Below the pieces are notes generated by a model that did no database searches, was not told the DNA's origin, and saw nothing but the letters and a program-made list of their open reading frames with translations. Shown here piece by piece: positions 1 to 64,000 of a stretch of 64,000 nt of DNA (position 1 is the first letter of the stretch; every line of letters begins with the position of its first letter). The position numbers were made by a program, and so were the translations under genes. Where the stretch lies: positions 1 through 64,000 of the IMG/VR virus record IMGVR_UViG_3300021197_001203; one strand, 5' to 3'. This DNA comes from a virus.

Positions 1-3000
1 GTATTAGTATCAGTAGCAGCAATCGTTAGAGTCCCTGCTGCATCGTCATATGTTTTGGTAATATTAGAACCTGCTACGATAACTCCATTGACGTAATCCT
101 CAACTTGCTCTTGAGATAATTGCGTATTAGTATCTGTCGAAGCAAATGTAATCGTGTCAGAACTTGCATTGGTTGTAATTGTCACATTAGAACCTGCGGC
201 AAGGGTTAGCGTGTCTGCTGCCGCATCCGCTACAACATTAGATTGGCCGCTAACCGATATAGTCTTGAAAGCCTCACCAGCCCCGCCTGTTGCAGTAGTA
301 TCTATTGAATCCTGAAGATTATCAAGAGTCATGTGTTTCCATTCAGAAGCAGATTCGTCCCAAAGTAATATTTTATCATCGGTTGCATCTGAAGATTCAT
401 CTAACGCATTTAGATTAGCTGGGTCGGTTAAAGCGAAAGTCGTACCTGAAAGTGCAATGCCTACACCAGCTGAATAAGTAGTGTCAGAAGTTGATATTGT
501 TCCGTTAGATGATGGAATTGTAAGACTTGATATATCGTTGCCGTCACTACCTTGAAACCTTAGAATAGCACCGTTTGATGCGGCACTTGCTGTTTTTACA
601 GTAAGTCTAGTGCTTGTATCTCCTAACAATTGAACGGAATTGTTTAGTTGAATATCACCCGATACTGCTGAGATAGTGACGGTATCTGTTGAGGGCGTGG
701 TAGCAATCGCAAGATTTCCTGAAACTGCAAGGGTAAGAGTATCGGTTGTTCCATCTGCTACAACATCAGACGACCCACTTACTGATATGGTGCTGAAAGC
801 GTTCTGATTGTTCTCTCCGCCAGCACCCGCCGCTATCCAAGTAAATCCACCACTAGCTTGATCATAACTTAGAAGATGGTTATCTGTTGGTGAATTAGTT
901 GCGTTCAGATGCGATTCATCGATAGCCCCATCTTTTAATTCTGAACTATCAACTGCATTCTCATCGATCTGTCCTGCGGCAACCGAGTTAAGAGTAGCTA
1001 ATGCACCAAGAGCTGAACCGCCTAGATTTATTGCATCTGCATATAATACCCCATCAATATATGCGTCTTTGAACTTGAAAGTGCTAGAACCTAAATCGTA
1101 ATCATTGTTTGTTGCAGGTCTTACAAACCCATCATGAAAATGGATTTGGTCATCACCCTCAACTACAACCATTAATCCCTTTCTTTGATTTGTATTGTCG
1201 TCTATTGCGGCTCTAAGTCCTGTATTAGTCCAACCTGTGCCATAAAATGAATAACTTGGATGTGTATTCGCACCTGTTCCTACACGAATTATACCATTGT
1301 ATTGACCACCTACTGTTAGTAATTCCGTGTTATTAGAAGTTGTATATTTCAAACCTTGATGGCCTGTAATGCTTGTGCCATCGCCAAACGCAACTTGTGT
1401 ATCAGCTATGCTTCCTTGAACTCCTGTTGCAGCAGCAGACAAAACGCCACTACCGTTTATACTTAGATTCGCACCTACTTTTATTCCACCTAAAGTATCA
1501 GAAGCAGCAGTCGGTAAAGAGAAATTGTTTGCCGATGCTGCTATACCGTCAAGTTTAGTCTTAAGAGTATTAGTGAAATTGTTTTGTGTTAGACCTCCAT
1601 CACCAATAGAATACGTGGTGTCCTGAGTAGGTATTGTAAATGTAGCATCGGGAATAGTGACCGTCCTATCCGCTGAAACGGTTCCAGCTTTCAAAGTCAA
1701 TTCATTATTGTTAGCCGCACTACCTTCAAACACTACACCATTTGATGTCGATAATGTTTCGACATTCTCAGTAGTTGTCGTACCAGTCACAACAAGATTA
1801 CCTCGGACCCTGACCGTTGTATCGTCTCCTGAGTCACCCATAACTAAAGTGTCATCACCAGTAAGTGCTGCTAATGCAGTGGTTATATTTGCTAAATCAG
1901 TGACATCAGCTGCCGCTTCAATTGCGTCTAATTTACTTTTCAAAGCATCAGTAAAGTTGTTTTGTGTAAGTCCACCGTCACCCACTGAATATTCAGTATT
2001 AGCGGTCATGTCATCCACTACTAGATTTATTTTACCTGACGCTACGGCACCATCAACATAAGTAGCAGAAATCCTAGTTTCAGTATTAGAAGCAAACATC
2101 TCCCCTACTACATCTTGAATCCATTCTTTGTCTATATCATTATTTGTTAATACAGAACCTGAATGATCGGGAAAAGCCCATATCCTGCTATCAGCCTGTG
2201 GGCTGAGCCATGAAATTACGCCTACATTTGTATCACTAGCACTTCCTGAAATTATAAGGCTAGACGCACTTACTTGACCCGCAAAGATCGCTTTATGACC
2301 AGTAGTAGTACCAATGTTAAAATCAGCACCTATGTTTGCATTCAACGCAGATGCTACATCAGCAGTAGTGGTGGTATTAGTATCAGTTGATGCTATTGTG
2401 ACTGTATCTGTCCCAGCAGTAGTTGTGATTGTGACGTTTGACCCTGCTGCTAGGGTTAAAGTATCAGTGGATGAATCAGCAGCGACAGTTGTTTGACCGC
2501 TTACAGCTACATTACTGAAAGCATTTTGATTAGCCCCCCCTGCACTCGCAGCGTCTATCCACGTAAAACCGCCACTAGCTTGGTCATAACTTAGGATGTA
2601 ATTATCTGTTGGGGAATTAGTCACTTTGAGATTGTCTTCATCGACAACATTGGATGCTATGACAGTAGCCCCATCTGCCGAAGATGTCACCTCTCCACTA
2701 TGGTTAGGATGAGTATAAACTGTATTAGTATCAGTGGAGGAAATTGTTATGTTGTTTGCATCAGTATGAGTTAAACTGACATTAGAACCTGCTACGAACT
2801 TAATATCTTGTGTCCCACTACTGGCACCACTCTTGGTCAAACGTAATAGAATGTCGTTGGTTGAATCGACAAAAGATGAAGTAAATACATTTTGAGTATT
2901 AGTATCTGTTGTTAGCTGACTCGTTAAGGCAATAGTGCCTGTTGCATCCGGCAAAGTAATTGTTCGGTCAGCACTTACTGTCCCCGCTTTTAGGGACACT

Positions 3001-4613
3001 TCGTTGTTATCCGCATTAGAACCTTCAAAGATAACACCATTAGATGTTGAAACGGTTTCAACGTGATTCGTGGTTGTAGTCCCTGTCACTACAATTGAAC
3101 CGGGAAATGTAGTAGTTGTGCTGCCGTCTCCGATTTGAAGTGCATCACCCCCTATTGCCCCCCCTAAAGCTGATTTTACGTTAGCGGAATCTGTCACATC
3201 AGCAGATGCTTCTATACCATCCAACTTTGTCTTGAGGGCATTTGTGAAATTGTTTTGTGTTAAACCTCCATCTCCTACTGAATATTCGGTATTTGTATCA
3301 GTGGCGGTAAAGGTGATAGTATCGCTACCAGCTGTTGTAGTTATTGTGACATTAGCCCCGCCGACAAAAGTCAAGGTATCAGTGGTCGAATCTGCGGCGA
3401 CACTTGTTTGACCTGATACAGCAATAGTGCTGAAAGCATTTTGATTATTCTCCCCTACACTTGCTGGTGCAATCCATGTAAACCCGCCCGAAGCTTGATC
3501 GTAGCTTAAAATATAATTATCAGTAGGGGTATTGGTGACATCTAATTTTACTTCACTGATTGAATCATCGGTTATACTAAGTGTGTCTCCACTAAGAGTT
3601 AAACCTGTCCCCACTGCCAAGTTTGTATGACTTGATATGTCTATTGAATTGAGTAAAGCCATACTGCCTAGACCTAAATTGCTTCGTGCGGTTCCTGCAT
3701 TAACAAGATCAGATAAATTACTTGCCTTTGCTAACTTAGTGCCTATGCTTGTAGTAATTGTCGAGGCAAAAGAAGCATCATCATTTATTGCTGCTGCAAG
3801 CTCATTGAGGGTGTCTAATGCCCCCGGTGCGCCCCCTACAATTGTATCGACATAATCCTTGATTGCTGCTGATGTCATCAAAGTAGTATCATTATCTGCA
3901 AATGATTCTGAGCTTAATTGAAGAGTATTGGCCGCTAATTGAGAAATAGTCAAACCACTTACATTTAATGTCACATCTCCCGATACGCCACCCCCAGTCA
4001 GCCCAGTTCCTGCTACTACGCTACTTATGTCCCCGGTACTAGCAACTACCCAATTGTCGCCATTTCCTACTATTGATTGCCCATCAGTGGGGGTAAGTAG
4101 GGACAATTCTGTTAATCTTGCACTAAGCGTTTGATATATATTAGCCCCTGTGACCGCATTTGTAGTCGGATTAATAAAAGTGGTTTCAGTTTCAGCGGTC
4201 ATGCTGAAGGTCACAATTTCACATTGCATCGTATATCTGAATAGTTTTTTAGTACGGTCAGATAAGTCAGTACGTGTTTTGAAAATAATCCGATCAAAGT
4301 TTATTCCATCTCCTTTTCTAAACCCATGTAAAATCCTCCTGACCTCATTTCTTAATTCAGATAACCTCTCCCTGCTTTTTACAGTCCTAATGTCTAAAGT
4401 TAGGTTAATGTGTTCATTAACGAAATCGTACAATAACTCAGGCTGTGCTTCATTATGTGCTGTCTCAAATATACGAATTACGTCTTTGTCTTGAAGCCTT
4501 ACTCTTTTCCCATCACCCTTATCCAAATTGGCTATGTCTTGTATAGAAGGCTTAGGGGCCTTAGTCCAATTCGCATCAAGAATGTTAGTGACAATTGCGA
4601 TTGCGTCTGTCAT
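1..4613 (-). CDS. Giant repetitive tail-fibre-like protein (partial, C terminus beyond left edge)
   Basis: The frame is open from the ATG at 4613 to the left edge, about 1,537 codons without a stop, so the C terminus is missing. Roughly the first 150 residues are non-repetitive and look like an attachment domain. The rest is Thr/Ser/Asp/Asn/Gly-rich beta-type sequence built from recurring modules: GDGGLTQNNFT followed by a KTKLDGIEASADVTD-like helix (three times), LSYDQASGGFTWI (three times), and many TDTNT and AAGSNVTITT strings. Such modules are typical of tail fibres of marine phages, which act in host recognition. The start overlaps the preceding stop by ATGA. Assignment to fibre versus another long virion fibre or baseplate protein is inferred from composition and position downstream of the head genes. 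Confidence 0.8.
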   Translation of the reverse strand, partial: MTDAIAIVTNILDANWTKAPKPSIQDIANLDKGDGKRVRLQDKDVIRIFETAHNEAQPELLYDFVNEHINLTLDIRTVKSRERLSELRNEVRRILHGFRKGDGINFDRIIFKTRTDLSDRTKKLFRYTMQCEIVTFSMTAETETTFINPTTNAVTGANIYQTLSARLTELSLLTPTDGQSIVGNGDNWVVASTGDISSVVAGTGLTGGGVSGDVTLNVSGLTISQLAANTLQLSSESFADNDTTLMTSAAIKDYVDTIVGGAPGALDTLNELAAAINDDASFASTITTSIGTKLAKASNLSDLVNAGTARSNLGLGSMALLNSIDISSHTNLAVGTGLTLSGDTLSITDDSISEVKLDVTNTPTDNYILSYDQASGGFTWIAPASVGENNQNAFSTIAVSGQTSVAADSTTDTLTFVGGANVTITTTAGSDTITFTATDTNTEYSVGDGGLTQNNFTNALKTKLDGIEASADVTDSANVKSALGGAIGGDALQIGDGSTTTTFPGSIVVTGTTTTNHVETVSTSNGVIFEGSNADNNEVSLKAGTVSADRTITLPDATGTIALTSQLTTDTNTQNVFTSSFVDSTNDILLRLTKSGASSGTQDIKFVAGSNVSLTHTDANNITISSTDTNTVYTHPNHSGEVTSSADGATVIASNVVDEDNLKVTNSPTDNYILSYDQASGGFTWIDAASAGGANQNAFSNVAVSGQTTVAADSSTDTLTLAAGSNVTITTTAGTDTVTIASTDTNTTTTADVASALNANIGADFNIGTTTGHKAIFAGQVSASSLIISGSASDTNVGVISWLSPQADSRIWAFPDHSGSVLTNNDIDKEWIQDVVGEMFASNTETRISATYVDGAVASGKINLVVDDMTANTEYSVGDGGLTQNNFTDALKSKLDAIEAAADVTDLANITTALAALTGDDTLVMGDSGDDTTVRVRGNLVVTGTTTTENVETLSTSNGVVFEGSAANNNELTLKAGTVSADRTVTIPDATFTIPTQDTTYSIGDGGLTQNNFTNTLKTKLDGIAASANNFSLPTAASDTLGGIKVGANLSINGSGVLSAAATGVQGSIADTQVAFGDGTSITGHQGLKYTTSNNTELLTVGGQYNGIIRVGTGANTHPSYSFYGTGWTNTGLRAAIDDNTNQRKGLMVVVEGDDQIHFHDGFVRPATNNDYDLGSSTFKFKDAYIDGVLYADAINLGGSALGALATLNSVAAGQIDENAVDSSELKDGAIDESHLNATNSPTDNHLLSYDQASGGFTWIAAGAGGENNQNAFSTISVSGSSDVVADGTTDTLTLAVSGNLAIATTPSTDTVTISAVSGDIQLNNSVQLLGDTSTRLTVKTASAASNGAILRFQGSDGNDISSLTIPSSNGTISTSDTTYSAGVGIALSGTTFALTDPANLNALDESSDATDDKILLWDESASEWKHMTLDNLQDSIDTTATGGAGEAFKTISVSGQSNVVADAAADTLTLAAGSNVTITTNASSDTITFASTDTNTQLSQEQVEDYVNGVIVAGSNITKTYDDAAGTLTIAATDTN
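840..3530. repeat. Degenerate direct repeats inside the fibre-like gene
   Basis: On the minus strand the module encoding LSYDQASGGFTWI lies near 840-890, 2560-2615 and 3475-3530. The module encoding GDGGLTQNNFT lies near 1575-1620, 1950-1995 and 3240-3290. Copies are similar at DNA level but not identical, which fits module duplication followed by divergence. Confidence 0.75.
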
Positions 4614-4864
4614 CCCCCCATCACCTCTTCAAGCCGTTCCATTGCTTCTTCTAAATCCTTATTGATAGGATGGTTCAATATCTGCTTTGCCACTATGTTT
4701 TCTATTTCTGCCGGGGTATAATTATGACCCTCAAGAAACGAAGTTTGTTCTTCATAAAGTGTTAGTTTTTGTTCAAGAGAAGGATATATGCTCAACCATT
4801 TTTCATAACATTTTTCAACCGCTTCAAAACTATCCGCTAATTTCTGAAAATATTCACTCTGCAC
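4610..4864 (-). CDS. Small acidic coiled-coil protein
   Basis: 84 residues, largely helical, with heptad-like spacing (FQKLADSFEAVEKCYEKW) and an acidic C-terminal helix (EEAMERLEEVMGG). No recognised family. It lies between the adaptor candidate and the fibre-like gene and overlaps the latter by ATGA, so the two are translationally coupled. Its position and size would suit a tail-assembly or fibre-attachment accessory protein, but nothing in the sequence proves this. Confidence 0.65.
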   Translation of the reverse strand: MQSEYFQKLADSFEAVEKCYEKWLSIYPSLEQKLTLYEEQTSFLEGHNYTPAEIENIVAKQILNHPINKDLEEAMERLEEVMGG

Positions 4865-4867
4865 AGA

Positions 4868-6460
4868 TCAACCACCTACTCCGGCAACAATAATTGTTTC
4901 TTGATAAGGTATTAACATTCTTTTAACTTCTTCATCTAGTTTTGTTATTTTACCATTTAGGTCTAAGTTTTGAGTTCCTTCAGGGAATAAAGCAGTGTAA
5001 TCATCAGTCATCAATATATCTCTAACTACAAGTTTGGTGCAAGCATCTTCAATGACTTTATCGAGATACCTCTCACCATATACATATGAAACTTTTAAGC
5101 TATGATTTTCAAAGAAAGGATATTGGTTGTTGAACATAATAGCCCCATTATCTTCTATTGACCACCAATCTTTTTGCCTCTCAATATCTTGTGAATCTAT
5201 CCCTAACCTTTGCTGGCGAATAACAACATCATTTGCACAGCTGGCTGCAAAGCTAGAAGTCAAGTCAGTCACGATAGTAAACACATTGCCGCTACGTGAA
5301 CACAAAGCAACATTGTCTCCATTATAGACTAATGAATGCCCTTGAACAAAGGTGCTAGCATCTGATAAAGTAAATGTATTTACAGGAGACCCCGTTGTTG
5401 CTGTAATAGTTGAGCTACAATCAGTCCCTCGATCCATTGCGAAACTACTACTGTTTGAAACCGCAATGGTGCTATTGATACCATCTTCACCCTCTCTCAT
5501 GCTACTTATTATGACTTTTCCATCACCATCATCACTATTTGATGTAGCAAGATATTCGTTTGATATATTCAAATTGCTACCATTTTGAGTTAGTGAGCCA
5601 ATTTGTATGGCTGCTTTGTTTGTAAGAGCATCTTCATTGATTAAGTTAGCCAACTCGGTAGCCACTGATTTAACACCAAAATCTCTAATATATTTTGATG
5701 TTGATGTCGCACCCGCACTACAAGCTTGAAGAATACCTACATGAGCCACATTAGGACACAAGAATACTTTGTCATTATCTGTCATTGAATGAGTGTTGCT
5801 TAGTGTAAGACGAACTCTTCCTGCGGCTAATTCTTTGTAATAATCACCCTGCCATACCCCCATCCTAAGTATTTGCCTAATACTTCTATGATTAAGATAC
5901 ACCGCACCTACATAATCAGTGTAATACCTACGGCGGTAGGGTTTGAAAGTAGTGAAGTTTTTGTATTCATCGACAACAATTCTTGGCCTCCATGATTGTC
6001 TAGTCATGGTATCAATATAGTCTTGTCTTTTCTTGATCAAGTTTTCAACGGCTGATTTTGTAATACCTCTTTGTTTACTGTTAGAAATAATAGAAACAGG
6101 CTGTAAAAATGCGTTGTTTGCAGTGGTAAATGTGTTGCTATCATTTGCAGCTACAAGATTGACCACACCGCTAGACCCCGCTGATGTTGCACCAGTCAAC
6201 GTATATTCAACATTCAAACTTGTCACATCATCATAAACATAGACCTTATCTCCTGCTGAAAACCCCCACCTTCTATAATCAGCACCACTTATAGGAAGTC
6301 TAATTGAACTACCCGATACAGATGTATTAACAGCTAATGCTATTGGTTCGGTCTCAGGTAATTGAAGATATTGAACAACTTTATCCACAGTAGTATAAAC
6401 TAAGCTATCAGGGTATAGTGGCTGACTTGGCCTATTTCCGGGGTTGAATGTTGTTGGCAT
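4868..6460 (-). CDS. Putative head-tail adaptor/connector protein with beta-rich insert
   Basis: 530 residues. A helical stretch near residues 135-160 (VENLIKKRQDYIDTMTRQSW) and a C-terminal helical region (VIEDACTKLVVRDILMTDDY) resemble the helices of gp6-type head-tail adaptors. Between them lie several hundred residues of Ser/Thr/Asn-rich beta sequence, so the protein is much longer than a simple adaptor and may add a surface or baseplate-like domain. It follows the capsid block and precedes the fibre-like gene, the usual place for connector genes. The adaptor call is an inference from fold-like features and synteny. Confidence 0.45.
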   Translation of the reverse strand: MPTTFNPGNRPSQPLYPDSLVYTTVDKVVQYLQLPETEPIALAVNTSVSGSSIRLPISGADYRRWGFSAGDKVYVYDDVTSLNVEYTLTGATSAGSSGVVNLVAANDSNTFTTANNAFLQPVSIISNSKQRGITKSAVENLIKKRQDYIDTMTRQSWRPRIVVDEYKNFTTFKPYRRRYYTDYVGAVYLNHRSIRQILRMGVWQGDYYKELAAGRVRLTLSNTHSMTDNDKVFLCPNVAHVGILQACSAGATSTSKYIRDFGVKSVATELANLINEDALTNKAAIQIGSLTQNGSNLNISNEYLATSNSDDGDGKVIISSMREGEDGINSTIAVSNSSSFAMDRGTDCSSTITATTGSPVNTFTLSDASTFVQGHSLVYNGDNVALCSRSGNVFTIVTDLTSSFAASCANDVVIRQQRLGIDSQDIERQKDWWSIEDNGAIMFNNQYPFFENHSLKVSYVYGERYLDKVIEDACTKLVVRDILMTDDYTALFPEGTQNLDLNGKITKLDEEVKRMLIPYQETIIVAGVGG

Positions 6461-6472
6461 ACTTCATCCCCC

Positions 6473-6688
6473 TCAACCTCTATTTGTGATATAATCAGGC
6501 GGAGTTATATCCTCAATCGTCAAATCTATCGAATTATCAAATCCTCTAGCCGCTGCATTTTTTCTTTGACGGCACCTGTTAGCTGGCATTCGGGCATTTT
6601 TACCACACCTGTCGCCGGGCATAGCACCGCAAACTCCGCATGGTGCGGCTTTAACCAACTCCCAAGCTTTGTCAAAATCTTCTGTCAT
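6473..6688 (-). CDS. Small tagged zinc-finger protein
   Basis: 71 residues. It begins MTEDFDKAWELVKAAP, which matches the recurring F-D-x-A-W-x-x-V-K peptide of this genome. Four cysteines follow (CGVCGAMPGDRCGKN and a later C), then Arg-rich sequence. The CxxC...C pattern resembles the short zinc-finger motif found in phage DNA-packaging and transcription-associated proteins. It is the only tagged gene among the capsid-proximal structural genes. It overlaps the preceding gene at its start. Confidence 0.7.
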   Translation of the reverse strand: MTEDFDKAWELVKAAPCGVCGAMPGDRCGKNARMPANRCRQRKNAAARGFDNSIDLTIEDITPPDYITNRG

Positions 6689-6996
6689 TGTTCATACTTC
6701 CCTAAATTATAATCCATAGCCCCGCCACATCCTGCACAGGCTGGTGTCCAACAAAAGTGAAGAAGGCCGCATTCAAGGCAACGAGTACCCGCACCTATAT
6801 TTTGAATATCGTATTTTTGTCGCCCTCTTGTTTTTACTTTAATGTCATGGCTATGAGCCGCCATGTTGTCTTTACTGAAGATCGACTCATCAGTTTTAGT
6901 CATGCCAGTAGTAAGTTCTTCAAGACGTACTTCACGCCTTTTACCTATTTCTAGTAATTCTTCAAGATTTATTTCACCAAGTTCTAAGCTACCCAC
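6685..6996 (-). CDS. Zinc-ribbon structural-block protein
   Basis: 103 residues with a helical acidic N terminus (LELGEINLEELLEIGKRREV) and a C-terminal zinc ribbon, CLECGLLHFCWTPACAGCGG, with paired cysteines. No family recognised. It sits between small structural genes and the tagged zinc-finger gene and overlaps the latter by four bases. It could be a head-completion or tail-assembly factor; function unknown. Confidence 0.65.
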   Translation of the reverse strand: MGSLELGEINLEELLEIGKRREVRLEELTTGMTKTDESIFSKDNMAAHSHDIKVKTRGRQKYDIQNIGAGTRCLECGLLHFCWTPACAGCGGAMDYNLGKYEQ

Positions 6997-7011
6997 AGGG
7001 ATTCACCCCGT

Positions 7012-7326
7012 TTATGCCCTTGTCCCGGTGACTGTGATGAAAAGAGTTTGACCTGATAAGTTAGTGGAGTCTGCCACTGCATCGAGAGAAGCACCATCCG
7101 CCCCTGCTTCGTAAGCAAGAAGTTTAGCTGCTGATCTATCAAATGACCAAACATATCCTCCGGGGTCTGAATCAACAAGAACCGTTTCTAATACAGGAAC
7201 GTATTGTGTCAAGTTCAATGCTTCGCCAGCCGCAAGCCAGCTACTATCAGGGACTACTTTTAGTGCAACAGTAAGTCTGTTGCCTGTAATATTCGTTCTT
7301 CCAAGTTGCGTCACGGTTAATGCCAT
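7012..7326 (-). CDS. Small structural protein
   Basis: 104 residues from the ATG at 7326 (MALTVTQLGRTNITGNRLT). An upstream in-frame ATG at 7347 would add seven residues, but the inner start has a GAAGGG ribosome-binding sequence just upstream. Beta-rich sequence without motifs, similar in character to the two neighbouring virion-type proteins. Probably a decoration, head-completion or tail protein. Confidence 0.65.
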   Translation of the reverse strand: MALTVTQLGRTNITGNRLTVALKVVPDSSWLAAGEALNLTQYVPVLETVLVDSDPGGYVWSFDRSAAKLLAYEAGADGASLDAVADSTNLSGQTLFITVTGTRA

Positions 7327-7348
7327 ATAGAACCCTTCATGATACAAT

Positions 7349-7359
7349 CATATATAAGA
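7349..7359 (-). promoter_or_regulatory. TATA-like element upstream of the gene at 7326
   Basis: The minus strand reads CTTATATATGA, an archaeal TATA-box-like sequence centred about 28 bases before the start codon at 7326. An archaeal TATA box places transcription start about 25 bases downstream, so the transcript would be almost leaderless. Low confidence because the region is AT-rich. Confidence 0.3.
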
Positions 7360-7373
7360 ACTGTTTTTTTTTA

Positions 7374-7898
7374 TCATTCGTGAATAACTATTAATCTGAA
7401 ACTTCCACCAGCGAAAGTACCGTTAGATGTAGCTATTGTAAATGTGACTTTACCACATACAAGCCCACTCCACGGTGCGGCTTCATCAATTACTACTCCA
7501 CCTGTGGTCGAACTTGCTGGGGCTGAAACAGTGAAATGTAATCCACTTGTATTCCCGCCATCTGCATTCAAGTTGCCGCCCTCGGATGTTTGGAAATGCA
7601 AAGCGGTGTTGCTAGCAGTCCTTACATCTAAAGCTGCGAGCGTGTCACAATACGGATAACCTGTTGATGATCCAGTAGGGCTTAAATCCATTGAAATAAC
7701 TAATGAACCAGTGGTTGCCGCATTTGCATTGCAGGATATATCTTTAGGGTCAAGTATTACTCTTGTAATCTTACCATTCAAGTCAAGTGAACCCGATACG
7801 CTGTCAGTGCCGTCTCCTTCAATTGTCAAAACCCGTCTATTAACACGGGTGCGACTAGCGTATCTGCCTACGCCATCATTAACGTCTTCTGAACTCAC
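7374..7898 (-). CDS. Beta-rich virion protein (possible decoration or tail component)
   Basis: 174 residues, rich in Gly, Ser and Thr, with alternating hydrophobic strands. It contains TRVNRRVLTIEGDGTDSVSG near the N terminus and ends LIVIHE. No enzymatic motif. It overlaps the upstream gene by four bases and belongs to the block of small proteins after the capsid gene. A head-decoration or tail-tube-type role is plausible but unproven. Confidence 0.6.
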   Translation of the reverse strand: MSSEDVNDGVGRYASRTRVNRRVLTIEGDGTDSVSGSLDLNGKITRVILDPKDISCNANAATTGSLVISMDLSPTGSSTGYPYCDTLAALDVRTASNTALHFQTSEGGNLNADGGNTSGLHFTVSAPASSTTGGVVIDEAAPWSGLVCGKVTFTIATSNGTFAGGSFRLIVIHE

Positions 7899-8365
7899 TC
7901 AGATGCCCCCGCTAAATGTTGGCGGGCTTTATCTGTAAGTTTGGCTTTAGTGTCGGTATTTACGGTTGTTATTCCTCTTTCCGTACACCAAGTCATCATT
8001 TGTGATCTTGTTAAGCCCTGAGAGAATCCATTCGACATTAATTCTTCGTCTGATATTGTTATTGGGGCTGGTGCCTCAACAACTGGTGCCTCAACAACTG
8101 GTTCAGGTGCGACTGGAGTTTCAACCACAGGGGCTGCTACTTCTTCGATCACCTTAGCCATTTCTTTAGCTTGGTCTTTACCAGTGGTGTCGATTACCTC
8201 CCACATCCTACCGCCGTTTTCTATTGCGGGTAATATTTGCACACGAATCCAATCGTCAGGAATGTCGTCCCTTTCCATGCCTCTAGCAAAACCTAGTTGC
8301 TTACCACTTGGTAAAGTGATTTCACAATAAGGTCTTGCACCGATATACTTCAATGTAAGAGCCAT
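7895..8365 (-). CDS. Structural-block protein with Ala/Pro/Val-rich linker
   Basis: 156 residues. An N-terminal beta domain (MALTLKYIGARPYCEITLPS) is followed by a low-complexity linker of APVVE/PVVEAP repeats (about residues 85-110) and a C-terminal helical domain with TRSQMMTWCTERGI, reminiscent of a small helix-extended-loop binding module. It lies between the decoration candidate and the small gene at 7374. The two-domain tethered layout suggests a bridging role in the particle; no family recognised. Confidence 0.6.
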   Translation of the reverse strand: MALTLKYIGARPYCEITLPSGKQLGFARGMERDDIPDDWIRVQILPAIENGGRMWEVIDTTGKDQAKEMAKVIEEVAAPVVETPVAPEPVVEAPVVEAPAPITISDEELMSNGFSQGLTRSQMMTWCTERGITTVNTDTKAKLTDKARQHLAGASE

Positions 8366-8377
8366 TTAGCTCTCACC

Positions 8378-8755
8378 TCAAGCATATATTAAGGTCAATC
8401 TCATTACATCGGTGTTTGTACCGCTTGGACTTGTGAAAAGCACAGTTGAACCTGAAGTTCTAATGTCTGCTGGTATTTCATATGCCCCTGAGTTGTTTAC
8501 TAGAGAAAGAACTGCTAATGCTGTTGTTCCGTTTACTCCAGTTATACCTGAGTCTGCAAGATCAAAAGTAGTTGCTGTTGATGCTGATGTTATGTATAGG
8601 TCAACAGTTAGAAGATTTACTCCACCTTCTGCTTGACCCGCTGCTACACCAGCTATTCCATTCAACCATGCTGTTGACCCGTTCCGTGTACCCATCCATA
8701 GTCTTGAATCCAAAACTACTGAGCTGCTTGCTTCTGTAATATTTACGTTTGCCAT
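8378..8755 (-). CDS. Small protein next to the capsid gene, decoration-protein candidate
   Basis: 125 residues from the ATG at 8755 (MANVNITEASSSVV). The in-frame ATG at 8770 is less likely because its own bases contain the GGAGG that sits seven bases before 8755. The protein is Gly/Ser/Thr-rich and beta in character, with no charged motif. It directly follows the major capsid gene, the common position for a decoration or stabilising protein. Inference from position and composition only. Confidence 0.6.
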   Translation of the reverse strand: MANVNITEASSSVVLDSRLWMGTRNGSTAWLNGIAGVAAGQAEGGVNLLTVDLYITSASTATTFDLADSGITGVNGTTALAVLSLVNNSGAYEIPADIRTSGSTVLFTSPSGTNTDVMRLTLIYA

Positions 8756-8792
8756 ATCTTTTTCCTCCATTAATTATTCTTCTTTAGCCACC

Positions 8793-9959
8793 TTAAGCAG
8801 ATAAATCTCTCACCTTACCGTGTGCGCCATAGAAGAGTTGCCAAAGGTTGCCCATAGTGTGGAACATTCCCATTTGTCCTAGTCTGTTGATTCCGAATGG
8901 ATCGCCAGTCTCTATACCGGATTCGTGGTATAATGTTGGTTTTGCAGTGCAAAAGTAAAGGTAGTCTGTATCTAAGTAATACATACGACTTAATCCACCG
9001 CTTTCTGAATGAACGTCTTTTGATGGAATTAGTGGGACTCCGTTGTATGTTGCTACAATGAAACCAGCTTCCATGCCCGGTACACCCTTAACGCCATTAA
9101 CGCCGGGTACAACTCTCTTCATCTCAGTAAATCTTTGCTGAGGTTGTAATAGTTGCTGAATCTTTTCTAATGTATCGTAGCCAGTAAGGATAACTTTAGG
9201 CTGTCCTCCACGTTCCCATACACTTCTGAACATTCCGTCCATGATGTTTAGAGACAATGCTCTCTCAGTACCTGAAGCACCTGCATCCACGTTTGCGTCA
9301 TACCATTGTGCAACGCTTCCTGCATTACGGTCAATGTTATATTGGTCGTGATCACCAGCAGCACTTACGTCACCAAAGCTAGTTGTTTCCACGAATGATG
9401 ATGATAGACAACGGTCAATTGACTCAAAGTCGTTTAGTGTTGTATCACGGAAATCAATGTCTTTTAGAAGCATTTTATTGATTGCCTCAGCGTGGTGCTT
9501 TGCCATTTCCATCTTCATGACAGCTCTAGCATCTCCAAGACCATCGTCTTTGTCAGCTAAGAACATTGCAGTTTCAGACAGATCGAATGTATGTGCGACT
9601 GTTCTTGGTTTGTCAGCTACGTGAGCAAAACTTGGTTTGCTTGTTTCAGGCAGTGTACCGTTCTCAGGAAGACCGCCACCAACATCGAATGAAGGTTTGT
9701 CAGTGACTACTCTCCAACCGGATTTTTCCCACGGTTTCTTAGGCAGTATAGAGAACGCATTGAACTCTTGGTTCAGCTGCGACCATACTTTACGACCAAA
9801 TATAGCTTGGTAAGTACCTGTGGTACTGCTCATTAGAGGCGAGTCAGCCTTCAGTAAGTCTGTACCGGAGTATGCCCATGCGTTAGCACCTGCACCAGCC
9901 CCGTAGTATAGACGTTCCATGTCTTCTATTGTTCTCAAATATCCTCTTGATCCACTCAT
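8793..9959 (-). CDS. Major capsid protein (HK97-fold candidate)
   Basis: 388 residues. It follows the prohead protease and shows features of HK97-type capsid proteins: an N-terminal helical region, an E-loop/P-domain-like stretch (WRVVTDKPSFDVGGGLPENG), a helical spine (AVMKMEMAKHHAEAINKMLL) and a C-terminal A-domain-like part (MYYLDTDYLYFCTAKPTLYH). The start at 9959 is preceded by GGAGATG. The protease-capsid-decoration order is canonical for tailed viruses. It is one of the few genes with its own TATA-like sequence upstream. The exact fold needs structure prediction, but the role is well supported by synteny. Confidence 0.85.
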   Translation of the reverse strand: MSGSRGYLRTIEDMERLYYGAGAGANAWAYSGTDLLKADSPLMSSTTGTYQAIFGRKVWSQLNQEFNAFSILPKKPWEKSGWRVVTDKPSFDVGGGLPENGTLPETSKPSFAHVADKPRTVAHTFDLSETAMFLADKDDGLGDARAVMKMEMAKHHAEAINKMLLKDIDFRDTTLNDFESIDRCLSSSFVETTSFGDVSAAGDHDQYNIDRNAGSVAQWYDANVDAGASGTERALSLNIMDGMFRSVWERGGQPKVILTGYDTLEKIQQLLQPQQRFTEMKRVVPGVNGVKGVPGMEAGFIVATYNGVPLIPSKDVHSESGGLSRMYYLDTDYLYFCTAKPTLYHESGIETGDPFGINRLGQMGMFHTMGNLWQLFYGAHGKVRDLSA

Positions 9960-9975
9960 TTTAATTTCATCTCCT

Positions 9976-9987
9976 GTATTTTATATC
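9976..9987 (-). promoter_or_regulatory. TATA-like element upstream of the major capsid gene
   Basis: The minus strand reads GATATAAAATAC, close to an archaeal TATA box, in the 39-base gap between protease and capsid genes. It is centred about 23 bases before the capsid ATG, so a transcript from it would have little or no leader, although a GGAGATG ribosome-binding sequence is also present. It could give a separate strong capsid transcript. Confidence 0.35.
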
Positions 9988-9998
9988 CCTGTGCAGAA

Positions 9999-11315
9999 TT
10001 ATTCTCCACGTATTGCTCTCCTTGCTAGGTCTTCAACAGCTCTCCAGCCGTCAATGTCACTACCCATTGCGTTAAACTCTTCATGTGTAGGGATTCGGAT
10101 GTCTGATGTTGTAGGTACTGCAACTGCTGATTTTTGTATATCTGCATTTACAGTTCTTAGTGATGCAATTTCTTGCTGTAATGCTGCGATCTGCCCGCTA
10201 TAATCAGATGCTTTTTGCATCTCCATAGCTCTAGCTGATTCAGCTTGATAACGCTCTTCCCATTGGGATTTTACGACTGACTTTAGATTTTCTTCATCAC
10301 GCATACCAGCGTATGCTCTATAACCACGCTCTAATCCTTCAGCGGTGACTTCATTTGATTCTTTGATTACGGACCTGTTGCCCTTTGGTGCCTCCATCTT
10401 CATCTTAGCTGGTGCCTTGATTACGTTTTTATTACCGCTAGCTGCTGGTAATGAAGGGTATGTAGGTTCAGAAGCATCTTCTCCGCTTCCAATCTCATCT
10501 CCCTGCCCTCGGTGTGAATAGCCCTGACCATCGCCCGGCAAATATGCCTTAGCTAATCCGAAGTGACCTCTTAATTTATCAAGATCAATTCCTTGTTCGT
10601 GAGCAAACTTCTCTAATGTGTCGATGTAAGCTACTGCTGTATCGTTAGATTTGTTCATCACTGGGGCTTCTGCTGGTTCTTCTTCGTCAATATGTTTTAG
10701 CACTCTTGCTAATCCATCTCGTATTTCACTTAGGGCTTCTGCATTATCTGTCATTTTTTCCACTTCCGGGTTTTCCATTTTTAATATAGTATAACGAGCT
10801 TCGGGGTTTATTCCTTTTTTACACAAAGTCACTTCATGCAATTCCAGCTCGGTAATCTCACGGTGGCTTCCATGCTCAGGCGTATGTTTACTAACCCTGA
10901 ACAAAGCTTGTCCACCAATAGAGAAGGCACGTAATTCATTATCTCTAATTTGCTTTTGTACCTCTCTAGCTTTCTGTATATCGCTGCGTATCTTACAAAC
11001 AACGAATAGGCCATGATCGTCAACTTCTGATTTCCATAATCGGCCATTTGAATCGGTGTGGTCTGCTACAACTTCTCCTACTTGTATTCCACTGTGCGCT
11101 AATTGCACATTTCTGAAAGCTTTGTTTTCCATGAAACTTCCAAATGCTTTCTTCAAAGCATCAGCAGGTATTCTATCTCCCTGCTTGTCCACCATGTCCA
11201 CACTAGCATATCCAGCTATGTATAAGTCATTACCAGCTTGAGACTTTAAGATAAAGTCTGACCCTACTGCACTCCACTTAAGGGAGGGTTGTATGGCTAA
11301 TGCGGCGGATGACAT
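9999..11315 (-). CDS. HK97-type prohead maturation protease with C-terminal scaffold-like region
   Basis: 438 residues from the ATG at 11315; a TTG lies six bases upstream. Residues about 25-175 match the U35/HK97 prohead protease pattern: IAGYASVDMVDKQGDRI, then QLAHSGIQVGEV with the candidate catalytic His, AFSIGG with the candidate Ser, and ELHEVTL. The remaining ~260 residues are helical and charged, with a coiled-coil ending (QMEKASDY-like, GQIAALQQEIASLRTV), as expected for a protease fused to a scaffold domain. It processes the capsid protein and possibly other head proteins inside the prohead. It is immediately upstream of the capsid gene. Confidence 0.85.
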   Translation of the reverse strand: MSSAALAIQPSLKWSAVGSDFILKSQAGNDLYIAGYASVDMVDKQGDRIPADALKKAFGSFMENKAFRNVQLAHSGIQVGEVVADHTDSNGRLWKSEVDDHGLFVVCKIRSDIQKAREVQKQIRDNELRAFSIGGQALFRVSKHTPEHGSHREITELELHEVTLCKKGINPEARYTILKMENPEVEKMTDNAEALSEIRDGLARVLKHIDEEEPAEAPVMNKSNDTAVAYIDTLEKFAHEQGIDLDKLRGHFGLAKAYLPGDGQGYSHRGQGDEIGSGEDASEPTYPSLPAASGNKNVIKAPAKMKMEAPKGNRSVIKESNEVTAEGLERGYRAYAGMRDEENLKSVVKSQWEERYQAESARAMEMQKASDYSGQIAALQQEIASLRTVNADIQKSAVAVPTTSDIRIPTHEEFNAMGSDIDGWRAVEDLARRAIRGE

Positions 11316-11378
11316 TAACAACTAATTATTTTACAATGGTATATGAATGAGATTGTGTTAAGGCTGACAACCCTAACA

Positions 11379-14300
11379 TCATACCGAATCAGTCCTAACG
11401 CTAGGCTGCGCCGCTGCATCAGCGATTTTTTCTTTTTTTTCTTTTTTTGGAAAACGCATCACTGCACCGTTTTCATCCATTTCTATTTTGGGCTTTTCTA
11501 ACTCGTCATCAGGGAATATATTTAGCATGGGTATATTGTGTTTTTCTTGGTCATCGTCCCTGCCCTCTTTTGGGTCTCCAAAAGTAGTATTTTCTTCGTC
11601 ATCAATAGTAGTAGCACCAGTGGGGGCGGTAATATCACCCTGCATACCTGACCACGCACCGCCATCACTGGATGCTCTATTCATTCTAGGAAAAGCAAAC
11701 TTCTCAATTGGAGTATCTGCAATATCGTCATCCACTGCTTGATTTACTGTCCATTTATTATCTTCAGTTCTTTCGATCCCATATTCATTTCCAAATCTCA
11801 ATAGGTGGTCTTCTTTGAGTCCATCTATTTTTTCTTCCAGCTGATCAGAGGTCAAAGAAATCTCTTCCTCAGTAATAACTTTAGATACGTGCCTCATCAT
11901 ATGTGCAATTTCGTCTTCTTCACCATTTGGTTCAAGGATAGCCGGGGCCTTTTGAATAATCTTCTTTTTCTTTTTACGGCGGGGATTAACAGAATGAATG
12001 GCCTGTAATGTCCCCTCGGTTGTCGAGGACACCATTCCCGTACCTTCGCCTCCACCACCTACTCCCGCAGCTGCACCTTCTTTCAAAACCAATGCGGCTG
12101 GGGCAGACCAAAGGTCAAATTGAGATTGAGCTTGTTTTACCAAATATGACAATCCTTCGTAAGATTCAACGAATATGCCGTTTTCATCAGTATTGGTCTT
12201 AACAATAACTGGCGAAACAATCTCAGGATATTCAAGTATAATATCAGTTCCTTTCACTAATAACTCAGGCAAAGGAGGATAAATCTTAGTTTTAGATATA
12301 TCATCATTAACGAATAATACCCATTTTGGATGTAATTCTTTATCTTTAATAAAAGTGGAATAAGAATCTCTAACTAAAAACTCGCCTTTATCAAAACCAG
12401 CTATTGATTTAACAAGTCCTTCATCATCTGAAAATACACAATTAGAAGGTGCTGGGAAATGAATATTGTCCGTTGAATGGTATAATGTGCGTAATACATT
12501 TATTCGGTCAGATAACGGTTCAAACGATAAATCGGAACCTTTGTGGACTAACAAATCAACAACTGATAATTTTTTATCATTCAAATAACCATCAATTGTG
12601 AAGTCTCCTTTCATACCTTTCAAGTCTTTTTGGATGTTGTTCGGTAGTCTTGGCTCTATTGATTTGCCTTTCTTTTCAATAAGCATACGACTCCCTAATG
12701 GTTTAGTTTGTATGACCCAATCTCCGCTAAACCCTTTTAATTCTGTAAGATCGTCAAAAGCTTTGACGGTATGTGCTGGTGAAATTAGATTTTTATTAAA
12801 GACACCTGTTGGCTCATAATCATCTGATTTATGCAAATCAGCAATTAAAGAAGGATAATTCTGATAATTAGACGTTAGTAGGTTAATATCCTTGTCTTTT
12901 GTCATTATAGTTTTCAAACTAAAAGCTGGGTCTAATTGTTTAACGTGTCCTTCATGTGCTGTTCTTTGAAGTATAATAAAAGGTTCTTCAGTTTGAGATA
13001 TTTCTATATCTAAAGTGTCAGGATTAAATGTCCATGCTATGTTTGTGGGCATAGGATGACCCCAAGCATCATTATTTCCTGTATTAAATATAGGGGCCAC
13101 TACCCCATGTGATTCAGGAGAAACCGCACCTAATGTTTCTTCAAAGCTTTCAAGCTGCCCTGATTCAAGATTAGGTAAAGCCATAGGAGAATGTCTAGCC
13201 ACATCGCCTTGACGCATCAAATTGTAATTTGCAGCTGCGAGGAATTGCTGAATATTGCCTCTAGCCAAAGTATTACCCTCAACGTCAGTGAATCCCGGCT
13301 CATCATCAATTGGTCCTGTAATAATTTCTGACCCTAATTCTTTCATCGCACGTTGCGATAGTCTCATCGCTTCTCTTGTTATCGCATTACTAGAAAGAAT
13401 TGAAAAACGATTATGTAATTGATGATATTTTTCATTTGAGTTAGGATGTTGTGAACCTAGAAATGGTGCCCCGTGTTCACCTATATTCATCATAGTCATA
13501 CCAAAGGGGCTTAACATATACGCATCGTGAGGTATTTCCATAATACTCCCCTGACCTTCAATTTCTGAGGGATGCAAATGATGATGATTAGAAGCTGAGG
13601 TCCATAAGGCCCTCTTTCTCTCAAAGTCTAAATCACCCTCTGAATGACTTGACAATATTGAAGATAATTCTCCGCTACCTAATTCGGTATTAGCAGACTT
13701 AGGAAAATGAGAACCTGCAATAGAATGTTTGCCGTCTAAAACCAACCCATCAAATAACAAACTTTCTAACCATGAGCCGTTAAAAACATTAGAATAAGAT
13801 TGATTAAATAATTGTCTCAATGAATTAAAATCCCTACCGACACCACCCCAATACTGAAAAGGTTCCCACCAATGATAATTGTGGCTTTGTGTAATACCTT
13901 CTTCAGTCATTACCCACGGTGAAGAATGATGTCTGTCAAATGATGCCTGATCGGGGTGGGGTCGAGTAGGGCCTGATTTGTCGGCTGGCCTAGCCCACCA
14001 AGCGGCCAACGGTGTAAATCTGTCCCTCCAATTTCGCAATGCTCTGTCCCAACTTAACCCGCCTTTTTCTTTTATTTGATTAGTAGCAAAGTCAACATCC
14101 GGTGAACCTTCTTCAGCATTAGACAATCTCCCTAACAAATCCATAAACTCGTCTCTTTGGGTAGTAGTCTGATATTCTAAACCAAATAAATAAGATAGAA
14201 GCCCATAGTCATAATTTAATTCTTCAGTTTTATTTTGGATATATTCTTCGTCTGAAAACTCACCATATCTGCCTCTATCAATATTATACAGGTCTAACAT

Positions 14301-14792
14301 TGTATCTGAGGGGTCTCCCATTACCAAGCGTTGTTCTTTCAAATCAACACGGATTCTTCTTTCAGCCTCTCTATGTGCATTCATCAATTCCCCTGTAAAC
14401 CTCATAACGTGTTTGGTATATTCGGGTTCACCGTGGGCCGCCCCATGCAATAGAGGACAACAATTTGATTGAGGGTGAAATGGATGATGCTCTCCAAAAC
14501 GATTGTCTTTTTCGGCTAACGGCCAGTCCCCCGCATAAGATGTTGAAACCTTAGTGTGCCCTGAAAGGAACTCACTCATTGATTCAGGAATTACCATTGT
14601 TGAAGGTTTCATTGGTTTGTCCAAATCTCTCATAGAATAAGGGGGCGGTGATGATGCAACGGCTAATGTAGCTGCATCCATGTTAGATTTAACAACTTGT
14701 AAATTAGACATATAATCTTCTAAAGCGGGTTTGCCACCTGTTAAAGAAGAAAGTAATACGTCAGTGCGTTGTCTTACAATTTCTTCCGTCAT
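11379..14792 (-). CDS. Very large virion-module protein with a degenerate ATP-dependent ligase-like domain
   Basis: 1,137 residues. The first ~600 have no recognised fold but are rich in His, Asn, Ser and Trp. Residues about 690-830 follow the order of ligase nucleotidyltransferase motifs: WVIQTKPLGSRMLI at the K-x-D-G-x-R position (Lys at about 697 kept, Asp replaced by Leu), DFTIDGYL at motif III, VVDLLVHKG, a PLSDRINVLRTL helix, then EFLVRDSYSTF and KWVLF at motifs IV and V. The altered motif I suggests loss of, or changed, nucleotidyl transfer. The C terminus has Gly-rich, KKKKK-containing and acidic segments. Its place between portal and protease genes suggests a virion protein. No family name can be assigned to the whole. 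Confidence 0.65.
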   Translation of the reverse strand: MTEEIVRQRTDVLLSSLTGGKPALEDYMSNLQVVKSNMDAATLAVASSPPPYSMRDLDKPMKPSTMVIPESMSEFLSGHTKVSTSYAGDWPLAEKDNRFGEHHPFHPQSNCCPLLHGAAHGEPEYTKHVMRFTGELMNAHREAERRIRVDLKEQRLVMGDPSDTMLDLYNIDRGRYGEFSDEEYIQNKTEELNYDYGLLSYLFGLEYQTTTQRDEFMDLLGRLSNAEEGSPDVDFATNQIKEKGGLSWDRALRNWRDRFTPLAAWWARPADKSGPTRPHPDQASFDRHHSSPWVMTEEGITQSHNYHWWEPFQYWGGVGRDFNSLRQLFNQSYSNVFNGSWLESLLFDGLVLDGKHSIAGSHFPKSANTELGSGELSSILSSHSEGDLDFERKRALWTSASNHHHLHPSEIEGQGSIMEIPHDAYMLSPFGMTMMNIGEHGAPFLGSQHPNSNEKYHQLHNRFSILSSNAITREAMRLSQRAMKELGSEIITGPIDDEPGFTDVEGNTLARGNIQQFLAAANYNLMRQGDVARHSPMALPNLESGQLESFEETLGAVSPESHGVVAPIFNTGNNDAWGHPMPTNIAWTFNPDTLDIEISQTEEPFIILQRTAHEGHVKQLDPAFSLKTIMTKDKDINLLTSNYQNYPSLIADLHKSDDYEPTGVFNKNLISPAHTVKAFDDLTELKGFSGDWVIQTKPLGSRMLIEKKGKSIEPRLPNNIQKDLKGMKGDFTIDGYLNDKKLSVVDLLVHKGSDLSFEPLSDRINVLRTLYHSTDNIHFPAPSNCVFSDDEGLVKSIAGFDKGEFLVRDSYSTFIKDKELHPKWVLFVNDDISKTKIYPPLPELLVKGTDIILEYPEIVSPVIVKTNTDENGIFVESYEGLSYLVKQAQSQFDLWSAPAALVLKEGAAAGVGGGGEGTGMVSSTTEGTLQAIHSVNPRRKKKKKIIQKAPAILEPNGEEDEIAHMMRHVSKVITEEEISLTSDQLEEKIDGLKEDHLLRFGNEYGIERTEDNKWTVNQAVDDDIADTPIEKFAFPRMNRASSDGGAWSGMQGDITAPTGATTIDDEENTTFGDPKEGRDDDQEKHNIPMLNIFPDDELEKPKIEMDENGAVMRFPKKEKKEKIADAAAQPSVRTDSV

Positions 14793-14801
14793 ATACTCAC
14801 C

Positions 14802-15686
14802 TCACAGGCGAGCATACACTTTTTCAATGAGACTCGCAATCTCTTCAATAATACCTTCTTTACCTACGGTTGATTTCTTGATCTGCGCCAGCTTGTCTTC
14901 AAATGAGTCTAGGTTATCTGCTGTGCCGCCACCATCAGTGTAGTGCATATGAAGGGTCGAACCATCGGGGCCATATCCTGTTTGAGCTGCTGATGGCATT
15001 TTATACACTTCACTAATACCCTTTTTCGCAGTAGCATCCTCAGTGTATGGCAACACTCCATTAGTACCATACCCTTGAGACCTTATTTGTGCTGAACCTG
15101 AAACCTCGACAAACTGCGGCCTAGATTCTTTTGGCTCAACTTCGTATTTTACAAAAATCCCACGTTCTCTTAGGAATGCCGTGGTTGCATCTTCTTTCTC
15201 AACTTTGCCACATTCCTTGTCGCATTGAGCCTTTTGTGTATCTGAACATTCAGAATATTTGCATCCAAAGTGTTTTTGACAATAACTATTCTTTTCACTC
15301 ATGTCAGCCTTTTTTACCTTCATTTGCTTAAAATCATCGCCATCTATGTCGCCATCTTTGTCTTTATCGAGTTCTTTTTGCCCACCGATTAAAGGTTTTT
15401 TGCCTTTACCGATCTTATTTTTATTACCTTTAGGAGACGGCAGGTCCGGCATTTTTTTATCGCCTCTATCCGATTTATATCCTTTATCCTCATCCATGTA
15501 AGCCATAGAATTATACATAGCTGTTTTCGATTTTTTCACTGGATAGCAATCCTCGCAGCCATCATCGTCATCGCTACAATTCATACAATTGTAGTTTTTA
15601 GTGACTGCTTTTTCTAATCTTCTAACCATCCCTAATAATTGACCAGTCGGTGTATCTTTCATTGGGTCCGTATATCTTAAACTCAT
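14802..15686 (-). CDS. Cys-rich protein with EF-hand-like calcium-binding loop
   Basis: 294 residues. Near residue 40 there is a cysteine cluster (CMNCSDDDDGCEDC). A DKDKDGDIDGDDF loop near residue 112 fits the EF-hand/dockerin calcium-binding consensus D-x-D-x-D-G. A second Cys cluster follows (CQKHFGCKYSECSDTQKAQC). The Lys/Gly-rich linker between them looks disordered, and the C terminus is helical (DSFEDKLAQIKKS, IEEIASLIEKVY). It lies in the head module just upstream of the large ligase-like protein. Likely a metal-stabilised minor virion protein; role unknown. Confidence 0.65.
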   Translation of the reverse strand: MSLRYTDPMKDTPTGQLLGMVRRLEKAVTKNYNCMNCSDDDDGCEDCYPVKKSKTAMYNSMAYMDEDKGYKSDRGDKKMPDLPSPKGNKNKIGKGKKPLIGGQKELDKDKDGDIDGDDFKQMKVKKADMSEKNSYCQKHFGCKYSECSDTQKAQCDKECGKVEKEDATTAFLRERGIFVKYEVEPKESRPQFVEVSGSAQIRSQGYGTNGVLPYTEDATAKKGISEVYKMPSAAQTGYGPDGSTLHMHYTDGGGTADNLDSFEDKLAQIKKSTVGKEGIIEEIASLIEKVYARL

Positions 15687-16009
15687 CTCATCGCCTCTTC
15701 TGCTTCAATCCATTCTTGTAATTCATCATAACGAGATTTAGATTTTTGGAATGTTTCACCAGTGCCCGCAAATGGTCCTACTGTATCGCTATTATTGGAC
15801 ATCTCTCTATTTAATGGGTCGAAAGTTTCTGCTGGATGTGGTGTTGAATATCTAAGATACCCCGCTTTACGCATAAGAATCTCAGGGTCCTCCATAGCTT
15901 TACGAAGGTCATTGTTTTCGCTTTCAACAAAAGCTAATCTTTCATTCAAAGCTCTTAGCTCACCCACTACTTGTTTTAGAACATCCAAGTTCATTTGGTC
16001 ATCGCTCAT
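15683..16009 (-). CDS. Short coiled-coil head-module protein
   Basis: 108 residues. The first half is a strong coiled coil (LKQVVGELRALNERLAFVES) and the second half is polar and probably disordered. Overlaps both neighbours by four bases, so it is expressed with the portal-proximal genes. Could be scaffold-like; no family recognised. Confidence 0.6.
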   Translation of the reverse strand: MSDDQMNLDVLKQVVGELRALNERLAFVESENNDLRKAMEDPEILMRKAGYLRYSTPHPAETFDPLNREMSNNSDTVGPFAGTGETFQKSKSRYDELQEWIEAEEAMR

Positions 16010-16530
16010 ATCCTAAAGCCTCCTGCTTGACCGTCTATTGGAGGCATAGCAACGCCTTCGCCAACATCCATCTTAGGTGATTGCACAGGTGCATCGTATT
16101 GCATCAAAGTCGCATTGAGTTGTTTTGCTTGAGCTAATGCACTACCAGCGGCTGTAAGTTGTTCCTCGATCATCTTCATGCTCATGTCAAATTGCATGAC
16201 AGCTTCTTCCGGCATACCGTTTTTACGAAACATGGCCATCAAACCGTGTCTTTGCCCTAATTGTTGGCCTAACGCACCGACAGAATCTAACAATGAATCA
16301 ACATAATTTCCGCCTTCGGCTTGCGCTGGGACAACTGGTGCGCCCATCATATCACCAAACGCCTGATTTTGTACGGGTTGGGTATTTGACAGACCAGCAC
16401 CTGCTGGAGTTTCGGGGTTAGCCGCATTCATAGCAGCTTCAGGGTCAGCCGCTGCTTTGCTTATGGCCATGTTCTGTATTTCTAAGGCTCGCATCCTTTG
16501 AGCTATCGACCCACGATTTGATTCATACAA
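16006..16530 (-). CDS. Helical head-module protein, scaffold-like
   Basis: 174 residues, Ala/Met/Gln-rich and mostly helical (MSMKMIEEQLTAAGSALAQA near the C-terminal third) with an Ala/Pro-rich N-terminal linker. Lies between the portal and protease genes, where scaffold and head-accessory genes are usual. Overlaps the following gene by four bases. No recognised family; scaffold role is inference from composition and location. Confidence 0.55.
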   Translation of the reverse strand: MYESNRGSIAQRMRALEIQNMAISKAAADPEAAMNAANPETPAGAGLSNTQPVQNQAFGDMMGAPVVPAQAEGGNYVDSLLDSVGALGQQLGQRHGLMAMFRKNGMPEEAVMQFDMSMKMIEEQLTAAGSALAQAKQLNATLMQYDAPVQSPKMDVGEGVAMPPIDGQAGGFRI

Positions 16531-16540
16531 CTAAGCCACC

Positions 16541-16897
16541 TCAATAAACTATGTGTTCTCGATACAATTTACTGGTTCGGCCCGGTCTTACAACGCCAAA
16601 CACTTCTGCGTCTTCTCCACCATTGAATGTATTCTCATGGTTGTTGGGAATAAAAGCCGTACCTTTTTGGATCAAAGAATCTGAGGGTGCTGGTGCTGCT
16701 TTCGACAAACGGTCATGCAATTGTAAATCGTCTTCGACCATTGAAAGAGCGTTTTTAGCAATGAGTAATTGTTGCTCAATTAAGTTTCTATCATTAGTGT
16801 CTATTCCTTTTTGCATTGCCTCAACAGCCGCTAAACATCTGCGAGCCATTGGGTCCATTTTTGCTAGTATATCAAAGCCCTCGCCCATATGTATCAA
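16541..16897 (-). CDS. Small head-module protein downstream of portal
   Basis: 118 residues. Helical N-terminal half (MARRCLAAVEAMQKGI, EQQLLIAKNALSMVEDDLQL) and a short C-terminal tail ending RTSKLYREHIVY. It follows the portal gene with a 24-base gap. No motif or family recognised. Probably a portal- or head-accessory protein. Confidence 0.55.
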   Translation of the reverse strand: MIHMGEGFDILAKMDPMARRCLAAVEAMQKGIDTNDRNLIEQQLLIAKNALSMVEDDLQLHDRLSKAAPAPSDSLIQKGTAFIPNNHENTFNGGEDAEVFGVVRPGRTSKLYREHIVY

Positions 16898-16921
16898 ACT
16901 CCCTACGAATTACAATCCTAT

Positions 16922-18715
16922 TCAAGACTTGTCCTCTTCTTTGCCTCTTTGACCATCAATATTTAATCTTTTTAATTTTGCATTGGCTCTTTTTAATGCA
17001 GGGGGGTCATCAGTATTTTTATTGCCTTTAGATGATATTGGTGAGCCTTCGTTATGAATTACTCTATCACCTGCATTGCCCTTTACCGAAGACCGTGTTT
17101 GGGATATTCCCCCTTCTCTAGCTGGGCGTATATCAGTACCTCTTGTTGTGACAGCAGCAGCAGCATCAGGGACACTGCCGTGAATAGGGTCATTAACATC
17201 TCTTTTGAATAATCCAAAAGCACCCATATCCTGCTTTTGCACTCCAGCACCCCCGCCAGCAGCTTGTTGTTCGGCCATCGCAGCCTCCTGTGCTGCCACT
17301 TCTTCGGGGTCCGGTTCCGCATAATCGAAAGTCAAATATGCGTCATCAACTGTGTCCCTCAATTTAGCATCAAATCCTGCTTGCTTCATTTGCATCATAT
17401 TGCGGATAGCCATCTCATCTCGGCGTAATTGCATTATCTCATCCTCTTCTTCGTGAGGCGTTAATGTTATTTCCCATTCAGTTATACCGAATGCTTCTAA
17501 CAATGCAGGGAATAAAAGACGGTTGTATATTGATTGTGAAAAGGACACTGATCGGTTGCTGACAACAATTTGCATACCTTCGTTATTTAATCCGCCTCCG
17601 GTCACATCATTCATAAATACATTAGATACACCATAAAAGGCGGATATACGTTGTCTGATGTCATCTTTAATTGGTATGTATTGTAGCTCTTCTAATGTGT
17701 CCATCATACGAACATACTCTATTCCTCCCCTACCTGATTCCGTCTCAACACCTATGGTTGGCACATAGTTAGGGTCACGTTCAAGATGTTCTTGGATATT
17801 CCTTGCTGTTCTCTCAACAGTTTCCATGTTTGATGATTTAATGACCATAATACCTCTTGGCATTCTTCTCTTTTGATATGCGGAATAGACATAGTTATCC
17901 ATAGCAATCAATGTATTGACTTGTCTCCACATAGTAGCAACTGGACTACGCCCATACAATTTTGAAGGGGACCATTTACTAAGATGAATAATTTCACCTT
18001 CAGTATAACATTGCCCGTTGCCCACTCCAGCTAAGTTCATGTAATGTATTGGCACTACATTCATACCAGTAGTTGGACATTTATCATTAGGGTCCGAAGT
18101 GCGGAACGACCTGTCAACAAGGCTGGTGTATTGATTACCCCCTCTTACCCCTCTTTTATCGGACAAAATACGCATAAATATAGGGTCTGCTCTCGATATT
18201 TCCTTAATCCTAAAAAACGTGGCCGCCTTTGTTTTAGGGTCAATAAAATATTCCTTTGTCACTACGAGATAGGCATCATCGACAATATTCAAATCCATTT
18301 CTAATTCTCTTAAAACATCAATAAACGTCTGCCCCATTTCATTCGTACTCCTGAATACCATGTCTGCATATTCTATTTGTGAACGGTCAGCTTTTCTCAT
18401 TTCGCCCCCCGTTTCAGGGTCGCTTTCATATTGTTGTCCGAACTCTTGATCAGTGTCTATACTTTTTACAACAAACTTTGGTTTCCATGCCCAGCCTTTA
18501 CGAAATGTTTCAACACATAAATGATTCAATATTGACCTTAAAACCATGCACTCGTAAGATGCTGCATACAAAGCAGGGATAGTAATACCCTGAAGTAAGG
18601 CAGGTTCTTGAATACCTGATGTAAATAAGGGCATTGAGGGTTTAGGACTAGAATGCCTCTCCATGTCCATTCCCACTGCTGAGAATAATCGTTCCATTCT
18701 TTTTTTATCGACCAT
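16922..18715 (-). CDS. Portal protein
   Basis: 597 residues, usual length for portals of tailed viruses. The early part (ALYAASYECMVLRSILNHLC then FRKGWAWKP) matches the start of phage portal proteins, where a conserved helix precedes an aromatic R-x-G-W-x-W strand. The middle has the helical wing/stem region (DNYVYSAYQKRRMPRGIMVI, DDIRQRISAFYGVSNVFMND). The last ~120 residues are low complexity (Ala/Gln/Gly then Lys-rich) and probably disordered. The gene lies directly after TerL and one intermediate gene, as expected for the packaging ring at the capsid vertex. Confidence 0.88.
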   Translation of the reverse strand: MVDKKRMERLFSAVGMDMERHSSPKPSMPLFTSGIQEPALLQGITIPALYAASYECMVLRSILNHLCVETFRKGWAWKPKFVVKSIDTDQEFGQQYESDPETGGEMRKADRSQIEYADMVFRSTNEMGQTFIDVLRELEMDLNIVDDAYLVVTKEYFIDPKTKAATFFRIKEISRADPIFMRILSDKRGVRGGNQYTSLVDRSFRTSDPNDKCPTTGMNVVPIHYMNLAGVGNGQCYTEGEIIHLSKWSPSKLYGRSPVATMWRQVNTLIAMDNYVYSAYQKRRMPRGIMVIKSSNMETVERTARNIQEHLERDPNYVPTIGVETESGRGGIEYVRMMDTLEELQYIPIKDDIRQRISAFYGVSNVFMNDVTGGGLNNEGMQIVVSNRSVSFSQSIYNRLLFPALLEAFGITEWEITLTPHEEEDEIMQLRRDEMAIRNMMQMKQAGFDAKLRDTVDDAYLTFDYAEPDPEEVAAQEAAMAEQQAAGGGAGVQKQDMGAFGLFKRDVNDPIHGSVPDAAAAVTTRGTDIRPAREGGISQTRSSVKGNAGDRVIHNEGSPISSKGNKNTDDPPALKRANAKLKRLNIDGQRGKEEDKS

Positions 18716-20015
18716 TCATCAACACCTTTTCTTTCATCTTATCAAATCTTTCAATAGAAACATTCTTGCTTTTTAGAAATGTGACTTGTTCCTTCCTATT
18801 TAATGAATCATGAACCATAACAATCAAAGCGTCTTTATCACCAACAAGTGCTTTAGATAACATAAATGCCTCATGCGAAGAGTCCGTGATGTATGGTGAA
18901 GCCATCTCAACTGCCTTAATAACTCCTTTCTCTCCTTCAATACATAAACCCGAAGACGTTGATTTTACACAATTCATATCCATTTCGTTATTCAACGCAT
19001 CGGCATACCACGGCGCAGTAGGGGCATTAAACCTCATTTCAATACGTGGTTTCATCCTACTATCAAACCTTACCGAAGAATTAGTTTCGATCAGGCCAGC
19101 TAAGAACCTGCCCGCATCTTTTAGAATAACATCTCTTCGTTTTATATCATAGAACAATCCTCTTCCTAAAGTTTTACTAACCTCTCCCACTGATATAATG
19201 TCATAGAGAAAACCATGCGATTTAATCAAGGAGGATATTTCTCCTGTGCTGGCTGAGACACCATTTATTTTCAAAGTCTGAGCATTCAAAGCCCCTTTCT
19301 TGAACAAGTGTCCAGCACATTCACTTAATATTGTCCTCTCTCTAGGAGATAATCTTAGATTTGCATCTATTACTGATTTCCATGCTGTGTATGATTCCTG
19401 CTTTGCTAGAGAGTCATCAGCAGCCTCCCAAACCTTTACAAATCTTCTAAACGGTATTCCCAACCTGTTTGAATATTTATTCAAGCTATCGTAATCAACA
19501 TCAGTCAAAGGTAAATGTTTTACAAGTTCAGGTGAAACTCCGGGGAATGAGGATAGAATCGCTTTCTTTTCAGCAATCAACAAAGGGTATAATGCGTCTA
19601 ATGCTTTGAGTTCATTGGATTTGATAAATATTGAAGCCATTTCAGAACCTGTCATTCCAAAATTATCCACGAACCAAGTTCTGTTTATGTCTATATCTGA
19701 TCTTAGAAAACCATCTTCAGACGGTGCTGTCAGGTCTCCGTCCATCTCCGGCGCACTCGTATGAGAACTGTCCATTCCTTCAATGTCGGCCCCTTGACCT
19801 TCTTCAGTCTTTGGTTTCTTCATAGCTTGAGCATCTGTTTTTTGGGCCTCCGCTAATTCCGCCTGAGCTTGTGTCACCTTATTCATCGCCATTTCAGTTA
19901 GCTTACCGCCTACAACCCCTGCTGCTGCTGTTCCAGCGGCTGCTAACATTGGATTTTTTCTTATCGAATCAGCAAGCGTTTCCACGCCAATTTGGGTTTC
20001 TAAGTATTTACGCAT
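18705..20015 (-). CDS. Unknown protein between terminase and portal
   Basis: 436 residues. Residues about 20-45 are small and hydrophobic (MLAAAGTAAAGVVGGKLTEM), which could be a membrane or peptide-like segment, followed by an Ala/Gln helix and an acidic linker. The rest is a globular domain with DSSHEAFMLSKALVGDKDAL near the C terminus. It overlaps TerL by eight bases and the portal by eleven, so it is tightly coupled to packaging genes. No family recognised. It may be a portal-associated or ejected protein. Confidence 0.6.
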   Translation of the reverse strand: MRKYLETQIGVETLADSIRKNPMLAAAGTAAAGVVGGKLTEMAMNKVTQAQAELAEAQKTDAQAMKKPKTEEGQGADIEGMDSSHTSAPEMDGDLTAPSEDGFLRSDIDINRTWFVDNFGMTGSEMASIFIKSNELKALDALYPLLIAEKKAILSSFPGVSPELVKHLPLTDVDYDSLNKYSNRLGIPFRRFVKVWEAADDSLAKQESYTAWKSVIDANLRLSPRERTILSECAGHLFKKGALNAQTLKINGVSASTGEISSLIKSHGFLYDIISVGEVSKTLGRGLFYDIKRRDVILKDAGRFLAGLIETNSSVRFDSRMKPRIEMRFNAPTAPWYADALNNEMDMNCVKSTSSGLCIEGEKGVIKAVEMASPYITDSSHEAFMLSKALVGDKDALIVMVHDSLNRKEQVTFLKSKNVSIERFDKMKEKVLMNGR

Positions 20016-21378
20016 CCATCCACCCTAATCTCTTCTGCCATGTGGGACCATCTAATATCATAATATTTTCACGATATTCCTTTGTAGCTTGAACCGCCAA
20101 ACCCAAAGCTAAAACCATATCGTCATGAGAACCTAAACTCTCCATGCGACCATTTTCTAACATAGTAAAATTAGACAACTCAGTGAGTAGTGCGTTCATA
20201 TGCCTTCTTGTCCCTTCATGATTCTTGTAAGGTATAATCAGGTGTTGCTGTTCAAAATGAAGTTGTAAGGTGTGCATTATAGCCTCTTTTTTCATACGAG
20301 ACATATTGAATGGTTTAATGGGTAAATCGCTTATTTCTTTTAGCACCTGATTAAATGCCATAGCAAAATTGTTTGTCTCCAATTCAATTATAACAGGGTT
20401 AAATCTAGCATTCAATTCAATTATTTTATCTATCTGATGACTAAAGTCCATACCTTTTTCGTGATGAACATGAATTATTCTCTTATGTCTATTTTCATCC
20501 ATTCCTATAACCATCATACAAGTGTAATCAGCAGATCGGTTAGCACTAATCGCCGGGTCCCAACCAATGTAATAATTTAGCTCTTCTTCAGATTCAGGAT
20601 AATATGACAAAGCTAAACTTTGGTCCTTTACACGTTCAAGCATATCTTCAGGAAAAAGACTGGCTTCACTGGCGATTGGTTTACACAGGTACTCACGGGT
20701 AAATGCTATTGAAGTCATTTCCCCCCTTCTAGCATTCAAAGCTTCAAGAGACCATCTTTCAGGCCACAAGGGGTCTCCTGTTGCTTCATTAATCGCAGGG
20801 TACTCTCCAACGACATAACCGTCCAAAGCCTTCAATTCAGAATACAAATCAGTAAATGAAAACGGAGTCCCGACTATACATAATCTAGCTGTATGGTGAA
20901 GAACTGGTAGTAATGCGGTATAAAACCAAGTCGATATTGCTTTCAGCTGCGTTTGCGCTTCACTTGACAATATGTCATCTAAAACCACTATGTCAGGGTG
21001 CGCCCCTCTCACTGCTTTGCCGACTGACATAGCACGTATGGAGGATTTATTTGTCATCTTGAACAATTGCTTTGCCCATCCTCTTTTGGGTTTTAGATGC
21101 TGTAATGCGGGGGTTGTTTCTATTAATTCATTCATTTTACCCATGTGGTCAATGGACTGATGCTGACTGTGGCTGAAAAATAAAACTTCTGTATTTGGCC
21201 TGTAAGCCATTTTCCATAAAAGATAACATCTGAAAAATACTGATTTACCATGATCACGACTGGCTATTACACAAGTTTTAGTGTGGCCTTCTGACATCTC
21301 ATACCATTCTTTATGAAAATCCGCCAATTGAAAACCGCAAATATCTTCAAAAAAGAATCTGAAATCTTTACGCCCCAT
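20008..21378 (-). CDS. terL: Terminase large subunit
   Basis: 456 residues with both terminase domains. ATPase: Walker A SRDHGKS at residues 40-46, Walker B DIVVLDD at about 129-135, coupling region CIVGTPFSF. Nuclease: YYIGWDPAISANRSADYT near residue 270 gives the first acidic residue, and VIIELETNNFAMAF and SHDDMVLALGLAV supply later ones. It packages viral DNA through the portal and cuts the concatemer. The ATG at 21378 leaves a 37-base gap to the previous gene; the frame stays open upstream without another ATG. Its neighbours are portal and head genes, as expected. Confidence 0.95.
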   Translation of the reverse strand: MGRKDFRFFFEDICGFQLADFHKEWYEMSEGHTKTCVIASRDHGKSVFFRCYLLWKMAYRPNTEVLFFSHSQHQSIDHMGKMNELIETTPALQHLKPKRGWAKQLFKMTNKSSIRAMSVGKAVRGAHPDIVVLDDILSSEAQTQLKAISTWFYTALLPVLHHTARLCIVGTPFSFTDLYSELKALDGYVVGEYPAINEATGDPLWPERWSLEALNARRGEMTSIAFTREYLCKPIASEASLFPEDMLERVKDQSLALSYYPESEEELNYYIGWDPAISANRSADYTCMMVIGMDENRHKRIIHVHHEKGMDFSHQIDKIIELNARFNPVIIELETNNFAMAFNQVLKEISDLPIKPFNMSRMKKEAIMHTLQLHFEQQHLIIPYKNHEGTRRHMNALLTELSNFTMLENGRMESLGSHDDMVLALGLAVQATKEYRENIMILDGPTWQKRLGWMDA

Positions 21379-21415
21379 TTCAAAATCAACTTTACTGGCT
21401 AATTTCTGAACCGCT

Positions 21416-23158
21416 TCACTCAGAATCCCACCCCCTCGGTAGTAAGCTGGTATTGCTGAAGCTTGTATCTTCTTTTGGCATCATTGAAGGTAGCATACTA
21501 AGGTCGTCTCCCTCCCGTGTGTCAAATCCCGATTTTGCTAAAATATCATGAGCAGGATTAGAAACAAAAACTGGGCCATCGGTTGTATCGGCCCAAGCCC
21601 CAGCTTCAACTGCTTGCTCAGTCGATACCGGAGGCGGAGTATTATTCACTCGGAATGCTTCAGGATTATGGAATGGATTAGCAAACGGGTTAGCAACTGG
21701 GGTCCATGTTTCCGATTTAATTACTTTACCTGTTTTTTGATTTATCGCTTTACTTCCGGGCATAGGGAAATACAATGGTAAAGGTACTGTCCTATTTTTC
21801 GTACCTTCACTTTGACGCTTAACTTGGTCAACTGTGGTATATGGTGAAGCGATGGATGATATAGACCTTGAAGTGGTTTGCCCTAATGCTTTATTTGGTC
21901 TTTTTAGACTGTCTAAAGGAACACCTTCAGGGCGGTCAGGGTGAAAAGCAACAGTTATCGCTTTACCATCTTTGTCTTTACCTCGGCCAACAGTCCACCC
22001 TGTTTTCCCGTTTAGTTTTACTGGATTGCCTCTTACGTCTAATACTGGTATTGGTTTGCCTTCGCCCCAAGCCTCAAGTGCTTGTTCGGGATTATCAGTC
22101 ATACTGGTCTGAGCTTTACCCCTATTGAGTTTATTTACTGATTCAGGAAGTTTGAAGGCCGCAGTATCGGTGTAATCCATATCAGGGTTTTCTTCTAATG
22201 TCGCTCGATCCTGCTTTGCTTGAAGTTCTAAAAGTTGATTTTCTTTTCCTTCAATGACCGACTTTTTCCTCATTTGGTTAATTTCCTTTGGCGTAGTGTT
22301 CATTTTATCTGCTAACAGCTTAACCTCGGATGTTCGATTAAATTGATTTAATTGGTCTATATGTGCATCCGAACCCCCGGCTGCGAGTTTGCACAACGTA
22401 GCAAAGGACCTACCCACATCTTCAGGGTTATCTCCATTCATCATATCTATCAAAGTCAAAGCGTTGATTTTGTTTTCAGCATATTCTTTTTCATCATCTT
22501 GAGGCACAGTCATATTAGGTGTCGAAACCCCATTCCTGCCGTCCTCCATACCCTGTGTCTTAGCATCAACTATTGGTGAACCAAGTTCTTCGACCTTTTC
22601 TGCATCATCCGGCTGCGGCATAAAATGGTGATTTGTTTCATCGCCATGTTGATCAGGTTCATACCCTTGATTGAATCTGTCATCGCCACGGTCATCGGCA
22701 TATTCTATCTTAGGCTCGTCTTCCTCAGCTTCGGGTGTTTTCATGCCGTCCCCCGCCTTTGTTTTTTTAGGGGTTTTTTTTGGTTTTGGTATTTCCGCTA
22801 GAGTATCAGGTTTAGTCTCAGGCTCGACCACCGATTCTTCGACTTTTTCTTCGGGAATATCCGCTAATGTATCGGGCTTAGTCTCAGGCTCAACCTTCGG
22901 TTCTTCAATTGCGGGTTCTTCAATTGCGGGTTCTTCAATTGCGGGTTCCTCGATTACGGGTTCAGGCAAACGAAACTTGTCCCTCGGATTTATTTGACCC
23001 ATAAGAGTATTAGCCACTTCATCACGATAAGCCTCTCTCAACTGAGCTTGCCTACGAGCATTCCTAAAATCTTCTATCAGTCCCTTTTCAAAGTCTGATT
23101 CGCCAACGTCTTGTTTGGCTAAATCCCAAGCCTGATCGAATATATCATCTGAAGGCAT
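21416..23158 (-). CDS. Tagged, low-complexity protein upstream of terminase
   Basis: 580 residues from the ATG at 23158; an ATG at 23188 would add ten residues but would lengthen the overlap with the previous gene. It begins MPSDDIFDQAWDLAKQD, a version of the recurring FDxAWxxVK tag. Residues about 60-130 are Pro/Glu-rich, with EEPAIEEPAIEEP and repeated ETKPDTLA units, and are probably disordered. The remainder is polar and contains a globular-looking part (KTGWTVGRGKDKDGKAITVAFHP - a short beta region). No enzyme motif seen. Likely a virion-internal or minor virion protein. Confidence 0.65.
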   Translation of the reverse strand: MPSDDIFDQAWDLAKQDVGESDFEKGLIEDFRNARRQAQLREAYRDEVANTLMGQINPRDKFRLPEPVIEEPAIEEPAIEEPAIEEPKVEPETKPDTLADIPEEKVEESVVEPETKPDTLAEIPKPKKTPKKTKAGDGMKTPEAEEDEPKIEYADDRGDDRFNQGYEPDQHGDETNHHFMPQPDDAEKVEELGSPIVDAKTQGMEDGRNGVSTPNMTVPQDDEKEYAENKINALTLIDMMNGDNPEDVGRSFATLCKLAAGGSDAHIDQLNQFNRTSEVKLLADKMNTTPKEINQMRKKSVIEGKENQLLELQAKQDRATLEENPDMDYTDTAAFKLPESVNKLNRGKAQTSMTDNPEQALEAWGEGKPIPVLDVRGNPVKLNGKTGWTVGRGKDKDGKAITVAFHPDRPEGVPLDSLKRPNKALGQTTSRSISSIASPYTTVDQVKRQSEGTKNRTVPLPLYFPMPGSKAINQKTGKVIKSETWTPVANPFANPFHNPEAFRVNNTPPPVSTEQAVEAGAWADTTDGPVFVSNPAHDILAKSGFDTREGDDLSMLPSMMPKEDTSFSNTSLLPRGWDSE

Positions 23159-24365
23159 CTCTAATTGCCCCCGTAGTATTCTGTTCACGAATTGACATTA
23201 AATCACCACGGTACTCATAATGTTTAGCGAGTGTCATACTCATTTCCATTTCATATTCGGTATCAGACCTTAATAATCTGTTTCCTATATTAGCTGCACC
23301 CTGAGCTATTTTATTTGCCCCGTATTCCGTAGCAGCACCGACCCCGGCCACTGCCCCTGATAGCCCCAATGTCCTACCAAATGTTTTAGCTGCATTGTTT
23401 ACTGATTCATTACGAGTTGTTTTGATACTACCATCGGGGTTAGTCGTGGATGTTTCTGATACATCTTTACCCGGAACTAAACCCCTCCAGCCCGGTATTT
23501 TTATACCGCCTGAATCTGTTCCGCCCAAAGCTTGGTCTTTCCAATTCCCTAACTTATTTCCTGCTGGTTTATTGACCGTCACATTTTCTTGAGGGGGGTT
23601 AGGGGTTTGGCCTCCCTCGTTCCTTATATCATCTGTAATATTGAATGGGTCTTGATAGCCGCTAGCAGCGTCAAATGCCTGTTGGCTTTCGGGGTCTGCT
23701 AAAGTTCTAAGCGGTCCTTGACCTTCAGGGCTTCCGCCCGTTCCAAGAGCCTTCATTTTTCTTCGATTCGCCGCTGTGAGTTTTCGATTTGCTTGATCTT
23801 TATCTTGGTTTTCTCTATATCCCGCTTGTTCTTCAGGTGTCATATTTAGATTTTTTTGCTGAAATCTAGCCGCATTTGCGGCAGTAGGCATTTTGAAATC
23901 CATAGCTGCACCTACACGGTCTCCTATACCGCTAAAAATACCAGTCTTCACTCTTTGAGGCGTGGGTTCTCCCGGTTTTCGCATAAAATCTTGTACGTTT
24001 GTCCGAGCTTGATCCATATCCTCCCGAAGCCTATCCAGCCCCGGTGTGCCCGTTGGTTGTCCCGCTAGATTATCTAAACCCGGCGTAGCTGGTTGTCCCG
24101 CTAGATTATCTAAACCCGGCGTAGTGCTTTCATTTTTAGGAGGTATAGAAGTAGTAGGTTCAACGGCTGGTTCAATACCAGCAGCATCGTTTAATCTTTG
24201 TTTGTAGCTGGATTGGTTTGTTTTAGTTTCTTGATTGAGTCCATCAGCTTCGCCTTTTGCTGGTTTGGGCATAGCGTCTATTTTTCTATTTCTTAACCCT
24301 GTGCCCATTTGACTTGTGGTCTGCGGTGAAAACTTAACAACATTCCAAGCTTCTTCAAAACTCAT
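23145..24365 (-). CDS. Tagged, low-complexity protein with C-terminal hydrophobic segment
   Basis: 406 residues, beginning MSFEEAWNVVKFSPQ, a clear version of the recurring tag at the extreme N terminus. A short tandem repeat (TPGLDNLAGQPA, then TPGLDNLAGQPTG and TPGLDRL) occurs near residue 75. Much of the protein is Gly/Pro/Asn-rich. A small-residue hydrophobic stretch (LSGAVAGVGAATEYGANKIA) near residue 335 resembles membrane-active segments of ejected virion proteins. It overlaps both neighbours. Confidence 0.65.
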   Translation of the reverse strand: MSFEEAWNVVKFSPQTTSQMGTGLRNRKIDAMPKPAKGEADGLNQETKTNQSSYKQRLNDAAGIEPAVEPTTSIPPKNESTTPGLDNLAGQPATPGLDNLAGQPTGTPGLDRLREDMDQARTNVQDFMRKPGEPTPQRVKTGIFSGIGDRVGAAMDFKMPTAANAARFQQKNLNMTPEEQAGYRENQDKDQANRKLTAANRRKMKALGTGGSPEGQGPLRTLADPESQQAFDAASGYQDPFNITDDIRNEGGQTPNPPQENVTVNKPAGNKLGNWKDQALGGTDSGGIKIPGWRGLVPGKDVSETSTTNPDGSIKTTRNESVNNAAKTFGRTLGLSGAVAGVGAATEYGANKIAQGAANIGNRLLRSDTEYEMEMSMTLAKHYEYRGDLMSIREQNTTGAIRDAFR

Positions 24366-26254
24366 GAAAACGCCACCTTTACCATTTGTACCTTTTCGTG
24401 ATCGACTCCAATTGTATGAGCAATATTACGCCAATCTCCTTTTGTGAATAAGATACTAATTACATCAGCCGTTGGTCTTTGAATATGTGCGCCCATCATA
24501 GCAATGTCAGTAGGTGAATTAATGTCAAAAGAAGGGACAGGGGTTAAATCTTCAAGAGTCGCCTTTGCGATTTCTAATTGGACATTTTCAAGATATGACT
24601 CTAATTGATTAGCGTCTTCGGAACGTAAGATTTGTCCTCCGCCCGATAAGCGACCTAGTAAATCTGCTATTTGACTCATTACGCCTCCGCCCCCCTCGCT
24701 TTGATTAGGTGCATTCGGCAATGGTATATTGCTGTTTATACCGTTTCCTCGCTGACGCATGAAATCTTGCATATTTGGCGGCATTATTAATTCCCTTGTT
24801 GATGACGGGTGAGCCACGGTTTTCGCAGGAGGCCCCATTGATTGAATTGGAGGTGGTGGAGGTGCTGCTTCAATACGAGGCGGTGGGGGAGGAACCGTGG
24901 CTATTTCTCTTGGCTTGACTTCTTGTTCGGGTATAACAGGGGCGGGGTCAGTCAGCATACTGCCTGATGTTGTCAACTGTTCTGCTACTGACGGTGGCTT
25001 CTCAGAATCAAACCACTGCGGGACATCTTGTGTTGTTCTAACATGATGGTCTAATAACTGGTCAACAAATCTTTTACGTGTCCTACCGCCTTTGGACATC
25101 CTGACATTACGAACAAACTCTTTTGCCGATTCGTCATCCATATGGTGATTTTCTTTTAGGTAATTCATAACATTAGCATTTGGCTTATCAGATAACTCAT
25201 CGTATAACGAATGTCTAATATTATTATTCATATTCTTGAACCAGTTTGCCTCCCTGTGGTCAGGATGTATAACAGCCATAGGGTCTGTTTGAGGTGCTTG
25301 TGTTCCCGCACCCGGCGCAACACCGTTATTCATGGCTTCTTCTTGATCGATTACTTCATCAGGCACTGGTAAATCATCAGCGGAGTCATCTCTTACATTT
25401 CGACCATAGCTGGATTCGGGGGCATGATTGTGATGTCCAGTCATAGAAAAGGAACGCTTGTCAGCCATCCATTGTTCACTAGCATGGTCGATAGCCTCTT
25501 GATGTCCCAAACCCGAAGTTGTAGCCTCACTATAATGTCTTTTCAATTCGTTAAACATAGGGACTAATTGATCGTGGTCGTTTATACTTATCAAATTACG
25601 ATTAGAAAAGTCCTTATGTCCCCTGATCACTCTATCATTTCTCTTTGTTGATGCTAAACCCTGTGCCTGTAATGCTTCTTCGTATGGCCTAGCCCAGCCC
25701 TCGACATTCCCGCCAGCAGTGTATATTGAACTAGCAATATGCGTCACAAGTTGTCCGTTGTAAAACGGATTGACTACTTTTTTGTTGCCCGGAACTTGTA
25801 GCTGTGCTTTTTGTGCTGTCGCCCCTTGTTTCCATATTGGATTCAGTCGAACCTGCCCATTACGATTGACTTCAAATGGAAGCGGCATCGCTTGAAAGCC
25901 TCTTTGAGAGTTAAGCTTATTTTGTCCGTCAACTGCTTGATTAACTACTTCTGACCCTCTTTGTAATGCGGTAGCAAATGCTTGCTTATAGTCGGGGTCT
26001 TGAGGTCCATTGTGTATTGCTTCATACACCTTTTCGTCTATTAATTTGTTCTTATACGCCAACTCAACAGCATCAATTTCAGGGCCTGACAATTCACTTT
26101 GTCGTAAGTCGTAATGGTCTTGTTGTAAAGACATTACAGCCGACATAGGGTCATCATTACCAAGCATTGCCTGAAACAACTGTGTCATGTCATAAACGCC
26201 GTAGCCCTTTTGAACAGTAAAATAATCAGTGTCAAACATCCAAGCTCTTGACAT
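24362..26254 (-). CDS. Large low-complexity virion-type protein
   Basis: 630 residues. N-terminal ~300 residues contain helical, His/Asn-rich sequence (MTGHHNHAPESSYGRN); residues about 435-480 are poly-proline (PPPPPRIEAAPPPPP), and the C-terminal 100 residues look folded (LLGRLSGGGQILRSEDANQL and later). No recognisable tag or enzyme motif. It sits in a run of overlapping genes between the small-terminase candidate and TerL. Probably a minor virion protein; function unknown. Confidence 0.6.
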   Translation of the reverse strand: MSRAWMFDTDYFTVQKGYGVYDMTQLFQAMLGNDDPMSAVMSLQQDHYDLRQSELSGPEIDAVELAYKNKLIDEKVYEAIHNGPQDPDYKQAFATALQRGSEVVNQAVDGQNKLNSQRGFQAMPLPFEVNRNGQVRLNPIWKQGATAQKAQLQVPGNKKVVNPFYNGQLVTHIASSIYTAGGNVEGWARPYEEALQAQGLASTKRNDRVIRGHKDFSNRNLISINDHDQLVPMFNELKRHYSEATTSGLGHQEAIDHASEQWMADKRSFSMTGHHNHAPESSYGRNVRDDSADDLPVPDEVIDQEEAMNNGVAPGAGTQAPQTDPMAVIHPDHREANWFKNMNNNIRHSLYDELSDKPNANVMNYLKENHHMDDESAKEFVRNVRMSKGGRTRKRFVDQLLDHHVRTTQDVPQWFDSEKPPSVAEQLTTSGSMLTDPAPVIPEQEVKPREIATVPPPPPRIEAAPPPPPIQSMGPPAKTVAHPSSTRELIMPPNMQDFMRQRGNGINSNIPLPNAPNQSEGGGGVMSQIADLLGRLSGGGQILRSEDANQLESYLENVQLEIAKATLEDLTPVPSFDINSPTDIAMMGAHIQRPTADVISILFTKGDWRNIAHTIGVDHEKVQMVKVAFS

Positions 26255-27564
26255 TATCTCTTCCCCACGACACCTGCTGCTTGAAGTGCAGTAGGGTCTT
26301 CAAACATCCAAGCCTCATGGCCGTCATCTAACTTTGTGCCCCCAGTAGGTGCCGTAGCCACATCTTCACTTGCTCTAGCCCCTCTTTTTGCGTTTTCTTC
26401 TAATTCAGGAGTTGCTTTTGTAATTTTTTCAAGCTGTCTTAGCAACTTTTCAATTTTAGCCTTTAGACCTATTATCTCAGTACGAGACAATGTTTTGAGA
26501 CCGCCAGCTTTTGAGATTTCCATAGCCAACTTCAACGGGTCTTCTGTCCCTAAAGGGTCTCCTGACCCCGGTTCGACCTTTTGGTCATACTGTCTCCCAC
26601 TATCCATGCGAGTCCCTAGATTGGGGCTAGAGGGTAATCTTGTGCCTCCTGCTTTAGTGCCTCCAATAGTCGAACCACGGGTTGTATCTGAAGAAACGCC
26701 AGCAGATGCTGAACGGTGATGAGTCATTGATCTAGGCATTGCCCCTGATTGCCTACGCAGTTTTTCATTTGCTAGCTTACGTGCATATGCTATTGGGTCT
26801 CTATACTTCAATGATAACTCAGAATGGGACCCGGTTGTTCTTCTTCCTTGTTTACCTCGGTCCATAACTTGGTCTCTTTCACCACGATTGATTTGTCGTC
26901 TAGCTGCACCAGCTACTGTTGCTGTTGTCCTCTTAGGATTACGACTATTAGAGCCTTTTAATCTCCCTCCTGCCTTTTTCCTACCTCTCAAACCGCTACG
27001 TTTCTTCTTACGTTTGTTTTTGCGTTTGCTCTTTTGCTCTTCTTCATCGTCTTCTTCGTCATCGCTATACTTGCGACCCTTGTATTTTCTTCGTGCTTTT
27101 GATAAATCAGACAATGCGGTCTCTATTGTTTTTCCAAAAGTGGGACTCCTACCGTATGTGACGTAAGGGGTAGTGCTACGAACAGAACCCCTGTTTGCAC
27201 CAGCCGACAACGATAACCCATTCGCCCCTAAATCAACACCTAAACCAGTTTCAAGCAATTTATTCTCTTCTTCAAATCTTGGTGAATTGTCGATCATGCT
27301 ATCCATGTCTTCAGGCTTAATACTAATGTGAGTGATTGCAGGGGCCAATTCCAATAAAGCTCGCCTTCTTCTTTTATCAGGGTCTCTTTGTTCCCTGCTT
27401 TCGGTGTCCTCAGTAGTGTGCCTACCATGATGAGACAGGCCGTCATTGTCCTCATTGGGATTAATATCGAGGTCTAATACTTCACGGGGGTTGTGGCCTC
27501 CGGTGAACTCTTGTGTTCTAGGGTGATATATGTCCCCATTACCTCTTGGATTAGCCATACCCAT
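26254..27564 (-). CDS. Highly basic, disordered protein
   Basis: 436 residues. Residues about 155-215 are extremely Lys/Arg-rich, with an acidic DDEEDDEEE patch followed by KRKNKRKKKR and GRKKAGGRLKG. A helix near residue 345-385 (SRTEIIGLKAKIEKLLRQLE) may oligomerise. The composition suggests nucleic-acid binding, for example DNA condensation inside the head, but no family is recognised. Ends one base inside the next gene. Confidence 0.6.
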   Translation of the reverse strand: MGMANPRGNGDIYHPRTQEFTGGHNPREVLDLDINPNEDNDGLSHHGRHTTEDTESREQRDPDKRRRRALLELAPAITHISIKPEDMDSMIDNSPRFEEENKLLETGLGVDLGANGLSLSAGANRGSVRSTTPYVTYGRSPTFGKTIETALSDLSKARRKYKGRKYSDDEEDDEEEQKSKRKNKRKKKRSGLRGRKKAGGRLKGSNSRNPKRTTATVAGAARRQINRGERDQVMDRGKQGRRTTGSHSELSLKYRDPIAYARKLANEKLRRQSGAMPRSMTHHRSASAGVSSDTTRGSTIGGTKAGGTRLPSSPNLGTRMDSGRQYDQKVEPGSGDPLGTEDPLKLAMEISKAGGLKTLSRTEIIGLKAKIEKLLRQLEKITKATPELEENAKRGARASEDVATAPTGGTKLDDGHEAWMFEDPTALQAAGVVGKR

Positions 27565-27566
27565 AA

Positions 27567-28016
27567 TTAGACCTCCTGTTCTCTTTGAGACCTTAATCGC
27601 TCATTACTTCTAATCGTCTTGAAAGAACCTGATACTCTCAATGGTAGGTTAAGATACCAACTTGAAATGATCGGTGTCCTTGCATATGACTTTGCTAAAC
27701 CGATATAAGCATTTTTTAAGTCGCCAAAATGTTTCATAACCTTAGTAAAGGACATAGAATTATCATTATCGTCCAAATAAGAATACACTGCAAAACGAGT
27801 GGACATATTTTCAAAATACAAATCCTGAGATAATTTCTCAGCCTGTTCTTCTAACCCGAAGGGTATCATTGATTCGGCCCATTCTTTGACTACAAAATCA
27901 AGTCCTTCAACCATTATGAAAAAGTCATCCCACGTTTTAGGGAAATCCCCATGTAGGTACGATTCGTAAGGCGTATCACGAAGCTGAAGCTGGACTAAGT
28001 TTTTGTGTCCCGTCAT
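27567..28016 (-). CDS. Unknown helical protein
   Basis: 149 residues, aromatic-rich and globular (KTWDDFFIMVEGLDFVVKEW, VMKHFGDLKNAYIGLAKSYA). No motif recognised. It overlaps the small-terminase candidate at its start and lies two bases before the basic protein gene, so it belongs to the same transcription unit. Confidence 0.55.
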   Translation of the reverse strand: MTGHKNLVQLQLRDTPYESYLHGDFPKTWDDFFIMVEGLDFVVKEWAESMIPFGLEEQAEKLSQDLYFENMSTRFAVYSYLDDNDNSMSFTKVMKHFGDLKNAYIGLAKSYARTPIISSWYLNLPLRVSGSFKTIRSNERLRSQREQEV

Positions 28017-28720
28017 TCCATCACCCCTGCTTCTGCCAACATTGTTCTAATCACACGCCATTCATCGGGTGCTTTTTCTGAAAAGTATTCCTGCATAATC
28101 GATATGACAGATATGCTTTCACTTTTGTCAATCTCCTTTAGACGGTCCATCCATTTCGCCAATTCACTTAATGTTTCTCTTACTTCTCGGTGCATTTTGA
28201 TAGCTAAGTCTAGGTCTTTAGTCGAAACCATATCGGGATGATTGTGCATTTCTTCGTCAAGGCGGTCAAGGTGTAAAGAAAATATCCTATCGAAACGATT
28301 CATATTTCTCTCTATTCGGTCAAGGGAATCATGAGCTGTTTTCAATGCCGTTGGTATAAGTTCTATATCTGCTTGTTTTTGTATCAATGGTTTTATGTGA
28401 GACTCCATATGGGTACTAACTGCTTCTTCACTGACACCCAATTCTTCTGCAAAATCAATTATTGATGCTCTATGGTCAAGAATAGCCGACTCTATATCTG
28501 CTCGATCAACATTCGTGCATATCGGGCAATCATCATTACTGTCGTTAGAAAAATCCCCAGCGTGTCTTCTCATGTGCCTATGTGCGGAACCTGAAGCCCA
28601 CCCTTGATCTTTATCCAAATCACTAGACACCAGCGTCCCAGCTCTTATCTGCAACTCTAAATGGTCCCGTTCAGGATGATTACAAAAGTCGCAATTATTA
28701 CGAGTCCTCCGACCACCCAT
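28013..28720 (-). CDS. Zinc-finger/HTH protein, candidate small terminase subunit
   Basis: 235 residues. The first ~115 consist of two related halves: a CxxC pair (CDFCNHPERDHLE and CPICTNVDRADIE), a helix, then a helix-turn-helix-like segment ending in paired histidines (SAHRHMRRHAGDF and SEEAVSTHMESHI). This looks like a duplicated Cys2-His2-type zinc-bound HTH. A long C-terminal coiled coil follows (RIERNMNRFDRIFSLHLDRL). Terminase small subunits recognise DNA with an HTH and oligomerise through helices, and the gene lies upstream of TerL, though six genes away. A DNA-binding regulator is the alternative. Confidence 0.45.
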   Translation of the reverse strand: MGGRRTRNNCDFCNHPERDHLELQIRAGTLVSSDLDKDQGWASGSAHRHMRRHAGDFSNDSNDDCPICTNVDRADIESAILDHRASIIDFAEELGVSEEAVSTHMESHIKPLIQKQADIELIPTALKTAHDSLDRIERNMNRFDRIFSLHLDRLDEEMHNHPDMVSTKDLDLAIKMHREVRETLSELAKWMDRLKEIDKSESISVISIMQEYFSEKAPDEWRVIRTMLAEAGVME

Positions 28721-28743
28721 AGTCTAACCACGTTATACCATAG

Positions 28744-29175
28744 TTATTGTGTCTTTTCTTTATATTTGTTCATATGTATGCCACAATAGCCTTTAGACGA
28801 CTCTGCCGACATTCTTCTTTTACACCTGCTGCCGTCAGCGATTGTCCCTATACACCTCTCTTCATCGGTAGGATTCCGATAACATTCAACACATACTCCA
28901 GTTTTGTATTTAGATTTCTTTTTCAAATGTATTCCACACCTGCTGCATACCCTCATTGTTGGTTTCCCGTCTTTAGGAGGGGTAGGTAAAAACGAATCAG
29001 CTAAACCATGTAAATCGTCAAGAGTAATTTTTCCATCATTGTTTCTATCCAATGTGTTTTTGGCCAAGTGTTTTACGTCTTGAAAATTAACTTTACCATC
29101 TTTATTGTAATCAAACGGGGAATAAACTTGTTGGGTATTAGAGTAATAGGGATTTCTTTGTGCCCCGAATCCCAT
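28744..29175 (-). CDS. EF-hand/dockerin-like and zinc-ribbon protein
   Basis: 143 residues. Two D-x-D/N-x-D-G loops in tandem, DYNKDGKVNFQDV and DRNNDGKITLDDL at about residues 23-57, form a dockerin-like calcium-binding pair. A CSRCG...CVECY ribbon near residue 80-100 is followed by CIGTIADGSRCKRR and CGIHM, a second zinc-binding cluster. Dockerin-like pairs typically mediate protein docking. The partner is unknown. Confidence 0.65.
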   Translation of the reverse strand: MGFGAQRNPYYSNTQQVYSPFDYNKDGKVNFQDVKHLAKNTLDRNNDGKITLDDLHGLADSFLPTPPKDGKPTMRVCSRCGIHLKKKSKYKTGVCVECYRNPTDEERCIGTIADGSRCKRRMSAESSKGYCGIHMNKYKEKTQ

Positions 29176-29189
29176 TGAAGGGGATGGGG

Positions 29190-29456
29190 CTACCGAAAAG
29201 CCGCATATTGTCTAACAGCTAAGAAGAATGTTAGGAAAACACCCATTATGGCAATCATAGACCATGTTGGGTCCATCGTAGGACCTTTCCATATCATCAC
29301 TGAGGTGATCAAAAGCATGAATGATATAATAAAAATCATCGTTGCACTTTCGACTAACATCTTATTTGGTGCAAACATTTCCATTGTAGTGTCAGTCATT
29401 GTAGTCCCATACGGCCTACTGTTGTATTGATTTCTTTCATTTGTTTTGTCCTGCAT
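29190..29456 (-). CDS. Small membrane protein, two predicted transmembrane segments
   Basis: 88 residues. A polar N terminus of about 30 residues is followed by two hydrophobic helices (ATMIFIISFMLLITSVMIW and WSMIAIMGVFLTFFLAV). No family recognised. It is part of a cluster of three membrane-type proteins around the GTPase gene. Possible lysis, envelope-interaction or DNA-entry role; not resolved by sequence. Confidence 0.6.
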   Translation of the reverse strand: MQDKTNERNQYNSRPYGTTMTDTTMEMFAPNKMLVESATMIFIISFMLLITSVMIWKGPTMDPTWSMIAIMGVFLTFFLAVRQYAAFR

Positions 29457-29465
29457 TCTAACACC

Positions 29466-30092
29466 TCAAAGTAATGCGGCTGCACCTGCACCCATAGCAC
29501 CCATGCCACCCTGCTGATTCATTTGTTGACCTAAGACGTTTCCTAGAAGACTACCGAAGAAACCGGGTTGGTTCTGACCATTCATCAAAGGGTTGTGGGC
29601 TTGTAATAGCATAGATGTTTGTTGTTGGTTCATTTGTAGCTGGTTATTACAAGACGTTTGTAGTCTTTGTAAAGTCAGACTAAGGTTCTCAGGCGACATA
29701 GTGACCATATTTTGAGGCATGGATGAAAGATCGAGTGTAATTTTGCCTTCTGCATCTGTCAAAAAAGTCACATTACTAAAGAAATCTTTCATTGAAAGCA
29801 TTATTATTTCAGTAAATAAATCCATAAAAGTACCCATGTTGGATGAAACCATGAATGATGAAACAGGGTCATAATACTGTAATAGGCGTGATGTAGCCAT
29901 TACAGGGTCATTCGCCATCTGTTGCATAAACGGATTTTGCATCTGCTGTTGCATCATCATTGGGTCCATACCGCCCATCATATTGTTAGTCATCATTCCT
30001 CCAAAGCCTCCCGCTGCTGCACCAGCACCATATGTGCTAGGTGCCCCGAATTGCTGTGTTGGTGTCGTTGTGTCTTTACTGAACCAGCCCAT
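29466..30092 (-). CDS. Met/Gln-rich virion-type protein
   Basis: 208 residues. The N-terminal ~70 residues are Gly/Ala/Met/Gln-rich (MTNNMMGGMDPMMMQQQMQN), and the C terminus returns to Gln/Gly/Met/Ala. The middle (FMDLFTEIIMLSMKDFFSNV) could form an amphipathic or membrane-associated helix. No family. It begins MGWFSK, with a positively charged start. Likely membrane-associated or aggregation-prone virion protein. Confidence 0.55.
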   Translation of the reverse strand: MGWFSKDTTTPTQQFGAPSTYGAGAAAGGFGGMMTNNMMGGMDPMMMQQQMQNPFMQQMANDPVMATSRLLQYYDPVSSFMVSSNMGTFMDLFTEIIMLSMKDFFSNVTFLTDAEGKITLDLSSMPQNMVTMSPENLSLTLQRLQTSCNNQLQMNQQQTSMLLQAHNPLMNGQNQPGFFGSLLGNVLGQQMNQQGGMGAMGAGAAALL

Positions 30093-30108
30093 TTACTCAT
30101 GTCTCCTT

Positions 30109-31062
30109 CTATTGTGTTTCTAACCCTTTCGCAGTATTTACTACTGGGGGAACTGGATTTTGTTGTTGCTGACCTGCAAGGCCAATCATATTTCGCTGCG
30201 CCATTGCGTCTTCAATTTGTAAAGCTCGCAGGTCAAAAGTCACAGTCACAAGATCAGATATGCCTGTAATTGGATTGGGGTATTGCGTCAAAGTAATACC
30301 CTTCTTGTGTTTAGCATCTTGTTGTATCAAGTTAAAAAACGGCTCATACTTTTTGAGCGATTCAGTTGTTGAACGGTTTGAATTGCTTGAACCAACCATT
30401 CCAGCTGTTAAGGTGGACAAACCCGGAACTTTGAGAAACTTAGTGCCTTTGCTGACTGGTTTGAAACCATCTTCGGCCATTTGGTCCTCCTGAACCATTT
30501 TCTTTAATGTGTGATATATGTGTAAATGGGCAGGGCACAGCGTACTATTCATTTGGTCGCCGTGATCGCCTCTAGTCCTTGCATGAGGTTTTACCGCCTC
30601 TTTCGTAGTTTCATCAAACCAATACAAATCAGCTAAAGACAGATTTATGTCGTAATCAACAATCTGAGCATAGTCGTTGTCCCCCTCAAGGAACCTTCTA
30701 ACATCGACTCCACAACAAGCGCACTCAAATGCTGCATTGTATCTATAAATCCTGTAAAGCCCTAGATTGTAGCTTGGTGGCCTCAAAGCTCTCCTTAACT
30801 TTTTTAGATTCTTTTTGCGGGCCTTTTTAGGGTTCTTCGCATTAGTCACTAATTGTATCTCGACTGTTGGTACGACAGCTTCTTCAAAATTACCCACTGA
30901 ACCCGCACTCGCAATTTCGGCCCTTTGTTGTGTTTTCAACAATTGATAATTTACTCCAGTAGTCGCTGCTAACGCCTTTAATTGTTCATCATTTAGACCC
31001 GATAATCTAGTATTACTATTCCATGAAGGCATGGACGGCATAAAGCTCGGCATGAAGTTCAT
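30109..31062 (-). CDS. Unknown protein with Cys/His metal site
   Basis: 317 residues from the ATG at 31062 (MNFMPSFMPSMPSW), preceded by CAGGGT. An ATG at 31146 would add 28 residues overlapping the GTPase gene and was not chosen. Contains FECACCGVDVRRF near residue 130 and CPAHLHIYH near 190, a plausible HNH-like or other zinc site (C-x-x-C then C-x-x-H...H), plus a basic run KNPKKARKKNLKKLRR. An HNH-type nuclease is possible but the catalytic His-Asn pattern is not clear. Confidence 0.55.
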   Translation of the reverse strand: MNFMPSFMPSMPSWNSNTRLSGLNDEQLKALAATTGVNYQLLKTQQRAEIASAGSVGNFEEAVVPTVEIQLVTNAKNPKKARKKNLKKLRRALRPPSYNLGLYRIYRYNAAFECACCGVDVRRFLEGDNDYAQIVDYDINLSLADLYWFDETTKEAVKPHARTRGDHGDQMNSTLCPAHLHIYHTLKKMVQEDQMAEDGFKPVSKGTKFLKVPGLSTLTAGMVGSSNSNRSTTESLKKYEPFFNLIQQDAKHKKGITLTQYPNPITGISDLVTVTFDLRALQIEDAMAQRNMIGLAGQQQQNPVPPVVNTAKGLETQ

Positions 31063-31105
31063 ATTAACCCTGCCACCCCTGTCAGCCAAATAAACATACT
31101 GCTGA

Positions 31106-31834
31106 TTACAGGAGTTCAACAATAGATAATAGCACTTTCTCGACATTTACGCCATGTTGTGCCGACATAGCGTCTATTTCAGCCCTAACTCCCGCCTTAC
31201 GGAGTCTTTTCAATTCGCCTCTAAAGGGCGAGATTATAGGGTGTTCTCTCGCTAAACCATTATCCCAAAGTACCTGTGCTTGAGGGGACCACCATAAATC
31301 CATTTTATTAGCAACAATTAACACTAATTTGGGCATATATACTGACTTAGCAGTTTTCTTTGCCTTACGAGATATTTCAGATGATACATCTTTACGTGTT
31401 ATATTGTCCACTAAATAAGTAAAGGATGCTAAAGCATCTTTTAGAAATGCTGGCGAAGTGACTACTCTATGATCAATCATAAACACAACAATTTCGACTT
31501 TTCTTCCAAACATATCTTCGATCCATAAATTACGGAACTGTGCTTGTCCCGCTATGTCAGAATTAGAAATTGGAATCCTTTCTTTTTTCCATCTAATCAA
31601 TTTCCGGTGTGCTTTGGGCTGAACGGGTTTGCCGTTTATTATCGGGTGCGATGTTCTCATTTCAAGGGGTATTGGGTCTATATCACCGGGGACTGTCAGA
31701 TATTGGTCTAGTGTAGTCTTACCCGTCATACTAGGGCCATATATGCCCACCCTGAATGGCCTCATTATCCTGTATATCTTCTGTAAGGCATTAACTGAAG
31801 CTAATAGAAGATGCCCTGCGATAACCGCACTCAT
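31106..31834 (-). CDS. Arf/Ras-like small GTPase
   Basis: 242 residues with the full order of GTPase motifs. G1/P-loop GPSMTGKT at residues 33-40; G3 DIAGQ at 93-97, followed by FRNLW, close to the Arf-family D-x-G-G-Q...R-x-L-W; a hydrophobic strand IVVFMIDH; G4 NKMD at 176-179 preceded by KLVLIVA; and G5-like SAQHGVN at about 224. Length suits a Ras-superfamily domain with insertions. GTP binding is well supported; the biological role is unknown. Arf-like GTPases usually act at membranes, and this gene is flanked by predicted membrane proteins. It is unusual in a tailed-virus structural region. Confidence 0.75.
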   Translation of the reverse strand: MSAVIAGHLLLASVNALQKIYRIMRPFRVGIYGPSMTGKTTLDQYLTVPGDIDPIPLEMRTSHPIINGKPVQPKAHRKLIRWKKERIPISNSDIAGQAQFRNLWIEDMFGRKVEIVVFMIDHRVVTSPAFLKDALASFTYLVDNITRKDVSSEISRKAKKTAKSVYMPKLVLIVANKMDLWWSPQAQVLWDNGLAREHPIISPFRGELKRLRKAGVRAEIDAMSAQHGVNVEKVLLSIVELL

Positions 31835-31845
31835 GCCTTAGCCTC

Positions 31846-32067
31846 TCAAAGACGACCTTTGAGGTATTCCCACAATTGTAATGGTGAAGTCCCCAATTCA
31901 TCTAAAATTATCAACACGGCAAAGGTCCCAGCCACACCACCGATAAGTGCCACCGTTGTTCTGACCCATCCGGCCATACGTTCCATTTTTCGTTCATATG
32001 AGTTTTCAGCTAATATTTGCGCCATTTCAGCAGCTTGTCGTTCCTGCCGTGTTGTAAATGGCCACAT
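31846..32067 (-). CDS. Small single-pass membrane protein
   Basis: 73 residues: charged amphipathic helix (RQERQAAEMAQILAENSYER), then one transmembrane segment (TTVALIGGVAGTFAVLIIL) and a short polar tail. Resembles holin- or membrane-anchor-sized proteins but has no diagnostic motif. Lies just upstream of the GTPase gene and may work with it. Confidence 0.6.
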   Translation of the reverse strand: MWPFTTRQERQAAEMAQILAENSYERKMERMAGWVRTTVALIGGVAGTFAVLIILDELGTSPLQLWEYLKGRL

Positions 32068-32082
32068 TTTCTATCACTCCAA

Positions 32083-32550
32083 TCACTGAGGGGGTTGGTT
32101 GTCTTCAGTGTTAGCGGGTGCATTAGGGAGGCCAAAAAGCTGTTGGCCTTCAGCCTGTGCTTGCATTTGCGCCATTTGTTGTTGCATTTCCCCATAATAT
32201 TGTTGTTTTTGCATTCTTCTATTCTGCATTTGCATTTGATTTCTAAACCATTTGTCGTAGCTGGCTTCTTTTGAAAACTCGGCTCTCATGGCCATACTGT
32301 CTCTTACACCACCTACTTGGAATAAAACCATAGCTATACACAAAAATCCGAATGAGATCAAACCATACTGAATACCCATCTCTCCGGCCCCAGCATCAGG
32401 TAAATACCAACCTTGATGCGACAAACCCACAGCCATACCTGTCAACAGGGATTGCCATAGCAACATTGCTATTAAATTAACATCGACTCTATTCGATGCT
32501 GCTGCGTCTGTTGGCGGCTGCCACATTGGTGTTCTTTGTCCCTGATTCAT
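32083..32550 (-). CDS. Membrane protein with two transmembrane segments and Gln-rich coiled tail
   Basis: 155 residues. Transmembrane helices at about residues 25-45 (NLIAMLLWQSLLTGMAVGL) and 62-82 (LISFGFLCIAMVLFQVGG). The C-terminal half is a Gln/Met-rich helix (NQMQMQNRRMQKQQYYGEMQ). Its ATG shares one base with the stop of the ribbon-helix-helix gene (TAATG). Function unknown; part of the membrane/GTPase cluster. Confidence 0.6.
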   Translation of the reverse strand: MNQGQRTPMWQPPTDAAASNRVDVNLIAMLLWQSLLTGMAVGLSHQGWYLPDAGAGEMGIQYGLISFGFLCIAMVLFQVGGVRDSMAMRAEFSKEASYDKWFRNQMQMQNRRMQKQQYYGEMQQQMAQMQAQAEGQQLFGLPNAPANTEDNQPPQ

Positions 32551-32696
32551 TATATCATGTTCTCCTTGTCTCTAATGTGCTTGAAATACATCTCAAGTGC
32601 ATGATTGACAAAGGAAGATTTGGACTCACGCCCTCTAGTTTTTTCCATTTTCCGGTAAAGATCGTCCCTCATCACCACTGAAACGTGTTGGCTCAT
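32550..32696 (-). CDS. Ribbon-helix-helix (CopG/Arc-like) DNA-binding protein
   Basis: 48 residues (start MSQHVSVVMRDDLYRKMEK). A short beta strand (HVSVVMR) is followed by helix DDLYRKMEKTRG, the turn ESKSSF and helix VNHALEMYFKHI: the RHH layout, which binds DNA as a dimer through the strand. Likely a transcription repressor or regulator of the late genes downstream. The upstream gap (32697-32751) contains no obvious operator that I can prove. Confidence 0.7.
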   Translation of the reverse strand: MSQHVSVVMRDDLYRKMEKTRGRESKSSFVNHALEMYFKHIRDKENMI

Positions 32697-32751
32697 TATA
32701 GTGTGTGATACGTGTTAGGTTTAAGACAGTTGTCATATATAACAAGGTTAA

Positions 32752-35067
32752 TTAAGCGATTTTTCTGCCGCTTTGCGATTCTCGGATAGAGTTTTGTTGT
32801 ATTACTCGGAATATGTCATCTAATGCTTGACCATGTTCCATGTAAGATGTGTTTTCGTTTTCTCTTCTGAAACACATCCGGCATCCCATTTCACCAGTCA
32901 TTGGGTCAATATTCATGTCGCATTTTGTATCTGCACCGGGGAGTGATGCCGGACAAACCTGCTGCCGACTATTACCGCCAAAACCTTTCGGTGTTATCGT
33001 GCTTGTTGTAATTCCGGGGGATTCTAAAATCGAAGCGATGTCACCAACCCTGTCATTTCGTCCTTCTTTGCCCTTATACCACTCAGGTTCCTTGTCAATA
33101 GAAATCCTCATTGTTGCATTATCGGGCAAATGAGACTCTTGTGTCCCCCCTCTAGCCTCCATAGCCTCTCTTATGTATTGAGCTTGGCGTGAAGAAATCC
33201 AATGTTCTAAGTCTCGTAATTCTCTTGGGGTTTGTTGTTGTAGGAGATCGAAATAAGCTGAAACTTCACCGGGGCCTCTAAAATCTCCTGAAGCCTTTCC
33301 TCTAACATAACCCTTACCTGCAAGGTGTTTAGGCGCATTTCTTTTATTATTTGCGGTTTTCATCGCTTCAGAATACATTTCATTTTGCATGGCTGAAAGA
33401 TATTTAGGCATATCATTAAGAGAATTGTATAGATTACGGTGATATTTTCTTTGTGGGCCATTAAACGCCATTTTATTTTGAGCAGCATAACATATTTTAC
33501 AGGCCCCAGTTTTCATCGTACAAGCATGAACGGGCATATCCCCCAATGATATTCCGGGCATTTTACCGGGATTACCAAAGCCAGCCATTAACTTCGATTG
33601 TTTGTCGCTGCCCTCCCATGTTGGTATTTCCATCCCTTCTAAGGGATAATCCACTAGATTAGGGTTATCTTTGGGACCAGTGAGCTGTTGAACCTTTTCG
33701 GGGTATAGATTTATGAAATCAATTATATCTCTATTACCCCCCCCATACATCTGACCTTCAGGGCGTGGTGGGCCGTAATTTCCTTTTTTGTCTTTATTCC
33801 ACGGATATGGCACCGCATCCGGCAACTTACCACCGAACAGCTCTTCCCAAAAGAACATTTCACCGGGTTGCCCCCAGTGTTCTGAATCAAATACTGCTTT
33901 AACCAGCCCCCACGCATCTTCAAAGGTATTGTCTTCTGATAGATTAATGATCTGACCGAGCATTGCATTTTCTAATACGTCTCGGCCTGTATTGGTAAAA
34001 TCGCTTTCTCTAGCTAGAATACCATGAGTTGGGGTCACAAGACCCCGTTTCAAACCGAGTTTATCAGGATTGCTGCCTATATTCATAGGCACAGGAACTC
34101 CCTGATGCTTGAAACCTGATGAATCTCTATATGACGGCATTCTCCCTAACTCGTCTAATATTCTCATTATAGGGTCTATTGAGCCTGTCACTTTACTACT
34201 GTAAGGGACACCATCAGTGTGAACATCTGTATCTAAAGAACCAATACGATCACGCCAGTCATAATCATCAACATCTTCTCTATATTCCCTGTTATCAACA
34301 GAATATTTACCTTCTTTTGGGGTCAAATTGGGGTTTTTTGGTGTTGAGAAATCATAACCCACCATTATTAGAGGTCTGCCCGTTTCTTTATCCCAGCCCT
34401 GCATCGCCCCTTTCTTATCCCTGAAAAGGTCAACATCGTCCCCCCAATCTTGTAGCAACCGGGATTGGTCTAAACCTTCACCCAAAATATCAGATAATTC
34501 CCCGCGGCCTAGATTGCCGTGAACCCACATATGTTCATTTTTCTTACCATCGGCTTTTCTTTGACCATCAATTCTATGAGACCTAGACTGTGCGCCTCTC
34601 GATACATTAAATCTAGGGTCGTCTAAAGGGGTAGCATTAGAAGCCGCTAATGTTGTAAAACGCCCTTGTTTTTGAGGGTCTTCATCAAACCTTCTTTGTA
34701 ATGAGTGCATACCGCCTAAAGCTGGAAAATATTCACCACCAATTAAAGTAGGTGACGGAAGCGTATTACGTCCCGTAAATTGATTATTCCTAAACAAACG
34801 AGTGTTGTAGTCCCCAAAACGGTCTTTAGCAAACCGTGGTATAGCTAATCTGTCTCTCAATAATCGGCTCATACTCCTATGCGACCTTTTATCATCTAAT
34901 AAAGGATAAATAACTTCTCTAAGTGGATTTATTGTTGATTCTATACGGTCCACTGGGGTACGCTGCTGCCCCATTAACGCCCTAGTATTGAACCCATCAA
35001 TTGTAGCCCCGTCAAAGTCTAATGCAGTTTTCCAGCTCTTTTCAAAGAGACTGTCGTCACTGCCCAT
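32752..35067 (-). CDS. Gp88-like protein carrying two copies of the tag (fusion)
   Basis: 771 residues from the ATG at 35067; an ATG at 35088 is alternative. The N terminus MGSDDSLFEKSWKTALDF is a diverged tag, and a second, better copy DNTFEDAWGLVKAVFDSE occurs near residue 385. The C-terminal ~280 residues match the Gp88 type of phage protein: SLGDMPVHACTMKTGACKIC then YAAQNKMAF, GDFRGPGEVSAYFDLL, ATMRISIDKE, a second Cys set (VCPASLPGADTKCD) and GCRMCF. The N-terminal half is polar and unrecognised. The two tags suggest fusion of two once-separate tagged genes. The biochemical role of Gp88 proteins is not known to me. Confidence 0.7.
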   Translation of the reverse strand: MGSDDSLFEKSWKTALDFDGATIDGFNTRALMGQQRTPVDRIESTINPLREVIYPLLDDKRSHRSMSRLLRDRLAIPRFAKDRFGDYNTRLFRNNQFTGRNTLPSPTLIGGEYFPALGGMHSLQRRFDEDPQKQGRFTTLAASNATPLDDPRFNVSRGAQSRSHRIDGQRKADGKKNEHMWVHGNLGRGELSDILGEGLDQSRLLQDWGDDVDLFRDKKGAMQGWDKETGRPLIMVGYDFSTPKNPNLTPKEGKYSVDNREYREDVDDYDWRDRIGSLDTDVHTDGVPYSSKVTGSIDPIMRILDELGRMPSYRDSSGFKHQGVPVPMNIGSNPDKLGLKRGLVTPTHGILARESDFTNTGRDVLENAMLGQIINLSEDNTFEDAWGLVKAVFDSEHWGQPGEMFFWEELFGGKLPDAVPYPWNKDKKGNYGPPRPEGQMYGGGNRDIIDFINLYPEKVQQLTGPKDNPNLVDYPLEGMEIPTWEGSDKQSKLMAGFGNPGKMPGISLGDMPVHACTMKTGACKICYAAQNKMAFNGPQRKYHRNLYNSLNDMPKYLSAMQNEMYSEAMKTANNKRNAPKHLAGKGYVRGKASGDFRGPGEVSAYFDLLQQQTPRELRDLEHWISSRQAQYIREAMEARGGTQESHLPDNATMRISIDKEPEWYKGKEGRNDRVGDIASILESPGITTSTITPKGFGGNSRQQVCPASLPGADTKCDMNIDPMTGEMGCRMCFRRENENTSYMEHGQALDDIFRVIQQNSIRESQSGRKIA

Positions 35068-35322
35068 AGTGATACTAGGGCATACCATTCATCAAAAGTC
35101 TGCCGGACATTTATAGACGATTGCAGAACATAATATTCTTTGCAGGGGGGGCTATTCATTTGTCTCGTCCCATTTTTTTGACACACCCCTATTGGTAGGC
35201 TGCAACCTAAACCAACCCCCCCCTGCACCTTCTAGTGCAGTTTGTTGATTTCATCAGCAATTTTTCCCAAAATATCAAAAACCTTCAAGGGAACGTACAA
35301 CACAAACAAGAAGGTGCCCACT
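35068..35322. promoter_or_regulatory. Divergent intergenic region between minus-strand gene at 35067 and plus-strand genes
   Basis: No convincing gene. Contains C/G homopolymer patches (near 35145 and 35220) and AT-rich sequence near 35265-35280 (CCCAAAATATC), where a plus-strand TATA-like element could drive the genes at 35323 and 35447. The two transcription units diverge from here, so promoters are expected on both strands. Confidence 0.4.
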
Positions 35323-35460
35323 ATGAATAATAATAATAATTCTTTCAACATGGATTTAGAAGACATAAACAAAGCGCATACAATAGCATTTTTATTCTTT
35401 GCTGAGGATTATAACGCCAGCAATACAACTTTTGATTCTAGTTTTTATGATCATAGTTAA
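35323..35460 (+). CDS. Small Asn-rich peptide upstream of the Gp88-like gene
   Basis: 45 residues (MNNNNNSFNMDLEDINKA...). The ATG at 35323 is preceded by AAGGTG at good spacing. Asn-rich start followed by an acidic, aromatic peptide. No family. It overlaps the Gp88-like gene start at 35447, as in translational coupling. It could be a leader peptide or just a chance frame. Confidence 0.4.
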   Translation: MNNNNNSFNMDLEDINKAHTIAFLFFAEDYNASNTTFDSSFYDHS

Positions 35461-36274
35461 TACTGATCGTAAGCTCAGACAAAGTATGAAAAAACCTGCG
35501 AGGGTCACTAAACTAATACAAAAAACCAAAACATTAGACCCTTCAAATAACGAACCAGCCACGGTTTTAAGTGCAAATAAGGTCACTGGTTGGTCTTTGA
35601 ACTTCCCTATACAAAAGACCTGTCAGCCGTCTAAGCTGTGCATAGAAACCTGCTACTTCGCTTCAGGCATGACGACATGGACAAACTCGTTAAGGAAACA
35701 GCTATGGAATTACGAGTCTTGTGTCGAAGACCCAATTGCCTTTGCTGAAAACATAATATCTGAATATGATAAGAAAATAAAAGGTAAAACAGATTTCTTA
35801 AGATGGAACGGGGGCGGAGATTTGTTTTTTGAATCGACTGAAGCATTGAATTACATCGGTCAAACTAGACCCGACATAGTAATTTGGATAGTCACTAGAA
35901 GGCCCGATATGGCAAAAAGAATAGAGAACCATCCGAATCTCTATGTCCATTTCAGTCTTGATCGAGAATCTATGACTAGAAGAAAAACCGTACTGCCATT
36001 ATTAACCCCTGAAATGCGTAAAAGAGTATTCTTTTCGTATCAAACCGCAGCAGGTGAAGAGCCTGATATGACAAAATTGATTAAAGAGGGGGTAAAATTG
36101 TTCTTTTTTGATAATTATAGGGTGCCTTTAGGTACATATTGGGCAGTAAAAGAAGAAAAAGGGGCTAGATGGGATGCGTTGTGTCCACTCAATAAGATGA
36201 GAAGTGAAGGTAAAGACATAGAAGGTGCCTGTAATGCTTGTCGAAGATGTTTCGATGGTAGCTGGGAACAGTAG
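35447..36274 (+). CDS. Gp88-like protein (only plus-strand gene of the left arm)
   Basis: 275 residues from the ATG at 35447 (MIIVNTDRKLRQS); alternatives are TTG at 35399 and ATG at 35486. Gp88-type features: FPIQKTCQPSKLCIETCYFA (Cys triad), LRWNGGGDLFFESTEALNYI, IWIVTRRPDMAKRIE, LYVHFSLDRESM, and a C-terminal CPLNKM...GACNACRRCF that parallels the C terminus of the larger protein at 32752. Phage Gp88 proteins are conserved, and their function is unclear to me. It is oriented against its neighbours, as expected for an independently transcribed cargo ('moron') gene. A hairpin plus T-run follows. Confidence 0.7.
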   Translation: MIIVNTDRKLRQSMKKPARVTKLIQKTKTLDPSNNEPATVLSANKVTGWSLNFPIQKTCQPSKLCIETCYFASGMTTWTNSLRKQLWNYESCVEDPIAFAENIISEYDKKIKGKTDFLRWNGGGDLFFESTEALNYIGQTRPDIVIWIVTRRPDMAKRIENHPNLYVHFSLDRESMTRRKTVLPLLTPEMRKRVFFSYQTAAGEEPDMTKLIKEGVKLFFFDNYRVPLGTYWAVKEEKGARWDALCPLNKMRSEGKDIEGACNACRRCFDGSWEQ

Positions 36275-36275
36275 T

Positions 36276-36296
36276 TGTCAGTCCTGACAGGTTTTT
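36276..36296 (+). terminator. Hairpin and T-run after the Gp88-like gene
   Basis: TGTCA, loop GTCC, TGACA, then GG and five Ts, starting two bases after the stop at 36274. It suits termination of the isolated plus-strand unit before the convergent minus-strand gene ending at 36323. The stem is short. Confidence 0.45.
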
Positions 36297-36322
36297 CTGA
36301 AAAATTGGGCGTGGCGATTTTT

Positions 36323-36682
36323 TCAGGGTGTGCGTCCAGCTCTTCTAAAGCGATCAATGAGTCCTTTTGAACCAAGAGCTTGGGATGTGCTATCAGGAAT
36401 TGATGGTCCCTGCATTGTATCAGTACGTGCATATTCAGAAGCTGGTTCATTGTCAAACATATCCTTGAGCCTTTCATACTCATCTTCAATACCATCATTA
36501 TCTGTTTCTAATATGTTAGCCATAACCTTTCGATTATGACTTTCACCGTCAGTTGTTGATTTCATATCTGCAAATCTTTTAGGAACAGGTCTGCCGCCTT
36601 CTTTGAGTGAATCCAGCTTACTATTAAACTTCTCACCGAAGTCAGCCTTAACCACATTCCATGCTTGATCAAATGTTGTCAT
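36323..36682 (-). CDS. Tagged small protein
   Basis: 119 residues beginning MTTFDQAWNVVKADFGEK, a clear tag. The rest is polar and probably extended, with an acidic central helix (DNDGIEDEYERLKDMFDNEP) and a basic C terminus (LIDRFRRAGRTP). No family recognised. First gene at the convergent junction with the plus-strand Gp88-like gene. Confidence 0.65.
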   Translation of the reverse strand: MTTFDQAWNVVKADFGEKFNSKLDSLKEGGRPVPKRFADMKSTTDGESHNRKVMANILETDNDGIEDEYERLKDMFDNEPASEYARTDTMQGPSIPDSTSQALGSKGLIDRFRRAGRTP

Positions 36683-36683
36683 T

Positions 36684-37004
36684 CTATGACCTACCGTAGT
36701 ATTCTTCTTCTGAACCGGGGTGCATTTCGTTTAATGCGGCTTGTGCCCCAACAATCATATCTTCAACCTCTGACATTTCACCGCAGCATTGTTCTGCTAA
36801 TGTAGTTGCTTGGCTAAGTAGTCTGTGTAATTCCTGCACTTTTTTGCCCATGTCTTCCATAGGAGAGCCATCGCTGAGTTGTCCGTTTATTGAACCACTA
36901 AACTCATCTAATTCATCTATATCAATACCATACTGCTCAAGTGTTGCTGGGTCATACCCACCTGACTCTTTTGTTATGTTCCAAGCTTTATCAAATGAGG
37001 ACAT
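36684..37004 (-). CDS. Tagged small acidic helical protein
   Basis: 106 residues beginning MSSFDKAWNITKESGG, a tag variant. The remainder is acidic and helical (VQELHRLLSQATTLAEQCCG, EMSEVEDMIVGAQAALNEMH). A strong AGGAGG ribosome-binding sequence lies just before the ATG at 37004. One base separates it from the next gene. Function unknown. Confidence 0.65.
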   Translation of the reverse strand: MSSFDKAWNITKESGGYDPATLEQYGIDIDELDEFSGSINGQLSDGSPMEDMGKKVQELHRLLSQATTLAEQCCGEMSEVEDMIVGAQAALNEMHPGSEEEYYGRS

Positions 37005-37112
37005 TATTTTTTCCTCCTGAATAGTAGTTTGCGTTCCAGTTTGCTAAACAATTTACGTGCTGCCCCTGAGACCATGTTAGTCTGTAATATTACTATCCTT
37101 TTTTACCTTTCA

Positions 37113-37502
37113 CTATATTTTCCGTGAAACAATGCCTCTTGATTTGATTTTTTTGGGTTTTGACCTTGATACCTCAGTTAAGGGATAACCATACCCCGTG
37201 GTTTTATCTTCTTTAGATTTAGAAGGAACCCGGTGGTTCTTTCTGTCCCTATCAAAATCTTGTTTGCTTTTGTATTTCTTAGGTTTACCCACCTTTGCGT
37301 GTCCTACTAACTCAGCTGGACCTTTACCAGTCCTTATTATGCCGACTTTTTGGCCGACATAGGAGTCAAGTGTGGGTTTTTTACGTGTTTCAACCTTCTT
37401 TTTACCTGATAATATCATATCAGTGTAAGGGACATCTTTGTCATTTATGTTAATTCCCATCTCTTTGACTAGCTGCCAAGCAGTTTCAAACTCGTAGCTC
37501 AT
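37113..37502 (-). CDS. Tagged ASCH-domain protein
   Basis: 129 residues from the ATG at 37502, which places the tag (MSYEFETAWQLVKEMG) at the N terminus as in its relatives; an ATG at 37526 would add eight residues. After the tag, YTDMILSGKKKVETRKK, VGQKVGIIRTGKG and ELVGHAKVG fit the PUA-like ASCH fold, which binds RNA or modified nucleotides. The C terminus is basic. An RNA- or nucleotide-binding effector attached to the tag is the most likely reading. The 110-base gap upstream (to 37004 side) shows no gene. Confidence 0.65.
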   Translation of the reverse strand: MSYEFETAWQLVKEMGININDKDVPYTDMILSGKKKVETRKKPTLDSYVGQKVGIIRTGKGPAELVGHAKVGKPKKYKSKQDFDRDRKNHRVPSKSKEDKTTGYGYPLTEVSRSKPKKIKSRGIVSRKI

Positions 37503-37546
37503 TAGCTGGTTGGTGTTTTCGATCATAAATAAGTGATCTGTTAATA

Positions 37547-38410
37547 TTATATTCTTTTGGAAGGATAACGCCGAATCGTTTTATCTGCCATATTAGGGGT
37601 TGAGGGGGTCGTGAAATCGCCGAGGAATGAGCCGTCTGCATAGTAATCGAGCATTCTCATGCCTTCCGTTGAAGGATAGTTGGGTGCATGGTAATTACCG
37701 GGGCCTATGTCATTTGTGTTATCAGACCCAAAATAATATTCCAGCTCGTCCAAAAGCTGGGCATTGACCCCTCTTTTTCCTCCAAACTCAAAGCTAGTCT
37801 TTGGGTTGCTCTTGGCTTCCTCATACGCATCCCTCGCAAGCTGGTCCCACCAATTTTCAAGCTTGTCATCAAAGGCACTCGCATTTGCTTGTCTTCTTGT
37901 AAGAGGCCCTTGTAATATGACTCTTTCACGATTCGGCCACTTTCCCACGTATGCAGTTCGGTCCCATTCATGTCCAGTCCCTGCCCCTTGTGTGTATTGT
38001 GAATCTTGTCCCTTTAACCAGCTCATATCGACTCTAGGCATTTTCATAGCATTCACAGGAAGGCCATCCACAGTCATCTGTTCGGCTGGAAGAAGGTATT
38101 TCTCAGCAACGTCCGGCAGGACGTTCTTCATCCTGTCATATGTGAAAGCCTCCCAAAAATCGTCTTTTTTACCCGGAGATTCATCATTAAGCTGTTCTAA
38201 TAATCGCCTCCCTCCAGCATCCAAATTAGGTACTTTAGCCACAGAGCCGGGGTCGTCCCGAATGTCGAAGACCCTTCTTTGGCCTCCTTGATCAAATGCG
38301 TCTCCTAAGCCCAACTTTTCCGTAGCTATCCGAGAAAGCTCGGTCTCTCTTTCTAATGGGGTCGTATCGTCAAACTTAACTATCTCCCAAGCTTGGTCAA
38401 ATGCGGTCAT
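37547..38410 (-). CDS. Tagged protein-kinase-like protein
   Basis: 287 residues beginning MTAFDQAWEIVKFDD. A kinase-like layout follows: Gly-rich strand DQGGQRRVFDI, the strand SVAKVP with a Lys at the ATP-anchoring position, a helical segment (DDFWEAFTYDRMKNVLPDVA), then near residue 235 DIGPGNYHAPN, resembling the catalytic loop D-x-x-x-x-N, and MLDYYADG, resembling the metal-binding D strand. This is distant and some motifs are imperfect, so activity is uncertain. If real, it is a small Ser/Thr-kinase-like effector. The start overlaps the next gene by ATGA. Confidence 0.5.
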   Translation of the reverse strand: MTAFDQAWEIVKFDDTTPLERETELSRIATEKLGLGDAFDQGGQRRVFDIRDDPGSVAKVPNLDAGGRRLLEQLNDESPGKKDDFWEAFTYDRMKNVLPDVAEKYLLPAEQMTVDGLPVNAMKMPRVDMSWLKGQDSQYTQGAGTGHEWDRTAYVGKWPNRERVILQGPLTRRQANASAFDDKLENWWDQLARDAYEEAKSNPKTSFEFGGKRGVNAQLLDELEYYFGSDNTNDIGPGNYHAPNYPSTEGMRMLDYYADGSFLGDFTTPSTPNMADKTIRRYPSKRI

Positions 38411-38712
38411 TGATGGTCCTCCATCCTATTGTATCGCATCATTACCTCTTCGGGGGTAAGTCCTGAATCAGTCTCTGTATTTTCCCAATCCGTGTCACAC
38501 ACCCCACAACCACCCATTTTCGCACAGCAATCATTACAGATGTAATTTCCCGGTGTCCCACAGGCGTGTTCAGCCATACTATTCATACCGCACAACGGAC
38601 AAGGGGTATTTTCATTGTAAACGTCATCATCCTTCGACCTATCACGATTAGGGTCGATAGATATGGAAAAGTCCTCTTTTACAAGATTCCAAGCTCGATC
38701 AAAGGCGGTCAT
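38407..38712 (-). CDS. Tagged zinc-ribbon protein
   Basis: 101 residues beginning MTAFDRAWNLVKEDF. Two Cys pairs (CPLCGMNSMAEHAC and CNDCCAKMGGCGVC at about residues 38-75) suggest a two-zinc treble-clef or RING-like module. An acidic C terminus follows. Linked to both neighbours by four-base overlaps. No specific family recognised. Confidence 0.65.
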   Translation of the reverse strand: MTAFDRAWNLVKEDFSISIDPNRDRSKDDDVYNENTPCPLCGMNSMAEHACGTPGNYICNDCCAKMGGCGVCDTDWENTETDSGLTPEEVMMRYNRMEDHQ

Positions 38713-39101
38713 TCATAATCCTCCATTCTATCTCGGTATGCCTCATAGTCAATACCATATGTTCTTTTAGGGCCAACCGTACTACCGTTTTCAATTGCCT
38801 GATTAAGATCGAATGGCTTGCCATCTCCAAAGAAACCTTCAATCTCCATTGAATCAGACATTCGTTTATCAACCCACGGATGAATACATTTGCTACATAA
38901 TTTTGGAATACCCTCAACTATGTTGTTGATGTCGCTAAAACATCGCTCACATTCACTCGGCCAGTTTACACTTGGGTCGGGGTCAAGCGGTTCTTGAAGC
39001 AATAATTGGTTCTCATTCGCAATTCTTTGTATTTCTTCATCGGAAAACAACCGATGATATACGGACTTCACAATATCCCATGCTCGGTCAAATGCGGTCA
39101 T
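38709..39101 (-). CDS. Tagged zinc-finger protein
   Basis: 130 residues beginning MTAFDRAWDIVKSVYHR. A CERCF...CSKCIHPW pattern at about residues 52-78 suggests a single zinc site. The rest is acidic and polar. It ends RMEDYE, similar to the RMEDHQ end of the neighbouring gene at 38407, which suggests duplication. Overlaps both neighbours by four bases. Confidence 0.65.
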   Translation of the reverse strand: MTAFDRAWDIVKSVYHRLFSDEEIQRIANENQLLLQEPLDPDPSVNWPSECERCFSDINNIVEGIPKLCSKCIHPWVDKRMSDSMEIEGFFGDGKPFDLNQAIENGSTVGPKRTYGIDYEAYRDRMEDYE

Positions 39102-39721
39102 TGTTCCGCCCTCCTTTGCATTTCTTCAAGGCTCAATTCGGGCGAATGCCCTGTTTCATCGGGATCATCATCAAACCAAGCCAATCTTCTTTTTGGTCTA
39201 TCCACAGGCAGGTTTGCTCTTGCCAATGAATCAAGGTGTCCTCTTTCATAAGTCGGCCAATTTGTAGGTTCATTCACTTCAAAATCACTTTGATGCACCA
39301 ATTCTAAGAACTCCGGTGGTATGGTGACGTTTGAGAATAGGTGCGGTGAACCCCTGCCGTCATATCCTTCACGCATAGGGAATGATGGATCAATTCGTAT
39401 CATTGCAGGTGTAGCCACATCGTCTTGAATGTAGGGAACGCTAAGGTTTGGGTCACGCAGAAGATGAAGCCCTTGCTCATGCGCTCTTTTGCGTTGTGGC
39501 ATATTTGCTGCCATCATACCGTAAAGATTGGCAATGTTGGGATATGATGATGCGAACACCTTTGGCCCAGATCCGTATGTGTCTTTTCCTCCGATGAACT
39601 TGTTGCTATCCTCATACGTTCCGGGCTTCAATCCTTCACGCATTATGTTTTCAACACGATCTGATGTTGTTCCGTGATATGGCATCTTCACGATAGCCCA
39701 TGCGGTATCAAAGGCGGTCAT
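39098..39721 (-). CDS. Tagged ADP-ribosyltransferase-like protein
   Basis: 207 residues beginning MTAFDTAWAIVKMPYHGTTS. Immediately after the tag, YHGTTSDRVENIMREGLKPG (residues 15-34) matches the first strand and helix of the PARP/RNA-phosphotransferase-type ADP-ribosyltransferase fold (H-G-T...I...G-L-x-P). GPKVFASSYPNIANLYG at about 52-68 fits the second motif with an aromatic residue. A later Glu/Gln motif is not certain. Such enzymes move ADP-ribose from NAD to proteins or nucleic acids; phage T4 carries one (Alt) in its head. This is family knowledge; the activity here is inferred. Confidence 0.55.
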   Translation of the reverse strand: MTAFDTAWAIVKMPYHGTTSDRVENIMREGLKPGTYEDSNKFIGGKDTYGSGPKVFASSYPNIANLYGMMAANMPQRKRAHEQGLHLLRDPNLSVPYIQDDVATPAMIRIDPSFPMREGYDGRGSPHLFSNVTIPPEFLELVHQSDFEVNEPTNWPTYERGHLDSLARANLPVDRPKRRLAWFDDDPDETGHSPELSLEEMQRRAEQ

Positions 39722-40008
39722 TCCATGCCCTCCAATTCATCGTTCAGATTCAATTCAACCATAGCATCAGGATTTTCCCACCATTCAGTCAATTGTTTGG
39801 CAAACTCATTCGCTATCGAAGGCGACATCGTTTTTATGAAATTGAAAAATTGTTGCATATCTCCTAATCTCTTTGCATACATATCTGATTCATTGATGAT
39901 AGAAAGCATGGAAGCATTATCCGCGTTTCGTTTTCTGAGGAAGTTAATCTGCATCTCATAGTGTGGTGAGTTTTTCACCAAATCCCATGCTCGGTCAAAT
40001 GCGGTCAT
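39718..40008 (-). CDS. Tagged small helical protein
   Basis: 96 residues beginning MTAFDRAWDLVKNSPHY. The body is helical (QINFLRKRNADNASMLSIIN, MQQFFNFIKTMSPSIANEFA) without motifs. Linked to both neighbours by four-base overlaps. Function unknown. Confidence 0.65.
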   Translation of the reverse strand: MTAFDRAWDLVKNSPHYEMQINFLRKRNADNASMLSIINESDMYAKRLGDMQQFFNFIKTMSPSIANEFAKQLTEWWENPDAMVELNLNDELEGME

Positions 40009-40097
40009 TTCGTCACCACTATCCTACAACATGAACCATCGATCACCCTAAGATTACCCAAAGCATTCCCACAATTAGGGCAATAAGATTTACTCAT
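40005..40097 (-). CDS. Very small zinc-ribbon protein
   Basis: 30 residues: MSKSYCPNCGNALGNLRVID followed by GSCCRIVVTK. The CPNCG knuckle and CC pair could bind one zinc. It joins the methyltransferase stop and the next tagged gene start by ATGA-type overlaps on both sides, which supports real translation. Confidence 0.55.
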   Translation of the reverse strand: MSKSYCPNCGNALGNLRVIDGSCCRIVVTK

Positions 40098-41551
40098 GAG
40101 GCAATCATCCTCGCATACCACGGCATTTGTTCTAATTCACTTGGAGGAACTACCCAGCGTGTCATGTCGCCTTCTCCACCCTGACCTCTAAATTGATGGA
40201 GATTGTTTTTGTTTGCTAAGTTCCTAGCCAAATTAGACCCTCTTTCAACCCCCTCGTACCCTTTGTCAGCGATAAATTGTTCCATAAAATTAGATGTGAC
40301 TCCGGGGACATTTGACACTACTAAAGATTCAGGCTTGATTGCTTTGCCCGCTGTTTTCTGACTCCCAGCTCTATTTACCTGAGCGTTCTGAAGCTTGTCG
40401 TGTCGAGCCATCAATATACTCAGGGGCAAACCACGCTCATTTATTGCATCTATAACTGGTTTTGTTGCGCTATTGTAAGTAAATGTGGGTGTCCCCTGTT
40501 CAGCCAACTCTTTGTGTTTGTCATAAACATCACCAGTCAATTCATCTGACCATACGTGCTGACCTTTTTCGCCTCCGCCATAAGGGGGGTCTTGGCCTAC
40601 TATATCTTTGTCAGCTGCAATATCAGCCCTGTCATAAAAATCACTAAAGTCATCGTTTGTAAATGCCCAGTTTTCCATTATCTTAGACCACGGACTAACA
40701 TCCCACGGGTCCATCTCTAAGTTCCCTCCACCTGAGAAAAGATTCAGACCCTGAGCTGAAAAGATAGGACCTGTTTCAAGATCAGACCTACCAAACTTCC
40801 TGTCCCCGGTTTCGGCTTCAAGAAAATCAGCAGCTCTTTGTGCATAGGAGGGAGTCAATTTACCCCCAGCATAGGACTGTTTTGCCCCCGGTGCCGAATT
40901 AACAAGACCCCTACTATTTGTCCTCCAAATACTGTTATAGACTCCCCTACTTAACCCCAAAATATTTCTCATCAATTCCTGTTTTTCTTGGGTACTAAGA
41001 TTTCCTGAACGATAATCGGGTAATTTTTGATTTACCGTTGCTCTTAATTCATTGACCCTTTGGGGCATATATACCCCATCTTCAAATACAGAATTAGGAT
41101 TTAGTTTTCTAGCCTCTTCTATATCCGCAGCTGTAATTTCAGGTAGCGTGTGCAACAACTCAGAACCTTGATTCGGCGAAGAAAACAAACGAGGCTCATC
41201 ACCTACTCTATACAAAATATCTTTTGGATCGAATGCTAATGCTTCGGGGTTATCTCTCATCATTTCATTCATATCAACTAAAAGCTGGTCCTTATCATTA
41301 CCAAAATAACCCTCTTCAGCTCTAACCGCTAAGGGGACAGCCAAGCTACCCATAAACGGTTCAACCAATCTGCGGCCAGTGGTACCCCCGCCGCCTCTTC
41401 TTGACTTACCATACAGATAAGCATTGATCGCACGATACATCGGGTCGTCTTTGTTGCCAGCTACTTTGTAGGCTGGAGGCGCAGCTGTGTTATACTTCAG
41501 CGCGTTTAGAATCTGCTGCATAGCAGGATGGGATTTGCGAAGACTAGCCAT
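40094..41551 (-). CDS. D12-class (Dam-like) DNA adenine-N6 methyltransferase
   Basis: 485 residues from the ATG at 41551 (MASLRKSHPAMQQIL); the ATG at 41587 would overlap the previous gene by 34 bases. LVEPFMGSLAVPLAV near residue 62-76 is motif I (cofactor pocket), GNDKDQLLVDMNEMM follows, and DPPYGG near residue 320 is the catalytic motif IV of N6-adenine methyltransferases. Longer than typical Dam proteins, with a large insert between motifs I and IV. No recognisable tag. Likely protects viral DNA from host nucleases or marks it; no restriction partner is nearby. Confidence 0.75.
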   Translation of the reverse strand: MASLRKSHPAMQQILNALKYNTAAPPAYKVAGNKDDPMYRAINAYLYGKSRRGGGGTTGRRLVEPFMGSLAVPLAVRAEEGYFGNDKDQLLVDMNEMMRDNPEALAFDPKDILYRVGDEPRLFSSPNQGSELLHTLPEITAADIEEARKLNPNSVFEDGVYMPQRVNELRATVNQKLPDYRSGNLSTQEKQELMRNILGLSRGVYNSIWRTNSRGLVNSAPGAKQSYAGGKLTPSYAQRAADFLEAETGDRKFGRSDLETGPIFSAQGLNLFSGGGNLEMDPWDVSPWSKIMENWAFTNDDFSDFYDRADIAADKDIVGQDPPYGGGEKGQHVWSDELTGDVYDKHKELAEQGTPTFTYNSATKPVIDAINERGLPLSILMARHDKLQNAQVNRAGSQKTAGKAIKPESLVVSNVPGVTSNFMEQFIADKGYEGVERGSNLARNLANKNNLHQFRGQGGEGDMTRWVVPPSELEQMPWYARMIAS

Positions 41552-41553
41552 GA

Positions 41554-42444
41554 TCACCACTGTGGTTTCCCATAGGGTTTTACCCATTTTTCACAAGTCG
41601 TACAATATTTGTCATTCCATTCCCCTCTTGCTAGATTTAGATTGCCATCGCAATATGGACAAGTTTTTTGCTGCCTTTTGGAAATTATGGAAAATGATTT
41701 ACGAAGTTTTCTTTTATTATCCATCATTTGATGGTATCTAGCCAAAGCGGGATGCCACTGCGCCCTTGCTAAAGGATTCGGGTTCGGCATCAAACGTCTA
41801 TCATCCACAGCTGCATTTATGCCCATTCTTGCTAAATGCTGGTCCTGTTCCAATTTCCTGTCTCGTTTTCCTGAAGAATCCGTTATAGGGTCAATCTCAC
41901 CCAAAGTCGCTGCATATTCCTCTTGGTAATCATCTAACCTCTCTTCTTGAGATATTCCCGAAGAAGATAATGCCTGATGTATTGCCTCATGAGAAGCTAT
42001 CTCATTCATCCGGCTACCCCAACTAATGTCCTCATCCTCAGTCAAATCTCGGTCTAAGTCATCAATATTTTCCATTCCTAATATCTGAGCTAATACCTTT
42101 TCAGGATGGTTTCTAGCTGAATAAGGGCCTCTCCACTTGAGGGGGGCATAATTATCGCCACGCTCATTTGTCGCAATTCCGGTTTCTTTTAACCGTCTAA
42201 GCGGGCCAGCACTTGTTGTTTGACCTAAAGCACCCCCATGAGGTGCCTCTTCGCCCCAATCATCTAAGTAATCAGAAGTCCCTATTCTTGATTCAAGTTC
42301 TTCTTCTGAAGGGTCTCTTGTTGACGTTTCCCAATTGCTAGTCGTCAACGTGCTGGGTGCAGGAAAGCCAAATCTTGTCGGTGTTCTAGGATATGAAATC
42401 CTTGCCTTTACCAACTCCCAAGAGCTATCAAAGGCATCCGCCAT
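41554..42444 (-). CDS. Tagged HExxH metalloprotease-like protein with C-terminal zinc ribbon
   Basis: 296 residues beginning MADAFDSSWELVKARIS, a tag variant. HEAIH near residue 151 is an HExxH zinc-protease motif, followed by EEYAATLGEID with Glu candidates for a third ligand. The C terminus has CPYCDGNLNLARGEWNDKYC then TTCEKW, a zinc ribbon. This combination suggests a protein-cleaving effector with a binding ribbon. Protease activity is inferred from the motif only. Confidence 0.6.
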   Translation of the reverse strand: MADAFDSSWELVKARISYPRTPTRFGFPAPSTLTTSNWETSTRDPSEEELESRIGTSDYLDDWGEEAPHGGALGQTTSAGPLRRLKETGIATNERGDNYAPLKWRGPYSARNHPEKVLAQILGMENIDDLDRDLTEDEDISWGSRMNEIASHEAIHQALSSSGISQEERLDDYQEEYAATLGEIDPITDSSGKRDRKLEQDQHLARMGINAAVDDRRLMPNPNPLARAQWHPALARYHQMMDNKRKLRKSFSIISKRQQKTCPYCDGNLNLARGEWNDKYCTTCEKWVKPYGKPQW

Positions 42445-42450
42445 GTATGT

Positions 42451-42621
42451 TCACTCTTTACCATCCTTCTTTTGCTTTACCATTATCTCGGTCCAAGCAT
42501 GACTATGTAAATCGTCCATCAGCTTACGTTGTGTTTCTAAATAATCACGCCATATCGGTTTCCGATTAGACTTCTCCATTTCCTCTAATTGAATATCCCA
42601 ATACTCTTCGGTCATACTCAT
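42451..42621 (-). CDS. Small charged helical protein
   Basis: 56 residues from the ATG at 42621 (MSMTEEYWDIQLEEMEKS); an ATG at 42642 would overlap the preceding micro-gene. Charged helix with Trp residues; Lys-rich end. No tag or family recognised. Follows the micro-gene cascade at 42623-42928. Confidence 0.5.
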   Translation of the reverse strand: MSMTEEYWDIQLEEMEKSNRKPIWRDYLETQRKLMDDLHSHAWTEIMVKQKKDGKE

Positions 42622-42622
42622 A

Positions 42623-42706
42623 TTACTCTTCCCAATCTTCAAATGATTCTGTCATAAATGCTTGCCACATTTTACAAGCACCATTGTGATGTTTTCTATC
42701 TTTCAT
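42623..42706 (-). CDS. Micro-protein (27 residues)
   Basis: MKDRKHHNGACKMWQAFMTE followed by SFEDWEE. A strong AAGGAGG ribosome-binding sequence lies seven bases before the ATG at 42706. That signal, and the chained overlaps with its neighbours, support translation. The MTESFEDW end weakly recalls the F-[DE]-x-x-W tag but lacks the Val-Lys part. Confidence 0.5.
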   Translation of the reverse strand: MKDRKHHNGACKMWQAFMTESFEDWEE

Positions 42707-42786
42707 TGTATTCCTCCTTTTCTAGTTGCTACCCAAAACCAAAAGGTATGAGAAACCGACCAAAACCACTTATCTAGCTTGCTCAT
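42703..42786 (-). CDS. Micro-protein (27 residues), Trp/Phe-rich
   Basis: MSKLDKWFWSVSHTFWFWVA followed by TRKGGIQ. Preceded by GAGG at suitable spacing and overlapping the next gene by ATGA. The aromatic hydrophobic centre suggests membrane contact. Function unknown. Confidence 0.45.
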   Translation of the reverse strand: MSKLDKWFWSVSHTFWFWVATRKGGIQ

Positions 42787-42928
42787 TGTTTGCCTCATCG
42801 ATCAAAGTAAGGGTGAGGTGGCATATTTGCGTGGCGACAATTACAAAGAATGTATTGACATAAAACATCGCCATTTCCAATTTTATTGGTTGAGAAACTA
42901 TGCTTTCTAGTATCACGGTCTCCAACAT
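42770..42928 (-). CDS. Small hydrophobic protein (52 residues)
   Basis: MLETVILESIVSQPIKLEMA then a membrane-type stretch (MFYVNTFFVIVATQICHLTL) and a polar end. Overlaps the next micro-gene by 17 bases. A single-pass membrane peptide is the simplest reading. A ribosome-binding sequence is not obvious, so confidence is moderate. Confidence 0.4.
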   Translation of the reverse strand: MLETVILESIVSQPIKLEMAMFYVNTFFVIVATQICHLTLTLIDEANNEQAR

Positions 42929-42966
42929 GGTGTAAAAATTACACCGATTGTATTAATCTTTTTTGG

Positions 42967-43191
42967 TTATTTTTTCCAAAATCTATCCTCTAATTGCCTT
43001 TTCTCTCTTAACCGCTTCCTTGCTGCGGCCTTTGCACGACCCCTGCCAGCAGTACCGTCTCTCCTACGCTGGCTCTTTTCCTTGAGATAACATTTACCAC
43101 ACATACGCTGAAGCTCACTGGTCTGTTCACCGATCCCATTTGCCCTGCGATTAAACTCTCCACAGGTCGGACATCGGCGGGCCGAAGACAT
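42967..43191 (-). CDS. Small basic zinc-ribbon protein
   Basis: 74 residues: CPTCGEFNRRANG...MCGKCYLKEKSQRR gives a CxxC...CxxC zinc ribbon in the first half, and the second half is strongly basic (GRAKAAARKRLREKRQ). Likely nucleic-acid binding. No tag. Confidence 0.65.
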   Translation of the reverse strand: MSSARRCPTCGEFNRRANGIGEQTSELQRMCGKCYLKEKSQRRRDGTAGRGRAKAAARKRLREKRQLEDRFWKK

Positions 43192-43221
43192 AAATCGAAT
43201 AAAAAGTGTTAATTATTTAAC

Positions 43222-43404
43222 TTAACGGCTTTTTTTGTCGCTTTGAACTTGAACTCGCACATCTTGTGCGGTTCCCTTGATAGATTGCATAGCCACACGA
43301 ACTCTTGTTCCAGCTGCGCCATTACCTCTATCGTGCTTCTCAGCATCTGCGAGGGCGTTTTCTAGTTTTGTCATCATTCCTTTGATCATATCTGCAACAG
43401 ACAT
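43222..43404 (-). CDS. Histone H1-like (Hc1-type) nucleoprotein
   Basis: 60 residues. KLENALADAEKHDRGNGAAG followed by TRVRVAMQSIKGTAQDVRVQVQ resembles the small bacterial histone-H1-like proteins, whose typical core is a helix, (G)NKAAGTRxRKxLQxLK and a further helix. Those proteins bind and compact DNA. Only one copy and short, as in viruses that carry such genes. A role in condensing packaged or host DNA is inferred. Confidence 0.6.
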   Translation of the reverse strand: MSVADMIKGMMTKLENALADAEKHDRGNGAAGTRVRVAMQSIKGTAQDVRVQVQSDKKSR

Positions 43405-43479
43405 GACACGGGTGCGAATCCTGTTAGTTATAACAATTGTTGTGAAATAAGGGCATATACCCCCTATTTAGAGGTATAA

Positions 43480-44097
43480 TTAGCAATTCCATCTATCAAG
43501 AGCTGCGCCCTTTGGTGTTTTCTTGCCTTCTTTGCTGGTTGGACCCTTAACCCCACCCATTCTAGCGCAGAATGATTTACGCCTCTTTGCCTTCTTACTG
43601 TCAGGGTTGAGGGTTGATGGCTTCTCGGTCACTGGTGGTTTCAGGTTAGCACCTTCTTCACGCTTTGCTTTAGCTCGACCCTTAGCATTCAATCCACCTT
43701 CTTTGCTGTGTTTGTTAGGATTGTAGCCATGAAACGGTTTGTCATCCTTTTTCTCAAGAATATTATTGATCGAAACACAAATACCACAATTACAGGTTTT
43801 AGTCAGCTTGTCCCAGTTCTTCTTGTCAGGGTAGTCCTTGTCTCCGGGTTTAGCTGCCTTCTCGCCTCTTTTCTTTTTGGCGTGAACATTATCCCAAAGA
43901 CCACGTTTGCCTTTATCCATGTAAGTCATACTCTTTTCGATTTCATCCTCCTGATTTGCTGAAACACAAGTATAACAACTGTGTTTACCCAAATCATCCA
44001 TACCGTGAGCAGGGTCGCCACAATAATGACAATCAGGGCCTTCTCCCTCATACGGCCATTCTTTCAAGACACCCCAAGCCTTGTCGAATGCGGTCAT
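43480..44097 (-). CDS. Tagged protein with zinc finger and DUF6321-like C terminus
   Basis: 205 residues beginning MTAFDKAWGVLKEWPYE. A first Cys cluster (CHYCGDPAHGMDDLGKHSCY then TCV) at about residues 22-45, and CNCGIC near 100, suggest zinc sites. The C-terminal 75 residues, starting GGLNAKGRAKAKREEGANLK and containing KRRKSFCARMGGVKG, match the phage DUF6321-type domain, which is common in marine phages and of unknown function. Its fusion to the tag shows that a widespread viral domain is among the tagged cargo. Confidence 0.65.
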   Translation of the reverse strand: MTAFDKAWGVLKEWPYEGEGPDCHYCGDPAHGMDDLGKHSCYTCVSANQEDEIEKSMTYMDKGKRGLWDNVHAKKKRGEKAAKPGDKDYPDKKNWDKLTKTCNCGICVSINNILEKKDDKPFHGYNPNKHSKEGGLNAKGRAKAKREEGANLKPPVTEKPSTLNPDSKKAKRRKSFCARMGGVKGPTSKEGKKTPKGAALDRWNC

Positions 44098-44468
44098 TCC
44101 ATGTCCTCCGGCATACCATTATTGAAAAATCCCTGTAATATGTTCTGAAGGTAGGTATCAGCAGCAGCATCGTCATCTTGGTATTCATTATTCAATTCTG
44201 AGATACCCGTTTCTTGTTCTGATAATGAAGGCCCGTGATCTGCACAATAATATCCTGTGTCGCTACCAAAAAGCCCTTCCCATGAGGCTATATCGCCACA
44301 ACCGGGATGCTCACACATGGGATAATCCTCGTCATCATAATCATTACTGTCAATTTTGAACCATGATGGTGTTTTTTGATTCCACGGCAGGGGACCACCC
44401 TCATCATCGTGAGTCCTCCCTTCGATTGTGTTTTTCACCAAATCCCATGCTTCATCAAATGCGGTCAT
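44094..44468 (-). CDS. Tagged acidic protein with Cys/His cluster
   Basis: 124 residues from the ATG at 44468, where the tag MTAFDEAWDLVKNTIEGR begins; a longer reading from 44516 would run into the previous gene. GGAAGGA lies before the start. CEHPGCGDIASWEGLFGSDT then GYYCADHG suggests one zinc site. Acidic and polar otherwise. Four-base overlap with the next gene. Confidence 0.65.
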   Translation of the reverse strand: MTAFDEAWDLVKNTIEGRTHDDEGGPLPWNQKTPSWFKIDSNDYDDEDYPMCEHPGCGDIASWEGLFGSDTGYYCADHGPSLSEQETGISELNNEYQDDDAAADTYLQNILQGFFNNGMPEDME

Positions 44469-44469
44469 C

Positions 44470-44757
44470 TTACTCAATCCTTCCTCGATCCTTGTAGCAC
44501 CCTTTACAAAAGGCATTACCTTGCTTTGATTCGTAGCTTATGTTTTCATCGTTAAACTCTTTACCGCACAGCTGGCATTCATTACCTGCATAGCCGCCCG
44601 GACCCATCTTGACAATGTTCCAAGCTCGGTCAAAAGATTTCTTTACGTCTTTCGCAGCATAACAAGGACACTTAGGCTCAGTCTTAGAGCATTTCATGAT
44701 GCCCTGCTTCATACAAGCACAAGGGTTAGACTTGGTGGCCCCGCAACAGCAGCCCAC
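44470..44757 (-). CDS. Cys-rich protein with internal tag
   Basis: 95 residues. The first ~36 are metallothionein-like (MGCCCGATKSNPCACMKQGI then MKCSKTEPKCPCY). The tag, VKKSFDRAWNIVKMGPGG, lies at residues about 38-55 instead of the extreme N terminus. A CQLCGKEF...CKGCY ribbon follows. This is the one case with a Cys-rich extension before the tag. Confidence 0.65.
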   Translation of the reverse strand: MGCCCGATKSNPCACMKQGIMKCSKTEPKCPCYAAKDVKKSFDRAWNIVKMGPGGYAGNECQLCGKEFNDENISYESKQGNAFCKGCYKDRGRIE

Positions 44758-45162
44758 TTACATCAAGCCTCGTAGCATATCCATGAGCTTAATTTTGTCA
44801 AGAGTCCCATAAATGTCTTCACCTTCGTAATCACCCATGAAATCAGGGGCTAGTGGTTCGTATGGACCGCCTTCATAATGTCGGTCGAATAATTCAGACA
44901 TATCAGGACGGTCTTTCGTATATTGAGCGTAAGGACCCGCTTCGGTCCCATCATATCCTATATCTCGATAAACTTCAGGGTCTGACATCAACATTTCAAT
45001 CATAGGAACCATACTAGCTGGTACTTCCATAGTCACCATCCCTCCTTCTATGTCTTGGGCTATTGATTGTTGATCTGCAAAAACATCTTCATCTGTTCTG
45101 CTTAACTCTTTATTAACGACATTCCAGCTTTGCTCAAAAACAAAATCTTCGGCATCCGACAT
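44758..45162 (-). CDS. Tagged acidic protein, first gene of the left arm
   Basis: 134 residues from the ATG at 45162 (MSDAEDFVFEQSWNVVNKEL), which gives a near-N-terminal tag variant; a longer frame from 45246 was not chosen because its start would be Phe-rich low-complexity sequence. Very acidic, with Tyr and Gly. No motif. It stands nearest the central control region, so it may be transcribed first from the leftward promoter. Confidence 0.55.
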   Translation of the reverse strand: MSDAEDFVFEQSWNVVNKELSRTDEDVFADQQSIAQDIEGGMVTMEVPASMVPMIEMLMSDPEVYRDIGYDGTEAGPYAQYTKDRPDMSELFDRHYEGGPYEPLAPDFMGDYEGEDIYGTLDKIKLMDMLRGLM

Positions 45163-45326
45163 ATCACACGCCACGGTACCATCGTTAATAGAATTGTCGA
45201 AAAAAAATACCCCGAAAAAAAATACCCGAATATACTCCAAAAACACAGGTTTTTTCGATCAAAATGCCACCATGACAGCCCTGACAAAAAAATATCAGAA
45301 AAATCGCCGAGCTGCGTATGCGGTGA

Positions 45327-45357
45327 GGCGGGCGCAGCCCGCCAAAAAAAAAAAAAA
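45327..45357. repeat. GC-rich hairpin next to an A14 tract
   Basis: GGCGGGC, loop GCA, GCCCGCC: a perfect seven-base stem, followed on the plus strand by fourteen As. For a terminator the run after the stem should be T, so this is not a standard terminator in either direction. An AT-rich tract beside a strong hairpin can mark an origin or a protein-binding site. Confidence 0.7.
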
Positions 45358-45376
45358 TATCGGCACCGAAGCCTAG

Positions 45377-45672
45377 CCATTGCTCAATGGGTGTGGCGGG
45401 CTAACCACCATTCACCAATGCCATTGCCCAGCCCCATTCAATAGCTAAACCCATTCGATCAGACCAGCTTGAGAACACATTGGTGAATGGCTGGGCTGAA
45501 ACGCCCAGCAACACACCCATTCAAGCCTAAATCTAGGGCTATTGACGGCTATCTGAGGCCATTCACGCCCATCCAGCCCACCGTATATCATTCGGGCTGG
45601 TTGCATTGGTCAATGAGGCCACATTGACACGCCATTCACCCATTCGCCAATCCCATTGACCAATGCCCAGCC
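45377..45672. repeat. Iteron-like inverted repeats (CATTG/CATTC family)
   Basis: CCATTG-CT-CAATGG at 45377-45390. CCATTCACCAATG at 45408-45420 recurs inverted at 45478-45490. GCATTGGTCAATG at 45603-45615 recurs inverted at 45654-45666. GCCCAGCC follows or precedes several of them (45426, 45489 inverted, 45666). The units are short, spaced and in both orientations, as in binding-site arrays for a replication initiator or regulator. Confidence 0.7.
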
Positions 45673-45947
45673 AAAGCGCAGATGTTCGTGATATAATGAA
45701 AGTGGGTTATTGGGATAGGTGTCTTAGGTTGGCTGGACGAAAAGAGCATACTGCGGGCTTATCGAGACACGTATGACACGATGGACAGACACAATATACT
45801 ACTTTTACAAAGAACGATTTAATTATACTCTGATTTAGAGTATTATAGAGAGGCTGTCCAGTGTCCAACGTGGGTTTTGTCCTATGTTATCGATGTCTGT
45901 TAGAAACAGCCTAGAAAGGGGTGTTTAGGCTGGTTTGACCAACAGTG

Positions 45948-45998
45948 CTTAAGTAGGGTGTTCAACCCCGTAGGGGTATGTAGTCCGATGTGGCTACG
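45948..45998 (+). promoter_or_regulatory. Conserved leader 1 (TATA-like box plus GGG/CCC inverted repeat)
   Basis: CTTAAGTA followed directly by GGG, then CCC after seven bases, ACCCC-GTA-GGGGT just after, and TACG at 45995. It shares order with the elements at 52858 and 59806, each ahead of a rightward gene set. It is 60-70 bases upstream of the gene at 46019. Confidence 0.5.
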
Positions 45999-46018
45999 AT
46001 TAAATGGAAGTGTAAAAT

Positions 46019-49000
46019 ATGAGTATGACAGAAATAATGAATGTAATGAGAATGATACTAGGCAGTCTATTGCCTAGCGTATTCGGCCAAAAGGCTGGAT
46101 TAGAGATGACTGTAATGAGTGAGGCTAGAATCGGTGAAGCTGCCGATCAATTATACCACACCGATTTAGTGCTAATACAACAAGAACTACGCACATTATC
46201 GCACGTTGTTATCACCAATGAGTGGACTGGTGAACACCCAAAGAGAACCGATATGACACATGGTCTTGAAGCACAAATGAAAGTGGACAGATTAATCAAA
46301 GCGTCAGCAACACTAGAGACATACGCAAATGGCTGTGAATGTATCGAATGTAAGTTTGTAGTAGCAAAGGAGATGCCTAGCCTAAAGAATGTAGTATTAG
46401 GGACACCAGTGTCCTCATTCACATGGACAGGGACAGGTATGGTCGAAGAGGCCATTACACCTGACCCAGCACTAGAATTAGATGTGCCTATTACAGAAGA
46501 TGAAATTAGGTATCACATGAAGAAGTGGAACGGTGTAATACGGTCAACCTTCGTATGGCAACACAAAATGAATGCTGCTGAATTGATCGAAGATTTGCGT
46601 AAAGCGTCTTATCCTGCGGCTGGATATGAACCGACCTATGTTGGTGGTGGCAGTGATGCAGAACACGATTGGGTTGAGGCTAACTATAATTTCGATTCAG
46701 AATATGATAGAGAAAAGAATCGAATGAATGCTTCAATGGTAGTAGTGAATGAGGCTAGAACTGCAAATGGGTATAACCTCGATAGGGATAGGACAATACA
46801 CGATGTTCAGCCAGTAGTTAAGTCAATGAAAGAAGTGGAGGGCTGGACACAAGAGATGCTCTATATTATTATCCGTGATAGCACAAACGCATCTGATCGA
46901 GTGGAGGCGGCTGAAATGCTTGTTGAGCTAAAACAGAAGCAATTACACAGCTATCTGAAAGACAACCTAAAACCATCTGTCTTTAGAGCCGTGGATTTTG
47001 TTATTGGTTGTATGCCTAGCGACCTAGATTTGAACACGACAGTGGTGCAGGAATCCCGTGTTAATGATGAAGAACTTAGAGGCTTTCAAGACTATCGCAT
47101 GGGTGCAACACATCAGGCTACTGATGGTCTATACTATGAGACACCATTAGATGAATGCCTGTGGCAGATTCTTGACCGAGAAGATGTGGAGGCTAATTGT
47201 GGCTTAGAAGAGGGTGAAATAACCGAAGCGGCTTGGAAACAATTTCTTGCGTTGCATAAGGATGCCTTCGCTAGTGCGGTTTGTGCGTTGGCTTCGGAAT
47301 ATTACAATGATTATCATACACCAAAAGATGACTTGAGCGATACAGTAGTGCAGGAATCAAGAACTAGAATGTCATATATGTTCAAAGAAGGAGATGAATA
47401 TCCAGTCTCAGTGGCAAATAAATCTCAAGCTCACAAAATGCTTGTTCATATGATTGCTCATGCTTCGGGGGACGGCACACCTATTGCTATCGTTGTGGCC
47501 AACACATATGCAGATGAAGCCTTCGACATACCTATGGAAACTCCACATTCAGGAGATGAGTTATTGCATGGGACATATCAAGCAGTCAAAGAAGTTAGAG
47601 ACGGACAGAGCGTTCATGTTCAATTAAGTCGAGACGATGAAAGATTCGATCACACGACAGTAAAAACTAGCCATGTATGGGACAGGAGGACTTTGACTAA
47701 TTCAGACATTAACAGACTTAGAGAGCAATGGAATAGAGAGTTAGATGGTTTAGATTCAGACTCAAGATTCTTTCCTTATTCGATAACTGGTGCGAGGGCT
47801 GCTTCTAGCTTAATTGGCCAGCTTCTGACTAAAGCAGAAGATGATGATTATGGCGGTTCAGTAATGGTCAATGTTCTATGTGCCGAATACAAAGCAGAAC
47901 AGGTGTTGCGTGTGTATAATTTGAAAGATGAGTTTGGCGATCAGATTATGTCTCAAGCGGCTGGGTATAATCTCCCAATGACCGATGTAAGTCTGTTAGA
48001 GATGAGTCATTCAGTACCACTCATTGGTTATCGTGAGGCTAAAAATACCTTTATTTCATTAGATGGAGGTCGCTGGAGTCTTTCATGGGCTATTACTGGT
48101 AGTTATGATGATATGACTAATGAGTCGCCTAGAATAGAGATTAGCAACCATTACGTTATTGACAAATCAATTAGAGATTTGTGCGACCACATATTAACAC
48201 GAAAAGACAGTGGTCGCTTACTAACCACAGGACAGGTAAAGTCTGATGTGTTAGTCAAAGCCACAAGTAAAGAAAACACATATCTTGTTTCAGACCACCA
48301 GTTAAAGATAGTCAAGAAGGATTTGGCTGACCTTCGATCAGCCGCACAGCTCTCGCTAGATGACACAGTAGTCCATGAGGTTAGATTGGACATACCTGAT
48401 GAGCATTGGGACACACTGATGGAGACATTACTACTAGATACTGAAACAATGGCAATAGAGCCGTCTGAGAGGGACAGAATACGTGAGGCTTTGGATAGTG
48501 TCGAGACAGTCAATCCTTTCTTTGATAGAGGTCAATTGCATTGTGGATTTGATGTTCTTAAGAATCCACTTTACAGAATATCTCTTGCTGATGCGATTAA
48601 TGTATGTAAAGCAGGAGGATTAGTGTGGTTGGCTAATGAATCTCAAGATAACTATGGAGGGGAGGACAGCAGACACTATTCATACCCCGTTGAGAACCAT
48701 GAAGACCTATATGATTATGAAGATAGTGAAGAATTATTGATCGTATTAGAACCAATGTTTTACAATAAGCATGGTAATTTACTGGAGGGACATATACTAC
48801 CTAATTCTAAAGATGGTGTATGGAAGGTGTCATTGACTCTAGCTAGAGATGCGAGACATAGATTAGCTGATGAAACACACTTCGATGAAGAGCATATTGA
48901 AGGCGAAATTAAGTCATGGTTAGAGGACATAGACTACCGTGTCCTTGAGTGCGACATTATAGATGTATCAAACATCCCTAATGCTAACGATGGGGTCTAT

Positions 49001-49735
49001 GACTTAGGTGATGCTGTAAAGAATCAATTAATGGCTGTCGAGACAGAAGAAGAGGTCAAAGAAATAGCGATTCTTTATCAGACCCGTCAAGCATGGTTGG
49101 ATGGTTTCAGACACAAGAATGAGGAAGGTGAATATGAATTGCTTGAGCCTAGCACCAAAGAACAAATTGACGCTTTGTATGTCCCATTACCTAATTCAGT
49201 CGTTCTTGATGTGATAGAGCAATTACAACCAGTATGGGGTTATCATTGGTCAAAGGTAGTAGGCAATCTTGATACTGTGTCTGATCAGATATTTCACATA
49301 ATGAACCACGACAATAGGAATCCATTGTCAGTCAGTTTCCATAAGCATGGTATAGACGGAGATAGAACCATGCAGAATTGGATGGGGGACAACGGACTGG
49401 GACATACATCAATGAGTATGAATGACGTGATAGCCTACCGACTTACAGACGGCTGGGTGTATCACAGTTGCAGAGCTTTAGGATGGGCGTGGTTGCCTGT
49501 TATTCATCAGGCTCAAGGGGCAGAGAATATGACTCGCTTTGAAAAGGTAAAAGCAATGATTAATCTTGATACAAACAGGATTCCGCTTCAAGAGGGAGAA
49601 TTAGAATTGATTGAGGCTATGGTTAATGGTTTTAACCATCCCCGTATCAATGACTCATGGGGGGAACTCAATGAAGATGGAATGTTTTGGGCTACAAAAG
49701 CCATGGAAACTCTGAGTCATGAGGTGATCGAATGA
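46019..49735 (+). CDS. Very large unknown protein with recurring TVVxExR motif
   Basis: 1,238 residues, first gene of the rightward arm. No recognised catalytic motif. A short pattern recurs at about residues 30, 240, 341, 441 and 781: VMSEAR, VVNEAR, TVVQESR, TVVQESR and TVVHEVR, in the last three preceded by an acidic D-L-x-x-T stretch. This divides the chain into segments, as in a multi-module or processed protein. A C-terminal segment (VKAMINLDTNRI at about 1177) is shared with the protein at 58693. It overlaps the helicase gene by four bases, suggesting a common function in replication or early host takeover. Confidence 0.65.
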   Translation: MSMTEIMNVMRMILGSLLPSVFGQKAGLEMTVMSEARIGEAADQLYHTDLVLIQQELRTLSHVVITNEWTGEHPKRTDMTHGLEAQMKVDRLIKASATLETYANGCECIECKFVVAKEMPSLKNVVLGTPVSSFTWTGTGMVEEAITPDPALELDVPITEDEIRYHMKKWNGVIRSTFVWQHKMNAAELIEDLRKASYPAAGYEPTYVGGGSDAEHDWVEANYNFDSEYDREKNRMNASMVVVNEARTANGYNLDRDRTIHDVQPVVKSMKEVEGWTQEMLYIIIRDSTNASDRVEAAEMLVELKQKQLHSYLKDNLKPSVFRAVDFVIGCMPSDLDLNTTVVQESRVNDEELRGFQDYRMGATHQATDGLYYETPLDECLWQILDREDVEANCGLEEGEITEAAWKQFLALHKDAFASAVCALASEYYNDYHTPKDDLSDTVVQESRTRMSYMFKEGDEYPVSVANKSQAHKMLVHMIAHASGDGTPIAIVVANTYADEAFDIPMETPHSGDELLHGTYQAVKEVRDGQSVHVQLSRDDERFDHTTVKTSHVWDRRTLTNSDINRLREQWNRELDGLDSDSRFFPYSITGARAASSLIGQLLTKAEDDDYGGSVMVNVLCAEYKAEQVLRVYNLKDEFGDQIMSQAAGYNLPMTDVSLLEMSHSVPLIGYREAKNTFISLDGGRWSLSWAITGSYDDMTNESPRIEISNHYVIDKSIRDLCDHILTRKDSGRLLTTGQVKSDVLVKATSKENTYLVSDHQLKIVKKDLADLRSAAQLSLDDTVVHEVRLDIPDEHWDTLMETLLLDTETMAIEPSERDRIREALDSVETVNPFFDRGQLHCGFDVLKNPLYRISLADAINVCKAGGLVWLANESQDNYGGEDSRHYSYPVENHEDLYDYEDSEELLIVLEPMFYNKHGNLLEGHILPNSKDGVWKVSLTLARDARHRLADETHFDEEHIEGEIKSWLEDIDYRVLECDIIDVSNIPNANDGVYDLGDAVKNQLMAVETEEEVKEIAILYQTRQAWLDGFRHKNEEGEYELLEPSTKEQIDALYVPLPNSVVLDVIEQLQPVWGYHWSKVVGNLDTVSDQIFHIMNHDNRNPLSVSFHKHGIDGDRTMQNWMGDNGLGHTSMSMNDVIAYRLTDGWVYHSCRALGWAWLPVIHQAQGAENMTRFEKVKAMINLDTNRIPLQEGELELIEAMVNGFNHPRINDSWGELNEDGMFWATKAMETLSHEVIE
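49543..49581 (+). repeat. 39-bp near-identical repeat, copy 1
   Basis: The 39 bases coding KVKAMINLDTNRI match 59292-59330 with two differences by eye. Both copies are in the same frame of two different proteins. See copy 2. Confidence 0.75.
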
Positions 49736-52599
49736 GCTGGAAAGTAATTGAGCTAGCCGACTCAACACCAGCACCTGCTATGGATGGTGATGAATCCTTT
49801 GACACTATGGGGGGTTATGCACATACAAGTCTATACGAACGTGCGGTCAAGCTGGGCGCATGGTGTCCTTCAACAAACAAAGACGGCTTCATGTGGTCCA
49901 TTGAACAAGCTGAGATATTAACTAAGACTCAAGTCGATTTAGTTAAATGGACACACTACGGAATACCTTGTCGTGTTTCGATCAATAGTGTTGCAGGTAG
50001 TGGTAAAACTACACTGATTGAAGGGATTGCCAAATTGATTTGTAATATGGGGCTAGGCAATCAGAAGATAATCATGACAGCCTTTAACACCCACATAGCA
50101 AAGGCATTAGGTGATGTGGCTAAGTCTCTCAAGAAGAGTGGTCTAACAGGCTTCAAATCAATGGGTTATAGCAACACAGCCTCAGCTGGTGGTCGTGAGC
50201 TGTTATTCAAAATGATAAGGGCTAATGGTATGACACCTATTCAGGATGACCAATACAAATACAGGAGTCTCAGTCGCCAAGTGTTTTCTGAGATAGCAGG
50301 AATGAAAGAGATGTTGATAGGCATAACAAGTCAGCATGAAGAGATTAAGAATCCAGTGGCTGGATGGATGAGTGGCACTAGGGCTATTGAACACCTAGTA
50401 AGTGCATCAATGGCCAGTGGGATAATTACAGAGACAGAAGGTAGTATTGATTCGATCAAGAAATTGATTACAAGTGAACACGGACAACGTGATGATGTAG
50501 TATTTCTAATTAGTTTCCTCGGTGTTGATGCAGTGGCTAATGCTGTTGAACAAGTCATAGAGAGGGCTATGGACACTTTGGTGTCAGACATAGTGTATAG
50601 AGCAGACAAGGATGCAGTAGTGCCTGATTCAGTCTCAGGCTACTATTCACGCAGGTCATTAGTATCAGTGGCCGAATTACTAGCCCAGCCCAATGGACAC
50701 CAAATACACAGGCAGTTAGGTGTGGACTTTCCATACAGGAAAGAAGTGCCTAAACAGGTAATGAATCATGAGCTTGGTAGTTTAGCTAAAGTTCAGAATC
50801 GTGGTGGTGTATCAGGCACTTACAAAGTATTGATCGAAGATGTTGATGATGGGTCAGCTTGTTTTAGGTCAGCTAGCTATGCAGCATCTAATATTGTCAT
50901 GGGTAGTGTTCAGGACATAGAAACAAGGCTGGGAGTTTCGTTTCAATATGTCCCTCGCAATAATCAGGTTGTTCTTCGTAATTTAATCAGGACAGCCTCA
51001 GAAGACAACCAAGCACCAGTGCCTGAATGTCAATACAGATACATTGTATCTAAGGACAGGGCACAAATATTGAAGGCTATTATTAACGAAGTATTAGGTG
51101 CAAAGAATGTCGAATATAGCAGTGAAGAGGTTCTTACGACAGGAGTCGCTACATCAGGCAGCAATGCCACTGTGCCTGTGTCGATGCAGGACTTTGTGTA
51201 TGGTTGTGTTTATCATAATCTAACCGACCCAGCACCAGCGGCTATGATAATGATTGATGAGGTGCAAGACTTTTCTCAATTACAAGGTAGGTTCTTACAG
51301 TGCTTTTCTAGTTCTAATACTTCTATGATTTGTGTGGGTGATGTTAGACAAAGCTTGTATCTATTCAATTTTGCTAACAGTAAAGCGACCAAGATGATCA
51401 TAAATGATTTCAATTGTGATGTGATGCCTATGACTATTTGCTGGCGAAACAGTAAGAATGTAGTCTATGATGTTCATCAATTTGTCAATCAATGTATTGC
51501 TGAGGCGGGGGTTGATGGTTATGATAAATACAAGTTATTGAATGCTGGTATGGGTGATTATTCAGCACATAAATGTCCTGATGCGGATTACTGGCCTGAT
51601 GGTAAAAGGTCTGTTGTTATGCCAGCGCATTTGCTACCTTATGCGGCTCAATTAGGAGATATAGTGTCGTGTAGGATAAATGCGCCATTGGCTAAATTAG
51701 CTTTGAGGACGCTAGTGGATGGTGAAAAGAGTATTACATTACCCGCTGGTAAAAAGGGAATAGGTGAAGAGGTTATGTCAATAGTCAAGGGTGGCTTGAG
51801 ATATAATGGGGCGCATCAAGGATTCGGTTTGTTAAATGGTGATGAAGCTAGAGAATATCTCGATCATGATACAATAGAAAAGAGATATGATTCATACATG
51901 GACACTAACTATGAAGCGGCGGTAAAGAGGTGTGGTGGTGATTTGACAGCGGCTAAAAGTGAGGCTACTTATGTAAAGCTGGCCGATATTGCTGATGCAG
52001 CTCAGACGTTGCTTCATGGTTATATTGACAGAAGAGGCGAAAGTGGGACAGCACCAATGGCTAAGTTTGAGGGTTGGTTGAACACTTTATGCGGTGAAAC
52101 AGAAGGCAGGTCAGGTCATGATAATACTATCAGATTTGCATCGGTTCATAGGACAAAAGGCGCACAAGGCAAACAGGCATTCGTAATAACTGATCGAATA
52201 AACCACGAAGGTCAATTGAAACCCACGTTTATGTTGCCACATTGCATGAATAATGCAGCCGAGGTCGTGCAGGAAATAAATGCAGCTTATGTAGCAGCAA
52301 CGAGAGCCATTGATAGAGTGGTCTTTGTTTCCTTCTCTCAAGCACTAGCTGATAAATATCCAACATGGGAATCATTCAGCTTAGTATGGAATCAAGAGAT
52401 AGAAGAAGGTCAGAAGGTTGTAGCAACACAGAAGATAATTGACCAAGATAACGAATATGGGGTCATAGCTAACACTGGCGATTCAGGAGAGGTTATCCAT
52501 GTAGCTGAGGATGGTTTTCCTTGCGTTAGATTTGAAAGCGGTTTAGCTACCGATGTATCATTCGACCAAATAGTGGAGGCGAACAAGCACGATGAGTGA
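49732..52599 (+). CDS. Superfamily 1 DNA helicase (UvrD/Rep-like)
   Basis: 955 residues. Walker A SVAGSGKTT near residue 87; motif II MIDEVQD near 506; motif III GDVRQSLYLF near 537 with the Gln; motif V-like SVHRTKGAQG near 805; motif VI AAYVAATRA near 852. This is a complete SF1 set. The ~420 residues between Walker A and B are unusually long and include regions of unknown function. It likely unwinds viral DNA in replication or recombination. Start overlaps the preceding stop by ATGA. Confidence 0.85.
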   Translation: MSWKVIELADSTPAPAMDGDESFDTMGGYAHTSLYERAVKLGAWCPSTNKDGFMWSIEQAEILTKTQVDLVKWTHYGIPCRVSINSVAGSGKTTLIEGIAKLICNMGLGNQKIIMTAFNTHIAKALGDVAKSLKKSGLTGFKSMGYSNTASAGGRELLFKMIRANGMTPIQDDQYKYRSLSRQVFSEIAGMKEMLIGITSQHEEIKNPVAGWMSGTRAIEHLVSASMASGIITETEGSIDSIKKLITSEHGQRDDVVFLISFLGVDAVANAVEQVIERAMDTLVSDIVYRADKDAVVPDSVSGYYSRRSLVSVAELLAQPNGHQIHRQLGVDFPYRKEVPKQVMNHELGSLAKVQNRGGVSGTYKVLIEDVDDGSACFRSASYAASNIVMGSVQDIETRLGVSFQYVPRNNQVVLRNLIRTASEDNQAPVPECQYRYIVSKDRAQILKAIINEVLGAKNVEYSSEEVLTTGVATSGSNATVPVSMQDFVYGCVYHNLTDPAPAAMIMIDEVQDFSQLQGRFLQCFSSSNTSMICVGDVRQSLYLFNFANSKATKMIINDFNCDVMPMTICWRNSKNVVYDVHQFVNQCIAEAGVDGYDKYKLLNAGMGDYSAHKCPDADYWPDGKRSVVMPAHLLPYAAQLGDIVSCRINAPLAKLALRTLVDGEKSITLPAGKKGIGEEVMSIVKGGLRYNGAHQGFGLLNGDEAREYLDHDTIEKRYDSYMDTNYEAAVKRCGGDLTAAKSEATYVKLADIADAAQTLLHGYIDRRGESGTAPMAKFEGWLNTLCGETEGRSGHDNTIRFASVHRTKGAQGKQAFVITDRINHEGQLKPTFMLPHCMNNAAEVVQEINAAYVAATRAIDRVVFVSFSQALADKYPTWESFSLVWNQEIEEGQKVVATQKIIDQDNEYGVIANTGDSGEVIHVAEDGFPCVRFESGLATDVSFDQIVEANKHDE

Positions 52600-52858
52600 G
52601 GGGACACAGGACACACCTGCATGGGCTAAAGCAGCTCTAAAGGTCAAAGGAGTAGGGGTTGGAACCCCTACCCCCGAAGACTGGGATGGTAGGTGTGATT
52701 CTTGTGGTCAATCAGGCGTTTGCCACCACCCTCATGATCAAGTCGTATGGCGACTTAATGAGAGTGAAGTGTGCTTAAAATGCAATCAATTACTACATGG
52801 TAGCCCCACAAAGGATGAAGAGAGATGTGCTTCTTGTGGCCGACTATGGTGTGAATGA
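52592..52858 (+). CDS. Small zinc-ribbon protein
   Basis: 88 residues with three Cys pairs: CDSCGQSGVC with nearby His, CLKCNQLLH and CASCGRLWCE. Two zinc sites are likely. Overlaps the helicase gene by eight bases. Possible helicase or transcription accessory protein. Confidence 0.6.
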   Translation: MSEGTQDTPAWAKAALKVKGVGVGTPTPEDWDGRCDSCGQSGVCHHPHDQVVWRLNESEVCLKCNQLLHGSPTKDEERCASCGRLWCE

Positions 52859-52899
52859 TTAAATAGGGTGTATTCCCTAGAGATTGATGTCCTACGTGG
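52858..52899 (+). promoter_or_regulatory. Conserved leader 2 (TATA-like box plus GGG/CCC inverted repeat)
   Basis: ATTAAATA at 52858-52865, a good archaeal TATA-box match, is followed directly by GGG, six bases, CCC (TAGGG/CCCTA stem), then TACGTGG at 52893, inside a TGTCC/GGACA stem. The gene at 52918 starts about 53 bases after the box. Matches leader 3 closely in spacing. Confidence 0.55.
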
Positions 52900-52917
52900 A
52901 CAGGAGTATGATGAGAT

Positions 52918-53799
52918 ATGATTAATGAACAAAATATAGAACAACAACAATACGATGAAAACTTGTGTATAGCTTGCGGCTATAAGTCGCTTGAATACTG
53001 TGATGACACTAGCTTAATGCCTAGTGAATATGCTAGAAGGATGATTTGCACGTCATGTGGTAAATCCACCGAGTTTTACGGTGAAGTCATTTGGACGCAC
53101 TTAGAGCAGGATGAGAGACATGATGAGATTACAGACGACTGTGCTGACCTGATAATACAAGCGACAAAAGTAAACCAATTGATTAGTAATTGGTGTGAGC
53201 CTTTAGAAGAAGTAATAGGGAGTTTTATTGGTTATGATCGAGAAGATTATGTGGCTTTAGATTCATTCGTAAATGCTGAATATTTTACCAAGTTTTTCAG
53301 TATCAAGAATATTGCCAGCTACTATGATGACACAAAATGGTCGCATGGACCCCATGTCCACCGTAATCGTGAGGATGGTAAAGTAGCAATGACTGATTTT
53401 ATGGCGGCTACTTTCGGCAAGATAAGACTACTAGGTGTAGGGATAACCACCGAAGTCCTATGGAATTACTTATGGTTTCACACTGAAAACTACATAGAGA
53501 CAAGATGTCAAGATGAGGATGATGAAGAGATTTATGAAGAATACATAAACTGGTTGAAAGGTTCTGTAAAACCAGCTTTATCGTTTATACATGAAAGAGA
53601 GTTTGCTTACGCATCTAACCTAGTGAAGAATAACACACATATGAATAGTAGCTGGGCAATTAAACACATGAAGCCGTTTAGCTTAATGCAACAAGCGATA
53701 GAATGTGCCATACGAGGGGACATAGAGATGTTTGAAGAGAATAGAAGAGAATTGAGCAATGAGTATTACGAAAGAAGGAACGGGGGGCGATATGTATGA
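52918..53799 (+). CDS. Unknown protein with N-terminal zinc ribbon
   Basis: 293 residues. CIACGYKSLEYC...MICTSCGKS at about residues 17-50 is a zinc ribbon. The rest is helical, acidic and aromatic (EEYINWLKGSVKPALSFIHE). No enzymatic motif seen. First gene after leader 2 and overlapping the next gene by four bases. Confidence 0.6.
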   Translation: MINEQNIEQQQYDENLCIACGYKSLEYCDDTSLMPSEYARRMICTSCGKSTEFYGEVIWTHLEQDERHDEITDDCADLIIQATKVNQLISNWCEPLEEVIGSFIGYDREDYVALDSFVNAEYFTKFFSIKNIASYYDDTKWSHGPHVHRNREDGKVAMTDFMAATFGKIRLLGVGITTEVLWNYLWFHTENYIETRCQDEDDEEIYEEYINWLKGSVKPALSFIHEREFAYASNLVKNNTHMNSSWAIKHMKPFSLMQQAIECAIRGDIEMFEENRRELSNEYYERRNGGRYV

Positions 53800-54302
53800 G
53801 TAAAGCTGTGTCGATCAGTCTTGAAGAGATGGATGCTTTTATGGAGGCTCAATTCTTTACTAGATTAGAGCCTGACCAAGTGGGGCATACTTGTTATGAG
53901 TGGGTCTATGAACAAGAGATGAATCATAGATATGCCCCAAACTGTAAGATTAGAATCTATTCAAGTATAGACCGTAATGGTGAATCAAGAGCTAAAGGTT
54001 CGGATGCAATAAGAGTAGTATTGACAGACCCTAAAGGCTATCCCTTCTGTAAAGCTTTCAAGCGTGTGCATAGAGTCAAAGGCTGGAGGCTTAACCTGTT
54101 AAGAAGATACGAGCCTGTGTTGCATGAGCCATGGAATTATACGTGGGCTGAGGAATACTGTTGTCCTAAGTGTAAGAACGGATTGCTAAGGACACGTTGG
54201 GGTAAAAAGGGTAGCTTCATGGGTTGTTCTAATTATCAATTGAGTAATCCCGATCCATGTAAATATACTGAACCCGTAATATTGCAGGAGGTATTACAAT
54301 GA
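53796..54302 (+). CDS. Protein with C-terminal topoisomerase-type zinc ribbon
   Basis: 168 residues. The last 45 residues, CCPKCKNGLLRTRWGKKGSF then MGCSNY...CKYTE, match the zinc-ribbon repeat found at the C terminus of type IA topoisomerases and in related DNA-binding proteins. The N-terminal part is unrecognised, so it is not a topoisomerase. Probably DNA-binding. Confidence 0.6.
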   Translation: MSKAVSISLEEMDAFMEAQFFTRLEPDQVGHTCYEWVYEQEMNHRYAPNCKIRIYSSIDRNGESRAKGSDAIRVVLTDPKGYPFCKAFKRVHRVKGWRLNLLRRYEPVLHEPWNYTWAEEYCCPKCKNGLLRTRWGKKGSFMGCSNYQLSNPDPCKYTEPVILQEVLQ

Positions 54303-54523
54303 AAATAGACTTAAGCGAAACAAAACCTGTGTATGAATTACACATTTGGTATGATAAAACAGAACCACCATTAGGTGAGTTCGATGAGTTTGTAAAGTAT
54401 GAAAATGCTAACGAAGCGATAGAAGCATATCACAAATTAGATTGTGCATACAAGATACTCATAGAGTATGCAGGTGATGATGGTGATGTGTTGTTGGAAC
54501 ACAGCAGGGGTGATGACAAATGA
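54299..54523 (+). CDS. Small acidic protein
   Basis: 74 residues, acidic and aromatic (YELHIWYDKTEPPLGEFDEF). Preceded by AGGAGG at good spacing. No motif. Overlaps both neighbours by four bases. Confidence 0.6.
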   Translation: MKIDLSETKPVYELHIWYDKTEPPLGEFDEFVKYENANEAIEAYHKLDCAYKILIEYAGDDGDVLLEHSRGDDK

Positions 54524-55059
54524 ATATATTTATCTTAGATGAAATACCAAGAATGGCGGCAAAATATCACTGTGATATTCACGTCAATAAAATGATATTA
54601 GAAACAACACAGATGTTATCAACGTGTTTAAGATTGAATGGTGCTGATGATGAGTGGATGATAGAAAGAGGCATTACTACCAAAGCAGGAACGCCATACA
54701 AAAAGACGCACCAACATCACCCAGCTGTGAAGTGGGCTTCTGAAACTAGAGATAATTTTGATTGGTTATCGGACTTAGGTTATTGGCTATTGATCGAATA
54801 TCATTTTCGCTACGACAAAACACACGGCTGTGAAAAACCTTTGATGAATATCATAAGATTAGACATAAATCAAAGTCATCTGATCAAAGAAGGTGAAATG
54901 ACCGACTTTGCTCAATGTATGCCCGATGAATACAAAGTCAAGGGTGATGCGGTAGCAGCTTATCGTGATTTTTACATCAATGATAAAGCTGGATTTGCTA
55001 AATGGAAACATAGCACCCCGCAACCTGATTGGTGGCCTCATGAAGAGGTGGTGGCGTAA
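54520..55059 (+). CDS. Conserved phage-type protein (MNIFxLDE family)
   Basis: 179 residues. The start MNIFILDEIPRMAAKYHCDI then HVNKMILETTQMLSTCLRL matches a family I recall as common in tailed phages, sometimes annotated as pyrimidine-dimer DNA glycosylase-like; I am not certain of that name. Conserved His, Cys and Lys residues of the first 30 positions are present. The PDWW end is also typical. Function not established from sequence here. Confidence 0.6.
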   Translation: MNIFILDEIPRMAAKYHCDIHVNKMILETTQMLSTCLRLNGADDEWMIERGITTKAGTPYKKTHQHHPAVKWASETRDNFDWLSDLGYWLLIEYHFRYDKTHGCEKPLMNIIRLDINQSHLIKEGEMTDFAQCMPDEYKVKGDAVAAYRDFYINDKAGFAKWKHSTPQPDWWPHEEVVA

Positions 55060-55376
55060 TGGGATGGTGGCCATTAGACTTAGAAACAGGCAACATCAAG
55101 TGGGGTAAAACCCCACCACATGATATGATGTGGGGTGATGCGGTTGCTGACGCTATGGACAGGATAATGGAAAATGCGTTAGAAGAAGCCATGGTTCAAT
55201 GTAAGGCTATCTTTGAATCCTTAGAAGGCGAGCCAGTGATGACTCCTTTGGAGTTTTTATCGGGTATTGCCTTTTCATTGAATACTGTTGAAGAATATGC
55301 TTTCAGCCCAGCTTTCAAAGAAGCGTTGGGTGGTTATACATTACAAGTTAAATTAGTCAAAAAGGAGGATGAGTGA
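55059..55376 (+). CDS. Small unknown protein
   Basis: 105 residues. N terminus MGWWPLDLETGNIKWGKTPP looks conserved in style; this short Trp/Pro-rich opening is common in phage hypothetical proteins. The body is acidic and helical (VADAMDRIMENALEEAMVQC). One-base overlap with its upstream neighbour (TAATG). Confidence 0.6.
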   Translation: MGWWPLDLETGNIKWGKTPPHDMMWGDAVADAMDRIMENALEEAMVQCKAIFESLEGEPVMTPLEFLSGIAFSLNTVEEYAFSPAFKEALGGYTLQVKLVKKEDE

Positions 55377-55377
55377 T

Positions 55378-55512
55378 ATGCCTATATGGAAAATATGTGC
55401 AAACTGTGGGATGCCTGACGGCGGGACGACAGAATGCTGGCGTGTTGAAAAGGGCGCAAGGGTTGTGTTTCCAGCTGGGCACAGCTTCTTCGATCAGGAG
55501 ATGAAAAAATGA
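55378..55512 (+). CDS. Very small zinc-binding protein
   Basis: 44 residues: MPIWKICANCGMPDGGTTEC then WRVEKGARVVF... Two Cys positions (CANCG and EC) could form a half zinc ribbon. Preceded by AAAGGAGG (55360-55367). Overlaps the next gene by four bases. Confidence 0.55.
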   Translation: MPIWKICANCGMPDGGTTECWRVEKGARVVFPAGHSFFDQEMKK

Positions 55513-55859
55513 CTCGGTATGAATACACTTGTTTAGCTTGTAATGAAACTGTTTTGTTGCGAGGCGAGCCTATGCACAATGACCTTTTGGAAAAGGGTCA
55601 ATGTCCAGCTTGTGGACATAGTGGCAGCTCTATATGGGATTACCGCTATCCTGAACGGACACCCTCTTTTGACCCGTGGAGTAAATGCCCTACTTGTAAT
55701 AACAAACAAGGTTTAGCCCTCAAGGTCTTAGTGAAACATAATCCCGATTGGAGGGGCGTGGACAGATGTTTTCGTTTTTGCAGCCCTAAGTATGGTGGTT
55801 GTGGTGAAAAGTTCTTTGAAGATGGAATTGAAGGTATTGAAGGTGATGAAAATGAATGA
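55509..55859 (+). CDS. Zinc-ribbon protein
   Basis: 116 residues with CLACNETV and CPACGHSG, then CPTCNNKQG, and CFRFCSPKYGGCGEKF. Two or three zinc sites. No family name. Polar Glu-rich end. Overlaps the next gene. Confidence 0.6.
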   Translation: MTRYEYTCLACNETVLLRGEPMHNDLLEKGQCPACGHSGSSIWDYRYPERTPSFDPWSKCPTCNNKQGLALKVLVKHNPDWRGVDRCFRFCSPKYGGCGEKFFEDGIEGIEGDENE

Positions 55860-56115
55860 TACAGAAAAACGCTGGGTAAAGTATGCACAAGAGCATTTAA
55901 CGGGCAAAACAATCGTTTCAGTTAGATACCTGACCAAAGAAGAAGCAAAGGGTATGTATTGGACAGCTCAATGCCTTGTGATCACGCTAAACGATGGAAC
56001 GGTGTTATTCCCTTCAAGAGATGATGAAGGCAACGGTGCTGGGACAATGTTCGGCAGAACAAGCAAGAATGGCGGTGCTGATTTGACATTTCCAGTTCTT
56101 CAAATCTATGACTGA
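55852..56115 (+). CDS. Unknown protein, MNDTEKRW start
   Basis: 87 residues from the ATG at 55852, preceded by AAGGTG; earlier in-frame starts at 55846 or 55792 lie inside the previous gene. A compact alpha/beta fold is likely (TIVSVRYLTKEEAKGMYWTA, VITLNDGTVLFPSRDDEGNG). This layout recalls small phage proteins found next to replication genes. No motif. Confidence 0.55.
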   Translation: MNDTEKRWVKYAQEHLTGKTIVSVRYLTKEEAKGMYWTAQCLVITLNDGTVLFPSRDDEGNGAGTMFGRTSKNGGADLTFPVLQIYD

Positions 56116-56124
56116 GGTGATTAA

Positions 56125-56328
56125 ATGAAAGATAATGAGTGGGGGACTAGGTTTTGGTCGCCTATGCCACAGCCGCCAAGAGAACCGCAGGATGAAGATG
56201 TAATGTCTATTCACTTGTGTCCTGTGTGTGAACGAAGATTAAGGCACCCTCAAGACCTAAAACTAGGGCTAAAAAAGGATAGTTTGCTACAATGTGATGG
56301 TTGTGGCTGGTGGACTATTTTGAAATAG
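56125..56328 (+). CDS. Small zinc-ribbon protein
   Basis: 67 residues. CPVCERRLRHP and CDGCGWWTI form one zinc ribbon with a short linker. Pro-rich N terminus. Last gene before the thermosome gene, which starts 56 bases on. Confidence 0.6.
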   Translation: MKDNEWGTRFWSPMPQPPREPQDEDVMSIHLCPVCERRLRHPQDLKLGLKKDSLLQCDGCGWWTILK

Positions 56329-56383
56329 TTTTGATCGAATCAATGTGAGAGGTTAATAATAACACGACAATCGGTCAGCCTAC

Positions 56384-58018
56384 ATGGGACGAGATGAACA
56401 ACCAATATATGTATTGAATCAAAACATAGACCGCAAACAAGGCAGGACAGCACAGCGCAGTAATATAGCTGCGGCCAAAGCAGTAGCTGAAGCTGTTCGA
56501 TCAACATTAGGGCCAAGCGGTTCTGATAAGATGTTGGTATCAGGAGAGGGTAAAAGCGTCATAATAACTAATGATGGTGCTACAATACTGAGAGAGATAG
56601 ATTGCCAACACCCAGCGGGACAGCTTATGATTAGTGTCGCTGAAGTCCAAGAAGAAGTAGCTTATGACGGCACCACAAGCTCGGTTATAGTAGCAGGTAG
56701 TCTATTAGCTGAAGCTGAACAATTAATATCCAAAGGCATACATCCCACTACTATTTGTAAAGGTTTCAAGAGTGCTTCTAAGGTTGCGTTAGAAAAAATT
56801 AAGAGTCAGGCTAAAGATGTTGAAATGATGATGGAGGCTTCAGACCTTGAAAAAGAGGCGGCTCTGTCTATGATTGCTAAAACCGCATTAACTGGTAAAT
56901 CCGCAGAGAGTGAGATTGACCAAATAGCAGGATTAGCTATTGATTCAGTCATGAGAGTAGGTGGAGAGGGTAAAGCGGATTTGGATGACATTAAGATATT
57001 GACATTTTCAGGTGCTAGCTTTGAAGACTCACATATTTTAGATGGAGTGCTTCTTGAAAAAGAGCCAGTGCATAGTCAGATGCCCACATCAGCGAGTGGT
57101 AAAATATTGTGTCTAACATCTGATATTGAAGTTAGAGAATTAAAACAAGAGACTACCCTTTCGATCACAGACCCAAACGCACTAGAACAATTTCTAGCTA
57201 AAGAAGAGGCGGCCTTGTTAGAGATGGTTGATGCTATAAAAGCGTCAAAGAGTAAAATTGTGCTGTGTAAAGGGGCTATTGATGAGTTGGCCCAGCACTA
57301 CTTACAGAATGCAGGAATTATAGCTGTGAACCGTGTGAAAATGTCAGACCTTCAATTAGTTTGTAAATCCACAGGGGCAAAGCTAGTCAATTCTTTGAAA
57401 GATATTAGTCAGAAGGATTTAGGAGATGGTGCTACCGATGTAGTGGAGTATGGTGATCATAAATGCCTACACATATATGGCGAAAACGCCAACAATCCTT
57501 CACCTGTTTCAGCTGTTTTACGAGGTGTTAGCTCTCATACAGCCGAAGAGTTAGAACGAGCTTTTGATGATACTGTGGGGGTTGTTTCCGTTGCTTATAT
57601 TAATAATCAATTTTTAGTGGGTGGCGGGGCATCATACATGGGTTTGTCAAAGGAATTGAATAGCTATGCAAAGTCTGTTGGTGGACGTGAACAAATGGCC
57701 GTTGAAGCGTTTGCTAGAGCATTAGAGAGTGTCCCAATAACATTAGCCGAGAATGCTGGTGCTGATGCCGTTGATGTTATGATTCAGTTGAGGCACGTTG
57801 TCGCTAATAATCCCCGTTCAGTTCACGGTATTGACATGAGTGGTAAAGTAAGTAATATTCTAACCGAGAAGGTCATAGAGCCAGCGATAGTCATCGAATC
57901 AGCAGTTAAATCGGCTACTGAAGCAGCTGTGTCTATTCTGAGGATTGACGATGTTTTGAGTATGAAGCCAGCTGGTGGGCCTATGGGTGGTATGCCTAGT
58001 ATGGGTGGTATGGGCTAA
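56384..58018 (+). CDS. Group II chaperonin (thermosome subunit)
   Basis: 544 residues, full length for a thermosome/CCT subunit. Equatorial domain: LGPSGSDKMLV, NDGATIL, and YDGTTSS near residue 94 (usual G-D-G-T-T-T, so the first Gly is Tyr). Hinge and apical parts follow. C-terminal equatorial part: GGGAS, GREQMAVEAFARALE, PITLAENAGADAVDVM, SATEAAVSILRIDDVL, and a GGM-rich tail (GGPMGGMPSMGGMG). ATP-driven folding chamber, acting in the cytoplasm. Group II proteins are archaeal and eukaryotic, so this supports an archaeal host. It may fold viral capsid or tail proteins. One copy is present, so a homo-oligomer or co-assembly with host subunits is possible. Confidence 0.92.
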   Translation: MGRDEQPIYVLNQNIDRKQGRTAQRSNIAAAKAVAEAVRSTLGPSGSDKMLVSGEGKSVIITNDGATILREIDCQHPAGQLMISVAEVQEEVAYDGTTSSVIVAGSLLAEAEQLISKGIHPTTICKGFKSASKVALEKIKSQAKDVEMMMEASDLEKEAALSMIAKTALTGKSAESEIDQIAGLAIDSVMRVGGEGKADLDDIKILTFSGASFEDSHILDGVLLEKEPVHSQMPTSASGKILCLTSDIEVRELKQETTLSITDPNALEQFLAKEEAALLEMVDAIKASKSKIVLCKGAIDELAQHYLQNAGIIAVNRVKMSDLQLVCKSTGAKLVNSLKDISQKDLGDGATDVVEYGDHKCLHIYGENANNPSPVSAVLRGVSSHTAEELERAFDDTVGVVSVAYINNQFLVGGGASYMGLSKELNSYAKSVGGREQMAVEAFARALESVPITLAENAGADAVDVMIQLRHVVANNPRSVHGIDMSGKVSNILTEKVIEPAIVIESAVKSATEAAVSILRIDDVLSMKPAGGPMGGMPSMGGMG

Positions 58019-58281
58019 TGCCTATACGTGCAAATAAAACATTAAGATTAAGAAACAAATTAATTGCATTCTTAAAGGTGCGAGGCACTGCTTCTTCAAG
58101 GCAATTGCTCGATCACTTCAACTCAACGACAAGACAAGGCTCAACCATGAATAGCATGACAAACGTGCTAGCAAAAGACCCTAGATTCAAAATAGTAGGA
58201 CATACCAAAGTATCAAAGTTTTCAGGTAAATACTCTATGCTAGTGTGGGGTCTTTCAGGTGAAGAAGAAGAAGAAGAGTGA
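58018..58281 (+). CDS. Small winged-helix-like DNA-binding protein
   Basis: 87 residues. RLRNKLIAFLKVRGTASSRQ is the first helices of a winged helix; LLDHFNSTTRQGSTMNSMTN could be the recognition helix and wing, then KDPRFKIVGHTKVSKFSGKY the wing strands. Acidic C-terminal run of Glu. Starts at the TAATG junction with the thermosome stop, so it is co-expressed and may regulate it. Confidence 0.6.
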   Translation: MPIRANKTLRLRNKLIAFLKVRGTASSRQLLDHFNSTTRQGSTMNSMTNVLAKDPRFKIVGHTKVSKFSGKYSMLVWGLSGEEEEEE

Positions 58282-58285
58282 TACG

Positions 58286-58357
58286 TTGTGCAACGTGCAT
58301 CATTTGAGAGTCAGAAGAGAAACTAAGTGTAGGTTATGTGGTAGGTCATATTCATGA
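58286..58357 (+). CDS. Possible micro-protein with zinc knuckle
   Basis: TTG start at 58286; 23 residues, CNVHHLRVRRETKCRLCGRS then YS. Four possible metal ligands (Cys, His, Cys, Cys). The stop overlaps the next ATG at 58354. A non-ATG start makes this uncertain. Confidence 0.3.
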   Translation: MCNVHHLRVRRETKCRLCGRSYS

Positions 58358-58458
58358 GAAATAGAAGAGCTTGCAGGTGGTGTGGAGGCAAGGTCGATCA
58401 CAACCATGATAGGAAATATAGGTGTGAAAATTGCCCCCCAAAATGGAACGCACGATAA
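58354..58458 (+). CDS. Micro-protein with complete zinc ribbon
   Basis: 34 residues: MRNRRACRWCGGKVDHNHDR followed by KYRCENCPPKWNAR. Two CxxC pairs and a His-rich loop make a minimal zinc ribbon. Short but with the full ligand set, which argues for a real gene. Confidence 0.55.
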   Translation: MRNRRACRWCGGKVDHNHDRKYRCENCPPKWNAR

Positions 58459-58570
58459 AACAAAAAATGCCTCGCAGTATCACGTTTAGCTGACCTAAGT
58501 ATTATAAGGGGTGCCCCCCCTCATAGGTAATGTAGTGGACACGGGGCCACTGAGAATGGAGATGAAGAGA

Positions 58571-58696
58571 ATGACAACAGATAAAACGGAATGTAATGGT
58601 AAAGAATGTATGTGCGGCACTAAATCATCAGGTGAGATGATAGTGCCTATTGGACAGGGACACAGCTGGTGTCTTGATTGTGGAGGGATTGTATGA
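58571..58696 (+). CDS. Small Cys-rich protein
   Basis: 41 residues from the ATG at 58571 (MTTDKTECNGKECMCGTKSS); earlier in-frame starts at 58556, 58562 or GTG 58511 are possible. Cys at positions suitable for a ribbon (ECMCG and CLDCGG). GGAG lies about nine bases upstream. Overlaps the metalloprotease gene start. Confidence 0.5.
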   Translation: MTTDKTECNGKECMCGTKSSGEMIVPIGQGHSWCLDCGGIV

Positions 58697-59742
58697 GCCA
58701 CATGAAACATGAATCATGGATGATCAGATTGGACAACAAAGCAGTTAATAAAATGGAGTTAGTAAAACACTTCTGTCTAAATATAGACTGGGATTCGATT
58801 GTCGATCAAGCGTATGACTGGTGTAAAGAGAATCATTACTTAGGTCAGCAGCCTACACTTATGGATGAATTGCCTAAAGTAAAGCAGACAGAATATAGCT
58901 CAAATAAAAGAATGGCCGACCTATGGTCTAATACTGAATCCTCATTAAGAAGTCAAGCAATACTTAGAAGACAGCCAGTAAAAGTAGGCGGTGGATTCAT
59001 TGTGCGATTTAGTGGTAATGGGTCAAGAGCTGGCCCTCATTACGGTTGCACACTTGGGACTAATTGGGTATCGACAAAGGCAGGTGTTGATACAATAATC
59101 CATGAGCTGGCGCATATAGCTCATCTAGGACGTTATCATAAAGCAGTGATTAATGGACGGGCTAGGCCACACGATATATTTTACAATAGGATTATGCTGA
59201 CTGCTATGGACGCAGCGTTTGGTTTGACTAAATCATGCACTGACCCCATTTACATGGGTTATTCTGTTGGTAATGGCTATGCGCCAACATCAAAGGTAAA
59301 AGGAATGATTAATCTTGATACAGACAGGATGAAGCCATTCATCACAAGAGAAAACTTTGATTGGTTGGATGATCGAGAAGAAGCAAAACAAATCAAGGCG
59401 GCTAAACCAAAGAAACAACGAATTACAAGACAAACAGGTGAAGGGACATACGAAACTAATTGTGGTGATATTGAAATTACCAATGTTGGTGGCTACGGCT
59501 ATACTTGTTATGAGATTGAAGCACCAAACGGATTCAATTGGTGTGGTGCCCATTACAAAGAAGTTAATACAATCAAAGAGGCGTATTCCTACCTAGGCAC
59601 GTATGACAAAGACAAGGGACGATACACAGGTGATGAGCTAGAACGATGCGAGGCTGGTTGTGATTGTGAATGGGACGTTGTTGATAGCGAGCATTACAGT
59701 TCTGTCCGATCACTTGATGGTCTAGCGTCATTGTTTGCATAG
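58693..59742 (+). CDS. HExxH metalloprotease-like (SprT-like) protein
   Basis: 349 residues from the ATG at 58693, preceded by GGAGGG. TIIHELAHIAHLGRYHKAVI near residue 134 has HExxH and a later His, then RPHDIFYNRIML, which recalls the H-x-x-x-F helix of SprT-like zinc proteases. The C terminus (KVKGMINLDTDRM at about 200) is shared with the 1,238-residue protein, and a Cys-containing end (RCEAGCDCEWDV) may bind metal. SprT-like proteins cut DNA-protein crosslinks; the activity here is inferred. Confidence 0.6.
   Translation: MSHMKHESWMIRLDNKAVNKMELVKHFCLNIDWDSIVDQAYDWCKENHYLGQQPTLMDELPKVKQTEYSSNKRMADLWSNTESSLRSQAILRRQPVKVGGGFIVRFSGNGSRAGPHYGCTLGTNWVSTKAGVDTIIHELAHIAHLGRYHKAVINGRARPHDIFYNRIMLTAMDAAFGLTKSCTDPIYMGYSVGNGYAPTSKVKGMINLDTDRMKPFITRENFDWLDDREEAKQIKAAKPKKQRITRQTGEGTYETNCGDIEITNVGGYGYTCYEIEAPNGFNWCGAHYKEVNTIKEAYSYLGTYDKDKGRYTGDELERCEAGCDCEWDVVDSEHYSSVRSLDGLASLFA
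59292..59330 (+). repeat. 39-bp near-identical repeat, copy 2
   Basis: Pairs with 49543-49581. The DNA differs by about two bases of 39 while the surrounding sequences differ, and both code the same frame (KVKGMINLDTDRM here). This suggests recent copying or a functional DNA/RNA site rather than old homology alone. Confidence 0.75.
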
Positions 59743-59743
59743 A

Positions 59744-59817
59744 GGTATTGGGTGAATACCCTATATGAATTAATTAGGCAGTAAGTTAGAGTATCAAACT
59801 GCTGTATTAATATAGGG
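59744..59817 (+). other. Structured intergenic element (nested inverted repeats)
   Basis: GGGT/ACCC (59750-59761), then an eight-base stem CCCTATAT (59759-59766) with ATATAGGG (59810-59817), enclosing GCAGT (59778-59782) with ACTGC (59798-59802). It starts a few bases after the stop at 59742. It may act as a terminator-like or small structured RNA; the 3' arm also overlaps the TATA-like box of leader 3. Confidence 0.5.
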
Positions 59818-59851
59818 AACCTACCCCTGAGAGGATTACCACTACGAGTGG
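59806..59851 (+). promoter_or_regulatory. Conserved leader 3 (TATA-like box plus GGG/CCC inverted repeat)
   Basis: ATTAATATA at 59806-59814 is followed directly by GGG, six bases, CCCC, then a GAGGATT stretch and TACGAGTGG at 59843, inside a hairpin CCACT/AGTGG. Spacing from GGG to TACG is 28 bases (27 in leader 2). The gene at 59857 starts about 45 bases after the box. Confidence 0.55.
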
Positions 59852-59856
59852 GAGTA

Positions 59857-60834
59857 ATGATTGAGATGACGAGAAAGATATTGAAAGAGAAACTTGAAGC
59901 ACAGCTAGAAGGAATGCTAACACCCGAAATAGGGCCATTATTAGAAGTGGCCGGATCGCTATGTAAGGAGATATGGCATGAAAAAAATGGTGTCTATCTT
60001 GATGCCGATGACCGTAAGGTCAAGCAGCAAACAAATGATGTATTGGCGGTAGTCGATTCAGTCAGCCATATTGAAATCAAATTAGGCAATGGTAAAGTAT
60101 TATCATTTGGCAATGCTAAACCTGACAAACCAGCTATGACTATACCTTACGGCATGAGTGATAGAATCAATACAGCAGCAATGCCTAAAGATTGGTTGCC
60201 TATGGCTCTATACCAACACTTAGTCGATGTATATGAAGGAGACACTACCTTTGCACAGGATGTTGCAGATTATCTGAATAAATGTATTGACGCAGCTACT
60301 GAGATTAGTGAAGAGGGTAGGCTTTCGATCAACAAGAAGAAACTACCGACTCCTTCAGCTACTGTGTTTACACAAGGTTTAGTGGAGTCTCACAAAAGAA
60401 TGTTCAAATCAAAAACCAAAGGTTCAACAGTATTCAATCTGACTTGTAGTATTGAAGATATTCAAGACGACCAGCCACTTAGAATACCACCACGATTAAC
60501 GGGATTCATATCCCCTAATATCATAGAAACTCCAGTTGCGCCACCAATGACTTCAAGGCCGCACACTTTACAGTCAGAAGCAACGGAGGACAAGGAGGCA
60601 GACGAAGGTGGTATGTCTGTTTCCGACCACTTGTTCAATGTGCTGGGTAATGACCCACTAACTAAGGGCATGATCAGAAAGGCGATAGCTGATAACGTCC
60701 CTGAGCCGATGTGGGTGGCTGAATTAGATAAGCTGGTCAAAGAGGGTATCATAATCAAGGACGCTAGTGGTGGGCCTAGAAGCACAAAATATGTGGTGGT
60801 TTCACCTATTCCTGATTTGGAGGTGATCGAATGA
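59857..60834 (+). CDS. Unknown protein with C-terminal winged-helix-like domain
   Basis: 325 residues from the ATG at 59857; GTG at 59848 and ATG at 59866 are alternatives. The N-terminal ~200 residues are helical (LKEKLEAQLEGMLTPEIGPL) and unrecognised. After an acidic linker, the last ~75 residues, SDHLFNVLGNDPLTKGMIRK then AELDKLVKEGIIIKDASGG and TKYVVVSPI, have the helix-helix-helix-wing order of a winged helix. Likely a DNA-binding regulator or replication factor. Confidence 0.6.
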   Translation: MIEMTRKILKEKLEAQLEGMLTPEIGPLLEVAGSLCKEIWHEKNGVYLDADDRKVKQQTNDVLAVVDSVSHIEIKLGNGKVLSFGNAKPDKPAMTIPYGMSDRINTAAMPKDWLPMALYQHLVDVYEGDTTFAQDVADYLNKCIDAATEISEEGRLSINKKKLPTPSATVFTQGLVESHKRMFKSKTKGSTVFNLTCSIEDIQDDQPLRIPPRLTGFISPNIIETPVAPPMTSRPHTLQSEATEDKEADEGGMSVSDHLFNVLGNDPLTKGMIRKAIADNVPEPMWVAELDKLVKEGIIIKDASGGPRSTKYVVVSPIPDLEVIE

Positions 60835-61214
60835 AGGCAAATGGTATTCCTGTCAAAGAGGCATACATTTTGAGAGCTTCAGGCGAGCTAGATTATACTC
60901 TCTTGTCTGAAGAGGATTGGTTTGAAGAGGTTTCAATCATATTAGGAGGAATGGTTGAGCCTGTAAATTATGTTAGAGAACACATAGGTGAAATGTATGT
61001 AAATGAAGAAGGCATACCTTTAGGACTCCAACCTAATCTTTTAGCTATGTCATTATTTGACCGACAGCCTTTCGGAAACACAGTGTTTAGAGGTAATGTT
61101 GTCTTGATGAGAAAAGGCATGAATGCTGATGTTAGAAATAACATAGACCTACTGATCGCATCAATGGAAATACAAACAAAAGAATGGTTCGATGTAAAGG
61201 AGGAAGAGGAATGA
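60831..61214 (+). CDS. Unknown small protein
   Basis: 127 residues, alpha/beta mix (EAYILRASGELDYTLLSEED, FGNTVFRGNVVLMRKGMNAD). Asp/Glu-rich end. Four-base overlap with both neighbours. No family recognised. Confidence 0.6.
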   Translation: MKANGIPVKEAYILRASGELDYTLLSEEDWFEEVSIILGGMVEPVNYVREHIGEMYVNEEGIPLGLQPNLLAMSLFDRQPFGNTVFRGNVVLMRKGMNADVRNNIDLLIASMEIQTKEWFDVKEEEE

Positions 61215-61291
61215 ATAATTACGAATGTTCATGTTGTGGTCATATATGGGCTGATGATGACGGACAACCATGTGGATGTGGTGAAGAATGA
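61211..61291 (+). CDS. Micro-protein, minimal rubredoxin-like zinc ribbon
   Basis: 26 residues: MNNYECSCCGHIWADDDGQP then CGCGEE. Cys pattern CxCC...CxC with the YxCxxCG start of rubredoxin-type ribbons. Four-base overlaps on both sides support translation. Confidence 0.6.
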   Translation: MNNYECSCCGHIWADDDGQPCGCGEE

Positions 61292-61434
61292 GCGACACAG
61301 AAAAGACTTGTTGTGAATGGTGTAGTGAAACTATCTCATCTAAAAAAGATGAGAGACGCATTAGAGGGGAGACGATTTGTAAGGATTGTAAAGATGGTTG
61401 GAATGAGCAACCTGCTGATGGGGGGTTTTGGTAA
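61288..61434 (+). CDS. Small zinc-ribbon protein
   Basis: 48 residues: MSDTEKTCCEWCSETISSKK...ICKDCKDGWNEQ. Two Cys pairs give one zinc ribbon. Overlaps the previous stop by four bases and the next start by one base. Confidence 0.6.
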   Translation: MSDTEKTCCEWCSETISSKKDERRIRGETICKDCKDGWNEQPADGGFW

Positions 61435-61679
61435 TGAGCAAGGCAACAGAATATGCAATATTAGTATGGGATGTGAAGCCCGAAGATTACCCCTTTCTCG
61501 GTTGTATAGACAGGGAGTTCAACGTGGACACTCTTGATGAGGCAAACAAAATCTATGAAGGTTTAACGGATGTGTTTGCTAAGGAACTACATCACTATTA
61601 CGAATACAAAACACATGGGTTCATGTCTAGTTCTAACTGTCTAATGTCATGGGCGATTGAAGGAGATGATGATGAATGA
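61434..61679 (+). CDS. Unknown small protein
   Basis: 81 residues from the ATG at 61434; a TTG six bases upstream is inside the previous gene. Mixed alpha/beta (EYAILVWDVKPEDYPFLGCI). No family. Overlaps the next gene by four bases. Confidence 0.55.
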   Translation: MSKATEYAILVWDVKPEDYPFLGCIDREFNVDTLDEANKIYEGLTDVFAKELHHYYEYKTHGFMSSSNCLMSWAIEGDDDE

Positions 61680-61903
61680 GCAAAGAAGATTATTACATGA
61701 GTAATGAACACGGTGCGGCTCTTTACTTGTTTGCTGGTGCAGGAGATTTAAGATTCGTAATAACGCCTAGTGGTGATGGACGCATTGAATTGAGTCAGCC
61801 TAGAAAACATATTCAATTTAAGTTAGATAACTCTCAAATCACTATGATGACTAAATATCTTAATGAAGAATACGAGAAGGTGTATCAGGAGGAATCAGAA
61901 TGA
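61676..61903 (+). CDS. Unknown small protein
   Basis: 75 residues. A short strand pattern (LRFVITPSGDGRIELSQPRK) then a helix (QITMMTKYLNEEYEKVYQEE). No family. In the run of overlapping small genes. Confidence 0.55.
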   Translation: MSKEDYYMSNEHGAALYLFAGAGDLRFVITPSGDGRIELSQPRKHIQFKLDNSQITMMTKYLNEEYEKVYQEESE

Positions 61904-62322
61904 AGTTTATGATAGAAGTTGAATTGTCAAAGGAGGACATTTGGGGTCAGCTTGTTGGGGCTTTAGAAGGAGGGAGTAATTATTGGATCGATTATGTTGA
62001 AGAACAAGTTCCTAAAGATTTCACCCATGTAAGCTCATCTGAAGTGCCTTATAGTAATCAAGAAATAGATTACCACACTAAGAATCAAACCTATTCATAT
62101 ACAAGTCAGCTGCCGTTATTAGGTGGTTCATTTACAGTTATAGAGAGAGGTTATGACCACAACCCGAAAGTGGTCAATGCAGAAAATATCCTAGCTGGCC
62201 TAAAAAAAATGGCTGAAAAATCACCAAGACACATGAAAGATTTGATCGAGGAAACATTCGACTCAACAACCAGTGATGTATTGCTACAATACACTGTCTT
62301 TGGAGAGGTTATCTATGGGTAG
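61900..62322 (+). CDS. Unknown protein
   Basis: 140 residues. Contains EDIWGQLVGALEGGSNYWID near the start, a pattern I associate with small phage proteins that open with a membrane-contact or Gly-Ser-Asn-Tyr-Trp motif, but I cannot name the family. C-terminal helix (AENILAGLKKMAEKSPRHMK). Ends VFGEVIYG. Confidence 0.55.
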   Translation: MKFMIEVELSKEDIWGQLVGALEGGSNYWIDYVEEQVPKDFTHVSSSEVPYSNQEIDYHTKNQTYSYTSQLPLLGGSFTVIERGYDHNPKVVNAENILAGLKKMAEKSPRHMKDLIEETFDSTTSDVLLQYTVFGEVIYG

Positions 62323-62548
62323 GACTCGTATAGAGTATAATAGAAAACCACGTTCAAGGTCGCAAAGAAGAGCAAACTTAGTTTGGAGTGGGGCTAGAAT
62401 GGTATTTGGTTCGCCTCCTGATTCTATGACTATCATAAAAGCTGGTCAAGGCAGAAGCACTGAATGGATAATAAGAAAGAATGATAAAAAGATAGAGTTG
62501 TCAGGAGACAGTAAAGCGGCTTATCAGAAGCTGATGGAGATGATATGA
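62315..62548 (+). CDS. Small basic protein
   Basis: 77 residues from the ATG at 62315 (MGRTRIEYNRKPRSRSQRRA), preceded by GGAGAGG. A longer frame from 62273 overlaps the previous gene. Basic N terminus, then alpha/beta. Possibly nucleic-acid binding. No family. Confidence 0.55.
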   Translation: MGRTRIEYNRKPRSRSQRRANLVWSGARMVFGSPPDSMTIIKAGQGRSTEWIIRKNDKKIELSGDSKAAYQKLMEMI

Positions 62549-63357
62549 TGAAGATAGTAAGGTCATTCCCTAGCTCGCTACCTACTGAATTATTAACTCA
62601 ATTTTATCGTGTAAGAAACACGATCAGAGTTGGGGGCGACTTAGTAAGTGTAGCTGGTGAATCGAAAGTCTCAAGATTTCCATACAAAGACGCAAGGTTC
62701 CCTATGTGGTCTAAAGAAGGCATTGAATCAATGTATGATTATGGGCAACATACAGTTTCTTCTAACCCGTTTTTTGTAGGCGGGGTTGAATATCTTGAAG
62801 AGCCAAAGGAACCAATACATTATACTAATAAAGAAGTATTAGGATGGATAGAATCAGAATATCCTATTCATAATGTTTGGGATGAAGGGGAGATAATTGC
62901 TTTATTACCCGAAGTCGAAATACCCCCTCTTTTCTTCAACAGGGGGCAGATGTATGCAGCGGTTAATATGAATGGCGAGCTGGGGGTTGTCTGTCGTTCT
63001 GTGCGTGATTCTTATGTTATGATAGACTTTGATGACACCTGTTTAGATGACTTCAAGATTGCAGCTTTAACATCAGGCTGGCAGTGTATAGAGTATGAAA
63101 CCCATCTATTAAACGACCCTCCAGTAATCAGGGCTAATTTATCAGGTCATCACGATTTGAAATATTTCCCAAGAGTCGATGACGGCCATTTTGATCAGAA
63201 AACCTTTGCATTTTGGGTGGGTTCCCGTTGTAAATGGTGTGGCTCATCATCCCTAACACCTCCGTTCTTAGGCGAAAGAGGGTGTGTTGCTTGTAAAACA
63301 GTCGGAGAGGATAACGTATCTAGTGATAACTTCATTAATCTAAATGATTTAGTGTGA
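62545..63357 (+). CDS. Unknown protein with C-terminal zinc ribbon
   Basis: 270 residues. The C-terminal CKWCGSSSLTPPFLGERGCV then ACKT is a zinc ribbon. The body is unrecognised, with beta-rich parts (FNRGQMYAAVNMNGELGVVC). Overlaps the previous gene by four bases. Confidence 0.6.
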   Translation: MMKIVRSFPSSLPTELLTQFYRVRNTIRVGGDLVSVAGESKVSRFPYKDARFPMWSKEGIESMYDYGQHTVSSNPFFVGGVEYLEEPKEPIHYTNKEVLGWIESEYPIHNVWDEGEIIALLPEVEIPPLFFNRGQMYAAVNMNGELGVVCRSVRDSYVMIDFDDTCLDDFKIAALTSGWQCIEYETHLLNDPPVIRANLSGHHDLKYFPRVDDGHFDQKTFAFWVGSRCKWCGSSSLTPPFLGERGCVACKTVGEDNVSSDNFINLNDLV

Positions 63358-63720
63358 GTGATTAAAGGCAGCACTACATTCAGATCGCTTAAGATGAACG
63401 ATAAAAGGCTCAAGGCAATAAGCATAGAGAGAAGATACAGGGTGTTTCATTCGGCATGGACAGATATACTGAGAGAGCTTAGAGCTGAAAGAGGGGCTTT
63501 GTTAGGCAGCAGTGAATATGATGACCAATTAGCTATGCAGAAGGCTGTTAGCTTAGATTTGATCGACCAAAGAATACAAGACGCTGAAACATGGATGACA
63601 AGATACCAAAATGAGAGAGAGGATAATTACAGGAAACTGAAATGGAATGCACGAAAGCTCATCAATGAGATAAAGACCATGACTGATAATGAATTGGAGG
63701 CAGGGCACCATGAAATCTAA
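63358..63720 (+). CDS. Helical charged protein
   Basis: 120 residues from GTG 63358; an ATG at 63394 (MNDKRLKAIS) is also plausible. Long basic/acidic helix (TDILRELRAERGALLGSSEY), coiled-coil-like. No family. Overlaps the next gene. Confidence 0.5.
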   Translation: MIKGSTTFRSLKMNDKRLKAISIERRYRVFHSAWTDILRELRAERGALLGSSEYDDQLAMQKAVSLDLIDQRIQDAETWMTRYQNEREDNYRKLKWNARKLINEIKTMTDNELEAGHHEI

Positions 63721-63868
63721 AGTTAAGTGTAGTAGCAGGTGTCTCGATCCAAGAGGTAAACCAATTTATATGATTCGTGGTCCTGAAAAGTGGATGGTTA
63801 TAGAATCAAGAAAAGCACCAACTTTAGTGTGCCCTGCTTGTAGGGGGTGGACATTTGAAAGAGTTTGA
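63710..63868 (+). CDS. Small zinc-ribbon protein
   Basis: 52 residues: MKSKVKCSSRCLDPRGKPIY...LVCPACRGWTFERV. CSSRC and CPAC give one zinc ribbon. Overlaps the end of the preceding gene, in line with the chained small genes here. Confidence 0.55.
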   Translation: MKSKVKCSSRCLDPRGKPIYMIRGPEKWMVIESRKAPTLVCPACRGWTFERV

Positions 63869-64000
63869 AGATGTGTCCAATCATCAAATTGAGTGGTGCG
63901 ATAGACTTTGGACATCACTAAAGATAGACGCTAGCTGGACATTACCTAGTGTTGGCATCTATATCAAAACAGGAACCTACGAATTAACCTTGAATGAATT
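63855..64000 (+). CDS. Partial gene cut by right edge
   Basis: TTG start at 63855, preceded by GGGGGTGG; a GTG at 63873 is an alternative. Reads KEFEDVSNHQIEWCDRLWTS and continues without stop to the edge. Truncated, so no function can be given. Confidence 0.45.
   Translation, partial: MKEFEDVSNHQIEWCDRLWTSLKIDASWTLPSVGIYIKTGTYELTLNE

Follow-up and report, generated by a model that had tools for sequence, protein, structure and literature searches.

A 1137-aa protein (P0001) encoded in the head module of a virus resembling magroviruses, which are ocean viruses of archaea, carries at residues ~658–836 a homologue of the adenylation domain found in ATP-dependent DNA ligases. The domain is regarded here as a pseudo-ligase because the ligase fold is kept, the catalytic positions have been lost throughout the family, and relatives with intact motifs occupy the same gene slot in other viruses. 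Probably, this is a ligase domain of head-module origin that lost catalysis, kept its fold, and now serves as a non-catalytic part in magroviruses.

Head-module context of the gene

The window analyzed comprises 64,000 nucleotides (positions 1 to 64,000) of the IMG/VR record IMGVR_UViG_3300021197_001203, which is 108,315 bp long and encodes a thermosome along with tailed-virus head genes. The gene coordinates given in the initial annotation, which was made from the sequence alone, are right: P0001 occupies positions 11379–14792 as a single open frame on the minus strand, which is open throughout (1137 aa), whereas the plus strand contains many stops over the same interval. The gene lies between those for the portal protein (16922..18715; PHROGs match to phrog_18178) and the prohead protease, which is next downstream (9999..11321; profile matches to Peptidase_S78 and phrog_23555). 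The terminase large subunit (TerL; 20008..21378; PHROGs match to phrog_38) and a SU10-type major capsid protein (MCP; 8793..9959; profile matches to SU10_MCP and phrog_24667) are encoded nearby, all on the minus strand, which places P0001 in a head-module context. In a Poseidoniales genome assembly (isolate AG-422-I20), a contig of 106 kb carries a full-length homologue that is 46% identical, and the IMG/VR homologues show best-segment identities of 35–61%. By its head module, a size of about 90–110 kb, a chaperonin and the link to Poseidoniales, the source virus resembles the magroviruses (order Magrovirales).

The N-terminal part of P0001, residues 1–640 (12873..14792, minus strand), is mostly helical up to residue ~530 in the whole-protein AlphaFold model, with good pLDDT over most of residues 1–530; no known relative of these 640 residues was found, and no counterpart was detected in the loci that encode intact ligases. 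The ligase-like domain follows (12285..12821, minus strand), delimited to residues 656/660..836 by VIA-align of the whole-protein model with human LIG1 and also aligned with the intact family by hhalign. The C-terminal part, residues 841–1137 (11382..12272, minus strand), is collinear with, and weakly similar to, the C-terminal end of the intact ligases (hmmsearch best E 0.0023; hhalign E 0.012, probability 3.5%).

A ligase fold with degenerate catalytic motifs

Single-sequence searches are blind to the domain, and its signal comes from the homologue set, the structural model and profile-profile comparison. P0001 alone has no match in Pfam (E ≤ 10), PHROGs or NCBIfam, and PDB sequence searches returned no DNA ligase. 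Among 28 aligned homologues, 19 weakly match PF01068 (DNA_ligase_A_M; best E 6.4e-4); the curated cut-off of this family is reached in none of 24 magrovirus-type records, that of P0001 included. The AlphaFold model of the domain aligns with human LIG1 at a VIA-align Z of 14.6 (rmsd 3.1, 161 residues) and with the S. solfataricus ligase at 13.9, and Z is 15.3 with the whole-protein model. Foldseek of the domain model matched DNA ligases (best E 1.3e-6, 3rr5), and the ligase domain filled the match list of a structure search with the whole-protein model. In profile-profile comparison the degenerate family aligns with the intact head-module ligases with E 1.4e-16 over 181 columns, and more weakly with canonical ligases (E 3.8e-4); at a threshold of 1e-4, the degenerate HMM picks up intact head-module ligases and none of the canonical viral ligases L140–L142. 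The fold, the PF01068 matches of the homologues and the hhalign result bear out the degenerate ATP-dependent-ligase-like domain proposed in the initial annotation, and the structure prediction aligned with DNA ligases and not with an unrelated fold. A convergent or chance resemblance, in favor of which the silence of Pfam, NCBIfam and the PDB sequence searches could be cited, has a very low probability and is rejected on account of the fold, the motif order and the syntenic intact homologues, with which a signature shared by both families, LKGF[ST]G...WVVQ, is concordant.

The strings singled out in that annotation (KPLGSR, DFTIDGYL, PLSDRI and EFLVRDSY) are all present in P0001, and all of the following positions are on the minus strand. 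At motif I, K697-P-L-G-S-R702 (KPLGSR 697–702; 12687..12704), the Lys and Gly are kept and the Asp is replaced by Leu; at motif III, DFTIDGYL 730–737 (12582..12605), the Asp is kept and the Glu is replaced by Tyr736. The motif IIIa region, VVDLLVHKGSDLSFEPLSDRINVL (12492..12563), which includes PLSDRI 759–764, retains Asp746 and Arg763. Arg808 stands in place of the Lys at motif IV, EFLVRDSY 804–811 (12360..12383), and motif V, HPKWVLFV (12309..12332), keeps Trp824 and has lost both lysines after it.

The same losses extend across the family. Neither the motif I Asp nor the motif III Glu occurs in any of 70 distinct degenerate domains (the latter position being Tyr in 57, Val in 10 and Phe in 3), the motif IV Lys is Arg in all 70, and the first lysine of the motif V K-x-K survives in a single domain and the last in none. 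The motif I Lys, present in P0001, is kept in 49 domains and replaced by Met in 19 and Val in 2. The motif I Gly, the motif III Asp, the Asp and Arg of IIIa and the motif V Trp are retained in all 70. These counts refer to distinct domain sequences and exclude seven rows without the search signature, namely the degenerate L095, L113 and L114, with Lys to Met at motif I, and the intact L126, L128, L155 and L156, with EKYDG, all read by eye. With the family-wide loss of the Asp of motif I, the Glu of motif III and the lysines of motifs IV and V, the 'unusual nucleotidyltransferase' that was suggested initially is unsupported.

The domain is nevertheless under strong purifying selection: in 25 sampled pairs, which were drawn at random and are non-independent, a contig recurring in some of them, the median dN/dS is 0.045 for the domain, 0.081 for the N-terminal part and 0.121 for the C-terminal part. 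An enzymatic fold under selection within a head-module protein, as originally envisaged, agrees with this value for the domain and with the TerL, portal, protease and MCP neighbors.

Intact ligases in the same gene slot

A second family, in marine archaeal-type viruses, has a ligase domain with intact motifs in a slot before the protease and MCP genes (loci L042, L123–L139, L155, L156, L158 and L173–L252, where L138 is phrog_114) and matches PF01068 with E 7.9e-32. IMG/VR contains at least 540 stretches with genes for relatives, indicative of an overlooked head-module ligase; in the best 80 of these, which were examined as new loci, motifs I, IV and V are intact without exception (80/80). The TerL, portal, protease and MCP genes around degenerate and intact ligase genes belong to the same PHROGs. 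A same-strand protease lies downstream in 104 of the 105 degenerate loci with room for it, and the slot before the protease and MCP is found in 19/19 intact loci with room and in 62/64 of the new set drawn from the best 80; such per-locus counts do not equal numbers of independent viruses, owing to repeated contigs (L043–L122 partly duplicate contigs of L002–L036, and L143–L147 and L151 duplicate intact loci). In the signature common to both families, LKGF[ST]G precedes WVVQ, and LKGF[ST]G is present in most intact members. A second, canonical ligase is encoded in two of four intact-type records checked, both ~96-kb members, the other two being shorter records; a chaperonin gene is absent from all four intact-type records tested.

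The P0001 domain shares with PF01068 ligases (human LIG1 and archaeal enzymes) the fold, the I/III/IIIa/IV/V motif order and the scaffold residues, but it differs from them in its lost catalytic residues, in falling below the Pfam cut-off and in being embedded in a 1137-aa head-module protein. The intact head-module ligases are like P0001 in gene slot and domain sequence and unlike it in having motifs such as EKYDGIR, DAE, EGVVIKD and WIKFK, an N-terminus of ~230 aa against 640, and ~100 additional residues behind motif V, in the place expected for an OB fold; in P0001 the stretch from motif V to the C-terminal similarity (OB-fold/motif VI region) is short by comparison. In an unrooted tree that included 10 of 17 candidate canonical loci (the other seven, L161, L163, L167, L168, L170, L171 and L172, were excluded for want of a motif-I match), the degenerate, intact and canonical groups each form one side of a branch, so that any two of the three could be sisters. 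Common descent is supported only for the domain in one slot, since the N-terminus is unmatched and the C-terminal similarity weak, and the same slot could have acquired a ligase domain twice.

Possible roles and published annotations

If the pseudo-ligase domain derives from an active head-module ATP-dependent ligase of related marine archaeal-type viruses, the DNA substrate of the ancestral enzyme may have lain at the portal vertex or within the procapsid, and the enzyme would have sealed packaging-stalling nicks or repaired the genome at entry; in T4, nicks block the packaging of short DNA, according to passages of one report (PMC3012670). In magroviruses, with the catalytic residues gone and the domain joined to a different N-terminal region of ~640 residues, it would persist as a DNA-gripping or scaffolding part of a protein acting in head assembly, packaging or ejection. 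P0001 may accordingly be a virion component, gripping DNA or structural, a placement suggested by gene position. The broader scenario, in which a dedicated ligase borne in or on the capsid in a large group of ocean archaeal viruses, distinct from the replication ligase, seals nicks at packaging or delivery and was turned by magroviruses into a dead DNA clamp essential to the particle, is put forward tentatively. If it is true, abundant marine archaea have viruses, as yet uncultured, that carry a virion-borne ligase or the pseudoenzyme derived from it. In either form, the proposal offers an example, open to testing, of an enzyme that became a structural part, and related viruses have the intact version in the same slot for comparison.

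T4 RNA ligase 1 (gp63) is a member of the covalent nucleotidyltransferase superfamily. It has a second role in virion assembly, promoting tail-fiber attachment, and unlike fibritin it is not in the particle, as stated in parts of one paper (PMC3004832); compared by description, gp63 differs from P0001 in being an active enzyme and in acting at the tail fibers, not in a head module. This precedent, the origin of the virion placement in gene position, and the possibility that a non-catalytic ligase fold still binds nicked DNA would suit an accessory of packaging or replication that stays in the cytoplasm, binds DNA at nicks or ends and, though encoded in the head cluster, never enters the particle. 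We consider such an accessory unlikely: the portal–protease slot is constant in the degenerate and intact families, the pattern that head proteins should show, and the canonical ligase encoded separately in two intact-type genomes presumably serves replication. Less likely still is a pocket that continues to bind nucleotide, either as a sensor or for nucleotide transfer via the substituted residues: the strong purifying selection, the invariant Arg at motif IV and the retention at motif I of the Gly in all domains and the Lys in 49 of 70 would be compatible with it, but that Lys has given way to Met or Val in 21 of the 70 domains, all members of one family, and the motif III Glu and motif V lysines are lost nearly everywhere.

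A search of 15 magrovirus-type records turned up no further ligase, and profile searches detected neither NAD-dependent ligases (0/9 records) nor RNA ligase families (0/9). Magroviruses are described as having PolB, and the DNA_pol_B profile matched only 2/9 of the same records, which makes absence by profile weak evidence. An ATP-dependent DNA ligase is listed for magroviruses (PMC10768690, and parts of PMC12999244 and PMC10160649), and a gene adjoining the prohead protease bears this name in part of another paper (PMC7318539), so that the novelty claimed initially holds for the catalytic loss and the related intact family in the same slot, neither of which was found in the literature searched, and not for the ligase assignment itself. 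These listings probably refer, at least in part, to the P0001-type gene. They and the lack of another ligase would fit an active, highly diverged enzyme, a reading that is very improbable with the catalytic positions lost across the family and the PF01068 cut-off reached in none of the 24 records. The pseudo-ligase interpretation suggests instead that a dead domain encoded in a head gene accounts at least partly for the 'ATP-dependent DNA ligase' of magrovirus replication; if so, the view of magroviruses as replicating largely independently of host factors would change.

In haloviruses, profiles A2 and A3 gave nothing significant against bases 1–50,000 of HGTV-1 and 1–100,000 of HVTV-1, and tblastn of P0001 against 'phages', a collection that may omit near-identical records, gave no match. 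The 1314-aa 'zeta toxin' protein of HVTV-1, which has a kinase-type annotation and no significant similarity to these profiles, is like P0001 in being large, annotated with an enzyme domain and encoded shortly before the prohead protease.

Fold and active site of the ligase-like domain

P0001, a head-module protein, is encoded by a single gene of 1137 codons (11379-14792, minus strand), in which the initial annotation had recognized a degenerate ATP-dependent ligase-like domain. As a single sequence P0001 has no match in Pfam. Relatives are encoded at 12 close loci and, with an alignment as query, at 35 loci; with an alignment of the domain as query, relatives are encoded by 299 stretches, the best 80 of which were retained. 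PF01068 (DNA_ligase_A_M) is matched by 19 of 28 aligned relatives, with a best E-value of 6.4e-4. The AlphaFold model built for residues 640-905 (mean pLDDT 74.8) was aligned by VIA-align with human DNA ligase LIG1 (Z 14.6, rmsd 3.1, 161 residues) and the S. solfataricus ligase (Z 13.9), Foldseek matched the domain model to an archaeal ligase (E 1.3e-6), and the matches of this model, among those listed, are DNA ligases. In the model of the whole protein the ligase-aligned range is residues ~656-836 (Z 15.3). Since the domain model matches DNA ligases by both VIA-align and Foldseek, the fold is related to that of nucleotidyltransferases, as initially supposed, rather than an unrelated one. The domain is very probably a pseudo-ligase of ligase descent.

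The motif comparison covered 70 distinct degenerate domains together with 14 intact ones from head modules and five canonical ligases, exclusive of seven rows that lack the search signature and that, by eye, all fit their own groups at motif I. Every degenerate domain retains the glycine of motif I, the aspartate of motif III, the aspartate and arginine of motif IIIa and the tryptophan of motif V. None has the aspartate of motif I or the glutamate of motif III, the latter being replaced by Tyr (57), Val (10) or Phe (3); the lysine of motif IV is arginine in 70/70, and the two lysines of motif V are retained in one and in none of the 70. At the motif I lysine position, 49 domains have Lys, 19 Met and two Val. 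The motif I lysine and aspartate, the motif III glutamate and the lysines of motifs IV and V are present in all 14 intact and all five canonical domains. The catalytic status of these residues we take to be as established for the covalent nucleotidyltransferase superfamily. Median dN/dS over 25 sampled, non-independent pairs is 0.045 for the degenerate domain, 0.081 for the N-terminal part and 0.121 for the C-terminal part. As judged from sequence, selection preserves the fold of the degenerate domain and catalysis is lost.

Residues 1-530 (13203-14792, minus strand), for which no known relatives were found, form a well-predicted helical region in the AlphaFold model; it includes conserved stretches, NYHWWEPFQYWGGVGR among them, and the HHH-rich sequence NHHHLHP.

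Gene slot and intact head-module ligases

In the head cluster, TerL (terminase large subunit, phrog_38) is followed by a 436-aa gene and the portal (phrog_18178); then come small genes, P0001, the S78 prohead protease (phrog_23555) and the SU10-type major capsid protein (MCP, phrog_24667). Counted by locus, with some loci repeating a contig, the protease lies downstream on the same strand at 104 of 119 degenerate loci (one has another arrangement and 14 have no room) and at 19 of 27 intact loci, the remaining eight having no room. In the halovirus HVTV-1 (KC117377) a 1314-aa gene annotated as zeta toxin (18622-22563) occupies the same slot, shortly before the prohead protease, and it may be common for this position to hold large proteins annotated with enzyme domains.

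A hidden Markov model of the degenerate domain detects the intact head-module ligases at E 1e-4 but not canonical viral ligases, and with hhalign the degenerate family matches the head-module family at E 1.4e-16 and canonical ligases at 3.8e-4; on these sequence comparisons, the degenerate domain is specifically related to the head-module ligase. An unrooted tree, which does not tell which two groups are sisters, resolves three clean groups and is compatible with this kinship. Beyond the domain, the C-termini of the two families are weakly similar (E 0.002 at best) and profile comparison finds no similarity between the N-termini. The degenerate domain likely descends from the sister family's head-module ligase.

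One member of the intact family, L042, is an 842-aa protein combining intact motifs with the LKGF[ST]G signature of the degenerate family; it lies on a contig of a bacterial MAG labelled Maricaulis, and its neighbours match the four PHROGs that the window's own TerL, portal, protease and MCP match. A further 17 viral loci widen the family. Four contigs of this MAG (G025, Maricaulis sp. IN14; L042, L155, L156, L158) each carry an archaeal-type-virus head-module ligase and are probably mis-binned virus contigs. In a wider scan, at least 540 of 600 candidate stretches encode relatives; the best 80 of these, which were examined, all have EK[YF]DG-x-R at motif I, EGV-x-[IL]K at motif IV and W[IV]K-x-K at motif V. 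Among those with room, 62 of 64 have the protease downstream and 53 of 55 the MCP.

In one 96-kb intact-type record, PolB, TFIIB zinc ribbon, RFC and ERCC4 domains (43 of 59 listed frames scanned) indicate an archaeal virus. This record and another of ~96 kb (L140; L153, 10349-11902) each encode a second, canonical ligase of 516-520 aa apart from the head module; in two shorter ones (66 and 81 kb) the head-module ligase alone was seen.

Possible role of the domain

That the head-module ligase has its own task is suggested by its unvarying position between portal and protease and by the additional canonical ligase that two intact-type genomes encode. It could plausibly seal nicks in DNA on its way into or out of the head; in the T4 packaging motor, nicks are described as blocking translocation of short DNA (PMC3012670). 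Magroviruses would have dropped catalysis and retained the domain, which in the simplest case would grip DNA or serve as a scaffold. We infer both that P0001-type proteins are in the virion and that they bind DNA; a virion or procapsid role is somewhat favoured, and DNA gripping specifically is a tentative suggestion. T4 gp63, an RNA ligase described as promoting tail-fibre attachment (PMC3004832), offers a precedent for a ligase that takes part in assembly.

The virus and the published magrovirus DNA ligase

The window's record is 108,315 bp long, and published profiles put magrovirus genomes at 90-110 kb (PMC12999244). A thermosome (archaeal group II chaperonin) gene lies at 56384-58018 on the plus strand (NF041082, 527.8 bits, above cut-off); thermosomes are reported from one clade of MGII viruses (PMC5332604). 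A full-length P0001 homologue (46%) is found on the 106-kb contig L041 (CACGHY010000002.1). Given the head genes, record length, thermosome and this homologue from a Poseidoniales assembly, the window most likely belongs to the thermosome-bearing magroviruses. The L041 contig is itself magrovirus-type and, lying within the assembly of the uncultured Poseidoniales isolate AG-422-I20, is a direct host lead.

An ATP-dependent DNA ligase is listed among the replication genes of Aoguangviridae in the ICTV text (PMC10768690), the text on Apasviridae likewise includes one (PMC12999244), and Xu et al. describe a DNA ligase in almost all vOTUs (PMC10160649); one published magrovirus annotation gives this name to a neighbour of the prohead protease gene (PMC7318539). 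In 24 magrovirus-type records no PF01068 match passed the cut-off; 14 of the records held 18 sub-threshold matches, every one of them within an open frame the size of the P0001 gene (1104-1173 aa). A canonical-ligase profile, positive in two 96-kb intact-type records, found nothing in 15 magrovirus-type records (many of them fragments) beyond one weak match in a P0001-type gene, with the proviso that a DNA_pol_B profile found only two of nine of the same records, so that a strongly diverged real ligase could escape as well. Because the PF01068 matches are confined to P0001-length frames and the canonical-ligase profile was negative, the published magrovirus ligase probably corresponds, at least partly, to the P0001-type pseudo-ligase. 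In the literature within reach, which includes few subscription papers, we found no account of a head-module ligase, broken or intact, in this slot.

Elsewhere in the window, a 1238-aa protein (46019-49735, plus strand) that opens the opposite-strand module has no Pfam or NCBIfam match, and a 778-aa protein on the late-gene strand (32752-35088, minus) carries a GP88 domain (PF17338, E 1.2e-9).

Follow-up and report, generated by a model that had tools for sequence, protein, structure and literature searches.

A new family of Ras-superfamily-type GTPases in a conserved gene block of magrovirus-like archaeal viruses, and its possible role as a membrane switch

Membrane-shaping small GTPases are central to eukaryotes and are known from a few archaea. 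For viruses of bacteria or archaea, we know of no description of such a gene. Giant viruses do encode small GTPases, among them the mimivirus Rab, which was reported as acquired from unicellular eukaryotes and for which a role in virion membrane formation has been proposed (PMC11915834). Among archaea, Haloferax requires the small GTPase ArvA/OapA, which has an amphipathic helix at its N-terminus, to form vesicles, and overexpression of this haloarchaeal protein leads to hypervesiculation (Mills et al. 2024, PMC10927574). Knockout of its Zn-ribbon partner, ArvC, raises vesiculation, whence this protein was proposed to be a GAP (Mills et al. 2024, PMC10927574). Magroviruses, whose hosts are Poseidoniales, have genomes of 90-110 kb with opposed arms (PMC12999244, PMC10768690). 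Apart from the family described here, no membrane-shaping small GTPase of prokaryote viruses was found in PHROGs, among the top BFVD matches or in INPHARED. Two GTPase queries returned no relative from INPHARED, a search from which magroviruses seem to be missing. The literature covered holds no paper pairing a magrovirus with a GTPase, the founding magrovirus papers, in which an unnamed annotation is possible, lying outside its scope.

The locus studied here was found in a 64-kb window (the whole stretch of DNA that was analysed) of a 108,315-bp virus record. The following context genes lie on its minus strand:

8793-9959, minus strand: SU10-type major capsid protein (MCP; context gene)
16922-18715, minus strand: portal (context gene)
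20008-21378, minus strand: terminase large subunit (TerL; Pfam Terminase_6C, 8.8e-10)

The plus strand of the window encodes a UvrD-type helicase and a thermosome (Cpn60), and the GC skew flips at about 46 kb. In its size, MCP (HK97-type in the Magrovirales), TerL, thermosome, opposed replication and morphogenesis arms and link to Poseidoniales, the source virus fits the description of the Magrovirales. That link comes from the Poseidoniales single-cell genome (SAG) AG-422-I20, which contains a near full-length, magrovirus-like contig of 106,262 bp (L095; CACGHY010000002.1). The GTPase and TerL of this contig are 59% and 84% identical, respectively, to those of the window virus, indicating that a closely related virus had been captured inside, or together with, a cell of the Poseidoniales. 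The contig is, in its own right, direct physical evidence for a Poseidoniales host.

The GTPase gene lies on the minus strand; a plus-strand reading of 31106-31834 was ruled out, stops occurring throughout. Its features are as follows:

31106..31834, minus strand: GTPase ORF, 242 aa (ORF call, family alignments, AlphaFold2, Foldseek)
31763..31831, minus strand: N-terminal helix, residues 2-24, candidate membrane-binding element (AlphaFold2, pLDDT 56-79 there)
31715..31738, minus strand: G1/P-loop GPSMTGKT, residues 33-40 (GKTT in 80/80 relatives)
31652..31657, minus strand: switch-I candidate R60-T61 (G2 Thr; 80/80, with the G2 assignment inferred from position)
31544..31558, minus strand: G3 DIAGQ, residues 93-97 (D and G 80/80, Q 56/80)
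31298..31309, minus strand: G4 NKMD, residues 176-179, guanine specificity (N, K and D 80/80)
31157..31165, minus strand: G5 SAQ, residues 224-226 (S/A-A/S/T-Q/K/R variants)

The initial annotation had read four motifs in this protein, and all are present in the order claimed: GPSMTGKT, DIAGQ with the following FRNLW (residues 93-104), NKMD and SAQ. An alignment search recovered relatives from at least 231 IMG/VR stretches (a single-protein query gave 13 loci), and 80 of the stretches were kept. Conservation was assessed in 80 distinct sequences, which include a second virus lineage. Residues G33, G38, K39, T40, T41, R60, T61, D93, G96, W104, N176, K177 and D179 are found in 80/80, and D107, D121 and R123 are likewise invariant; the motifs are thus more than a chance resemblance. 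GKTT, R60-T61, the G3 D and G, W104, D107, D121, R123 and NKxD are also invariant in a 40-row non-redundant alignment reaching down to 40% identity. The initial annotation had staked its reading on conservation in homologues. For NKMD this is borne out, N176, K177 and D179 each being kept in all 80. For DIAGQ it holds for D93 and G96 but not for the Gln, the position being Q in 56 sequences, D in 12, H in 8 and E in 4. SAQ proved not to be a fixed motif, with ATK, ATR and SSQ variants among the 80. In Ras and Arf, losing the G3 Gln usually slows intrinsic hydrolysis; in the viral family, where 24/80 sequences lack this residue, catalysis may be slow or depend on a partner or on a different residue.

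AlphaFold2 predicts a Ras-type G domain for the 242-aa protein (pLDDT 81.8, pTM 0.80). When this model was compared with the PDB using Foldseek (prob 1.00, TMt 0.55-0.69), 1083 matches were obtained at E<=0.001, led by RhoD, Rac3, RhoG, Rab43 and Rab33. A viral structure library gave, as its top matches, proteins of giant eukaryotic viruses, namely Ras/Rab/Ran GTPases and elongation factors. Weak matches to the P-loop families AAA_24 and RecA could mean that the protein is an ATPase, a kinase or an AAA protein whose P-loop gives it a chance likeness to GTPases. However, NKxD and DxxG are each present in 80/80 relatives, and the top 50 PDB fold matches are all Ras-superfamily GTPases (Rho, Rab, Rac, Ras); on these grounds of motif and fold, the non-GTPase reading is rejected as highly improbable. 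Indeed, the features expected of the Ras-superfamily type, G1 GxxxxGK[ST], G3 DxxG and G4 NKxD, occur in this order, each in 80/80. Judged by its motifs and predicted fold, the viral protein is a genuine Ras-superfamily-type (TRAFAC) G domain, for which GTP binding and hydrolysis are predicted. The predicted N-terminal helix is present in all viral members compared, with hydrophobic moments of 0.24-0.50. In the window GTPase this low-confidence helix is moderately hydrophobic and amphipathic (hydrophobic moment 0.44), and its Kyte-Doolittle maximum of 1.25 lies below 1.6, the threshold above which a segment was called transmembrane (TM).

Placement of this domain within the superfamily is less simple. 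Pfam Arf (PF00025) is the best family for the window GTPase, yet its score of 19.3 bits falls short of the gathering cut-off of 22.3; it matches 25/40 GTPase members (best E 2e-4), ahead of Roc, MMR_HSR1, GTP_EFTU and Ras. By sequence, the best match in the PDB is the entry 8oun, annotated as GTP-binding (E 1.2e-4 with one protein, 2.1e-6 with the profile), an Asgard Arf-like protein. The viral D-I-A-G-Q-x-x-F-R-N-L-W after strand 3 resembles the D-(V/L)-A-G-Q-x-x-F-R-x-(L/M)-W of the Asgard Arf-like proteins compared. In contrast, the viral proteins lack the Arf switch-I PTxGxN, have GPSxTGKT rather than GLDxAGKT at G1, often lack the Gln (24/80) and branch separately on a long stem. In a maximum-likelihood tree, 22/22 viral GTPases form a single clade (100/100), which has no supported sister, is set off by a stem 2.6 changes per column long and falls within neither the Arf-like nor the Rab-like Asgard clade. 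This tree, comprising 22 viral and 36 Asgard GTPases, shows separateness and not ancestry, because eukaryotic, bacterial MglA and ArvA references are missing from it and the alignment is thin at such distance. A phylogenetic check had been proposed in the initial annotation; run with Asgard GTPases, it set the viral proteins apart and nested them in neither Asgard group.

A second comparison concerns MglA, a polarity GTPase of bacteria, whose P-loop starts with G-P and has GKTT, and whose G3 takes the form T-V-P-G-Q. The viral P-loop shares both the G-P start and GKTT with MglA; the viral G3, in contrast, is DxxG and not T-V-P-G-Q. A T-V-A-G-Q form is present in one Asgard protein (L166). No Pfam match to Roadblock/LC7 (MglB), the MglA partner, was found among six scanned neighbours of the viral GTPase. 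The Rab and Ras proteins of giant viruses are likewise small GTPases encoded by viruses, but they show only 10-20% identity to the viral GTPase in the fold search. The membership in Arf, Ras or MglA families drawn earlier from a D-x-G-G-Q-type switch is thus not upheld, given the Arf score below cut-off, the 100/100 clade of its own and the Gln lost in 24/80. The viral GTPase is best read as a new family and not as an Arf.

The GTPase lies within a conserved block of minus-strand genes, for which occurrence is given among 86 compared loci that were chosen by GTPase presence and are in part near-identical:

32083..32550, minus strand: 155-aa two-TM protein with a charged/Gln-rich tail, probable coiled coil (84/86 loci)
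31846..32067, minus strand: 73-aa single-TM protein directly upstream of the GTPase (Kyte-Doolittle; 51/86 loci)
30109..31146, minus strand: Cys/His-rich protein, probably zinc-binding, directly downstream of the GTPase (86/86 loci)
29466..30092, minus strand: 208-aa protein with Met/Gln-rich low-complexity ends (85/86 loci)
29190..29456, minus strand: 88-aa two-TM protein (Kyte-Doolittle 2.29 and 1.88; 85/86 loci)
28744..29175, minus strand: EF-hand-like repeats and Cys motifs, optional (Pfam EF-hand_1, 2.1e-7; 48/86 loci)
28013..28720, minus strand: Cys/HTH-like protein, probably DNA-binding, which ends the conserved block (weak HTH matches; 85/86 loci)

The order at the locus is thus 2-TM, 1-TM, GTPase, Cys/His, 208-aa, second 2-TM, EF-hand/Cys and Cys/HTH-like, followed by late genes towards TerL. 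The three membrane proteins pointed out in the initial annotation (29190, 31846 and 32083) indeed have 2, 1 and 2 Kyte-Doolittle segments above 1.6, and this company is retained across relatives, as seen for the first (84/86) and second (85/86) two-TM proteins. The Cys/His ORF probably has its true start internally; C142, C204, H207 and H212 of its product are invariant. This protein has no Pfam or PDB match, and its predicted structure (pTM 0.48) retrieved no PDB fold. As a separate observation, EF-hand-like repeats are fused to Cys motifs inside the late operon in about half of the relatives.

An unbiased check was made with records fetched by TerL rather than by the GTPase, 22 of which were searched; the GTPase is present in 14. 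Among the negatives, G080, G082, G083 and G091 end before the expected place, G095, judged from the layout of G093 and G094, ends at that place, and the TerL similarities of G096-G098 reach just 21-25%. Since the eight negatives are truncated or TerL-distant, 14/14 informative TerL records have the GTPase.

The initial annotation had placed the gene in the structural arm. This is correct as to strand, which is shared with TerL, portal and MCP, but the GTPase belongs to a separate module, ~10 kb upstream of TerL. The main rival to the membrane switch proposed below is a switch in virion assembly or packaging, in which the GTPase would act with late head/portal-vertex factors and GTP hydrolysis would time prohead assembly at the membrane or packaging. 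Consistent with this, the GTPase shares not only its strand but also its late block with TerL, portal, a protease-like ORF and the MCP, and the fixed order GTPase-Cys/His-p208-tm88-p235-p630 leads towards TerL. However, in two of the TerL-fetched records (G093 and G094, behind L246 and L248), at TerL identities of 36-37%, the GTPase is found ~15 kb away on the other side of TerL, and the second lineage has the trio of 2-TM, GTPase and Cys/His genes without a magrovirus-type TerL or a Terminase_6C match. We regard the virion-assembly switch as rather unlikely.

A further feature of the minus strand is an N-terminal tag, mostly M(T/S)xFDxAWxxVK, which is shared by 18 ORFs with otherwise unrelated bodies, 17 of them within 6473-45246 of the window and one at 76474-78258 of the virus record. 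A few carry an FExSW or FDxSW form instead. Examples, all on the minus strand, are 39718-40008, 39098-39721, 38709-39101, 38407-38712, 37547-38410, 36684-37004, 36323-36682 and 23145-24365. The tag has the look of a shared signal for targeting or packaging, e.g., a capsid-cargo tag.

The second lineage is represented by L099 (G002:C22), a 101-kb contig from what is labelled a Flavobacteriales MAG; it carries the 2-TM, GTPase and Cys/His genes in the same order. Its GTPase shows 31% identity over 238 residues. With profiles built without L099, hhalign matched the trio at 96.8% (2-TM), 100% (GTPase) and 99.95% (Cys/His), each the best among the contig's ORFs. The syntenic gene reached just 7.6-25.5% against the 208-aa protein, for which a homologue in the second lineage is not claimed. 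Beyond the trio, the sole BLAST similarity of this contig to the window virus is the thermosome; it further encodes a HerA-type ATPase, a family-B DNA polymerase, an archaeal TFB, RNase H and an Rpb1-like RNA polymerase protein. The Rpb1-like gene (G002:C22:36300-41156; L127 and L110/L111) is an open frame of about 1620 aa that spans two fetched stretches and contains Pfam Rpb1 domains 1-5. The magrovirus TerL has no match in the L099 genome. Conserved proteins of the lineage that are capsid candidates are encoded at L112:14860-16737 and 16761-17759.

The ATPase of L099 is common to four IMG/VR contigs at 63-70%, in which Pfam Terminase_6C has no match. Used alone as a query against IMG/VR, the L099 GTPase found no relatives, whereas its ATPase did. 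The GTPase is present in 5/5 contigs of the second lineage and the Rpb1-like gene in 4/5 (the IMG/VR ones lie behind L118, L120 and L121), and the order 2-TM/GTPase/Cys-His was confirmed at loci L123 and L126 besides G002:C22. The trio has therefore been either transferred or retained as a unit among viruses whose modes of DNA packaging seem to differ. That it occurs in a HerA-ATPase lineage for which no TerL was detected speaks against a role confined to tails or terminase. A more far-reaching reading, which we consider unlikely, is that tailed archaeal viruses and archaeal viruses of the HerA/RNA-polymerase lineage have exchanged a whole membrane-remodelling trio, with which both bend or bud the host membrane.

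Cellular sources of the GTPase were sought in a host-type set, namely the genomes given as relatives of SAG AG-422-I20. The GTPase family profile matched 0/39 of these genomes, its sole match in the 40-genome search being the SAG's own virus contig. An Arf-type match was found in 0/30 Poseidoniales-type genomes, against 24-45 per genome in Asgard relatives, and capture from the host was rejected on these counts. OapB (ArvB) was found in 0/60 host-side genomes, with Haloferax volcanii positive as a control. A search of genome contigs gave five matches (L095-L099), of which L095-L098 have the virus synteny and L099 has the trio. Owing to this synteny, the matches filed under 'Asgard', 'Maricaulis' and 'Cytophagaceae' MAGs (L096-L098) are read as viral contigs and not as cellular genes. 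Transfer from Asgard was rejected as well, the viral GTPases not being nested in the tree. No recent host donor is visible.

These searches also bear on whether the GTPase might be a host-takeover factor, titrating or imitating a GTPase pathway of the host (for division, secretion, vesicle release or defence), and not a part of the particle cycle. Invariant residues outside the G motifs (W104, D107, R123) could bind partners for such a purpose. However, the GTPase is tied to virus-coded membrane partners rather than standing among isolated early genes, and a search of host-type genomes found neither such a GTPase nor an Arf-type match, so that no pathway for it to imitate is apparent; this explanation is improbable.

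Among the closest known systems is ArvA. Like ArvA, the viral protein is a small GTPase with a (predicted) amphipathic N-terminal helix and Arf as its best Pfam match, and its operon includes a candidate zinc-binding partner, the Cys/His protein directly downstream. In contrast to ArvA, it is encoded by a virus, and its partners are TM proteins and a different Cys/His protein. OapB/DUF2073 (ArvB) and DUF2072 (ArvC) have no Pfam match in the six module proteins or in 33 Cys/His homologues. With a similar layout and no OapB or ArvC match, the GTPase may work like ArvA or Arf without being one.

We therefore favour, tentatively and with a probability of roughly 0.45, the reading that this virus-specific Ras-superfamily-type GTPase would serve, by analogy, as a membrane-recruited switch in the manner of Arf and ArvA. 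In its favour are the invariant G motifs, the predicted fold, the candidate N-terminal helix, the fixed neighbourhood, the recurrence of the trio in the second lineage and the precedent of ArvA. The mechanism that we infer, from attachment to the membrane and hydrolysis to the parts played by the partners and the stage of the cycle served, is as follows. In the GTP state, the N-terminal amphipathic helix would lie in the cytoplasmic face of the membrane, next to the small 155-aa and 73-aa TM proteins. The Cys/His (possibly zinc) protein would act as effector or regulator, as ArvC may; both its zinc binding and a GAP role draw on this analogy, since neither a GAP fold nor a zinc family could be recognised in it. 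GTP hydrolysis would then release the complex. The most likely use would be a membrane-bound step of the virus cycle, in which assembly is docked to the membrane, vesicles form or the virus leaves the cell, and the role in entry, egress or membrane reshaping suggested at the outset is plausible. Because the host-side set lacks Arf-type GTPases and ArvB, the virus would bring its own switch. Counted against the membrane switch are the N-terminal helix, which lies below the TM threshold and was modelled with low confidence (pLDDT 56-79), the G3 Gln, which 24/80 lack, and the operon, which runs on into genes towards the terminase and fits virion assembly equally.

The GTPase is found in every sufficiently complete relative of a common ocean archaeal virus, and its partners are shared by another lineage. 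Together with the lack of a detected host counterpart, this ubiquity and sharing suggest an undescribed membrane step in archaeal virus cycles. If the exchange of the trio as a module were true, it would mean that viruses of prokaryotes possess an Arf-like vesiculation machine.
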